Position numbers and translations under genes: made by a program
Shown here: in pieces, positions 1 to 36,890 of the stretch
Position numbering within the stretch: position 1 is the first letter of the stretch
How the letters are laid out: every line of letters begins with the position of its first letter
The notes under the pieces: model-generated
Database searches by the model: none
What the model saw: the letters and a program-made list of their open reading frames with translations, nothing else
Told to the model about the DNA's origin: nothing
DNA from: Magnetococcales bacterium HCHbin5
GTDB taxonomy: Bacteria > Pseudomonadota > Magnetococcia > Magnetococcales > Magnetaquicoccaceae
NCBI GenBank assembly: GCA_002753505.1
Contig: PEAG01000033.1
Coordinates: 1 to 36,890, forward strand
Direction: 5' to 3'
Length of the DNA: 36,890 bases

Positions 1-68
1 GGCGAACGGACAATTCCCCGGATTGACACTTCTCGGTCAATATGGATGCAAAAACATCTCGGACACAC

Positions 69-209
69 CCCCTGCACCCCGCCGGGGAGCGTGACGCTCC
101 CCGGACCCCTGCAATCATTTAAAAGAAGATCGCAATCACGTCAGCGTATTTGCCCCTGCACCCCGCCGGGGAGCGTGACGCTCCCCGGACCCCTGCAATC
201 ATTCAAAAG
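69..209. repeat. Two tandem copies (84-bp period) of the dispersed hairpin repeat
   Basis: Near-identical blocks at 69-125 and 153-209 repeat with an 84-bp period. Each holds a perfect stem-loop, CCGGGGAGCG-TGA-CGCTCCCCGG (82-104 and 166-188), followed by a conserved CCCCTGCAATCATT tail and an AAAAG end. The unit is homologous to the 90-bp units at 32519-32850 but its stem carries AGC/GCT where those carry ACC/GGT, so pairing is kept. It lies directly downstream of recF and may end that transcript. The first 68 bases hold only a short inverted repeat (ATTGAC/GTCAAT, 23-42). Confidence 0.9.
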
Positions 210-211
210 GA

Positions 212-1327
212 CTATACCGCCCGCACCTCCCCCCCCTCCACCGCAAAACAACGCACCGGCCGGGACGAAAACCCCGCAAGCTCCACCGCCGCACAGGTGG
301 CCAGAAAAATTTGATTGACCCCCGCCGCCAATACCTGCATCAACCGCTCCCCCCCCTCCCGATCCAACTCCGTCATGGGATCATCCAACAACAACAACGG
401 AGCCTCACCCAACCGCTGCCGCAACAGATCCGCCTCCGCCAACTTGAGAGCCAACAAAAAACGCTTCTGCTGCCCACGAGAACCAAATCGAGCCAACAAC
501 CGCCCACCCTGCAAAAAAACCGGATCATCCCGATGCGGCCCAACACTGGTGGAACCACTGCGCTGATCCCCCGAACGACTCCGAACCAAAGCCGCCCGAT
601 ACGCCGCCACCATCGACTCCACCGCCACCCCTGGCTCCAACCCCACACCCGCCACCGACAGACGCATCTGCCACAGATAACCCACAGGATCCAACGCCAA
701 CGCATCCAGAAAAACCGCCAACCGCTCACTCACCCGCACCAACATCTGCTGCCGCTTCCAGGTGATCTCCCCCCCCAAAACCGCCAACCGGGCCTCCCAG
801 GCCTCAAACTGCCGCCCATCCTGACACTGGGTGCGCAATAGATGGTTGCGCGCCTTCAACGCCCCATGATAATCCCGTACCACCCCCGCATAACCACGCT
901 CATGACAAAACAAAATCCAATCCAGATAATCCCGCCGCTCCTCTGGAGCCCCCCGTATCAACGCCGGCGCATCCGGCGTCAACACAACCGCCGCCAACAC
1001 CTGACCCATGGCCGAAGCCGACGCAACCCCCTTGCCATTCAACCGCACCGACTGCTGCGCACCCGCCCCACTGAACTCCAACCGATGCTGCAACCCCCCA
1101 CACACAACCTCCCCACGCAGATAAAAACCCGCCTGACCATGCCGACGCAACACAGCCGCCGGCACACGCCGAAAAGAACGACCACTCGCCAACAAACCAA
1201 TCGCCTCCAACAGATTGGTCTTGCCCTGACCATTCCCCCCCACCAACAGATTCAACCCACCACCCCACTCCAAAGCGGCCAGCGCAATGTTGCGAAAATC
1301 CTGCACACGCAACCGCTCCAATACCAT
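212..1327 (-). CDS. recF: DNA replication and repair protein RecF
   Basis: RecF is an SMC-like ATPase that loads RecA at gapped DNA in the RecFOR pathway. The N-terminus MVLERLRVQDFRNI and the Walker A motif GGNGQGKTN are typical, and a C-terminal LLLLDDPMTELD matches the Walker B/D-loop region. Length with this start is 371 residues, usual for the family. An upstream GTG at 1342 would add MSSGA and overlap dnaN by 8 bp; I prefer the ATG at 1327 because family members begin two or three residues before the first beta strand. It is the last gene of the dnaA-dnaN-recF block and lies 7 bp after dnaN. The Asp-Asp in the Walker B region replaces the more usual Asp-Asp/Glu pattern and is normal for RecF. 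No gyrB follows inside the window; hairpin repeats do. Confidence 0.95.
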   Translation of the reverse strand: MVLERLRVQDFRNIALAALEWGGGLNLLVGGNGQGKTNLLEAIGLLASGRSFRRVPAAVLRRHGQAGFYLRGEVVCGGLQHRLEFSGAGAQQSVRLNGKGVASASAMGQVLAAVVLTPDAPALIRGAPEERRDYLDWILFCHERGYAGVVRDYHGALKARNHLLRTQCQDGRQFEAWEARLAVLGGEITWKRQQMLVRVSERLAVFLDALALDPVGYLWQMRLSVAGVGLEPGVAVESMVAAYRAALVRSRSGDQRSGSTSVGPHRDDPVFLQGGRLLARFGSRGQQKRFLLALKLAEADLLRQRLGEAPLLLLDDPMTELDREGGERLMQVLAAGVNQIFLATCAAVELAGFSSRPVRCFAVEGGEVRAV

Positions 1328-1334
1328 GGCACCA

Positions 1335-2459
1335 CTAGACACTCATCGGCATCAATACAAACTGCGTCCCCAACTGTGCCGGGTCCGTCAACAACACCGG
1401 CAACTCTTCATTTTTCACAAAAAAACTGATATGCTCGTTCTCCATGACCGAGAGAAATTCCCGCAAATAACGCGCATTGAACCCCACCCCGAAGCTCTCC
1501 CCCCCCTCCAACACAACCTGCATCTCCTCCTCGGCCTCTTCCTGCTCTGGATTGTTGCTGTTAAAACGCATCACCCCCCTCTCAATCTCCAACCGAACAC
1601 CTCTGGATTTTTCATTGGCCAACACCGACATGCGCCGCACCACACCCAGCAACTGCATCCGGTTGACCGTCAAATGCAACGGATGCCCCTGGGGTATCAC
1701 CCGAGTGTAATCCGGGAAACGACCCTTGACCAACTGGGCAACCAGCATGACATCGGGACGAATCAGTTGAATATATTGCTCATCCAGAATGATCTCCACC
1801 ACCTCGACACCCTCCTCCAACAGACGGCGCATCTCCTGCACCGCCTTGCGGGGAATGATCACCTCCCGGTCCTCCGTCAACGCATGGGAGATGGAACGCT
1901 CCACCATCGCCAGTCGATGACCGTCCGTGGCCACCGCCCGAATGATCCCCTCCTCCTCCCGCTCACCGGAGACCACCTGCAAAAACAGACCATTCATGGC
2001 ATAACGGTTTTCATCCTCAGAGATGGCAAAATGGGTCTTGGCCAACATCTCTGCCAACAAACCCGCCGGCAAGGATAACCGATAGGGCCCCTCCGCCTGC
2101 GGAATGGTCGGAAATTGCTCACCAGGCAGACCCAGCAGATCAAACTTGGCCCGCCCACAACTCAAGCGTACCCGACCACGTGCATCCGTCCGCACCAGAA
2201 CCGTCTCCGCCTCCGGCAACTCGTTGATCACATCAAACAACACCTTGGCACTGACCGTCATCGTACCCGGCTCAATCACCTCCACCGCACATCGGGTTTG
2301 CATGGAAACCTCCAGATTGGTCGCTGCAATATCCAGAAAACCCTCCTGAACATCCAACAGGACATGCGTCAAGACGGGCCGAATGTTGCAACGATCCGCA
2401 ACGGACTGAACACGGGAGAGTGCCTTCAAAAACGGATTACGTGCCACCTGAAATTCCAT
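1335..2459 (-). CDS. dnaN: DNA polymerase III beta subunit (sliding clamp)
   Basis: DnaN forms the dimeric ring that tethers DNA polymerase III and many repair proteins to DNA. The 374-residue product starts MEFQVARNPFLKAL and carries family landmarks RPVLTHVLLDV near residue 28, ATDGHRLAMVE in the middle domain, and the C-terminal FVLMPMSV that matches the conserved MP(M/L)R-type end of the clamp. Length is usual. It sits 42 bp downstream of dnaA and its stop codon is 7 bp before the preferred recF ATG, so co-transcription is likely. Nothing unusual was seen. Confidence 0.97.
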   Translation of the reverse strand: MEFQVARNPFLKALSRVQSVADRCNIRPVLTHVLLDVQEGFLDIAATNLEVSMQTRCAVEVIEPGTMTVSAKVLFDVINELPEAETVLVRTDARGRVRLSCGRAKFDLLGLPGEQFPTIPQAEGPYRLSLPAGLLAEMLAKTHFAISEDENRYAMNGLFLQVVSGEREEEGIIRAVATDGHRLAMVERSISHALTEDREVIIPRKAVQEMRRLLEEGVEVVEIILDEQYIQLIRPDVMLVAQLVKGRFPDYTRVIPQGHPLHLTVNRMQLLGVVRRMSVLANEKSRGVRLEIERGVMRFNSNNPEQEEAEEEMQVVLEGGESFGVGFNARYLREFLSVMENEHISFFVKNEELPVLLTDPAQLGTQFVLMPMSV

Positions 2460-2501
2460 CGTTTTTCTCTTCTCCGATCAATAATAAGCCGTTACAACGC
2501 G

Positions 2502-3845
2502 CTATTTGCGCAACATGGTGGTCAGGGTCCGCAACTCCCCCGCCAACTCCGGGTCCACAATCTGCTTTTCATCTATCTTGCGCACCGCATGCATCACCGT
2601 CGTGTGATCCCGGTCGCCAAACTGCTTGCCAATCTCCGGGAAAGAGTGCTTCGTCAACTGCTTGCATAAATACATGGCGATCTGCCGGGGATGGCTGAAC
2701 TGGCGGGCCCGCTTGGAAGAACGCAGATCCAACAGGCGAATCTGGTAATAGTCCGCCACCTTTTTTTGAATATCCTCCATGTTGATCTGCCGCCGGTCGA
2801 CCGGACGTACAATATTGCGCAGCGACTCCACCACCAACGCCATCGTCACCGGCTCCTTCTCCATGGAGGCCATGGCAAACACCCGGATCAATGCCCCCTC
2901 CAACTCCCGCACATTGGTCTGAATGGCGTCCGCCAGAAAAAAGGCCACATCATCCTGCAAATCCATCCCCTCCACCGCCGCCTTCTTTTTGAGAATGGCC
3001 ACCCGGGTCTCCAGATCCGGGGCATGGATATCCGCCACCAATCCCCAACCAAACCGGGAACGCAGCCGCTCCTCCAAAAATTCCATCTCTGCCGGAAAAC
3101 GGTCCGACGAAAGAACAATCTGGCGGTTGGCCTCATACAGGGCGTTAAAGGTGTGAAAAAACTCCTCCTGGGTCGACTTTTTGCCCGCAATGAATTGAAT
3201 GTCATCCACCAGCAACACATCCACCGAGCGGAACAACTCCTTGAAATCATGCACCCGCTGAAAACGCAACGACTCGATCATCTGGGTCATGAATTTTTCG
3301 GAGGAGATATACTGCACCTTCAAGGAGGGCCGGGTTTGCAGCAGTTGGTTGCCAATGGCATGCAGCAGATGGGTTTTGCCCAGACCCACCCCCCCATGGA
3401 TAAAAAGCGGGTTGTAAACCGAAGAGGGGGCATCGGCCACCCGGGCCGCCGCCGCATGGGCAAACTGATTGCACCCCCCCACCACAAACGAATCGAAGGT
3501 GTAGCGGGGATCCAATCCGCTGCGCCCCGAACCCACCCCGTTGGCAGATACAGGCGCAGGAGAGGCCAGCCACGGCTGCTCCGGCACAGCATCCCCCCCC
3601 GCATCGGGATCGAGACGAAAGGTTACCCGAACCGCCCGCCCGGCCCGGTCGGAGAGGGTGGACTCCAACAAGGCCCCATAATGGCTCCGCACATAATCGG
3701 CCGAAAGCTGGTTCTGCGTTAAAATTTCCACCCGCCCGTCCGACAACACCTGCCCCAGACACAACGGCTTGAACCAGGCGTTAAACACCTGGGGTGACAC
3801 ATGCCCCTTGATCACCTCCAAGGTATCTGACCAGAACTCATTCAT
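2502..3845 (-). CDS. dnaA: Chromosomal replication initiator DnaA
   Basis: DnaA binds oriC and opens the duplex. The 447-residue product has the N-terminal helicase-loading domain (WFKPL), a short variable linker, an AAA+ core with Walker A GGVGLGKTH and Walker B VLLVDDIQF, and the C-terminal DNA-binding signature GDRDHTTVMHAV. A ribosome site AGGA lies 7-8 bases before the ATG. Unlike most genomes there is only a 30-bp gap to the upstream PilZ gene, leaving no room for a separate oriC or long promoter region there. The gene therefore sits inside a compact minus-strand run that begins at bpt. No cluster of DnaA boxes was seen beside it. Confidence 0.97.
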   Translation of the reverse strand: MNEFWSDTLEVIKGHVSPQVFNAWFKPLCLGQVLSDGRVEILTQNQLSADYVRSHYGALLESTLSDRAGRAVRVTFRLDPDAGGDAVPEQPWLASPAPVSANGVGSGRSGLDPRYTFDSFVVGGCNQFAHAAAARVADAPSSVYNPLFIHGGVGLGKTHLLHAIGNQLLQTRPSLKVQYISSEKFMTQMIESLRFQRVHDFKELFRSVDVLLVDDIQFIAGKKSTQEEFFHTFNALYEANRQIVLSSDRFPAEMEFLEERLRSRFGWGLVADIHAPDLETRVAILKKKAAVEGMDLQDDVAFFLADAIQTNVRELEGALIRVFAMASMEKEPVTMALVVESLRNIVRPVDRRQINMEDIQKKVADYYQIRLLDLRSSKRARQFSHPRQIAMYLCKQLTKHSFPEIGKQFGDRDHTTVMHAVRKIDEKQIVDPELAGELRTLTTMLRK

Positions 3846-3875
3846 CGCTTTCCTGTGAGTGACTTTTTCGTCGAC

Positions 3876-4157
3876 TCAATCAAAGGCCCGCCGCAGTTGC
3901 AAGCCGAATTGATTCCCTTGTTGATGTGCCAGCGTGCAGAAAAATTGCGAATCCCGCCCGTACAGGGTAATCACAATCTCAACCTCCGCACCCCGTTCCA
4001 CCTCTGGAACAGCCTCCCCCTCGGCAATGAACAACATGCCATTCCAACTCATGTTGCGGATATGACCCATAACCTTGACCCCATCAGCCAACACCATGAT
4101 GGCTGAATCAAAACTGTACAGACGCTCCTCACGCCGACCCTCACTGCTACCGGACAT
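3876..4157 (-). CDS. PilZ-domain protein (probable c-di-GMP binder)
   Basis: A 93-residue single-domain protein. It shows the two PilZ ligand motifs: RREER (R-x-x-x-R) near residue 9 and NMSWNG (D/N-x-S-x-x-G) near residue 36, the pair that wraps a c-di-GMP dimer. I chose the ATG at 4157 because a strong GGGAGGGAG ribosome site precedes it by a few bases; a GTG at 4175 would add six residues encoded by that same purine tract. The gene lies 27 bp after the zinc-ribbon gene and 30 bp before dnaA. Binding is inferred from motifs; the target process is unknown. A diguanylate cyclase is encoded elsewhere in the window (17814-19535). Confidence 0.85.
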   Translation of the reverse strand: MSGSSEGRREERLYSFDSAIMVLADGVKVMGHIRNMSWNGMLFIAEGEAVPEVERGAEVEIVITLYGRDSQFFCTLAHQQGNQFGLQLRRAFD

Positions 4158-4184
4158 GGTCTCCCTCCCTGACACATCAAAAGG

Positions 4185-4490
4185 CTATTCCGCAATAATA
4201 TCACCGCGCAAGGCATCCCGGTGACCCACTGGCAACACCCCCTGAAAACCATCTTCCGGGTTATAAAAGTAGCGCACCGAGCCGACACGGCGATAATTGT
4301 CAAACAGACTGTTCCAACCCTTGACATACATGGGGCACTCATCGTTGAAACAGACAAACAATATCTCTGCACAAAACCCCATGCCATCCCCGAAATCATT
4401 CTGGCTGGCCGCCCATTTGGACATGGGCTGACCACAATGCAGGCAGAGATGGGGTTGTCCGGTCTGGCCATTGGTCGGGCTGTCGGTCAT
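4185..4490 (-). CDS. Small zinc-ribbon-like protein, function unknown
   Basis: A 101-residue hydrophilic protein with four cysteines arranged as CLHC (residues 16-19) and CFNDEC (47-52), suggesting one zinc-binding ribbon somewhat like the Ogr/Delta fold, though I do not recognise the family. C40 is an extra cysteine. The C-terminal half is aromatic (YNPEDGF). Its ATG overlaps the alaS stop codon (ATGA), and AGGAG lies inside the end of alaS, so translation is probably coupled to alaS. The PilZ gene follows by 27 bp. Regulatory or RNA-related function would be speculation. Confidence 0.75.
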   Translation of the reverse strand: MTDSPTNGQTGQPHLCLHCGQPMSKWAASQNDFGDGMGFCAEILFVCFNDECPMYVKGWNSLFDNYRRVGSVRYFYNPEDGFQGVLPVGHRDALRGDIIAE

Positions 4491-7147
4491 GCTAATTTCT
4501 CCTTTATCCAGTGTGTCACCGCGGCCAGTGCCTCGGTTACCTGTTCCGGACGGCTGCCGCCGCCCATGGCCATGTCCGGTCGTCCCCCCCCCTTGCCACC
4601 CACCAGGGGCGCGACAAACCCGATCAACTCACCAGCTTTCAGCCGACGGTGCAAATCCTCGGTCACTGCGGCAATCAGGCTGACCTTGTCCGCTTCCGTA
4701 ACCGCCAATACGATCACCGCCGAACCCGATTTGTCCCGCAGTTGATCCACCAACTGCCGCAGATCTTTGGTCTCAATACCCACCACCCGGGCCGCCAACA
4801 GCGCAATCTCTCCCACCCACTGCCGCTGGGCCAGCAAATCGGTCACCAGGGAGCCGGAGGCGGCCGCCTTGGCCTTCTCCAATGCCTGCTCCAGCGTCCG
4901 AACCCGCTCAAGCAGCTTTTCCACCCCCTGCACCAGCTGATCCGGCCGACTCTTGAGCATCCCCCCCAACTCGCGCAGCAGAGCCGACTCCTGCCGATAA
5001 CTCTCCCAGGCCGTCTGGCCACAAACCGCCTCAATCCGACGCACACCAGCGGCGACAGCCCCCTCCGAGACAATACGCATCAGGCCAATGTCGCCGGCAC
5101 GGTTGACATGCAACCCGCCACACAACTCCATGCTCGGACCAATGCGCACCACCCGGACCTCTTCCCCATATTTTTCCCCAAACAGGGCCACGGCCCCCGC
5201 CTCCACCGCCGCTGCCGGCGTCATGACCGTGGTCTCTTGCAGGTGGTTGGCACGAATGATCTCATTGCACTGGGCCTCCACCTGGGCCAACAGCTCCGGC
5301 GTCAACGCCTGATAGTGGGTAAAGTCAAAACGCAGCCGGGTCGGCCCCACCTGGGAACCGGCCTGTTTGACATGGGAACCCACCTGTTCGCGCAGGGCGT
5401 GATGCAGCAGATGGGTCGCCGAGTGGTGCAGACGCACCGCCTGCCGCCGCGCCGCCTCCACCTCCAGGCTGACACTCTCCCCAACCCGCAGCTCCCCCTT
5501 TTCCACCCGTCCGAGATGGGCAATCAGATCGGCAACCGGTTTGCGGGTATCCTGCACCCGGAAGAGCCCCCCCATCCCCTGGGAAGAGAGAGGCCCGCCC
5601 AGCGACCAGTGGATCAGACCGGTATCCCCCAACTGTCCCCCCGACTCCGCATAGAACGGCGTCTGGTTGCAGATCACCATCCCCTCCTCCCCGGGGCCCA
5701 ACCGGGGTACCGACGCCCCCGCCACCACGATGGCCTGAACAACCGCCTGGGCCTGCAGGTTTTGAAACCCCAAAAATTCACTGCCCCCCACCTTGTCCCG
5801 CAACTGATGGAAAACCGCCGCCACCTTTTCATCCCCCGAACCGCTCCAGGCTGCCCGCGCCCGCTGCCGCTGTTCGGCCATGTGGCTCTCGAAACCCTCC
5901 ATGTCCAACCGGATACCCCGATCACGCACAATATCGCCGGTCAAATCCACCGGAAACCCGTAGGTATCGTAGAGGGTGAACAGGGTCAGTCCATCCAGCC
6001 CCCCCCCCGCCGGCAACCGGGCAACCGCCTCCTCGACAATTTTCAGTCCGCTGCCCAGTGTGGTGGCAAACCGCTTTTCCTCATTCTCGATCACCAGGGA
6101 GATGGTCTTGATCTGGGCGGTCAGTTCGACAAAAAACGCCCCCATGGTCTCCAGCAGGAGAGGAACCAATTGGGCCAGGAAAGGCTCCTCCATCCCCAAC
6201 AGACGGCCATGACGCATGGCACGGCGCATGATGCGGCGCAGGACATAACCCCGCCCTTCATTGCTGGGCAACACGCCATCCGCGATCAAAAAGGCCATCG
6301 CCCGCACATGATCGGCAATCACCCGCAACGAGACCAGATGATCGGACTGGCTGGCATCCACCCCGGCCAAACGGGCTGCCTGTTGGATCAACGGTTGAAA
6401 CAGGTCGGTATCATAGTTGTTGCTTTTGCCCTGCAGGATGGCGGCCAACCGTTCCAGACCCGCCCCGGTGTCGATACAGGGACTGGGCAACTCCGCCAGC
6501 GTCCCATCCTCGCGGCGATCAAACTGCATGAAGACCAGATTCCAGATCTCCACAAAACGGTCCCCGTCGGCCTCTGGCGAACCCGGAGGCCCCCCCGGCA
6601 GGTGAGAACCATGGTCGTAAAAAATTTCCGAACAGGGACCACACGGCCCCACCGGCCCCATGGACCAGAAATTGTCGCTGCCATCGATGCGCACAACCTT
6701 CTCCTCCGGCAGGCCGATCCGATCCCGCCAGACGCGGTAGGCCTCCTCGTCGGTGGCATAGACCGTCACCAGCAATCGCTCAACCGGCAACTGCAAAACC
6801 TGGGTGACAAAATCCCAGGCCAAAGAGATCGCCTCCTCCTTGAAATAGTCGCCGAAGGAAAAATTGCCCAACATTTCAAAAAAGGTGTGATGCCGGGCGG
6901 TACGCCCGACATTTTCCAGGTCGTTGTGTTTGCCACCCGCCCGCACACACTTCTGGACGCTGACCGCCCGTCGACAGGGAGCCTGCTCTTCGCCCAGAAA
7001 AACCCCCTTGAACTGGTTCATCCCCGCGTTGGTGAACAACAGCGTGGGATCGTTCTGGGGCACAAGACCGGAGGAGGCGATCATGGTATGGTCATGACGC
7101 TGGAAAAAGGTCAAAAACCGCTCGCGTATTTCGTTGCCGTTCATCAT
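4487..7147 (-). CDS. alaS: Alanyl-tRNA synthetase
   Basis: AlaRS charges tRNA-Ala in the cytoplasm. The 886-residue product is full length. Seen in order: the N-terminal class II catalytic domain (FLTFFQRHDH, TNAGMNQFK, RTARHHTFFEMLGNFSFGDYF), the tRNA-recognition region, the editing domain with zinc ligands HHSATHLLHHAL and CGGLHV, and the C-Ala region ending in GGKGGGRPDMAMGGG. It starts 3 bp after the recX stop and overlaps the next gene by 4 bp. The recX-alaS pairing is common in Proteobacteria. A long open frame on the opposite strand is a codon-usage shadow. Confidence 0.98.
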   Translation of the reverse strand: MMNGNEIRERFLTFFQRHDHTMIASSGLVPQNDPTLLFTNAGMNQFKGVFLGEEQAPCRRAVSVQKCVRAGGKHNDLENVGRTARHHTFFEMLGNFSFGDYFKEEAISLAWDFVTQVLQLPVERLLVTVYATDEEAYRVWRDRIGLPEEKVVRIDGSDNFWSMGPVGPCGPCSEIFYDHGSHLPGGPPGSPEADGDRFVEIWNLVFMQFDRREDGTLAELPSPCIDTGAGLERLAAILQGKSNNYDTDLFQPLIQQAARLAGVDASQSDHLVSLRVIADHVRAMAFLIADGVLPSNEGRGYVLRRIMRRAMRHGRLLGMEEPFLAQLVPLLLETMGAFFVELTAQIKTISLVIENEEKRFATTLGSGLKIVEEAVARLPAGGGLDGLTLFTLYDTYGFPVDLTGDIVRDRGIRLDMEGFESHMAEQRQRARAAWSGSGDEKVAAVFHQLRDKVGGSEFLGFQNLQAQAVVQAIVVAGASVPRLGPGEEGMVICNQTPFYAESGGQLGDTGLIHWSLGGPLSSQGMGGLFRVQDTRKPVADLIAHLGRVEKGELRVGESVSLEVEAARRQAVRLHHSATHLLHHALREQVGSHVKQAGSQVGPTRLRFDFTHYQALTPELLAQVEAQCNEIIRANHLQETTVMTPAAAVEAGAVALFGEKYGEEVRVVRIGPSMELCGGLHVNRAGDIGLMRIVSEGAVAAGVRRIEAVCGQTAWESYRQESALLRELGGMLKSRPDQLVQGVEKLLERVRTLEQALEKAKAAASGSLVTDLLAQRQWVGEIALLAARVVGIETKDLRQLVDQLRDKSGSAVIVLAVTEADKVSLIAAVTEDLHRRLKAGELIGFVAPLVGGKGGGRPDMAMGGGSRPEQVTEALAAVTHWIKEKLA

Positions 7148-7150
7148 TTC

Positions 7151-7633
7151 CTATCTTAAAACCTGCCAAATAACCGCATCGTTAAAGCCACGCCGCGACA
7201 AAAAATCATACCGCCGTTTCGACTCCTGACGACAGGTAGGATCCGATGGTTCACCGGCTCGACCCTCCATCACACCAAACCGTTTGGCCAGGGCACTCCT
7301 GGCCAGGGAGAGAAGATCCTCCTCCTCCAGCAAAAAATCCAGTGCCTGTTGAATCAGCTCATCAGCAACATGCAAGGCCCGCAACTCGGCCCAGACGCGC
7401 CGGGGACCGTAGTGGCCATGATGCAACCGATAGCGGGCCCGGGACAAGGCAAAGGCCGCATCATCCAGGTAGCCCAGCTCCTGGCAGCGGGCGCATACCC
7501 GCGTCACAACCTCGGGCACCCCCCCCTCCTGCAACAACCGCTGCTGCAACTCCCAACTGCCGTAGGAACGGCGGGCCAACCAGCGAATAGCCTGATCGTA
7601 GGCTTGTTTGTCGGTTTCCTCAATGGTGTTCAT
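7151..7633 (-). CDS. recX: RecA-modulating regulatory protein RecX
   Basis: RecX binds and limits the RecA filament. The protein is built of three-helix repeats; here WLARRSYGSWELQQRLLQEG is the conserved first repeat and DDAAFALSRARYRLHHGHYGPRRV the second. The C-terminal part (SKRRYDFLSRRGFNDAVIW) is the third. I start at the ATG at 7633 (160 residues, normal length); extending the frame to 7789 would run 140 bp into the end of bpt and adds residues unlike RecX. It lies 16 bp after bpt and 3 bp before alaS. recA itself is not in the window. Confidence 0.92.
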   Translation of the reverse strand: MNTIEETDKQAYDQAIRWLARRSYGSWELQQRLLQEGGVPEVVTRVCARCQELGYLDDAAFALSRARYRLHHGHYGPRRVWAELRALHVADELIQQALDFLLEEEDLLSLARSALAKRFGVMEGRAGEPSDPTCRQESKRRYDFLSRRGFNDAVIWQVLR

Positions 7634-7649
7634 ATAACGCCCGTCCGTA

Positions 7650-8432
7650 TCATGCCAAATCGGCCTCCATTGACAAAGGGGTGCCGGGAAAAACGGAACC
7701 TTCATGCAAAAACTGGACCCATTGTTGGCCCTGATAGAGTTCCATCGGCTGAAAGCGGGATTTATACGCCATTTTTCGGCAATTGCCAATCCAGTATCCC
7801 AGATAGAGGTGGCTTTTATCCAGCCCGACAGCCTCCCGAATCTGCCAGAGGATGGCGTAAGTGCCCAGGCTCCTGGCCTGCTCTTCAGGGGAAAAAAAGG
7901 TATAAACCGCCGACAGACCTGCCGGCAAAATATCCGTTACGGCCACCATGACCAACTTATCCTGTTTGCGAAATTCGACAAAACGGGTCATGGACCAGGG
8001 TGCGATCAGATAATCATTAAAATCGGCCGGGGTCGAGTCGGCCATGGGGCCATCCTGGTGGCGACCCTGCAGGTAGCTCTGATAGAGGGCAAACCGCTCC
8101 CGGGTAAAGCCGGCCGGCAGCACCCGGATGGTGAGATCCTGGTTGCGCCGCCAGACGCGACGCAGAGCGCGGTTGGGAAGGTGATGGCGCACCGGAACCC
8201 GGATCGCCCGACAGGCCTGACAGGAGGGACAATAATGGCAATAAACATGGGTGCCACTGCGACGAAAGCCCCGTTCCACCAGAAAACTGTACAAAGTATC
8301 GTTCATGGTCACCGCCGGATCCACAAACAGCGTGGCCGCCCGCTGATCGGGCAGGTAACCGCACGCATGAGGACGGCTCAGAAACAGGCTGACCGAAGGG
8401 GTACCCCAGGCATTGTTGGCCACGCTATTCAT
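7650..8432 (-). CDS. bpt: Aspartate/glutamate leucyltransferase (Bpt)
   Basis: Bpt moves leucine from Leu-tRNA to proteins starting with Asp or Glu, making them N-end-rule substrates for ClpS-ClpAP. The 260-residue product has the ATE-type N-terminal cysteine pattern (CGYLP near residue 24; YCHYCPSCQACRAIRV near residue 64) and the C-terminal GNAT-like part with YTFFSPEE and LGYWIGNCRKMAYK. Length is usual for Bpt (about 240-280). It is the first gene of the minus-strand run; the 125-bp region to hslV on its other side should hold divergent promoters. It is placed with the protease genes hslVU back to back, a proteolysis theme. Confidence 0.92.
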   Translation of the reverse strand: MNSVANNAWGTPSVSLFLSRPHACGYLPDQRAATLFVDPAVTMNDTLYSFLVERGFRRSGTHVYCHYCPSCQACRAIRVPVRHHLPNRALRRVWRRNQDLTIRVLPAGFTRERFALYQSYLQGRHQDGPMADSTPADFNDYLIAPWSMTRFVEFRKQDKLVMVAVTDILPAGLSAVYTFFSPEEQARSLGTYAILWQIREAVGLDKSHLYLGYWIGNCRKMAYKSRFQPMELYQGQQWVQFLHEGSVFPGTPLSMEADLA

Positions 8433-8557
8433 GACGGTGCCGATGGGCCGCCCTGATTAGAGCCTTGCAATCCTGGACCAAAAACGGCACCATGGGCCCG
8501 GATAGAGAGCCTGACAAACGGCTGACCTCTTGACAGACGAGCGGAGAGCGTGGATTC
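8433..8557. promoter_or_regulatory. Divergent intergenic region bpt / hslV
   Basis: A 125-bp gap between diverging genes must hold the promoters of both runs. It contains a separated inverted repeat (GGTGCCG near 8435 and CGGCACC near 8487). No clear -35/-10 pair could be chosen by eye. A GGAGAG ribosome site precedes hslV. Confidence 0.4.
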
Positions 8558-9085
8558 ATGTTTAAAGGCACTACCATCCTGTTGGTTAGACGTGGAGACT
8601 CCCTGGTAATGGCGGGAGATGGACAAGTAACCCTGGGCAGTGTGGTGGTCAAGGCCAACGCCCGCAAAATTCGCGTCCTGCACGAGGGTAAAATCGTGGC
8701 CGGTTTTGCCGGTTCCACCGCCGACGCCTTCACCCTCATGGAACGATTCGAGGAAAAACTGGCCAAACACAGCGGCAACCTGACCCGTTCTGCAGTCGAG
8801 TTGGCCAAGGATTGGCGCACGGACCGTATATTGCGACGTCTGGAAGCCATGATGATCGTGGCAGACCGGGGAGCCAGCCTGCTCATCAGCGGCACCGGCG
8901 ATGTATTGGAGCCGGAGCAGGGGGTGGTTGCCATCGGTTCCGGCGGCTCCTACGCCCAGTCCGCCGCTTTGGCCCTGCTGCAAAATACCGACCTCCCTTT
9001 GCGCACCATCGCGGAAAAATCAATGGAAATCGCCGCGAAAATATGTATTTACACTAATAATAACATAATCATAGAAGAGTTGTAA
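8558..9085 (+). CDS. hslV: ATP-dependent protease peptidase subunit HslV
   Basis: HslV is the threonine peptidase of the HslVU (ClpYQ) protease, a two-tiered hexamer related to proteasome beta subunits. The 175-residue product begins [13 protein letters not shown]; the nucleophile should be Thr5 after removal of a four-residue propeptide. Family motifs [21 protein letters not shown] and [10 protein letters not shown] are intact. The next gene hslU starts on the base after its stop codon, so the two are co-translated. The position after the nucleophile stretch (ILLV in place of IVAV) is a minor variation. Confidence 0.97.
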
Positions 9086-10483
9086 ATGGCTGAATTCACC
9101 CCACGTGAAACCGTATCGGAGTTGGACCGCTACATCATTGGCCAAACGGCGGCCAAACGGGCGGTGGCGGTGGCGTTGCGCAACCGCTGGCGCAGGCAAC
9201 AGTTGGAACCTGGAATGCGGGAGGAGGTCTATCCGAAAAACATTCTCATGATCGGCCCGACGGGGGTGGGCAAGACGGAGATTGCCCGGCGACTGGCCAA
9301 ACTGTCGGACGCCCCCTTTATCAAGGTGGAGGCGACCAAATTTACCGAGGTGGGTTATGTCGGACGGGATGTGGAGTCGATCATTCGCGATCTGACCGAT
9401 CTGGCGGTCAAGGCGGGCTGGGAGCGTTCCAAGAAGGAGGTGCAGCGCAAGGCGGAAGAGGTGGCGGAGGAGCGGCTGTTGGATATTTTGTTGCCCCAAC
9501 CAGCCAGCGGCCATGCCGGCAAGGAAAACCCGTTGGAGGTCATGTTTGGTCAGGCTGCCGCCGAGCCGGCCCCGCCCTCCACGCCGGTGGACTCCAGCAG
9601 TCGGCAAAAGTTTCGCAAGCTGTTGCGGGAGGGCAAGTTGGACCATCGGGAGATAGAGATAGAGACCCGGGAGCAGCGCACGGCTCCCACGCTGGAGGTG
9701 TTCACCCCCCAGGGGATGGAGGGGGTTGGCATCAGCATTCAGGACATGCTGGGGGGCATGTTCGGGGGTGGCAAGGCGCAAAAGCATCGGACCACCGTCA
9801 AGGAGGCACTGGGCATATTGACCGATGAGGAGGCCAGCAGGCTGGTGGATCGGGAAAAGTCCAAGAAAGAGGCGGTGGAGCGGGTGGAGCAGTCGGGCAT
9901 TGTTTTTCTCGATGAGTTGGACAAGGTGTGCAACCGTTCCGAGAGTGGTCGTGGTGGGGCCGATGTCTCCCGCGAGGGGGTACAGCGGGATCTGCTGCCC
10001 CTGGTGGAGGGCACCACAGTCTCCACCAAGCATGGCATGGTGCGCACCGACCATATCCTGTTTATCGCCTCCGGGGCTTTTCAGTTGGCCAAACCCTCCG
10101 ATCTGTTGCCGGAGCTGCAGGGGCGGTTGCCCATCCGGGTCGAGTTGAAAAGCCTGGGGGTGGAAGAATTTGTCCGTATCCTTTCCGAGCCGGAAAATGC
10201 CCTCACCCGTCAATACACGGCCCTGTTGGCCACCGAGGGGGTGGAGCTGTCGTTCAATGAGGCCTCCATCCGCGCCATCGCCGAAATTGCCACCCAGGTG
10301 AATGAGCGGACGGAAAATATTGGTGCCCGTCGTCTGCACACTGTGCTGGAAAAATTGCTCGATGAGATCTCTTTTACTGCCACCGATCGTCGTGGTGAAA
10401 TCGTGGTCATCGATGCTGAGTACGTGCGCACCCAACTAAAAGAGTTGGCCAATAACGAGGATTTGTCCCGCTTTATTCTCTAA
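9086..10483 (+). CDS. hslU: HslU AAA+ unfoldase subunit of HslVU
   Basis: HslU unfolds substrates and feeds them to HslV. The 465-residue protein has the N-terminal AAA+ part ([10 protein letters not shown]), Walker [10 protein letters not shown], the pore motif GYVGRDVES, an I-domain rich in charged residues (about residues 110-240), Walker [11 protein letters not shown], sensor region [12 protein letters not shown] and the C-terminal [13 protein letters not shown], ending in the LSRFIL tail that docks into HslV. It is slightly longer than E. coli HslU because of the I-domain. It directly abuts hslV and is followed by a perfect hairpin at 10506. Confidence 0.98.
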
Positions 10484-10505
10484 GTGATGCACCCTTTTCA
10501 AACAA

Positions 10506-10548
10506 TTGCAGGAACCCGGGGAGCGTCACGCTCCCCGGGTTCCTGCAA
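10506..10548. terminator. Perfect 20-bp-stem hairpin after hslU (member of the repeat family)
   Basis: Arms 10506-10525 and 10529-10548 are exact reverse complements around a TCA loop. The core GGGGAGCGTCACGCTCCCC matches the dispersed hairpin repeat seen at 69-209, and the TTGCAGG ends are the family ends. It probably stops hslVU transcription, and it is followed by an A-rich stretch rather than a T run on the plus strand, so termination is inferred. The rest of the gap to ppk2 (10549-10712) is AT-rich and likely holds the ppk2 promoter, with a TATTAT hexamer near 10575. Confidence 0.75.
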
Positions 10549-10712
10549 CAGATCAAAAAAACAAACAAAAACATTATTATAGCTGTAAAATGCGAATTTT
10601 TCTTGCCATTCAAATGGAGTGTGTGCAGAATCGTGCGGTTTAACACCGATGTCTAAGGGTTCCTCTGGGATCCCCGCTACGTGACACCCTATCAAGAGAT
10701 CAGGAGAAAAGA

Positions 10713-11549
10713 ATGGCGGAAAATAAACAAGCCAAGCCTGCCGAAGTTGTCCTCGGTCGGGGCTCTCTGAAGGCCAGACGGACAGCACAACCCAAGATTG
10801 AAGGGCTCAAAGAGGCCGATTACCTGGAACAGATCGCCCCCCTGCATATTGAGCTGGTCAAAATGCAAAACTGGGTCCGGGATCAGGGAATACGCATTGT
10901 TGCCCTGTTTGAAGGTCGGGACGCCTCCGGTAAAGGGGGAACCATCAAACGGTTTATCGAACACCTCAATCCCCGCAGCTGCCGGGTCGTCGCCCTGGAA
11001 AAACCGACGGACAGAGAGAGAACCCAATGGTATTTCCAACGCTACATCCAACATTTACCCTCTGCTGGCGAAATCGTCCTCTGCGACCGCAGCTGGTACA
11101 ACCGCGCCGGTGTGGAACGGGTGATGGGCTTTTGCAGCAAAGAAGAGGTGCGGGAATTTTTGCGTACCGTGCCGGAATTTGAACGGATGTTGGTCAACTC
11201 CGGCATCAAACTGTTCAAATTCTATTTTTCTGTCAATAAACAAGAGCAAAAACGCCGCTTTGAAAGCCGTTTGAAAGATCCTCTCAAGCAGTGGAAACTC
11301 AGCCCGGTGGACAAAGAGTCCCAGGACAAATGGGAAGACTACACCAAAGCCAAAGAGGATATGTTTTTTTACTCCTCCACGGAGGAGTGCCCCTGGACCA
11401 TCATCAAGTCGGTCGACAAAAAACGGGCCCGTCTCGAAAGCATCCGCTATTTTCTCAGTCAGATCGACTACCCTGACAAAAACCATGCGCTGCTGAACTA
11501 TGACCGCCGCATCATCCGAACCGTCCACGAAGAGATCGGTATCGACTAG
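10713..11549 (+). CDS. ppk2: Polyphosphate kinase 2 family protein
   Basis: PPK2 enzymes transfer phosphate between polyphosphate and nucleotides. The 278-residue size and single domain fit class I, which mainly makes ATP or GTP from the diphosphate using polyphosphate. Motifs: Walker A GRDASGKGG near residue 70, DRSWYNRAGVERVMGF (Walker B and lid) near residue 128, and a C-terminal WTIIKSVDKKRARLE. The N-terminal 35 residues are basic and probably disordered. A CAGGAG ribosome site precedes the ATG. It is separated from pstS by a strong terminator, so it is its own unit. The location beside pst and pho genes suggests a role in phosphate storage turnover. Substrate class is inferred. Confidence 0.92.
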   Translation: MAENKQAKPAEVVLGRGSLKARRTAQPKIEGLKEADYLEQIAPLHIELVKMQNWVRDQGIRIVALFEGRDASGKGGTIKRFIEHLNPRSCRVVALEKPTDRERTQWYFQRYIQHLPSAGEIVLCDRSWYNRAGVERVMGFCSKEEVREFLRTVPEFERMLVNSGIKLFKFYFSVNKQEQKRRFESRLKDPLKQWKLSPVDKESQDKWEDYTKAKEDMFFYSSTEECPWTIIKSVDKKRARLESIRYFLSQIDYPDKNHALLNYDRRIIRTVHEEIGID

Positions 11550-11568
11550 ACTTTGTCGGTTTTTTTAT

Positions 11569-11592
11569 CCCGGATGGCATCACGCATCCGGG
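11569..11592 (+). other. Stem-loop 3' of ppk2
   Basis: CCCGGATG (11569-11576) and CATCCGGG (11585-11592) form an 8-bp stem with an 8-nt loop. It stands 19 bases after the ppk2 stop and 13 bases before the main terminator, and may guard the mRNA 3' end. Confidence 0.55.
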
Positions 11593-11605
11593 TGATCAGC
11601 AAATG

Positions 11606-11641
11606 GGATGGGTCATTTTTTTTGACCCATCCTTTTTTTTT
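11606..11641 (+). terminator. Rho-independent terminator of ppk2
   Basis: GGATGGGTCA (11606-11615) pairs with TGACCCATCC (11623-11632) around a loop of seven Ts, followed by a run of nine Ts. This is the clearest intrinsic terminator in the window and separates ppk2 from the pst operon. Confidence 0.93.
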
Positions 11642-11671
11642 GCCACGCAACAGCAAAGCCTGCCAAACTTT

Positions 11672-11696
11672 GTAACAGCCAGTTTTCCTCTGTTAC
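11672..11696. promoter_or_regulatory. Inverted repeat upstream of the pst Pho boxes
   Basis: GTAACAG (11672-11678) and CTGTTAC (11690-11696) are an exact inverted pair 11 bp apart, 20 bp before the Pho boxes. Could be a regulator site; the binding protein is unknown. Confidence 0.4.
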
Positions 11697-11715
11697 GCCC
11701 GGAATGTAGCCAATA

Positions 11716-11755
11716 TTTTCATTACATTCACAAGCATTTAACAATTATTTTACAA
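11716..11755 (+). promoter_or_regulatory. Double Pho box upstream of pstS
   Basis: Four 7-bp units at 11716, 11727, 11738 and 11749 (TTTTCAT, TTCACAA, TTAACAA, TTTACAA) are each separated by 4 bp. An 11-bp period of CTGTCAT/CTTACAT-like heptamers is the established architecture of PhoB binding sites. A possible -10 (TATGCT, 11787-11792) lies 31 bp downstream, farther than in E. coli, so the exact promoter is uncertain. Activation of the pst operon by phosphate starvation is inferred. Confidence 0.8.
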
Positions 11756-11809
11756 CAAAACAGGTTTGTTTGAGCCCGCATTCGTGTATGCTTTAGGCCA
11801 TGGATTTTT

Positions 11810-11825
11810 TGTGGTGCATATCACA
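11810..11825. promoter_or_regulatory. CRP/FNR-like palindrome upstream of pstS
   Basis: TGTGG-TGCATA-TCACA differs by one base from the CRP consensus TGTGA-N6-TCACA. It lies between the Pho boxes and the pstS GTG, about 70 bp before the start. A cAMP- or redox-type regulator could act here, but a single site by eye is weak evidence. Confidence 0.4.
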
Positions 11826-11896
11826 ACAACCACATCCATAACAAATTTTATTCCATGATATCGATTGTCCAACAGCCGCTTTAAGGAGACTCCCCC

Positions 11897-12772
11897 GTGA
11901 AAAAGATTCTTGCCGTCGCCGTTGCCGCCACCGCCCTGGTCGCCTTGAACTCTGTGGCAGAAGCCCGTGTCATGATTCAGAACAAGGGTTCGGATACCTT
12001 GGTCAATGTGGCACAAGCCTGGGCAGAGGAGTATCAGAAGGTCAAGCCCGATGTGGCCATCGCTGTGACGGGTGGTGGTTCCGGTACCGGTCTGGCCGCC
12101 CTGATCAACAACACCGTGGATATTGCCAACGCCAGTCGCGACATCAAACAAAAAGAGATCGATGCCGCCAAGAAGAACGGGATCACCCCGGTGGAACATG
12201 TGGTGGGTATCGATGCCCTGGCCGTCTATGTCCACGCTTCCAACCCGATGGATACCATCACCATCCCCCAATTGGCGGAAATGTATGGGGAGGGCGGCAA
12301 AACCAAAAAATGGTCTGACCTGGGCGTGACGGTACCGGAGTGCAAAGACCAGAAAATTATCCTGGTCAGTCGGCAAAACAATTCCGGCACCTATGCCTAT
12401 TTCCGCGAACGGGTATTGGGCGAAAAGCGGGACTTTGTCATGGGCACCAAGGATATGCACGGTTCCAAGGATGTGGTGGATCTGGTGGAGCACACCCCCT
12501 GCGCCATCGGCTATAGCGGTCTGGCCTATGCGACACCCGGTATCAAAATGTTGAAAGTTGCGGAAAAAGCGGGAGATCCCGGTATTGCGCCCACGATGGA
12601 GGCCGCGATCAACAAAACCTATCCCATCGCCCGTTCTCTCCTCATGTACACCCCCGGCGAGCCCAAAGGTGAGGTCAAAGCCTATATGGACTGGATCAAG
12701 AGTGATGTGGGGCAGTGCATCATCCAGGACAAAGGCTATGCCCCCGCCCATCCGGTCACCTGCAAAAAATAA
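11897..12772 (+). CDS. pstS: Periplasmic phosphate-binding protein PstS
   Basis: PstS captures phosphate in the periplasm for the PstCAB importer. The 291-residue product starts with GTG, eight bases after AAGGAG. It has a signal peptide (KK, hydrophobic stretch, cleavage likely after AEA at residue 23) and the phosphate-pocket landmarks GSDTL near residue 32, GGGSGTGLAAL near 59 and SRQNNSGTYAYF near 159. It opens a six-gene operon behind a double Pho box. A strong hairpin follows before phoU and probably keeps PstS in excess of the membrane parts. The compact size resembles PstS of Geobacter-type bacteria rather than the E. coli 346-residue form. Confidence 0.95.
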   Translation: MKKILAVAVAATALVALNSVAEARVMIQNKGSDTLVNVAQAWAEEYQKVKPDVAIAVTGGGSGTGLAALINNTVDIANASRDIKQKEIDAAKKNGITPVEHVVGIDALAVYVHASNPMDTITIPQLAEMYGEGGKTKKWSDLGVTVPECKDQKIILVSRQNNSGTYAYFRERVLGEKRDFVMGTKDMHGSKDVVDLVEHTPCAIGYSGLAYATPGIKMLKVAEKAGDPGIAPTMEAAINKTYPIARSLLMYTPGEPKGEVKAYMDWIKSDVGQCIIQDKGYAPAHPVTCKK

Positions 12773-12809
12773 GATACGGTTTTGCAATACTTTTTCAATA
12801 CGATCACCG

Positions 12810-12837
12810 GGGGGGGGCTGGTCTGACAGCCCCCCCC
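12810..12837 (+). other. G/C-tract hairpin between pstS and phoU
   Basis: GGGGGGGGCTG (12810-12820) pairs with CAGCCCCCCCC (12827-12837) around GTCTGA. There is no T run, so partial termination or protection of the upstream pstS message is more likely than full termination; this is the usual means of making binding protein in excess in ABC import operons. Confidence 0.7.
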
Positions 12838-12865
12838 AACCCCCCGCACACGGAGAACAGGATAT

Positions 12866-13954
12866 ATGGCCATTTATGAACAACGGCTACAGAAAGACTT
12901 GACGCGCATCCGGGGAGAGCTCTCCCTGATCGGTGATCGAGTAGAGACAGCCATCCAAAACGCGCTAAAGGCTCTCTTCACCCAGGATGAAAAACTGGCC
13001 AATCTCACCATACTGGGCGATATGGGTATCAATCGCCTCTGCCTCAATCTGGACCGCTTGTGCCACAACTGCATCATTCGGCACCAGCCTCCGGCGGGTC
13101 ATCTGCGGGTCATCTCCTCGGTGATGCGGATGGCCGATGAGTTGGAACGGATTGGGGATTATGCCGCAACCATCAGTCGGGCTGCACTGCATATGCAAAG
13201 ACAGCCTGCCGGCATACTGAAGCGGGACTTGGAGACCATGGCGCAAAACGCCGACACCATGCTGAAACAGGCACTGTCGGCGTTTGCAACCGAGGATGCG
13301 CAACTGGCCCGCAAAACCATGCAAATGGCAGATGTGGTGGGTCAACAACTGACCGATGCCTTTTCCGACCTTGAAAAGACGGAAGAGGAGCATCCCGACC
13401 CTGTCCGCTTTATTTTGGACATTTTTGCCATCTGCTACATGCTGGAACGGGTCAGTGATCGGGCCAAAAATATCTGCGAAGAGACGCTCTTCATGGTGGC
13501 GGGTGAGTGCAAGCCGGAAAAAATATTCACCATCCTTTTTATCGATCAGGAAAACAGCATCAAGAGCCAGATGGCGGAGGCGATTGCCCAGCGGTTCTAT
13601 CCGACCCAGGCCATCTTCCGCAGTGCCGGCCTGCGTGCCGGTATTGTCAGCGAAAGCATGGTCTCCTTCATGCGCTACCAGGGTTGCCCGATGGAAAATG
13701 TCCACGCCAAGGCACTGGAAACCCTCTCGCTGGCGGAAGGCAACCAGATCATCGTCAGCCTGGAGGGTGCCGTCCGTTCCTATCCGCTGACACTGCCTTT
13801 CCACACCGCTTTTCTGGATTGGACAGTAGGCGAAACGCCCGCCGAGGATGCGGAACCCCAGCTCAAACGGGAAAAATATGAGTCGCTGTATCGGGAAATC
13901 TCTCTGCAAATCCGTGGATTGATGGAAATCTTGCGGGGCGAGGAGGTCGCTTGA
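12866..13954 (+). CDS. phoU: PhoU fused to an inactive low-molecular-weight phosphatase-like domain
   Basis: Residues 1-215 form PhoU, two three-helix bundles with metal-site motifs of the ELERIGDYA (near 90) and MLERVSDRAKNI (near 192) type; PhoU links Pst transport state to PhoR. Residues about 220-362 look like a low-molecular-weight tyrosine phosphatase/ArsC domain (ILFIDQENSIKSQMAEA, then SAGLRAGIVSESMVSFM). The catalytic CX5R loop is lost: Asp227 stands where the Cys should be and Lys233 where the Arg should be, and the late Asp-Pro acid motif reads GETP. So the domain is probably a binding or sensing module and not an enzyme. pstC starts one base after its stop. Position between pstS and pstC, instead of last in the operon, is unusual. 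The fusion boundary is inferred by eye. Confidence 0.9.
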   Translation: MAIYEQRLQKDLTRIRGELSLIGDRVETAIQNALKALFTQDEKLANLTILGDMGINRLCLNLDRLCHNCIIRHQPPAGHLRVISSVMRMADELERIGDYAATISRAALHMQRQPAGILKRDLETMAQNADTMLKQALSAFATEDAQLARKTMQMADVVGQQLTDAFSDLEKTEEEHPDPVRFILDIFAICYMLERVSDRAKNICEETLFMVAGECKPEKIFTILFIDQENSIKSQMAEAIAQRFYPTQAIFRSAGLRAGIVSESMVSFMRYQGCPMENVHAKALETLSLAEGNQIIVSLEGAVRSYPLTLPFHTAFLDWTVGETPAEDAEPQLKREKYESLYREISLQIRGLMEILRGEEVA

Positions 13955-13955
13955 T

Positions 13956-14888
13956 ATGAGTGGGCAGCATACAGACGCCGCCCTGGCTGAAAATGCCGGG
14001 GATTCGTTGGATGCCAACTGGTACATCGATAAACTGTTCCAGGGTGTCATGTTTGTTTGTGGCATTTCAGCCGTCCTCTTTGTGTTGGGGATTTTTGCCT
14101 TCGTCTTTGCCGAGGGTGCCGAATTTGTCATCAAGACAATCAACTGGAGCCAGTTTTTGCTTTCACCCCGTTGGGCACCCACCTCGGATTACAATCCGAC
14201 CTACGGTATCTTGGCCTTGATCGCTGGCACGGCCTCGATCACGGTGTTGGCCATGGCGGTTGCCGTCCCCTTCTCATTGGGTGCCGCCATCTTTATTGCC
14301 GAGTTTGCCAAGGGCCGCACCCGTGAGGTACTCAAAATTCTGATCGAGTTGCTGGCTGCCATTCCCTCCGTGGTTTGGGGCTTTATCGGCCTGGCCATCA
14401 TGAACCCATGGATCATCGAAACCTTCGATGTCCCCATCGGGCTGAACGTTCTCAACTGCGGTTTGATTCTGGGGTTGATGGCAGCCCCCATCATCACCTC
14501 CATCGCCGAGGATGCCCTGAAAGCGGTACCAGACACCTATCGGGAGGCCTCAGAAGCCCTGGGAGCCAGCCGTTGGCAAACCACCGCCCGGGTGGTGTTG
14601 CCAGCCGCCAAAAACGGTCTGTTGGCGGCCGTGTTGCTGGGGGTCGGGCGCGGTTTTGGCGAAACCATGGCGGTACTGATGGCCAGTGGCCACTCCATCA
14701 ACCTGCCCTCCAGCGTTTTTGATTCGGTCCGCGCCCTGACAGCCACCATCGCGGCCGAGTTGGGGGAGACCGCGGTGGGTTCAGAACACTATCAGGCCCT
14801 GTTCACCATTGGCATTTTCCTGTTTACAATAACTTTTATCATCAACATGACCGCCGACTGGATCATTCGCGGCTCAAAGAAAGGATAA
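13956..14888 (+). CDS. pstC: Phosphate ABC transporter permease PstC
   Basis: PstC is one half of the inner-membrane phosphate channel. The 310-residue protein has a cytoplasmic N-terminus, a first span (about residues 28-52), a periplasmic loop with SPRWAPTSDYNPTYG, five further spans and the coupling EAA loop EALGASRWQTTARVVLPAAKNG near residue 200 that contacts the ATPase. GRGFGETMAVLMASG after the loop is a PstC signature. It follows phoU by one base and precedes pstA by 3 bases. Confidence 0.96.
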   Translation: MSGQHTDAALAENAGDSLDANWYIDKLFQGVMFVCGISAVLFVLGIFAFVFAEGAEFVIKTINWSQFLLSPRWAPTSDYNPTYGILALIAGTASITVLAMAVAVPFSLGAAIFIAEFAKGRTREVLKILIELLAAIPSVVWGFIGLAIMNPWIIETFDVPIGLNVLNCGLILGLMAAPIITSIAEDALKAVPDTYREASEALGASRWQTTARVVLPAAKNGLLAAVLLGVGRGFGETMAVLMASGHSINLPSSVFDSVRALTATIAAELGETAVGSEHYQALFTIGIFLFTITFIINMTADWIIRGSKKG

Positions 14889-14891
14889 GCC

Positions 14892-15764
14892 ATGTTTGCT
14901 GCCAAACCCGTTAATCTCCGCAATCAACAGGTGGAGGGGCTGTTCCGTCTGCTCTTTGGCATCATGATGGTGGTCCTGATTGTTCCGGTGTTGATGATCA
15001 TTGTCATGCTGGTTTACAAGGGCGGGCCGGCCTTCAGTTGGAATTTTTTGTTTACATTCCCGACTGATGGCATGACCGCGGGGGGTGTTTTTCCTGCCCT
15101 GCTGGGCACCATCTGGCTGGTGGTGGTTTCGCTGTTGGCCTCGGTTCCCCTGGGGGTGGCGGCAGCCATCTATCTCAGTGAGTATGCCCAACAGGAGCAC
15201 TGGTTGACCCGGGTCATCAATCTGGCCACCATCAATCTGGCGGGGGTTCCCTCCATTGTCCATGCCCTGTTTGGTTTGGGTGCCTTTGTACTCTTTCTCA
15301 AATTTGGCACCAGTATTCTGGCCGCCAGTTTGACATTGGCGGTCATGACCTTGCCGGTGGTGATCGTGGCCTCCTGGGAGTCATTGCAGGCGGTACCCCG
15401 GGCCTTCCGGGAGGCCTGTTGGAACATGGGGGCAACCCGTTGGCAGACCATTCGTCAGGTGGTGTTGCCCAATGCCCTGACGGGCATCTTGACGGGCATC
15501 ATTTTGCAGGTTTCCCGGGCTGCCGGTGAGACGGCTCCCATCATGTTCACGGGTGCAGTCTTTTTTCTCCCTTTTTTGCCCGCCGGGGTGTTTGACCAGA
15601 CCATGGCCTTGGCACTGCACCTGTACACCATCTCCACCCAGGTGCCCAATGTACCAGAGTCGCTGCCATTCGGGGTTGCCCTGTTGCTGGTTGGCATGGT
15701 TCTGATCATGAATTCCACGGCTATCATGTTCCGTATGTATTTGAGAGGGAAAAAGAAATGGTAA
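14892..15764 (+). CDS. pstA: Phosphate ABC transporter permease PstA
   Basis: PstA is the second channel subunit. The 290-residue protein has six predicted spans, the GGVFPALLGTIWLV segment near residue 64, NLAGVPSIVHALFGLGAF near 115, and the EAA loop EACWNMGATRWQTIRQVVLPNAL near 174. SRAAGETAPIMFTGA is the PstA signature. Its last bases overlap pstB1 by 7 bp (ATGGTAA), indicating coupled translation. Confidence 0.96.
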   Translation: MFAAKPVNLRNQQVEGLFRLLFGIMMVVLIVPVLMIIVMLVYKGGPAFSWNFLFTFPTDGMTAGGVFPALLGTIWLVVVSLLASVPLGVAAAIYLSEYAQQEHWLTRVINLATINLAGVPSIVHALFGLGAFVLFLKFGTSILAASLTLAVMTLPVVIVASWESLQAVPRAFREACWNMGATRWQTIRQVVLPNALTGILTGIILQVSRAAGETAPIMFTGAVFFLPFLPAGVFDQTMALALHLYTISTQVPNVPESLPFGVALLLVGMVLIMNSTAIMFRMYLRGKKKW

Positions 15765-16585
15765 ACTTTGCCCTGCAGGCAAAAGAGGATCAGCACCCGG
15801 ATGGGAGTGCCGCTCCCGGTTCCGATGCGCCCGTCCAGTTGGCGGTGAACAAGCTGGAGATCCGGTACGGTGGCATGGTGGCGTTGTCGGGTGTGAGCCT
15901 GGATATTCGTCAGAATGAAATTTTTGGCATCATCGGTCCGGCCAACAGTGGCAAGACATCGTTTTTGAATGCGATCAACCGCATGGACATGATGCGGTCC
16001 AACATGACGGTGACGGGGGATATCCATTTCAATGGCGTGGATATACGCCAGTGGCGCAATGTCTACGCTTTGCGCCGTCAGATCGGGGTGGTGTTTCCGT
16101 TGCCGGTCGGGTTGCCCATGACCATCTATGACAATGTGGCCCTGGCTCCCCGATTGAGCGGCAAAAATTTGAGCAGGCAAGCGTTGGATGATTTGGTGGA
16201 ACGCTGTTTGCGGCGAGCGGCACTCTGGGATGAGGTAAAGGATCGTCTCAACTCCCTGGGCAGCTTGCTGTCCGGGGGGCAGCAGCAGCGGTTGACCATC
16301 GCCCGTGCCCTTTCCCAAGAGCCAAAAATGTTGATGCTGGATGAGTTTTCCATTGCGGTGGACCCGGTCACCACCATGCGCATTGAGGATGTATTGAAGG
16401 AGTTGCGCCAGGAGATGACCATTATTCTGGTCACCAATCTGGTGCAGCAGGCCCAACGGTTGGCCCATCGCACCGCCTTTTTCCTCAACGGGGAGTGTGT
16501 GGAGATTGGTGAGACGGAGGCACTCTTTTCCGGCCAGGTAAAGGATTCCCGCACCCAGGACTATATTGAAGGCAAGTTTGGTTAG
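15758..16585 (+). CDS. pstB: PstB-like ATPase with intact signature but degenerate Q- and H-loops (PstB1)
   Basis: An ABC ATPase of the phosphate importer (275 residues). It begins with an acidic 25-residue extension. The Walker A (GPANSGKT, 60-67) is usable but is not the usual GPSGCGKST. The signature LSGGQQQRL (171-179) is canonical. Walker B keeps Asp195 and Glu196 (LDEFS). However the Q-loop glutamine is replaced by Pro114 (VVFPLP) and the switch histidine by Asn227 (VTNLVQQ), and the D-loop reads AVD. By family knowledge, such a subunit should be poor at hydrolysis in its own site but able to supply a good signature to a partner. The partner is almost certainly pstB2, 58 bp downstream. 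It overlaps pstA. Confidence 0.93.
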   Translation: MVNFALQAKEDQHPDGSAAPGSDAPVQLAVNKLEIRYGGMVALSGVSLDIRQNEIFGIIGPANSGKTSFLNAINRMDMMRSNMTVTGDIHFNGVDIRQWRNVYALRRQIGVVFPLPVGLPMTIYDNVALAPRLSGKNLSRQALDDLVERCLRRAALWDEVKDRLNSLGSLLSGGQQQRLTIARALSQEPKMLMLDEFSIAVDPVTTMRIEDVLKELRQEMTIILVTNLVQQAQRLAHRTAFFLNGECVEIGETEALFSGQVKDSRTQDYIEGKFG

Positions 16586-16643
16586 GGTGATGGGGCTGTT
16601 TTCACCACCTCTTGGCGACGCATAACAGGGAAACAAGGATAAA

Positions 16644-17450
16644 ATGGATAATTCCACCGCAACACAAAAACCGTTGGCCAGCACGATCGCCATTCGTGCC
16701 CGCAACTTGAATCTTTGGTATGGCTCCTTTCAGGCACTGTTTGACATCAACCTGGAGATCAAGCAGGGAATGATTACCAGCATGATCGGTCCGTCCGGTT
16801 GTGGCAAGTCCACCATCTTGCGCAGCGTGGATCGCATCAATGAGCGGTTGGGGTATGTTCGTATTGAGGGGGCCATTGAGGTGTTGGACCAGAACATCTA
16901 TGCCCCGGAGGTGGAGTTGGCCCAATTGCGCAAGCAGGTGGGCATGGTGTTCCAGCGTCCCAATCCGCTGCCCATTTCGCTGTTTGACAACATTATTTTT
17001 GGTCACCGGATCCATCGCGCCCCGAACGAAAAATATAGCAAACAGGATGAGTCTGACATTGTCGAGGCCGCTCTGCGCAAGGTTTTATTGTGGGACAAGG
17101 TGAAGGACCGGCTTCACAGCAAGGCGACGGTTGGTCTCTCGCTGGAGGAGCAGCAAAAGCTTTGCATTGCCCGGTTGTTGCCGGTGAAGCCGACTGTCCT
17201 GTTGATGGACGAGCCCTGTTCCGCTCTGGATCCCAAGGGAACGGCGGCGGTGGAGGAGTTGATCTGGGAGTTGCGGGGGGAATATTCCATTCTGCTGGTC
17301 ACCCATAACATGGCCCAGGCGCGACGGGCCAGTGAAGAGTGTATTTTTCTGTTGATGGGGCGGGTGGTCGAGCATCGGGAGACGGATCAGATGTTCATGT
17401 CACCCTCCTGTCAGGAGACGGCCAACTATATTGAAGGCCGGTATGGTTGA
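16644..17450 (+). CDS. pstB: PstB-like ATPase with canonical catalytic motifs but broken signature (PstB2)
   Basis: Second phosphate-importer ATPase (268 residues). Walker A GPSGCGKST (49-57), Q-loop Gln104 (VFQRPNP), Walker B MDEPCSALDP with Asp189/Glu190 and switch His221 (VTHNM) are all canonical PstB. The signature is not: LSGGQ has become LSLEE (165-169, followed by QQKLCIAR). In an ABC dimer each ATP is held by Walker A of one chain and the signature of the other, so PstB2 catalytic residues plus the PstB1 signature make one good site, and the other pair makes one degenerate site. AAGGA precedes the ATG. It is the last gene of the operon. Confidence 0.93.
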   Translation: MDNSTATQKPLASTIAIRARNLNLWYGSFQALFDINLEIKQGMITSMIGPSGCGKSTILRSVDRINERLGYVRIEGAIEVLDQNIYAPEVELAQLRKQVGMVFQRPNPLPISLFDNIIFGHRIHRAPNEKYSKQDESDIVEAALRKVLLWDKVKDRLHSKATVGLSLEEQQKLCIARLLPVKPTVLLMDEPCSALDPKGTAAVEELIWELRGEYSILLVTHNMAQARRASEECIFLLMGRVVEHRETDQMFMSPSCQETANYIEGRYG

Positions 17451-17480
17451 GGGCGCGCGTCGACACGATCACGCCGCCCT

Positions 17481-17541
17481 TTTAAGCAATTGCAGAGGTC
17501 TGAGGAGCATTACGGTCTCCAGGCCCCTGCAGTTGCTTAAA
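17481..17541. repeat. Degenerate hairpin-repeat copy after pstB2
   Basis: TTTTAAGCAATTGCAG at the left and CTGCAGTTGCTTAAAA at the right form imperfect long arms around a diverged core (GAGGAGCATTACGGTCTCC). This is an eroded member of the dispersed family and may serve as the pst operon terminator. A partial inverted copy follows at 17569-17595 (CGTAATGCTCCTCA). The rest of 17451-17813 shows no gene; it should hold the promoter of the diguanylate cyclase gene. Confidence 0.7.
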
Positions 17542-17813
17542 AAGATCAAGAAGGAAAGCCCCTGGAAAATCGTAATGCTCCTCAACCCACTGCAGTCACT
17601 CGACAAACCACTCCCCTGCTCTTTTTTTACTTGTGTTGGCCAGTGAAAATTTCCATGATTACCCATTCCCATAAATAAGATTGGGATGAGACTGGCTATT
17701 CAAAGCATTGCATGGCAGTATGGCGACCAGATTTTTTTGGCATTTTTTTCTCTTATTCACAAAACACAATAGAAACAATTGCTACCGTTACCAAAAGGTT
17801 CCCGGATCTCCCC

Positions 17814-19535
17814 ATGTCGCTCAAATCTCTGCCCAAACCCAAACTGTTCCTGCTGATACTCGTCATGCCTGGCATCCTCTGGTTTTGCACCCTGGCGGCC
17901 GGCCTCAAGGGGTTGGCCTCCATTCGGGAAAACCAGATCATTGCCCGCCAGGATCGGGAACAACTGAATCTGGGCATGCAAACCCTCCGCCTAGTGGGAA
18001 AGGTGCAGTTTCATTTGCACGCACAACTGCACGCATGGAAAAATATTTTTTTGCCCGGCCAGGAGTCGGAACACTGGACCCTGCACCTGCAGACATTCGA
18101 GAAAGAAGAGCAGTCGGTAAAGGAGACCTTGAACCAGTTGACGCAACATATGCGATGGCTGGGTATGGGTGAAGAGGTCGGGCAACAGGTGGACCGGCTG
18201 CGAGCCCAGCATCAACTGTTAAGCAGCCAACACCGGACCGCCGCACGCCTCTTTATCCAGCAGGCGGCAACAACCCATGTGACAACGCACCCCGTCCGTG
18301 GGGCAGACCCGGCCATCCTCGCCCAGGGAAATGCCATCAACGATCAGACCGGGCAACTCGCCACCCAGGTCCAAACCCATGTAGCCTCCCTGGTCGATGC
18401 GGCGGTGGAGCGGGATGATCGCTGGTTTTCCGAGGAGTCCACCAAAGTGGCCTGGTTGCTGGCAGGTCTGGGACTGGTGATACTGCCCATCGCCTTTTTT
18501 ACCGTGCGCAACCATGTCATCCAGCCCATCACCCGCATGAGCCACGCCATCGAACAGGTGGCCAATGGAGATCTGAAACAGCAGGTGGCTCCCCAAAGCA
18601 TCGAGGAGTTCAGCCGCATGAGCATCTCCTTCAACCATATGACGGCAGAGTTGGACCGGGTCCATTCCGGGCTGCAAAACGAGCGGGACAAACTGACCAC
18701 CATCATTGTCGCCGCCCAGGAGGGCATCGTCGTGACCGACCGTCAGGGGGCGGTGGTATTGATCAACCCCGCCGCAGAGCGGTTGCTGCAAAAAAGTGCC
18801 GAGCAGATTACCCGAGAGGGCTTCTTGAACCTGCTGGATGACCCGGAATACATGACGGCTCACTTGGAACAAAGCGGCATCGATGTACCCAAAACGGTGG
18901 TCTATCACCACCGGGTTCTGAGCGTCCACGCCAATACCATTCATACCCCTGCCGGTGTCCAGATTGGCTCGGCTGCACTGCTGCGAGACATTACCGAAGA
19001 AAAGCGGCTGGAAAAACAGTTGCGAACCCTTTCCAACACCGATGCCATGACCGGTCTGCACAACCGTCGCCGTCTGGACGAACTCTACCACGATGAGTAT
19101 AACCGGGCTCAACGTTATCAACAAAATCTGTCCCTGCTCATGCTGGATGTGGACCATTTCAAACGATTCAATGATGAACATGGCCATGATCAGGGGGATC
19201 GGGTCTTGCAAGCGGTGGCCAGAGTGATGCAGAATATTTGCCGGGAGGTGGATTATCCCTGTCGTTATGGTGGAGAGGAGTTCTGTTTGATCCTGCCCAG
19301 CACTGGCCTGGAGGGAGCCAAACGGATGGCAGAGCGGTTGCGGTCCGGTGTGGAGGCGATGCGGGTGAATGGCCTGCAGGTCACCATCAGCCTGGGGGTG
19401 GCCGTCTATCCCCTGGTGGGCAGCAGCCCGGAAGCGTTGCAAAAAGCTGCCGACGCCGCCCTGTATCAAGCCAAAAGGGCCGGGCGCAACCGATTTCATG
19501 TCGCCCAAACAGAATCTCCACCCATCGATGGTTGA
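17814..19535 (+). CDS. Membrane diguanylate cyclase (HAMP-PAS-GGDEF)
   Basis: Makes c-di-GMP from two GTP at the inner membrane. With the ATG at 17814 it has 573 residues: span one (11-31), a periplasmic sensing region (about 32-210, helical), span two (213-231), a HAMP linker (VIQPITRMSHAIEQVANGDL), a PAS-like domain (VVTDRQGAVVLINPAAERLL) and a GGDEF domain. The active site reads GGEEF (486-490), an active variant, and REVD just before it forms the RxxD inhibitory I-site, so product inhibition is expected. An in-frame ATG at 17712 would add 34 residues without a ribosome site. It stands between the pst operon and a hybrid kinase gene 93 bp downstream. Confidence 0.9.
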   Translation: MSLKSLPKPKLFLLILVMPGILWFCTLAAGLKGLASIRENQIIARQDREQLNLGMQTLRLVGKVQFHLHAQLHAWKNIFLPGQESEHWTLHLQTFEKEEQSVKETLNQLTQHMRWLGMGEEVGQQVDRLRAQHQLLSSQHRTAARLFIQQAATTHVTTHPVRGADPAILAQGNAINDQTGQLATQVQTHVASLVDAAVERDDRWFSEESTKVAWLLAGLGLVILPIAFFTVRNHVIQPITRMSHAIEQVANGDLKQQVAPQSIEEFSRMSISFNHMTAELDRVHSGLQNERDKLTTIIVAAQEGIVVTDRQGAVVLINPAAERLLQKSAEQITREGFLNLLDDPEYMTAHLEQSGIDVPKTVVYHHRVLSVHANTIHTPAGVQIGSAALLRDITEEKRLEKQLRTLSNTDAMTGLHNRRRLDELYHDEYNRAQRYQQNLSLLMLDVDHFKRFNDEHGHDQGDRVLQAVARVMQNICREVDYPCRYGGEEFCLILPSTGLEGAKRMAERLRSGVEAMRVNGLQVTISLGVAVYPLVGSSPEALQKAADAALYQAKRAGRNRFHVAQTESPPIDG

Positions 19536-19628
19536 ATGCGGATCAACATATTTTACTGGCCACTCTCCATGCAAAACAGTGCAGCACAGCCGCCGTCCTC
19601 GTCCCCCTGCCGCCATCGTGGTTGTTGA

Positions 19629-22370
19629 ATGGATCGGCGACCCCACCCTCTGTGGCCCAACGCCCTGTTGACCCGCGTCCTGTTGCTCTTCTGCGCCCTC
19701 TTTTTACTGCTCATGGCTCTGTTCCTGTGGGTTGGGGAGCTGGGCAGCGTGCAGGGCAGAATCCTGACAGGGCTGGCCAGCGGCCTGTTGGGCCTGGGAG
19801 GATGGCTGGCCTTGCGGAAAATATTGCACCCTGTACTGCAATTGGCCGACGCCCTGCGCCACTGGCATCTGAATCGAACCAGCCAGCCCAATTTTCGGCC
19901 CGTCGCAGGCATGAGCCAGGAAATTTTCTGGATCCATGACGCCATTCAGGCCTTGTTGCTGGACAAAGCCCAGGAAAGCACGCTGATGGATGAGCGTGTA
20001 CAACAACGCACCTGCGATTTGATCCAGGCCAAGGAGGAGGCCGAAGCGGCCAACCAGGCCAAAAGCGAATTTTTGGCCAATATGAGCCATGAAATTCGCA
20101 CCCCGATGAACGCCATTATCGGCCTGACCGATCTGGCTCTCCACATGCGCCCCCCACCCAAACTGGAGGGGCATCTGCACAAAATTTTGCACGCCTCCCG
20201 CGCCCTGTTACGTATTCTGAATGATATTCTGGATTTTTCCAAAATTGAGGCGGGCAAACTGGCTCTGGATCCCGTTCCCTTCAGCCTGCACACGCTGTTT
20301 GAAAATTTGGGAGATCTGTTTCGGCAACCAGCCGCCGATAAAGGGGTGGAGTTGAACCTCTCCATTGTCGCCACCATCCCCACCCGCTTGATTGGGGATG
20401 ATGCCCGCATCGAGCAAATTCTGGTCAATCTGATCAGCAATGCCATCAAGTTTACCGAAGAGGGCGAGATCGATGTGCGTGCCGTTGCCATGGACAAAAC
20501 CCAGGATCAGTTGCGACTGGTCTGTTCGGTACGAGATACGGGTATCGGCCTCTCACAAGAACAGCTCGAGGGGCTGTTTGAGCCGTTTGTGCAGGCAGAC
20601 AGCTCCATCACCCGCAAGCATGGGGGAACCGGTCTGGGCCTGAGCATCAGCAAGCGGCTGGTGGAGATGATGGGAGGCCAGATCGAGGTGGAAAGCACCT
20701 TGGGACAGGGCAGCATATTCTTTTTTTCGGTACTGGTGGGCATCATGGAGGCAGAACCGCCGCTGCAGTTGGTACCGCCCCGGGATCTGCAGACGCTGCG
20801 TATTCTGGTTGTCGACGATAACGAAACAGCCCGGCTCATCTTGTGGGAATATTTGCGCGGGTTTGCAAATCGTCCCACCGTGGTGGATTCCGGTCACCGG
20901 GCCCTGATGGAGGTCCGCACCGCCTGTGACAACAACATGCCGTTCGATCTGTTGTTTGTCGATCATCGCATGCCGGAGATGAGCGGTCTGGAGACGGTGC
21001 AGCAGGTGATTCAATATTTATCATCTGAATACCTCTCAAACACCTCCCGGAAGGGATTCACGCCGCAGCCTTTGCCAAAATTTATCATGTTGACCGCGTT
21101 TCACAACGACGAATTGAAAAAACAGGCGGGGGTGGCCGGAGTCGATCGCCTGCTGCAAAAACCCATCGGTGGCTCCGAGCTGTTCAATGCCATCATGGAT
21201 GTTTTTGGCCGCAACGATGCCAAAATCAATCACCCACAGCAGGAAGAGCAGAGCGATATTATCGCAATCATGCAACAGCTCGGCGGAGCCAGGATCTTGT
21301 TGGTCGAAGACAACAGCATCAACCGCGAAGTGGCACGCGGCGTACTGGAACAGGTGGGACTGCAGGTGGAAGAGGCCCATAATGGCCAAGAGGCGGTCTG
21401 GATGGTCGGTCAAACCCGTTATGATGCGGTCTTGATGGACATCCAGATGCCTGTCATGGATGGCATTACAGCGGCACAGCATATTCGCCAGGACAGACGC
21501 TGCCAGACGTTACCCATCATCGCCATGACAGCCCATGCCCTGGATGGGGATCGGGAAAAAAGTCTGGCCGCCGGCATGAATCTCCACATTACCAAACCGA
21601 TTGATAATGACATACTCTATGCCGCCCTGGTGCGGTGGATCAAACCCAGGGAGCAGCAGCCCCCCTGGACTCTGCCGGTTGTGCCAACACCGCCGGATTC
21701 GGCGACTCTGGCGTTGCCAGAGCAGTTGCCGGGCATTGACCTGACTGCAGCCCTGCGGCGTCTGCATGGCAACCGGCGAATGTTGTTGTCGCTGCTTTGG
21801 GAGTTTTATCGGGATTATGGCCAGATGGCAGAGCGGCTTGCCTTGCTGTTGGGGAACGGCAGACGGCAGGATGACCAAAAACAGGCGGCATTGTTGATTC
21901 ACACGGTCAAGGGAATTGCGGGCAATCTGTCTGCCATGGCACTGTTTGGTGCGGCCAAACAGTTGGAAGAGAGTCTCCGCAGTGGGCAACAGGCAGAATG
22001 GCTGCGGCTGTTGCAGGTATTTTCCCAATCATTACAGCAGGTATTAAGTTCGATTGAGAGGTTACCCCCGCTCTCAGAGTTGCGTGCGGCGGATTCGGAG
22101 GAGAGTGCGCACACCATACCCCCCATGGACAAAGAACGGCTTGAGCCCCTTGTGCAGCAGCTGGCCGACCGCTTGATCGCCCAGGATGCGCAGGCACAGC
22201 TGCTCTTTGAGCAGCTCAACCGACTGTTGGTGGGGCGTTCGTTTTTTACCGATGAACCATTGACAACGATGGGAAGAGAGCTGGATCAATTCAATTTCAA
22301 GCGGGCCTACGAGGCGTTGGTCTTGCTGGCGAAGCGGTTGGAGATCAACAGTGTTTTGTCGGCTCAGTAA
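19629..22370 (+). CDS. Hybrid histidine kinase (HisKA-HATPase-REC-REC-HPt)
   Basis: A 913-residue multistep phosphorelay kinase. Two adjacent membrane spans near the N-terminus (about 14-36 and 44-62) leave almost no periplasmic loop, so the input is likely membrane or cytoplasmic. After a short coiled coil come the HisKA box with His154 (MSHEIRTP), the ATPase domain ([26 protein letters not shown]), receiver one with Asp445 ([11 protein letters not shown]), receiver two with Asp604 ([11 protein letters not shown]) and a C-terminal HPt with His758 ([12 protein letters not shown]). All phosphosites are present. The final target regulator is not encoded next to it. It converges on phoR1 with only 19 bp between the stop codons. 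Likely in one transcript with the cyclase upstream. Confidence 0.95.
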
Positions 22371-22389
22371 CTTGTCCGTTCCTCGGTCA

Positions 22390-24177
22390 TCAGACAACCG
22401 AAAAATGCTCCACCTGAGAAACCGTAACCCAAAACAGCGTCCCATGGGGTAGCACAGCCTCCATGCCAACACTCTCCCCCATCTTTTCAGCCAGATGCTT
22501 GACAATCGAAAGTCCCAACCCTGTCCCTCCCATTTTGCGGGTCCGACCAGAATCGACCCGATAAAACCGTTCAAACAGACGATCCACATGCTGGGGCGCA
22601 ATCCCGGGACCATCGTCCAAAACCTCCAAACGATAACAGTTCACCGACCCGTTGAGCCGAACCCGGATTGAGGAGTTGGGCGGGATATATTTGACCGCAT
22701 TGTCCACAAAGTTGATCAATATCCGACGCATCGCCTCCGCATCGGCCCAGATGGAAACCCCGGCCGGCAGATCAATGTGCAAAGAGATCTCTTTCTCAAC
22801 CGCCGAAGCCCGGATCAGATCCATGACATCCTGTACCAAAGGCAACAAGGCCAACCGCTCCATATCCATGGGAAACTGGTCCGCCTCCAGCCGGGAAAGA
22901 TCCAACAGATCGGCAATAATGCGGGCCAAACGATTGGCATTGCGCTCCATGGCGGTGGCCAACACCCGGCGATACGCCGGATCTTCCATCGCATTGCCAA
23001 GAAGCGTCTGGGCATTGGCCTGAATGACACTGACCGGAGTACGCAACTCATGGGAAACATTGGCCACAAAATCACGCCGAATCGAATCCAATCGACGCTT
23101 CTCCGTCACATCCCGCAACACAACCACATGCCCCTGCCGTTCGTGCAGCGGGGTCATGACCGCCACCAACCGACGGGGGGTAGGCCCTTCCAGTTCAAAT
23201 TCGGTCGTGGAAGCGTCGAGCGGTTCCCGATCCGCCAACTCCAAATCCAACCCCAGATCTTCCAGCACCTGCGCCGGCAAAACAGTCACCAACGGCTTCC
23301 CATCCCACGGCTGGGACAGCCGCAACAGCTCCATGGCAGAACGGTTCATCAAGGTGATCGCATGCTGCTCATCCACCGCAATCACCCCTTCCCCCATGCT
23401 GTGCAACACGGTCGCCATCCTGGACTGTTCCGCCGACAGACGGGCCAACGTCTGATCTTTTTCCGCAGCCAGCAGATTCAGGGAGTCGGCCAAACCGGCC
23501 ATGGCATCATCCCCGCGCACATCAATCCGCGGAGCATGGACCGTTTTGGCCATTCCATGGGCCTGCTCGACCACATAACGCAGGGGGCGAAACACCCATT
23601 GGGCGGACAGATTGCTCAGGGAAAGACCGAAGAGGAGAAAAAGCAGGCCCGCTCCATACAACAGCCCGCGCAGGTGGGTATGGAGGAGAGAGAGATCTGC
23701 CAGCGAAATGGCGGCCCGAACCACACCATGGCCACCCTGTGGATGATTGAACGGCACCGCAATGACCAGCATGGAGTGGGTTGAGACGGTGGCCTCACTG
23801 GTCTCTTCGCCCGGACTCCCCTCCATGGCCTCCTGCACCTCGGGCATGGAGGCATACCCCCCCATGCCCTGCAGGGCCGTGCCATCCTCCTGGGAGTCCC
23901 CCAGCACCCGTCCATTGGCAGCAATGAAGGTGATGCGCACGGCGGGATCCTGGCCCAAGCGATTGGCCAACCGATCAACATTTTCCCTGTCCAGAGGCCA
24001 GGCTTCTGCCTCAATCAGGGTGCGACCAACCTGCGCAAAACGCCGCAACTCCGCCGTTATATGGCCATTCAACCACTCCCCCAGGGTCTCTTCCAGATAA
24101 AAACCCACAACAGCGACAGCGACGACGGTCAACAGAAGGAAGGGCAGGATGTAGCGAATGCGGATACCAAATATCAC
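22390..24177 (-). CDS. phoR: Phosphate sensor kinase PhoR (copy 1, phoB-linked)
   Basis: PhoR phosphorylates PhoB under phosphate limitation. I start at a GTG one base after the phoB stop, with CAGGAACGG as ribosome site; a start at 24285 would run deep into phoB. That gives 596 residues: span one (5-27), a periplasmic domain of about 140 residues, span two (168-189), HAMP-like linker, PAS (GEGVIAVDEQHAITLMN), HisKA with His376 (VSHELRTP) and ATPase ([36 protein letters not shown]). E. coli PhoR lacks such a periplasmic domain; Bacillus-type PhoR has one. It is closely similar over its full length to the second copy at 25366-27141. Confidence 0.93.
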   Translation of the reverse strand: MIFGIRIRYILPFLLLTVVAVAVVGFYLEETLGEWLNGHITAELRRFAQVGRTLIEAEAWPLDRENVDRLANRLGQDPAVRITFIAANGRVLGDSQEDGTALQGMGGYASMPEVQEAMEGSPGEETSEATVSTHSMLVIAVPFNHPQGGHGVVRAAISLADLSLLHTHLRGLLYGAGLLFLLFGLSLSNLSAQWVFRPLRYVVEQAHGMAKTVHAPRIDVRGDDAMAGLADSLNLLAAEKDQTLARLSAEQSRMATVLHSMGEGVIAVDEQHAITLMNRSAMELLRLSQPWDGKPLVTVLPAQVLEDLGLDLELADREPLDASTTEFELEGPTPRRLVAVMTPLHERQGHVVVLRDVTEKRRLDSIRRDFVANVSHELRTPVSVIQANAQTLLGNAMEDPAYRRVLATAMERNANRLARIIADLLDLSRLEADQFPMDMERLALLPLVQDVMDLIRASAVEKEISLHIDLPAGVSIWADAEAMRRILINFVDNAVKYIPPNSSIRVRLNGSVNCYRLEVLDDGPGIAPQHVDRLFERFYRVDSGRTRKMGGTGLGLSIVKHLAEKMGESVGMEAVLPHGTLFWVTVSQVEHFSVV

Positions 24178-24178
24178 G

Positions 24179-24883
24179 TCACCGTTCCTGTGGATGTTCT
24201 CGAAAACGATAGCCAATATTACGAACCGTCTCGATGGCATCTCCCATGACACCCAACTTTTCTCGCAACCGCTTGACATGGACATCGACGGTACGGGTCT
24301 GGATGGCCGTGTTTTGCACGTTCCAGACCTTGGTCAGCAAAGTGTCGCGGGACTGCACCCGCCCTTTGTGGGTCAGCAGCAGATCCAGCAATTTGAACTC
24401 CATGGAGGTCAAGAGGGTCTCCTGTTCGTCCACCCAGACCTGATGCCGCTTGCGGTCCATCTTGAGGGCGTCAAACACCACCAGGGACTCCTCTGCCGGC
24501 TGGCTTTGCGAACCGCTGCGGCGCAGAATGGCGCGCACACGCAGCAACAGCTCTCGCACATTAAAGGGCTTGACCACATAGTCGTCTGCACCCAATTCAA
24601 AGCCAACCACCCGATCGATATCCTCGCTTTTGGCACTGAGAAAGAGTACGGGGGTGTTACGGGTGCGCTCGTGGGAGCGCAGCCGATGGCATACCTCTAT
24701 GCCGGACATGCCAGGCAGCATAATATCCAGGATGGCCAAGTCGGGCGGCCCCTGCTGCATGGCCCACTCCAACCCTTCCTCGCCACTCTGGAATGGATAG
24801 ACCTGATATCCCTCGTGTTTCAGGTTATATTCCAGCGTCGTTAACAGATCTTCCTCGTCCTCGACAATTAAAATATTAGCCAT
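24179..24883 (-). CDS. phoB: Phosphate regulon response regulator PhoB
   Basis: OmpR-family regulator of 234 residues. The receiver has the acidic pocket EDEE (8-11), phospho-acceptor Asp53 (ILDIMLPGMSG), the switch serine in LSAKSE and Lys in KPFNVRELLLR. The winged-helix domain ends with the recognition region TRTVDVHVKRLREKLG and the hairpin IETVRNIGYRF. It directly precedes phoR1 (GTG one base after the stop). The 226 bp to the small ORF upstream hold no further convincing gene. The heptamer repeats found at four sites in this window are its likely targets. Confidence 0.94.
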   Translation of the reverse strand: MANILIVEDEEDLLTTLEYNLKHEGYQVYPFQSGEEGLEWAMQQGPPDLAILDIMLPGMSGIEVCHRLRSHERTRNTPVLFLSAKSEDIDRVVGFELGADDYVVKPFNVRELLLRVRAILRRSGSQSQPAEESLVVFDALKMDRKRHQVWVDEQETLLTSMEFKLLDLLLTHKGRVQSRDTLLTKVWNVQNTAIQTRTVDVHVKRLREKLGVMGDAIETVRNIGYRFREHPQER

Positions 24884-25109
24884 TTCATAATGTTATCCAT
24901 GCGATGCCGGAGGGAAAAGCCAACATACACAGGGAACTCAAAACCACAAGGAACCCCGTGCAAATGGGTATACCCAGGCCATACAACGTCCCAGGCACAC
25001 CCAGCACGGCCATTGTCTACCATTCATGCGTCAAACAGCAAGCAAGTCCGAAGTCCGCGCACGCTTTTCTTTGCAGCGTGGCGACTGCAGTGGCCGCCAT
25101 TTTTATCCG
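24884..25109. other. Intergenic region between phoB and the small ORF
   Basis: 226 bp with no convincing gene. It holds a 16-bp near-palindrome, GGCGACTGCAGTGGCC (25080-25095), 14 bp beyond the small ORF stop, and a weak phoB leader in which the nearest purine-rich ribosome site (GGA) is 13 bases before the ATG. An extra promoter or RNA structure is possible but not clear. Confidence 0.4.
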
Positions 25110-25217
25110 TCATTGCCCGACAACATGACCGTTACGGCGATAATCACGACGGTTAAAATACAAATATCCACCCACAACAACCGCTGCAAATACAATCGAC
25201 GACGCGACGATAACCAT
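25110..25217 (-). CDS. 35-residue single-span membrane small protein
   Basis: An ATG at 25217 follows GGGGAG by 9 bases and opens 35 codons ending TGA at 25110. The product starts MVIVASSIVFAAVVVGGYLYF, a clean single transmembrane helix (residues 2-21), then NRRDYRRNG, a basic tail that should lie in the cytoplasm. It is too short for ordinary ORF cut-offs. It sits between phoR2 and phoB on the same strand and downstream of a Pho-box-like pair, so it is likely in the phoB transcript. By analogy with small membrane modulators of sensor kinases (MgrB on PhoQ) it could act on one of the PhoR proteins; that is inference. Expression is unproven. Confidence 0.65.
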   Translation of the reverse strand: MVIVASSIVFAAVVVGGYLYFNRRDYRRNGHVVGQ

Positions 25218-25351
25218 TGTTGATCTCCCCTGTTGATAATGATGTGGAAAACATGATTACAGGGTAACGGAGCCATTGACCAACAAGCAAGCAATTTATT
25301 GTTAATTATTAATACGTTATTTATTAAGAAGCCTTCAAAAAACCTGCATGA

Positions 25352-25369
25352 TTGTCGATAAATTGTCAC
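25352..25369 (-). promoter_or_regulatory. Pho-box-like pair upstream of small ORF-phoB-phoR1
   Basis: On the minus strand GTGACAA (25369-25363), four bases, then TCGACAA (25358-25352): two units at 11-bp spacing matching the local consensus (T/G)TNACA(A/T). It overlaps the stop codon of phoR2. Read on the plus strand, TTGTCGATAAATTGTCAC also resembles the E. coli Pho box, so orientation is not certain. The AT-rich stretch 25295-25330 downstream would hold the promoter. Autoregulation of phoB is expected from the family. Confidence 0.55.
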
Positions 25370-27141
25370 AGATCCGTATCAGACACAGTGGAAAGCGTCA
25401 CCCAAAACAGCGAACCATGCGGCTTGACATCCTCCATGCCAACCTTCTCCCCCATCTTCTCAGCCAAATGCCTGACAATGGCCAGCCCCAACCCTGTCCC
25501 ACCCATTTTGCGGGAACGGCCGGAATCCACCCGATAAAACCGCTCAAACAACCGCCCCCAATGCTGCGGCGCGATCCCGGCACCGTTGTCAACCACCTCC
25601 AACCGTATCCGCCCTTGACAAGGCGTGCTGCGCACGACGATCCGCGATTGAGTGGGAATATATTTGACCGCATTGTCAAGAAAATTGGATAAAATGCGCC
25701 GCACCACCTCCGTGTCCGCATACACACGCAAATCCGGCAAAATTTCCACCTGGATGGCAATCTGCTTGTCATCGGCCGCCGTCTGTATCAACGCCACCAC
25801 CTCCTGCACAACAGGCAACAGATAAAAATGTTCCAACTCCATGGCAAACTGGTTCGCTTCCAGACGGGAAAGCTCCAACAGGTCGGAAATAATCTGCGCC
25901 AGGCGACTGGCATTGCGCTCCACGGCATCCACCAGAACACGGTTGTAACCTTGCTCCTCCAACGCCCCATCCAGCAACGTCTGCGCATTGGCCTGAATGA
26001 TACTGACCGGCGTGCGCAATTCATGAGAAACATTGGCGACAAAATCCCGCCGCATCAAATCCAGCCGACGCCGCTCCGTCACATCCCGCAATACAATGAG
26101 ATGCCCTTCATGCTCATACAGAGGGGTCATCACCGCCACCACCCGCTGCAGCACAACACCATCCCAATCAAATTCCACACTGAACGGTTGCATCGGCAAC
26201 GGCTCCAATGCCAACCTCAACTCAGCCACCACGTAGGCCGGCAACAAGGCCGCAATGGGTTGGCCAATGGACGGGCTGGACAGACCCAGCAGCTCCAATA
26301 CCGAGCGGTTCATCAGTGTCACCCGCCCCGCCCTATCCAAGGCAATCACCCCCTCCGTCATGCTCTGCAGTACAGTGGCCAACTGGGATTTTTGTTCCGA
26401 CAACAGGGCCAATGTCTCATGCTTTTCTGCCGCCAACAGATTGAGAGAGCTGGCCAGACCCGCCATGGCGTCGTTGGCATGAACCTGAATGCGGGGTGCA
26501 GCAGCCGAATGGACCATGCGCTGGGCACAGGCCATGATATACCGCTGGGTGTTGGTGGCCCAATGGGCCGAAAAACCACCCAGGGAAAGCGCGGTTATGA
26601 CAGCAATCAGGCCGGCCACAAACAGGGCCAGGTTCAAACGATTGTTGATCGATTCCACACTCTCTATCGCAATGGCAACCCGCACCACACCCCGCTCCCC
26701 CAGGGGATGGTGAAAAGAGACCGCCACGTACAACATGGAGCGGGAAAGCGTCGCAGAGTAGTGTTTGCTCTGGCCAAAACCATCTCGCATTGCTGTAACA
26801 ACTTCAGGTCTTTTGCCATGATTTTCCATGGTGCGCAGTGCCTCCCCCTGCCGTTGCGAATCCCCCAGCACCACCCCATCCTCACCAATCAGGCTGACGC
26901 GAATTTCCGGATCCTGACCCAACAGGTTGGCCAACGGGTCCAACCGTTCCATGGTCAACGGCGTCTCCTGGCTCTCAACGAAGGCACGTCCGACCATCGC
27001 ATGGCGACGCAACTCCGCCACCAACTGCGACTCCAGCCAATCCCCCAGGGCATACTCCAGATAGATATCCGCCGTCAGAATGGCGGCAAACACCAACAAC
27101 AGAAAAGACAAAATATATTTGCCGCGAATGTCGAGTGCCAT
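25366..27141 (-). CDS. phoR: Second PhoR-type phosphate sensor kinase (copy 2)
   Basis: A 591-residue paralogue of phoR1 with the same plan: span one (about 8-28), periplasmic domain of about 140 residues, span two (169-189), HAMP-like linker, PAS (EGVIALDRAGRVTLMN), HisKA with His373 (VSHELRTP) and ATPase (FLDNAVKYIP, DNGAGIAP, GGTGLGLAIVRHLAEKMG). Both copies keep all catalytic motifs; most divergence is in the periplasmic part. AAGGAAA precedes the ATG. No response regulator of its own lies next to it; phoB is the nearest, after the small ORF. It probably arose by duplication, allowing two inputs to one regulator. Cross-talk with PhoB is inferred. Confidence 0.92.
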   Translation of the reverse strand: MALDIRGKYILSFLLLVFAAILTADIYLEYALGDWLESQLVAELRRHAMVGRAFVESQETPLTMERLDPLANLLGQDPEIRVSLIGEDGVVLGDSQRQGEALRTMENHGKRPEVVTAMRDGFGQSKHYSATLSRSMLYVAVSFHHPLGERGVVRVAIAIESVESINNRLNLALFVAGLIAVITALSLGGFSAHWATNTQRYIMACAQRMVHSAAAPRIQVHANDAMAGLASSLNLLAAEKHETLALLSEQKSQLATVLQSMTEGVIALDRAGRVTLMNRSVLELLGLSSPSIGQPIAALLPAYVVAELRLALEPLPMQPFSVEFDWDGVVLQRVVAVMTPLYEHEGHLIVLRDVTERRRLDLMRRDFVANVSHELRTPVSIIQANAQTLLDGALEEQGYNRVLVDAVERNASRLAQIISDLLELSRLEANQFAMELEHFYLLPVVQEVVALIQTAADDKQIAIQVEILPDLRVYADTEVVRRILSNFLDNAVKYIPTQSRIVVRSTPCQGRIRLEVVDNGAGIAPQHWGRLFERFYRVDSGRSRKMGGTGLGLAIVRHLAEKMGEKVGMEDVKPHGSLFWVTLSTVSDTDL

Positions 27142-27451
27142 CTACCGTTTCCTTGCGCTGAAATCAAAATAGACTGAAGCGTCGTTTCACCCCTTCAGCA
27201 TGCTGTTGCTGTACGACCCACCACAAGGAAAAAAAAGGAGACAGCTTGACAGCGGGGGAAGGAACCGCAGACAACGGTGCAGAGTTGTATCATCAGGCGG
27301 TCAGCAGAGTCAAACGGGGCGACAAACAGAACACGGGGATTGAGGGAGAATAACCTCCCCCAATCCCCGCAGGGTTCACCAAAACCGGTCAAATCGACTC
27401 TGCCGCCCGGAACAGTCCAAACAGGGAGGGCAAAGAGGGGACCGCCAACAA
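27142..27451. other. Intergenic region before phoR2 with a strong stem-loop
   Basis: 310 bp with no convincing gene. It holds the stem-loop described at 27334-27369, the leader of phoR2, and no clear Pho boxes. Confidence 0.5.
27334..27369. terminator. Stem-loop 3' of the pit operon
   Basis: Arms CGGGGATTGAGGGAG (27334-27348) and CTCCCCCAATCCCCG (27355-27369) pair over 15 positions with one mismatch around a 6-nt loop. It stands 83 bp beyond the DUF47 stop and before phoR2 on the same strand; it likely ends or attenuates the pit transcript. No T run, so efficiency is unclear. Confidence 0.6.
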
Positions 27452-28150
27452 TCAGGAAATTTTCACCACGATGTCGTGCAAAAAGTTGCCGGCCCGGGAC
27501 AACTCATGACCCGCATCCGACAGATGCCGATAGATTTCCCGCCGTTTAAAAATTTCCAACACATAACCCATGGCCTCCATTTTGGCTTCCGGGGCATCTG
27601 TTTTCAGTTTGTTCATCAGAGAATCCGCATTGAACAGCTCGGCCAGGGCGCGACGAAACGCCTTGTCCAGGGTATGCTTGGCCTGCACAGCCACCTGGGC
27701 ATCCGCCTCCGCCAGCGCAGTCTCTTTGGTACCCAATTTTTTATAGCCGCGATGCAAAGCCTCATTGGCCTCCCGAATCAGGATCGCCATCTCGGTGGTA
27801 AACTGGCCCGATTTGATGTTCAGCGTCTGCATCTCCTGCACAATCGTAGAGGCATAGGTCAGCGTCACCCCGACCGACATGATGGCCCGTTGCAAATCTT
27901 CCCGATCCAGGGGGGTGGCAAAGGCATTGGCCAACACGCCCAGGTTGCGCACTTTCAGAACATCTTCCTCCCCATCCAACCGGATCACCTTGTCAGCCGC
28001 CGCTTTGCTGCCCGTCTGCATAAACTCCACCAGGGCATCCGAAGCCTGCGAGATCAGTTCGCACTGCTCCAGGATCATGCCATAAAAGTTGGGCATCCGG
28101 GGGAAAACCGCATTGGTGATACCACTGATGAATGAATTACTGCCGCCCAT
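27452..28150 (-). CDS. DUF47/PhoU-like accessory protein of the PiT transporter
   Basis: A 232-residue all-helical protein of the DUF47 (TIGR00153-like, PhoU-related) family, which commonly pairs with PiT carriers and modulates them. Recognisable parts are FPRMPNFYGMILEQCELI near the N-terminus, and the terminal EIYRHLSDAGHELSRAGNFLHDIVVKIS, where conserved Asp and His residues match the metal-binding helices of PhoU relatives. A strong AAGGAG ribosome site precedes the ATG. It follows pit by 81 bp; in many genomes the order is reversed. Together with phoU at 12866 this gives two PhoU-fold regulators in one locus. Confidence 0.88.
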   Translation of the reverse strand: MGGSNSFISGITNAVFPRMPNFYGMILEQCELISQASDALVEFMQTGSKAAADKVIRLDGEEDVLKVRNLGVLANAFATPLDREDLQRAIMSVGVTLTYASTIVQEMQTLNIKSGQFTTEMAILIREANEALHRGYKKLGTKETALAEADAQVAVQAKHTLDKAFRRALAELFNADSLMNKLKTDAPEAKMEAMGYVLEIFKRREIYRHLSDAGHELSRAGNFLHDIVVKIS

Positions 28151-28231
28151 ATTATATCTCCTTTATTTTGGTCTAATCGCATCGTTGCGATTGCATGATT
28201 AATAGTTGTGTTACCGGTTGCGACAACCGCT

Positions 28232-29281
28232 CTAGCCAACACCGAGCAGGTGATGCGCAACGACAAACGAGAGCCCACCCACCAGACCAGAGCCGGGAAT
28301 GGTGATCAACCAGGTGCTGACAATCTCCGAAGCCTTGCTCCAGCGCACATCCTTGGGCAACTCCGAAGTACCGATACCCATGATGGTCGAACTGGTCACA
28401 TGGGTGGTGGAGACGGGCAGACCAAACTGGGAGGCACCCAGGATCAACGAGGCAGAGGCCAACTGCGAATCCATGGCGTGCAAGGGCCGCACTTTGTAGA
28501 TACCAAAACCGACCGTCCGCACAATCCGCCAACCACCGGAAAGAATCCCCAGCGTGATGACGATGGAGCAGGCCAACATCACCCAGAACGGCACCTCAAA
28601 CTTGGGAATAAAGCCCCCCAGCACCAGGATCAACGTCACAATACCCATGCTCTTCTGGGCATCGTTGGAACCATGGGAAAAGGCCAGCGCGGCGGTCGTG
28701 ATAAACTGCATCCGCTTCAAGCCGATGTTGATCGTGGGTTTGGCCGCCGCCAGTATCAACCGCATAAAGCGATGCAACAAAAACCCCACCCAGAAACCTG
28801 CGACCGGCGAGATGATGAGCGCGGCCACCACCTTGACCACCCCATTCAATTTATGGTTCACGACCAAATCCTGCATACCCCAGATGACATGATCCGCACC
28901 CGCCGCAACGAGTACTGCGCCAACCAGTCCACCCACCAGAGCGTGCGAAGAGGAAGAAGGAATGCCAAACCACCAGGTGAGCAGGTTCCAGAAGATGGAA
29001 CCCAACATGCCGCATAACACGACGGTCATTGAGACAATGACATGTAGATCCTTGATGTCGACAATTTTACCGATCGTGTTGGCCACCGCCGTACCGCCCA
29101 ACAAAGGCCCCATAAACTCGAAGATGGCTACCACAACCACCGATTGAACGGGCGTCATCGCCCGCGACGCGATCACAGTCCCCACAATGTTGGAGGCATC
29201 GTGAAAACCATTCGTGTAGTCAAAGATTAAAACAACCACCACTGTGGCAATGGCTAAATTGGTTATCAGATCGCTACCCAT
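28232..29281 (-). CDS. pit: Inorganic phosphate transporter, PiT family
   Basis: PiT carriers move metal-phosphate with protons or sodium across the inner membrane, with lower affinity than Pst. The 349-residue protein has about ten spans in two inverted halves, each with a family signature: FDYTNGFHDASNIVGTVIAS near residue 20 and FSHGSNDAQKSMGIV near 203. PSSSSHALVGGLVGA and LPVSTTHVTSSTIMG are the conserved Ser/Thr-His loops of the two halves. AAAGGTGAG precedes the ATG. A double Pho box lies 180-220 bp upstream. Whether PhoB activates or represses pit differs between bacteria, so the sign is not predicted here. Confidence 0.95.
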   Translation of the reverse strand: MGSDLITNLAIATVVVVLIFDYTNGFHDASNIVGTVIASRAMTPVQSVVVVAIFEFMGPLLGGTAVANTIGKIVDIKDLHVIVSMTVVLCGMLGSIFWNLLTWWFGIPSSSSHALVGGLVGAVLVAAGADHVIWGMQDLVVNHKLNGVVKVVAALIISPVAGFWVGFLLHRFMRLILAAAKPTINIGLKRMQFITTAALAFSHGSNDAQKSMGIVTLILVLGGFIPKFEVPFWVMLACSIVITLGILSGGWRIVRTVGFGIYKVRPLHAMDSQLASASLILGASQFGLPVSTTHVTSSTIMGIGTSELPKDVRWSKASEIVSTWLITIPGSGLVGGLSFVVAHHLLGVG

Positions 29282-29462
29282 GTCTCACCTTTTAGTTTCC
29301 TTTTTCCTGTTAGCTGTGGAATATGTTTTTTTAACCGATGGCACACCGACGTTCCAAACCTGCCCTGAACCCGACACAAAAAGCCCGAACCAAAAAACGT
29401 GAAGGAAGCATAATCGAGATTGTAAATAATGCAAACAAAATTATGAAGAAAATATGAATTTT

Positions 29463-29502
29463 TTGTTACGCAAATGTAAATTTTATGTAAACTGAATGTG
29501 AC
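29463..29502 (-). promoter_or_regulatory. Double Pho box upstream of pit
   Basis: On the minus strand, units GTCACAT, TTTACAT, TTTACAT and GTAACAA follow each other with 4-bp gaps (TCAG, AAAA, TTGC), giving a strict 11-bp period over 40 bp. CATATT and CATAAT hexamers follow within 7-25 bp towards pit and could serve as a -10. The pit start codon is about 180 bp downstream, so a long leader is implied. Confidence 0.82.
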
Positions 29503-29541
29503 GCTGATTTCACAATTCGGGTGGCGGTTTGTGCGGTCCCG

Positions 29542-29581
29542 GTTTATTATTAAATAATAATATTATCATTTAATAATAAAC
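29542..29581. repeat. 40-bp AT-only palindrome
   Basis: GTTTATTATTAAATAATAAT (29542-29561) and its right half 29562-29581 are reverse complements with a single mismatch, no loop. It lies between the Pho boxes of pit and those of the P-loop gene. Could be a protein site, a bidirectional insulator or an extruding cruciform. Confidence 0.85.
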
Positions 29582-29668
29582 AACCAACAACCCATCGGTA
29601 TTGGGTCGTTTTGGGCTCTACTTTTGCGAAAATGCAAACAGGCGCGGCAGGGGCGAGATCAGGTTTTA

Positions 29669-29719
29669 TTCACAATTTTGACACAATTTTCGAGTGCATT
29701 TGTGACGCAATTATGACAA
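29669..29719 (+). promoter_or_regulatory. Pho-box-like repeat array upstream of the P-loop/FHA-phosphatase genes
   Basis: Heptamers in 11-bp phase start at 29669 (TTCACAA), 29680 (GACACAA), 29691 (CGAGTGC, poor), 29702 (GTGACGC) and 29713 (ATGACAA). Four of five fit the local PhoB consensus. The last unit ends 60 bp before the start codon at 29780, a good activator position. No clear -10 could be picked. Confidence 0.65.
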
Positions 29720-29735
29720 TTCCGTGCCGGTTGGA

Positions 29736-29763
29736 CTCTGCTGGCACAACCCACCCAGCAGAG
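29736..29763 (+). promoter_or_regulatory. Leader hairpin next to the ribosome site of the P-loop gene
   Basis: CTCTGCTGG (29736-29744) and CCAGCAGAG (29755-29763) form a perfect 9-bp stem with a 10-nt loop. The right arm includes the first bases of GAGAAGG (29761-29767), the only ribosome-site-like sequence before the ATG at 29780. It could mask initiation. Confidence 0.5.
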
Positions 29764-29779
29764 AAGGTTTGCTGGTTGG

Positions 29780-30475
29780 ATGTCTTATCTGTTATGCTGG
29801 CCGGAAGATGAGGTGTGGTCACTTTCCCAAGGCACAATACCTGTGATTGCCATCCAATTACGTCCATACAAAAGCCCCAAAGAGCATAAAGGGCTCTTGT
29901 TCCCGCCCGACCTGCACCTGCACCGGTTGTTGGTGGTCGCACCCCCTGGAACCGGCAAGACCACTCTGATACGTCGCCTGGGGGGGTGGGTTGAGGAGGG
30001 ATGCGTCAATTTGGCCAACAATCGCTGGTGGCAAGACCGTTCCCTGGCGTTCCGGCCACGAGAGTTGCATCTGCTGCTCCCTTTTGTGGGTCTGAGTGAG
30101 GCCTGCTCCGTCTATGATCCCCTCTGGTTGCACAACCCGACCCCACTTGATTTTCGCCGTATCCATGTTCCACCCCCAAAAAATCATCTATTGGCTCCAG
30201 ACTGGCGCGTCAAGTTGGTCCTGGAGTTTTTGCTGCCTCCGCCTGAACAGGTCTTCGCGCGACGACAGGATCGCGTCAAACAGGGCACCCATCCCCTGGA
30301 CCTGGGGGTCACGTTGGAAGATGTCACAAAACAACTTTTGGTTTACTGGAATACCGCCAAGCATTTACATCGCTGCGGGTTGGATGTCTACATTCGCAAG
30401 GATGTGAGTGCGCCGCCGCTGGAAATTATTGATACCATGGATCAGCAGCAACAGGGTGGTCAAATGATATTATGA
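29780..30475 (+). CDS. Small P-loop NTPase of unknown family, paired with an FHA-phosphatase
   Basis: A 231-residue cytoplasmic protein. The one firm motif is a Walker A loop, APPGTGKTT (54-62), following a short beta-like stretch LHRLLVVA. No clear Walker B, sensor or lid could be assigned, although CSVYDPLWLH near 109 could supply an acidic residue. The C-terminal third is helical (LEDVTKQLLVYWNTAKHLHRCGLDVYIRKD). I do not recognise the family; a small kinase or AAA-like ATPase are both possible. Its stop overlaps the next start (ATGA), so it is made together with the FHA-phosphatase. Pho-box-like repeats precede it. A kinase that opposes the phosphatase would make sense but is inference. 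Confidence 0.8.
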   Translation: MSYLLCWPEDEVWSLSQGTIPVIAIQLRPYKSPKEHKGLLFPPDLHLHRLLVVAPPGTGKTTLIRRLGGWVEEGCVNLANNRWWQDRSLAFRPRELHLLLPFVGLSEACSVYDPLWLHNPTPLDFRRIHVPPPKNHLLAPDWRVKLVLEFLLPPPEQVFARRQDRVKQGTHPLDLGVTLEDVTKQLLVYWNTAKHLHRCGLDVYIRKDVSAPPLEIIDTMDQQQQGGQMIL

Positions 30476-32064
30476 AGACAATAGGAGAGTTGGTCAAAAA
30501 GCTGGACATGATTTCAGGCATCAAACGGGTGGCGGAACGGTGCCGCAAAAAACAGGAACTGCTGCTGGTGGGGGAGCGACATATCCGGGGGAGTTGTATC
30601 CGCATTCCCTGTTCCGGGGCGGTGGTCGAGATTTGCCTGGGGGGACCGGATGGCAAGATACTTCATCTGCAACCCGAGATCCCCTTGACCATCGGAGAGG
30701 AGAAGCAGTGGCCCACCTATTGGCTGGTGGACATGGCGCGCATGACCAGTGGTCATGGCAGCTTTTTGCGGCTGAAGCCCAAACAAAATTTGGTGTTGGG
30801 TCGTCACTCCAGCGAACAAACGGCCCTGTTTGACTATTCCACCCGCATTTCCAGTCGCCATTTAATGATTTTGCATGAGGGTGAAAGTCTGCAACTGTCT
30901 GACCTGGCCTCCAATGGTGGCACCTGTCTGCGTCTGCTTCCCGACCCGCCGCCCTCCCTCTGTCTTGCCACTTGGCATCAGCGGCAACGGCAGCGTCTTG
31001 CAGAGCTTTTTTTTGAGGGAATGGCTGTGCCCGATGATGGTTCCATTATTCAGCCCCTCGCTGCCCCGGTGGCGATGGAGCGGTTGCAGCGTGCCCATGC
31101 CGTTTTGCGTACCGCCTTTCTGCCGGTCAACTGTTGTCCTGCCTCATCGACTCCTGATCCCCAGGAGTCATCGGCCAAAGGGGAGAGCCGTGCTGTGGTC
31201 TCCGCCAGTGATCACGATACCGATGCAGACGAGGAGGATGTTGCCGGGGATACGGGTACGGCGGCGGCCTCTCCCCTCATCCATCTGCCCGTGGATACTC
31301 TGCCCATCGTTGTCGGGGATCTGCATGCCAAAGTGGACAATCTGTTGACCCTTTTGATCACCGGGGGGGTGTTGGCGGCCCTGGAGAACGGGGCAGCAAC
31401 TTTGGTCTTTTTGGGTGATGCGGTGCATCCGGATGAGGTTGGCCAATATGCGGAGATGCAGGGTTCCATGTTGATCATGGATATTATTTTGACTCTGATG
31501 GCCCATTTTCCTGGCAAGGTGCTTTATCTGCGGGGTAATCATGATGGCTTTTCTGAAGAGATTCACAAGGGAAGCGTCTCCCAGGGCCGGGTTTGGCAGC
31601 GGGTCTTGACGGAGACCAGGGGCAAGGCCTACCGGGTGGCCATGAAGGCTTTTTACCAGGATCTGCCCTATATGGTGGTTCATCCCCACCTGGTGGCCAC
31701 CCATGCGGCTCCGCCTGTGATAAAAATCAGCCTGGAGTTGTTGGCTGATATGCGCCAGCATCCCCAACTGATCCATCAGGTGAGTTGGAACCGGATGCAT
31801 CAGCCCCGCTGGCCCAGTGGCTATCGGGAAAAGGATATTAAAAATTTACGCAATGTTCTTGAGTTGGGGAAGGATGTTCCGTTTGTTGTGGGGCATACCC
31901 CCATGGATCATGAGCATACGGCGTGGTTGCATGCGGGGGAGATGGCGCATCATCATATTGTCTATTCGGGAACCTTGGATCGGGTTGGTTGGTTGGTTTG
32001 TCTGTCCGGTGGGGTGATACACATGGAGTGTCCGGTAGTACATCAACCGGGGATGGTTGTCTGA
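30472..32064 (+). CDS. FHA-domain PPP-family (Ser/Thr) phosphatase
   Basis: A 530-residue cytoplasmic protein. The FHA domain, a phosphothreonine reader, is at about 85-155 with Gly110-Arg111, Ser127-x-x-His130 and Asn148-Gly149, all the usual ligand-binding positions. A variable acidic linker (about 215-270) follows. The metallophosphatase core is at about 278-500: Asp283 and His285 (GDLHAK), Asp316 (LGDAV), Asn356-His357-Asp358 (RGNHD), His411 (THAAP) and His475 (GHTPM), the full set of metal and catalytic residues of PPP enzymes. The GDxVDRG motif is replaced by GDAVHPDE, so the arginine is lost. The N-terminal 80 residues are unassigned. It overlaps the P-loop gene by 4 bp. Confidence 0.88.
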   Translation: MKTIGELVKKLDMISGIKRVAERCRKKQELLLVGERHIRGSCIRIPCSGAVVEICLGGPDGKILHLQPEIPLTIGEEKQWPTYWLVDMARMTSGHGSFLRLKPKQNLVLGRHSSEQTALFDYSTRISSRHLMILHEGESLQLSDLASNGGTCLRLLPDPPPSLCLATWHQRQRQRLAELFFEGMAVPDDGSIIQPLAAPVAMERLQRAHAVLRTAFLPVNCCPASSTPDPQESSAKGESRAVVSASDHDTDADEEDVAGDTGTAAASPLIHLPVDTLPIVVGDLHAKVDNLLTLLITGGVLAALENGAATLVFLGDAVHPDEVGQYAEMQGSMLIMDIILTLMAHFPGKVLYLRGNHDGFSEEIHKGSVSQGRVWQRVLTETRGKAYRVAMKAFYQDLPYMVVHPHLVATHAAPPVIKISLELLADMRQHPQLIHQVSWNRMHQPRWPSGYREKDIKNLRNVLELGKDVPFVVGHTPMDHEHTAWLHAGEMAHHHIVYSGTLDRVGWLVCLSGGVIHMECPVVHQPGMVV

Positions 32065-32118
32065 TCCCGAGGCGGTGTTCATACCACTTTTCTTTGCTTT
32101 GCTTTTCTTTTCTTAATC

Positions 32119-32288
32119 TTTTAAGACTATTGCAGGGGTCCGGGGACCGTCACGGTCCCCGGTGGGGTGCAGGGGCAAAGCCCCTGCATGTAACGGGCGC
32201 GCTTTCACCGAAGCAAATTTCCGCAGGAAATTTGCGCAGCGCGCCCAAAACGCCCCGCAGGGGCACTCCTGGAGGGCGGCAGCCCGAC
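32119..32288 (+). repeat. Structured repeat element, left arm of an inverted pair
   Basis: 170 bp from TTTTAAGACTATTGCAGG to CAGCCCGAC. It holds successive stem-loops: GGGGACCG-TCA-CGGTCCCC; GCAGGGGC-AAA-GCCCCTGC; an outer stem GGGCGCGC (32195-32202) with GCGCGCCC (32239-32246) enclosing an inner hairpin 32213-32235 with a GCA loop; and GCCCC-GCA-GGGGC. No open frame. Homologous to 32414-32583 (inverted) and 36727-36890. It may also terminate the transcript of the FHA-phosphatase gene, 55 bp upstream. Confidence 0.9.
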
Positions 32289-32413
32289 CGAGAGCGGGCC
32301 AAGTTTGGAAGGGTTTGGAAAAAAAACATTCCTGGCCTTGCATCAGAAAAAAAACGGAACATCCGAACGTTCTGCTTTCTTATCCAAACATTTTCCATAA
32401 CATAACCGTGCGA
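32289..32413. other. Spacer between inverted repeat arms
   Basis: 125 bp, with A runs and an AT-rich right half (TTATCCAAACATTTTCCATAA) and a GAACGTTC palindrome. No gene seen. Confidence 0.6.
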
Positions 32414-32583
32414 GTCGGGCTGCCGCCCTCCCAAGGTCGCCCCTGCGGGGCGGTTTTGGGCGCGTTGCGCCCATTTTCTGCGAAAATGGGCTTTGGGAAA
32501 ACGCGCCCGTTACATGCAGGGGCTTTGCCCCTGCACCCCACCGGGGACCGTGACGGTCCCCGGACCCCTGCAATCGTTTAAAA
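32414..32583 (-). repeat. Structured repeat element, right (inverted) arm
   Basis: The reverse complement of this 170-bp stretch matches 32119-32288 along its whole length. The inner hairpin (32469-32491) has a different stem, GCCCATTTTC/GAAAATGGGC, but the same GCA loop and the same position. Its outer end overlaps the first unit of the 90-bp tandem array. Confidence 0.9.
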
Positions 32584-32850
32584 GAAGACCGCAATCATGT
32601 TAGCGCATGGGGCTTTGCCCCCGCACCCCACCGGGGACCGTGACGGTCCCCGGACCCCTGCAATCGTTTAAAAGAAGACCGCAATCATGTTAGCGCATGG
32701 GGCTTTGCCCCCGCACCCCACCGGGGACCGTGACGGTCCCCGGACCCCTGCAATCGTTTAAAAGAAGACCGCAATCATGTTAGCGCATGGGGCTTTGCCC
32801 CCGCACCCCACCGGGGACCGTGACGGTCCCCGGACCCCTGCAATCGTTTA
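32519..32850. repeat. 90-bp tandem repeat array (3.7 units)
   Basis: Units begin at 32519, 32609, 32699 and 32789 with an exact 90-bp period; the last is cut at 32850. Units two and three are identical by eye. Each has GGGGCTTTGCCCC, then the hairpin CCGGGGACCG-TGA-CGGTCCCCGG (32541, 32631, 32721, 32811), then CCCCTGCAATCGTTTAAAAG and a spacer with GTTAGCGCAT. The first unit is the end of the inverted arm. It abuts the ubiB stop. Confidence 0.95.
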
Positions 32851-32870
32851 TTGGGCTCACCGAGCCCAAT
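32850..32870 (-). terminator. Hairpin spanning the ubiB stop codon
   Basis: ATTGGGCTC (32850-32858) pairs with GAGCCCAAT (32862-32870) around ACC, covering the stop codon at 32857-32859. No T run follows; termination is inferred. Confidence 0.5.
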
Positions 32871-34494
32871 GCCGCATCCCCAACAGATAACTCACCCCCG
32901 CCACCCCCATCGGCGGAAAATACCACCAGGCGGAAAAACCACCCAACGCCAGAATGGCCCCACCCACAAATAACGTACCACCAATAATGGCAAAGGTCTG
33001 ACCACGCAATCCATGGGCAATCGTCTCCTCCACCCCCTCCAACGCACTGGGATGAATGCGTACCTGAAAATGGTCCTGACTCAACCGCTCCATGCCATCT
33101 ACAATCACCTCGGGCAACAAGGTCGCCGCACTGTAAAGCTTTTCAATGTGCTCCTTCGTCTCGATCAACTTGCCCTTCGGACCCAAATGCTCCGACATCC
33201 AGTCCCGAATCAACGGCCCCGACAGATCCCACATATTCAGATCCGGATTGATCTCCCGCCCCACCCCCTCCAACACCAACATGGTCTTCTGCAACAATAA
33301 CAGGTGAGGCTGCACCGCCATGTTGAACTGCTCCGTCACCTTGAACAACTGCGCCAACAGATTGCCAATGGAAATATCCTTGAGCGGCTGACCAAAGATG
33401 GGCTCCCCCAACATTTGACACGCCTCCTCAAAAGCATCCACATCCGTGTCACGGGGCACATAACCCGCATCAATGTGCATCCTGGCAACCAAACGGTAAT
33501 CACGCTGCAAAAATCCCTGTAAAATCCGGGCCAACAACACCCGATCCTCCCGTGTCACCCGGCCGATAATACCAAAATCCAAAATGGCAATGGTGCCATC
33601 AGGCAAAACAAAAATATTGCCAGGATGTTGATCGGCATGAAAATAACCGTCCCGAAACACCTGCTTGAAAAAACTGGTGACAATATTGCGGGAAATTTTG
33701 ACCGGGTCCAGATGGGCATTCTGGGCATGATGGGTCAACTCGTCAATCGGTACCCCATCAATCCACTCCAACGTCAGTACACGCCGGGTGGAAAGGGGCC
33801 AAATGACGGCAGGAACCCGCATCTCCCGATCTTCTTTAAAATTTTCCCGAAATTTCTGGGCCCGGGAGGCCTCGATCTGAAAGTTGATCTCATTGCGAAT
33901 GGAGCTGGCAAACTCTGCCACCACCTGCTTGACCCGCATCCGCTTCCAATCCTTCAGATAGGTGTCCACCAGCTCGGCCAGGGTGGTGAGCATCCGAATG
34001 TCCAACTCCACCAACGCAATCACGTTGGGACGCATCACCTTGACCGCCACATCCCGCCCGGCCAAAGTGGTGGCACGGTGAACCTGGGCCATGGAGGCCG
34101 AGGCCACCGGGGTGGGATCAAAGGTCCGAAACAGCTGCTCCACCGACCCCCCCAAATCTTTCTGGATAATCTCCGCAACCTGGGCGAACGGAAACGGCGG
34201 CACCTCATCCTGCAGCTTTTTCATCTCCACACTGAACTCTTCCGGCAGAATCTCCGTGCGGGTGGAAAGGGCTTGACCAAACTTGATAAAGGTCGGCCCC
34301 AACTCCTCCATCGCCTTGCGCAACCGCACCTGGGGAGACTCCCGCCGATCACGACGCACAGCCGGATGCAGACCCACCACCCAGGTAAACAGGCGAAACG
34401 GCATGGAGAGATTCGACAAAGGCTCCACATCATAGTGGGCCAAAATCCTGGCGATACTCGTCAGGCGTCTGATGGAGCGATAATGTCCCAGCAT
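32857..34494 (-). CDS. ubiB: UbiB (ABC1/AarF family) ubiquinone biosynthesis ATPase
   Basis: UbiB is an atypical protein-kinase-like ATPase at the inner membrane that supports aerobic ubiquinone synthesis. With the ATG at 34494 it has 545 residues, matching the E. coli length. Motifs: the KxGQ signature FIKFGQALSTR, the Ala-rich ASASMAQVHRA replacing the Gly loop, VAVKVMRP, YFHADQHPGNI (catalytic loop) and ILDFGIIG (metal loop). Two C-terminal spans (AIIGGTLFVGGAILALGGF and a following one) anchor it. A longer frame to 34542 overlaps ubiJ and adds unlike residues. It starts 7 bases after the ubiJ stop. Confidence 0.94.
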   Translation of the reverse strand: MLGHYRSIRRLTSIARILAHYDVEPLSNLSMPFRLFTWVVGLHPAVRRDRRESPQVRLRKAMEELGPTFIKFGQALSTRTEILPEEFSVEMKKLQDEVPPFPFAQVAEIIQKDLGGSVEQLFRTFDPTPVASASMAQVHRATTLAGRDVAVKVMRPNVIALVELDIRMLTTLAELVDTYLKDWKRMRVKQVVAEFASSIRNEINFQIEASRAQKFRENFKEDREMRVPAVIWPLSTRRVLTLEWIDGVPIDELTHHAQNAHLDPVKISRNIVTSFFKQVFRDGYFHADQHPGNIFVLPDGTIAILDFGIIGRVTREDRVLLARILQGFLQRDYRLVARMHIDAGYVPRDTDVDAFEEACQMLGEPIFGQPLKDISIGNLLAQLFKVTEQFNMAVQPHLLLLQKTMLVLEGVGREINPDLNMWDLSGPLIRDWMSEHLGPKGKLIETKEHIEKLYSAATLLPEVIVDGMERLSQDHFQVRIHPSALEGVEETIAHGLRGQTFAIIGGTLFVGGAILALGGFSAWWYFPPMGVAGVSYLLGMRHWAR

Positions 34495-34501
34495 GAGCGG
34501 A

Positions 34502-35224
34502 TTATGACTGGATATCGGCAGGGACAGCAGAAGCCGCCGCAACCGGTTGTTCTATGGAAGCCGGAGCCGCCGTTGCCTGAGCCAAAGCCCGTTTCCGCTC
34601 CACCCGGGAAAAACTGCGTTCCAACCGCTCCACCCGCCCAACCAGCTCATTCGCCTCCGCCTGCAACATCTCCCACTGGGCGCGGCGGGGAATGCCCTGC
34701 CGCTTGAGCCAACCATCCAGCTCCACCTCGGACCGGTCCCAACCCTGCTCCTTGAGCTGTTGCAACTGCGACAATGCGCGCATGGCCGCCTTGGCTCCCA
34801 TCGACCCCATCCAGGGGGTCAGCTCTTTTTCCCAATCAATCTCCACATTATCCAGTATGTTTTTAAAATGCAGGCCGGTATCGGTCTCCCCGGAAAGCTT
34901 CAGAGCCCGGGCAAAAAAGAGTGAATCCGGATCCCGGGTATTGAACAGCAGGGCAAGAAACGCCTCCAGGCTGCCAGCCATGGTGACGTGAGAAACCGTG
35001 TCGGAGTAGGTATGGATGCGCACATCGCCCCCCTCATCCACCACCATGAAAAAAGATTGCTCCAGATCCTCAACATCAAACTGAAAAATTTTGCCCGACA
35101 GCTCTGCCAGGCGATTTTTCAATTCAGGATACCGTTGAAAAAACAGGTTGAGAATAATGCCCAAGGTAACAGCCGTCAGCGGTTGTGGCAGCCATTTGAG
35201 TGGGGAGGAAAACCAGGATGTCAT
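34502..35224 (-). CDS. ubiJ: UbiJ-like accessory factor (SCP2 domain)
   Basis: A 240-residue protein between ubiE and ubiB, the place ubiJ occupies in the E. coli operon. The N-terminal half (PLTAVTLGIILNLFFQRYPELKN, then FFMVVDEGGDVRIHTYSD) fits an SCP2 lipid-binding fold that holds ubiquinone intermediates for the Ubi complex. The C-terminal part (LQAEANELVGRVERLERSFSRVE) is a coiled coil, as in UbiJ, followed by an Ala/Pro-rich tail. Its assignment rests on fold pattern and gene order. It starts 3 bases after the ubiE stop. Confidence 0.82.
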   Translation of the reverse strand: MTSWFSSPLKWLPQPLTAVTLGIILNLFFQRYPELKNRLAELSGKIFQFDVEDLEQSFFMVVDEGGDVRIHTYSDTVSHVTMAGSLEAFLALLFNTRDPDSLFFARALKLSGETDTGLHFKNILDNVEIDWEKELTPWMGSMGAKAAMRALSQLQQLKEQGWDRSEVELDGWLKRQGIPRRAQWEMLQAEANELVGRVERLERSFSRVERKRALAQATAAPASIEQPVAAASAVPADIQS

Positions 35225-35227
35225 GGG

Positions 35228-35977
35228 TTAGACCTTTCTGCCAACGTGAACGGCCGCAATGCCGGCACTCAGATTGTGATAGTGAACTCCAAACAGGCCG
35301 CACTCTTCCAACAGGGTTGCAACGTGTTTCTGGTCTGGAAAACGACGAATGGACTCCGCCAGGTATTGATAGGCATCCCGATCTTTTGCCACCCAATGCC
35401 CCAGCTCCGGCAAAATTTTAAAGGAGTAGGCTTCGTAGAGGGGTTCCAAAAAAGGAATGGCCATATGAGAAAATTCCAGGCAGAGCAGCTGCCCCCCCGG
35501 ACGCAACACCCGCACCATCTCCCGAAAAGCGGCATCCATCTGGGTGACGTTGCGAATACCAAAACCGATGGTGACCGCATGAAAGGTATTGTCCGGGAAA
35601 GGCAACTCCTCTGCGTTGCCCTGGGCCCAGTACAAACCCTGGATGCGCCCCTCGTCCACCAGACGTTGTCGACCCCGTTCCAGCATGTTGGCGTTAATGT
35701 CATAGATGGTGATGGAACCCTCCCCCTGCAACCGCTCGTGCATCAGTCGCGCCAGATCCCCGGTTCCCCCCGCCACATCCAGTATCCGCTGGCCGGGCTT
35801 GATCCGCAAACGGCGAATGGCAAACTGTTTCCACAGGCGATGGATCCCCAGAGACATCAGATCGTTCATCAGGTCATAGTTGCTCGCAACGGAATCAAAC
35901 ACCTGTCTGACCTTGGCCACCTTCTCGGTCAGGGGGATCTCGCTGAAACCAAAGTGGGTCGTGGGAGAGTGGGTCAT
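35228..35977 (-). CDS. ubiE: Ubiquinone/menaquinone C-methyltransferase UbiE
   Basis: UbiE methylates the quinone ring at carbon 2 using SAM. The 249-residue product has the SAM motif DVAGGTGDLARLM near residue 67, YDINANMLERGR near 92, and family signature regions VFDSVASNYDLMNDLMSLGIHRLWK and FGIRNVTQMDAAFREMVRVLRPGG. An AGGAG ribosome site lies 8 bases before the ATG. First gene of ubiE-ubiJ-ubiB. The 160-bp upstream gap has GAAAGC/GCTTTC inverted arms but no gene. Confidence 0.96.
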   Translation of the reverse strand: MTHSPTTHFGFSEIPLTEKVAKVRQVFDSVASNYDLMNDLMSLGIHRLWKQFAIRRLRIKPGQRILDVAGGTGDLARLMHERLQGEGSITIYDINANMLERGRQRLVDEGRIQGLYWAQGNAEELPFPDNTFHAVTIGFGIRNVTQMDAAFREMVRVLRPGGQLLCLEFSHMAIPFLEPLYEAYSFKILPELGHWVAKDRDAYQYLAESIRRFPDQKHVATLLEECGLFGVHYHNLSAGIAAVHVGRKV

Positions 35978-36137
35978 GTCGCTACTCCTGGATAAATACT
36001 GTGTGTCAAGCCGGGGGGAATTCTAACGCCAGATGAGCCCGGTGGGAAGCGTTCATGAGAGAGATGACGCAGAGAAAGCGGTTTTGCCCGTTTCTTGTCA
36101 CCCGGAAGGGGAGGCTTTCTGGAACCCATCACTCGGG

Positions 36138-36596
36138 TCAGGCCTCTCTTTTTCGCTCCCGTCCTGCCTGCAATTTTTCTCCCGCCCCGGCCGCAATCGC
36201 CAATTGACGACGGGTGGCCGAATAGGAGGGTGCAACCATGGGAAAATCCTTCGGCAGGCCAAAATTGGCCAGGTAGGTTGGAATATCCATGTGATGGGTC
36301 TTGGTAAGATGGCCCTTGATCGCCTTGCTGGCCTTGCCGCAAATCAGGCAGATCACGCTGTCTTCGGTGACAGCCTGCTCCACCGGTACAAAAGGAACAG
36401 GCGACGGTGGCGGCTCCGACTCGACTGGCAACGGCCCCTGAAACAGGTCGGTTGCAGTGTACAAGGGATCCTCATCGGCCAAAGCCAGCAGCGCATGGTG
36501 TACGGTTTCAATCAACGCCGGCAGTTGCTGGAGGGCCACCTCGTTCCTGCTGAGGTAGGCCTTGACAATCTCCGTGGTATAGGGGATGAGCGACAT
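36138..36596 (-). CDS. MucR/Ros-type zinc-finger transcriptional regulator
   Basis: A 152-residue regulator of the MucR/Ros family, characteristic of Alphaproteobacteria. The N-terminal part (TTEIVKAYLSRNEVALQQLPALIETVHHAL) is the oligomerisation region. The zinc finger lies near residue 83: CLIC, nine residues, then HLTKTHH, followed by the family signature FGLPKDFPMVAPSYSATRRQLA. A proline-rich linker of about 20 residues joins the two. GAGGA precedes the ATG. The family controls exopolysaccharide, motility and cell-cycle genes by bridging AT-rich sites; the targets here are not known. Confidence 0.92.
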   Translation of the reverse strand: MSLIPYTTEIVKAYLSRNEVALQQLPALIETVHHALLALADEDPLYTATDLFQGPLPVESEPPPSPVPFVPVEQAVTEDSVICLICGKASKAIKGHLTKTHHMDIPTYLANFGLPKDFPMVAPSYSATRRQLAIAAGAGEKLQAGRERKREA

Positions 36597-36622
36597 AAAG
36601 GATCCTCAAAGAGTTCCGCATT

Positions 36623-36726
36623 TTTTAACCGATTGCAGGGCTCCGGGGACCGTTCACGGTCCCCAGTGGGGTGCAGGGGCAAAGCCCCACATACGCCAAC
36701 ATGATGGCCCTATCCATTTTTCAATC
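36623..36726 (-). repeat. Dispersed hairpin repeat, single unit
   Basis: Begins TTTTAACCGATTGCAGG and carries GGGGACCG-TTCA-CGGTCCCC (36645-36664), a four-base loop instead of three, then CAGGGGCAAAGCCCC and a diverged copy of the ACATGAT spacer. It is the reverse complement orientation of the 90-bp unit at 32519-32850. Confidence 0.85.
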
Positions 36727-36890
36727 TTTTAAAACAATTGCAGGGGTCCGGGGACCGTCACGGTCCCCGGTGGGGTGCAGGGGCAAAGCCCCTGCATGAA
36801 CGGGCGCGCTTTCTCGTAAGCCCATTTGCGCAGCAAATGGGCGCAGCGCGCCCAAAACGCCCCGCAGGGGCACTCCTGGAGGGCGGCAGC
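36727..36890 (+). repeat. Structured repeat element, cut by the window end
   Basis: From TTTTAAAACAATTGCAGG to GGCGGCAGC it matches 32119-32283 throughout. Its inner hairpin (36820-36842) is GCCCATTTGC-GCA-GCAAATGGGC, a third stem version with the conserved GCA loop. Confidence 0.9.

Follow-up and report, generated by a model that had tools for sequence, protein, structure and literature searches.

A 35-residue single-span membrane protein gene with a putative Pho-type promoter in one genus of the Magnetococcales

Between the genes phoR1 and phoB of Magnetococcales bacterium HCHbin5, the minus strand almost certainly carries a real gene, unannotated until now: a frame of 35 codons (the smORF) encoding a small membrane protein, which, judging from sequence comparison within the genus, is conserved together with a promoter resembling those of pstS and pit. 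Our preferred reading, held tentatively and with somewhat less than even confidence, is that the smORF is a stand-alone PhoB-regulon gene, encoding an N-out/C-in microprotein that would be made in starvation and would adjust a membrane protein of phosphate homeostasis, PhoR1 being the first candidate and Pit the second. The window referred to below is the whole stretch of DNA analysed, 36,890 nucleotides of contig PEAG01000033.1.

The small gene and its relatives

25110–25217, minus strand: smORF, 35-codon small membrane protein gene, ATG start, TGA stop, protein MVIVASSIVFAAVVVGGYLYFNRRDYRRNGHVVGQ
same frame, protein level: span at about residues 2–20, tail NRRDYRRNGHVVGQ, predicted N-out/C-in
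25224–25230, minus strand: Shine-Dalgarno sequence GGGGAGA, 6 nt before the smORF ATG

The protein consists of one hydrophobic span followed by a basic tail, with a net charge of 0 over the first eight residues and of +3 over the tail. The N-out/C-in orientation is predicted by the positive-inside rule, because the amino-terminus is uncharged and the tail basic; in the G006 homologue, the tail contains five histidines and has no net charge. An AlphaFold2 model contains a single helix from residue 2 to residue 33, with pLDDT values of 92–93 over residues 1–20, and is uninformative as to function. When both strands of the window were searched for frames of 28–60 codons with a Shine-Dalgarno sequence and a TM value of at least 2.3, the smORF was the sole candidate, and a comparable frame appeared in 7 of 2000 dinucleotide shuffles of its 482-bp intergenic region. 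The first-pass annotation had described an unannotated 35-residue membrane protein with a ribosome site, a single span and a basic tail; the sequence confirms each of these features.

Relatives of 33–35 amino acids are present in five of the seven genomes of the genus, six copies in all (G000, G001, G003, G006 and, twice, G002). They are 38–60% identical to the protein of the window, their frames are intact and a Shine-Dalgarno-like site precedes every one of them. The family consensus is MxIVLASVVFAVVVVAGYWYFNHRDYRHN, with an aromatic and basic tail (consensus GYWYFNHRDYRHN). Across all 15 pairs, pN/pS lies between 0.23 and 0.66, and synonymous changes are in excess in three pairs (p = 0.007, 0.0005 and 0.01); by these measures, the protein is under purifying selection. 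The conserved frame, ribosome site and synonymous bias anticipated in relatives were thus found, with no frame break or lost ribosome site that would speak against the gene, while two of the seven genomes have no detectable copy. Such absences, and a length of just 35 codons, are what a chance frame might lead one to expect, but that reading is very improbable, contradicted as it already is by the conservation of frame, Shine-Dalgarno sequence and promoter and by the synonymous bias.

The family was not found outside the genus, whether among the other genomes of the order or across the remainder of a 398-genome sample of the phylum. Matches in G008 and G013, of a sister genus, were discarded: they cover the span only and belong to frames about 220 codons long. 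The smORF protein has no match above cut-off in Pfam, NCBIfam or PHROGs. By these searches, the smORF proteins are a new family without a profile match, restricted to one genus; as a kind, single-span microproteins encoded within regulons are already known.

The promoter of the smORF

25252–25326, minus strand: conserved smORF promoter block, common to the G001, G002, G003 and G006 copies in alignments
25261–25266, minus strand: -10-like TACCCT, separated by 30 nt from the Pho-box-like site upstream and coinciding in the alignment with the TATNCT of relatives
25297–25318, minus strand: proximal Pho-box-like site AACGTATTAATAATTAACAATA, degenerate in the window, strong in relatives
25350–25371, minus strand: distal 11-bp-spaced pair CTGTGACAATTTATCGACAATC, overlapping the end of phoR1, weak
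11736–11792, plus strand: pstS promoter, used in training the Pho matrix; box and TATGCT separated by 29 nt

The 75 bp upstream of the smORF align across G000, G001, G002, G003 and G006. Leave-one-out searches recovered the smORF promoters with z values of 10.6–12.9, the window reaching 6.2 and the second G002 copy (contig C82) 4.0. From this conservation, the smORF appears to have its own promoter, which travels with the gene.

In this genus, pstS promoters are composed of a 22-bp box (two 11-bp repeats around T(T/A)ACAA), 29 nt and TATNNT. A matrix trained on six pstS promoters, without any smORF but with a spacing window chosen in knowledge of the smORF sites, was run over both strands of about 200 kb of sequence from the genus. 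Outside the training set, its best matches were pit promoters (27.9, 23.9 and 22.1) and the smORF promoters of G006 (23.6), G003 (19.8) and G002 (19.6), with G001 lower (17.4). Dinucleotide shuffles of the respective upstream regions reached these smORF scores 0, 0, 5 and 2 times per 1000, the four strong promoters being homologous to one another and so not independent samples. Their geometry is identical to that of pst and pit promoters (a 22-bp box of 11-bp repeats, 29–30 nt, TATNCT). The pattern TTWACAANAN{28,30}TATNNT, written after the sites had been seen, has 17 matches in the seven whole genomes, among them four smORF, four pstS and one pit promoter. Conversely, a model built from the smORF promoters finds, beyond the smORFs, the G002 pit promoter (E 4.7e-4); a weak match (E 0.12) lies at the front of a PhoU_div-pit pair in the genome to which the window belongs. 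The core TTTAACAACATAATT was rejected as a general regulon word, occurring exactly at two smORFs only.

Promoters of the pstS and pit type of the same genus are thus strong at the G001, G002, G003 and G006 copies and weak at the copies of the window and of G002 C82. In the latter, the score is 12.8, reached by 80 of 1000 shuffles. In the window, the proximal site (25318–25297) has a box score of 10.3 and, with its -10, a score of 11.9, reached by 72 of 1000 shuffles. The first-pass annotation had placed the smORF behind a Pho-box-like pair. An 11-bp-spaced pair does exist at 25371–25350, similar to that of E. coli, but it scores poorly (7.8, a value matched by 0.05% of positions with the matrix from the genus's own pstS promoters) and was rejected as the main Pho box; the proximal site is better, though itself weak.

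Taken across the genus, these promoter sequences make Pho control of the smORF highly probable. For the copy in the window, homology to the strong promoters is clear and control by PhoB is only likely. The proposed connection with phosphate is therefore borne out, through the match to pstS and pit promoters rather than through location: the copies of G003 and G006 keep a Pho-type promoter beside crcB, away from pho genes.

The pit promoters themselves have tandem 11-bp repeats (TGTAACA/TTTACA type), an extended Pho-box array, in the window (29440–29500) and in loci L059 and L054, where up to five repeats precede pit. In locus L057 (G002 C13, about 10155–10048, minus strand), another 35-codon frame, MCILCYPLFYVFNTLYAGDRHNPDVQTQFSRKWRQ, with a strong Shine-Dalgarno sequence and no Pfam match, separates pit from a strong Pho-type promoter (score 27.9). 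A smORF-like promoter (E 2.4e-5) is present at a contig edge in L145 (G001 C148, 19–92, minus strand), and the gene cut off there could be a further copy.

Neighbourhood in the window and in relatives

22390–24285, minus strand: phoR2, the second sensor kinase (55% identity with phoR1); translation probably begins near 24168
24179–24883, minus strand: phoB, response regulator (receiver and winged helix by Pfam; best NCBIfam match PhoB, below its cut-off)
25005–25046, minus strand: promoter-like block of phoB itself, CTTGCTTGCTGTTTG..GAATGGTAGACAATGGCC, with conservation in G001 and at both phoB genes of G002
25366–27141, minus strand: phoR1, PnpS/PhoR-type sensor kinase (Pfam/NCBIfam)
27452–28150, minus strand: PhoU_div/DUF47-like pit accessory (Pfam, below cut-off)
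28232–29281, minus strand: pit, phosphate transporter (PHO4), Pho-type 11-bp repeats upstream

In the direction of transcription, the minus strand of the window contains pit, the DUF47/PhoU_div-like gene, phoR1, the smORF, phoB and phoR2. On the plus strand, at the other side of the window, are pstS, a PhoU-like gene, pstC, pstA, two pstB genes, and genes for a GGDEF protein and a hybrid kinase. A search of the genome contigs with PhoR1 gave one distant kinase only. Sequence comparison places the promoter-like block of phoB between the smORF and the phoB start. The phoB leader of the window contains a very stable hairpin (24956–25009, minus strand, −33.5 kcal/mol), with a smaller one at the same place in G002 C13. 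A short stretch of phoR2 (22418–22527) is 83% identical in DNA to phoR1 (25391–25500), in kinases that are 55% identical in protein, possibly a trace of gene conversion.

The location of the smORF changes between relatives. The order is phoR1-smORF-phoB in the window, PhoU_div-smORF-phoR1-phoB in G001 and smORF-phoB, then pit, in G002 C13. In G003 and G006, the smORF adjoins crcB within a cheW/MCP locus, with no pho genes in the stretches read; in G002 C82, it lies between an HD-GYP response regulator gene and a phage tail gene. The phoR-phoB cluster is therefore one of several sites, and location alone is no argument for PhoR. The earlier view of the smORF as a part of that cluster, and hence tied to PhoR, does not hold: the gene has other neighbours at three of its sites and a promoter block of its own. 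In G003, G004 and G006, phoR1 and phoB are almost adjacent. Within the genus, the resolution of the phoR1 and phoB trees is too low for the moves of the smORF to be dated. The copies of G001 and G006 are followed by strong hairpins and none is found close behind the window's copy, so a downstream terminator was rejected as a constant part of the unit.

The phoR1-phoB gap of G005 (L060, 6567–6981) contains instead a gene for a small membrane protein resembling CCDC90 (PF07798, E 5e-6, below cut-off), and a frame similar to it follows phoB in G002 (L059, 11062–11289), suggesting that the region may take up small genes repeatedly.

Possible function

On the preferred reading, phosphate starvation would lead PhoB to bind the 11-bp-repeat box 29–30 nt upstream of the -10 hexamer, and the short mRNA made in this way would yield the 35-residue single-span protein. 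The protein would insert N-out/C-in, its aromatic and basic tail at the cytoplasmic face, and would most likely make contact in trans with a membrane component of phosphate homeostasis, damping or adjusting it through span and tail. By analogy with known small proteins, the first candidate partner is PhoR1, which may receive negative feedback as PhoQ does from MgrB, and the second is the Pit transporter, which may be affected as has been proposed for PitA and MgtS. Our slight preference for PhoR over Pit follows from the logic of feedback within a regulon and from the close proximity seen in three genomes; the results themselves do not discriminate between the two. No copy was detected in G004 and G005, although both have PhoR1, PhoB and a pit gene; the smORF is therefore not essential to either partner. 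In a more specific form, the family would be an MgrB-like feedback arm, a movable unit of gene and Pho promoter whose cytoplasmic tail shifts a PnpS-type PhoR to a new balance of kinase and phosphatase activity; this we consider possible but doubtful.

MgrB of enterobacteria, 47 residues long, is encoded in the regulon of PhoQ, the kinase that it inhibits (PMC8404706). The smORF protein resembles it as a small single-span protein of a two-component regulon, feedback on a sensor kinase being only proposed here. MgrB is oriented N-in/C-out, with two important periplasmic cysteines, whereas the smORF protein is predicted N-out/C-in, has none of these cysteines and is part of the phosphate system. 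It cannot be assigned to the MgrB family: five of the six homologues have no cysteine at all, and neither Pfam nor NCBIfam gives a match. MgtS answers to magnesium limitation, in contrast to the Pho-type promoter of the smORF. With 31 residues, it is thought to inhibit PitA and has been reported to stabilise MgtA (reviewed in PMC10710835). By this description, the likeness lies in the size of about 30 residues, the single span and a carrier of the same family (PiT) encoded near the smORF in three genomes. Small DUF1127 proteins of Agrobacterium, and YjiS of E. coli, were reported to bind PhoR (PMC12501420). They share with the smORF protein a size under about 55 residues, positive charge and a relation to phosphate, PhoR contact being reported for the DUF1127 proteins; unlike them, the smORF protein contains a membrane span, and its gene has a Pho-type promoter of its own. 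DUF1127 (PF06568) is absent among the Pfam matches of four homologues up to E = 1.

A Pho-regulon protein might also act on transporters rather than on PhoR, damping the low-affinity Pit or stabilising Pst. MgtS and PitA provide a precedent (PMC10710835), pit and the smORF have a promoter type in common and the two genes are near each other in the window, G001 and G002. Yet the two genes are far apart in G003 and G006, and no smORF was detected in G004, which does have pit; we regard this reading as rather unlikely. An action on the membrane itself, as a type I toxin-like or holin-like peptide whose copies spread and brought the Pho promoter with them, is improbable. Its size and its span followed by a basic tail resemble such peptides, G002 has two copies, one copy is near a phage tail gene, the location changes and the G001 protein has a sub-threshold holin match (E 0.008). 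Against this, PHROGs matches are all weak, no profile of a phage holin or type I toxin matches above cut-off and no relative occurs in phage records, plasmid records or viral contigs; the short leader with its strong Shine-Dalgarno sequence is unlike a masked toxin mRNA, and an unsystematic look identified no antisense partner. Even less probable is that the main role of the unit in the window is to supply phoB with a Pho-dependent promoter and a leader cistron, read-through into phoB giving it positive autoregulation. All three pho-locus copies do lie upstream of phoB or phoR1-phoB in the same orientation, and no strong hairpin directly follows the smORF in the window, but phoB has its own conserved promoter-like block, selection acts on the smORF protein sequence itself and, for the copies adjoining crcB, there is no phoB that they could drive.

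Annotation overlooks the small membrane proteins by which kinases and transporters are adjusted. For the smORF, neighbourhood taken by itself was misleading, and the sound argument came from comparing promoters among relocated copies. Since the smORF has a readable regulatory address, both the condition (phosphate starvation) and the candidate partners (PhoR and Pit) are directly testable. Should PhoR prove to be the target of the protein, the phosphate system would have a feedback peptide comparable to MgrB, transmembrane and encoded within the regulon.

Follow-up and report, generated by a model that had tools for sequence, protein, structure and literature searches.

A conserved P-loop kinase-like and FHA-phosphatase gene pair of magnetotactic cocci with a possible role in phosphate uptake

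Several described systems each resemble part of the gene pair considered here. In bacterial Pnkp, of the Pnkp-Hen1 RNA repair system, a P-loop kinase-like domain is joined to a calcineurin-like phosphatase and a ligase. P-loop nucleoside, nucleotide, and polynucleotide kinases (adenylate kinase, hCINAP, dNK, Pnk) share a Walker A motif, a lid-type RxxR, a common order of structural elements, and an Asp at the end of strand 2. Eukaryotic PPP Ser/Thr phosphatases (PP2A, PP1, calcineurin, PP5) are characterized by a two-metal ligand set, and the FHA proteins FhaB (Rv0019c), GarA, and ArnA by a domain with phosphothreonine-binding Arg and Ser residues. To our knowledge, how bacterial low-affinity Pit transport is gated through DUF47 proteins is poorly understood. 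The locus reported herein encodes a 231-aa P-loop kinase-like protein (PL) and a 530-aa FHA-like plus calcineurin-like phosphatase protein (FP). Like Pnkp, the pair brings a P-loop kinase-like domain together with a calcineurin-like phosphatase; unlike Pnkp, it has neither ligase nor Hen1, bears an FHA-like domain instead, and has phosphate-transport genes as neighbors.

The window, that is, the whole stretch of DNA analyzed, was a contig (C164) of 36,890 bp from a 4.19-Mb genome (G000). It holds a pst-pho phosphate island of ~21 kb that runs from ppk2 at 10713 through pst and pho genes to DUF47 and pit, and then to PL and FP. On the plus strand, ppk2, pstS, phoU, pstC, pstA, and two pstB genes occupy 10713..17450, of which PPK2, one permease, and one ABC protein had Pfam matches and the remaining names come from gene order and sequence similarity. 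The two pstB genes are in tandem (15758-16585 and 16644-17450). On the minus strand, within 22390..27141, a single phoB-like regulator gene (24179-24883) is flanked by two phoR-like kinase genes (22390-24285 and 25366-27141). These are followed, also on the minus strand, by genes for a DUF47/PhoU-like Pit accessory protein (27452..28150; Pfam match under the cut-off) and a Pit-type phosphate transporter (28232..29281; PHO4, PF01384, E 4e-87). PL (29780..30475; delineated by its ORF, a family alignment, a structure model, and Foldseek) and FP (30472..32064; ORF, Pfam, profile, and model) are on the plus strand, between pit/DUF47 on one side and 90-bp repeats (32519-32850) on the other. A prior reading of this DNA from its letters alone (the sequence-only reading) had placed two translationally coupled genes between the pit operon and repeats, and both points hold, the PL stop and FP start sharing an ATGA at 30472..30475 (plus strand).

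Both genes belong to families with a narrow distribution. Among 61 relatives searched, PL was found in 18 genomes, with one match being marginal, and FP likewise in 18. Relatives in 17 further genomes, at about 30-58% identity, retain the same PL and FP motifs, so that the pair in the window is not a chance occurrence; PL and FP are real, conserved families. When the search was widened to 398 genomes of the phylum, FP was confined to the order at E 1e-6, and PL matches beyond it were no stronger than 1e-4. Beyond the phylum, a scan with the PL alignment recovered at least two loci, one in a Ca. Thiosymbion MAG (L138), where assignment of the contig rests on binning, and one in Ca. Electrothrix marina (L139); a less sensitive scan of genome contigs with a single FP sequence gave no match. 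Searches of viral and plasmid sequences returned no PL homologue. In the genomes searched, the pair is nearly confined to those of magnetotactic cocci.

The occurrence of the two genes is tightly matched. Of 48 genomes of the order, 17 had both and 30 had neither, and the single discordant genome was 75% complete, giving agreement in 47/48 (Fisher P 4e-12, with kinship ignored). The four-base overlap was present in 5/8 adjacent PL-FP pairs; counted from the first base of the PL stop codon, the FP start of the remaining three lay 5 to 9 bases downstream. Moreover, in the cable bacterium Ca. Electrothrix marina, PL and FP were in a single open frame (L139, 4329-6260) that runs off the contig. 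Co-occurrence, four-base coupling, and this fusion together argue that PL and FP act together. The Electrothrix fusion is located downstream of a HamB-type helicase gene and DUF262 defense-type genes.

PL was described in the sequence-only reading as a P-loop protein of no recognized family, and indeed no Pfam or NCBIfam model reached its cut-off. Its Walker A motif, APPGTGKT (residues 54-61; 29939..29962, plus strand), has the family form G-P-P-G-x-G-K-S/T, with GxGK kept in 27/27 aligned sequences. The same alignment contained 22 invariant columns, including the Walker A residues, E73, WW, PRE-x-H, R162, and R206. R162 (27/27) and R165 (26/27) form a lid-type RxxR (30263..30274, plus strand). 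In the structure model (pLDDT 87), the order of strand, P-loop, helix, strand, and, after intervening elements, lid helix and strand was as in P-loop kinases. Foldseek searches of the PDB and BFVD returned mostly P-loop phosphotransferases as weak matches (best E 2e-3, TM 0.3-0.4), the nearest being nucleoside and nucleotide kinases, with the polynucleotide kinase 4gp6 also among them. PL differs from these kinases in the weakness of the fold match (E no better than 2e-3), in the lack of a Pfam or NCBIfam model over its cut-off, and in a signature of its own, WW-x(n)-PRE[LV]H-x(3)-P. The model suggests a fold distantly akin to that of P-loop kinases, and PL may possess kinase activity. Position 77, at the end of strand 2, is where P-loop kinases place their catalytic Asp, and Asp was present in 26/27 aligned sequences, the sole exception being the PL of the window, which has Asn (30008..30010, plus strand). 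The window protein may perhaps have retained ATP binding, with transfer lost or changed. Long PL forms in other relatives carry a fused GAF domain and a C-terminal hydrophobic segment, an arrangement that fits expectation for a sensor.

The FP model (pLDDT 86) comprises a helix, a beta-rich domain (residues 34-156), a helical linker, and a phosphatase domain (residues ~269-521; 31276..32034, plus strand), the last identified by PF00149, profile, and Foldseek. The PF00149 calcineurin-like phosphoesterase match (E 1.9e-6, residues 279-486) was the only one to a curated family that reached its cut-off. The sequence-only reading had seen here a PPP phosphatase with a full metal set. As regards the metal ligands and the fold this was correct: D283, H285, D316, N356, H411, and H475 were invariant in 27/27 sequences, and the nearest structures were PP2A (E 1e-10, TM 0.7 by target), PP1, calcineurin, and PP5, which dominate the library. 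However, identity to the eukaryotic enzymes was 10-14%, an FHA-like domain is located N-terminally, and PPP motif 2, GDxVDRG, was replaced by GD-x-x-H in all FPs (GDAVHPDE in the window), with an invariant His standing where the motif has its second Asp. On account of this motif, we term FP PPP-like rather than a textbook PPP.

The FHA-like domain of FP (residues about 34-157; 30571..30942, plus strand) was detected by profile and model, the beta-rich region of the latter being in agreement with it. FHA similarity was weak from the single sequence, and profile comparison matched FhaB/TB39.8 (E 1e-3) and also ArnA. In the window, the phosphothreonine-contacting Arg and Ser (R111 and S127) are present, as are the structural Gly and His (H130). 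Across the family, the structural Gly and His were kept in 26/26 members, while, unlike in FhaB, GarA, and ArnA, the Arg (15/26) and Ser (5/26) varied. The domain itself was retained in 26/27 FPs; in the exception, a phosphate-linked FP (G026), the frame opens 9 bases past the start of the PL stop codon, which is too little space for an FHA domain. Because of this variation and the loss from a phosphate-linked member, phosphothreonine reading is not supported as a core property of the family. The phosphothreonine-reading FHA domain proposed in the sequence-only reading is accordingly narrowed to an FHA-like domain which, judged from its residues, may have that role in the window FP.

The combination of these folds raises nucleic acid end healing as an explanation, with PL as a 5′-OH polynucleotide kinase and FP as a 3′ or 2′,3′ phosphatase, comparable to bacterial Pnkp and eukaryotic PNKP. 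The logic of a P-loop kinase with a PPP-type phosphatase would be the same, PNKP likewise has an FHA domain, 4gp6 was among the PL fold matches, and the Electrothrix fusion (HamB/DUF262) and the long PL of family f8 (sbcDC) have suggestive neighbors. Against this, sequence similarity of PL to Pnkp1 was confined to the P-loop, no ligase domain or Hen1 accompanied PL-FP, linkage to phosphate genes was strong, and the viral and plasmid searches had yielded no PL homologue. Further, PNKP_ligase (PF16542) and Hen1 (PF12623) occurred in one genome of the order (G011, C94:5579-9582), which has neither PL nor FP, and we rejected a Pnkp-Hen1 identity. End repair, which the sequence-only reading had offered as its alternative, is disfavored on these grounds, and we hold it to be decidedly improbable. 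A defense module was also rejected: in PADLOC, the one match to PL (mad8) was to its P-loop, and neither FP nor the fusion had a match.

Phosphate genes were the commonest theme in the neighborhoods of PL-FP, one among several. PHO4 was within 5 kb of PL at 7/27 loci, against 0.16 expected (P 1e-10), and when counted by family the link held in 4/9 (P 3e-6). Genomes with PL also tended to be those with a Pit of the 422-aa type (P 1e-6). The arrangements involved are unlike one another: PL-FP is beside pit in the window (G000), faces the 422-aa Pit beside pst operons in G013 and G010, is part of an NptA-PL-DUF47-Pit-FP cluster in G027 and G038, adjoins phoB-phoR in G028, and forms DUF47-Pit-PL-FP on one strand in Thiosymbion (L138). 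The phosphate linkage posited from the window is in this respect above chance. Homologues do occur near phosphate genes, yet no PHO4 neighbor was found in family f8 or in G022, where FP is by lpxK-waaA or rnc-era-recO. On quick trees with several weak branches, the phosphate label required at least six changes for PL and at least four for FP, and the linkage is lineage-dependent. The f8 long PL-GAF-TM gene adjoins sbcD in five genomes (L075, L079, L083, L086, L091), four of which also have sbcC there. One FP lineage (L062, L068, L070, L071, L073, L077, L080, L087, L089) is located beside lpxK, mostly with waaA, and some of its members are near rnc-era-recO.

These other neighborhoods would accord with a phosphatase module that has a general role in the envelope or in housekeeping, that was ancestrally located by lpxK/rnc-era, and for which the phosphate neighborhood is incidental or clade-specific; PL or FP had lpxK nearby in 9 genomes and rnc-era-recO in 7, and f8 lacks the PHO4 link. 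We consider this improbable given the by-family linkage (P 3e-6) and its repetition with varied gene orders and also in the MAG of a gammaproteobacterium.

The window was scanned with a matrix of nine E. coli Pho boxes. Its two best matches were both between pit and PL, on the minus strand and directed toward pit: TTGTCATAATTGCGTCAC at 29702..29719, the best, and TTTACATAAAATTTACAT at 29474..29491. None of 704 AT-matched 498-bp segments from related loci held two such sites. Pho control of pit is a well-supported prediction from these sequences. The best plus-strand match before PL was weaker (29667..29684, 9.8 bits, toward PL). The claim that the PL-FP genes are preceded by heptamers in PhoB phase is thus right as to the sites, but the two strong ones are oriented to pit and not to PL. 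PL upstream regions of relatives had a mild excess of Pho-box-like sites, too weak for conservation ahead of PL across the family, which we rejected.

We propose that PL and FP may together form a switch based on reversible phosphorylation, in which PL would act as a non-Hanks, P-loop kinase-like half and FP as a metal-dependent phosphatase half docked by its FHA-fold domain. In the lineage of the window, the switch would act in phosphate uptake, and its likeliest means would be to control whether a protein of the Pit/DUF47/Na-Pi uptake system is phosphorylated; the putative target would be either the transporter or the DUF47 protein that partners it, and PL might sense ATP. The observed basis is the conserved pair, its linkage and fusion, kinase-like and PPP-like folds, and phosphate neighborhoods. 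Two considerations make a protein of the uptake system appear the likeliest substrate: FP is similar to protein phosphatases and has kept an FHA-fold domain, and Pit and DUF47 are the commonest neighbors. Points against the switch are the weak PL fold matches, N77 in the window, the absence of PHO4 in f8 and G022, the defense-type neighbors in Electrothrix, and strong Pho boxes that face pit; taking both sides, we put this reading at a little under an even chance. That PL must be the kinase because the genome has no Hanks kinases was a further argument that we rejected; PF00069 matches were present in all 48 genomes of the order, with six in that of the window, and PL need not be the sole kinase.

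The substrate could instead be a small phosphorylated molecule that signals the state of phosphate or energy supply, such as a nucleotide, another soluble messenger, or a compound related to polyphosphate. GAF domains, which the long PL forms bear, often bind small molecules, and calcineurin-like enzymes often work on them. The nearest PL folds being nucleoside and nucleotide kinases, the variable phosphothreonine pocket, and the absence of FHA from one phosphate-linked FP also point this way. Conversely, the FP phosphatase is structurally nearest to protein phosphatases (with the dominance of these in the library to be kept in mind) and the FHA-fold domain in 26/27 FPs favors a protein partner. 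We view a small-molecule substrate as unlikely.

The proposed protein switch bears on the suggestion in the sequence-only reading of an undescribed branch of phosphate signaling. The phosphate link and the joint action of the genes were upheld, whereas a phosphothreonine-reading core and a textbook PPP were not, and the linkage depends on lineage. Among titles and abstracts searched, no paper described this combination. It is possible, although on balance doubtful, that a non-Hanks P-loop kinase set against a variant FHA-phosphatase forms an undescribed arm of phosphate control over Pit/DUF47 or Na-Pi transport, perhaps coupling phosphate uptake to the storage of polyphosphate. Very large polyphosphate inclusions are known from magnetotactic cocci (PMC8786505), and polyphosphate is also present in cable bacteria (PMC7071850). 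The presence of PL-FP in both of these polyphosphate carriers is suggestive only. If true, a dedicated kinase-like/phosphatase pair by Pit/DUF47 genes would offer a testable handle on Pit gating, and the module could be relevant to phosphorus cycling in the environment. Additionally, PL represents a P-loop family and FP a phosphatase active-site variant, neither of which has a curated model.

Finally, the genome of the window contains other PL-type sequences and a family of MITE-like elements. On another contig (C136), a gene at L053 (6130-7089, minus strand) encodes a DnaJ domain joined to a P-loop domain of PL type; the 422-aa Pit is about 4 kb away, and a Na/Pi cotransporter with a PhoU domain adjoins the fusion gene. 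The MITE-like elements are roughly 430-470 bp with inverted ends of about 60-68 bp, and copies were found in the window, L053, and L098. In the window, the inverted ends pair 32117-32184 (minus) with 32519-32586 (plus), and one end is repeated 3.7 times to form the 90-bp tandem array at 32519-32850. More copies of the element flank the PL paralogues on contig C136.
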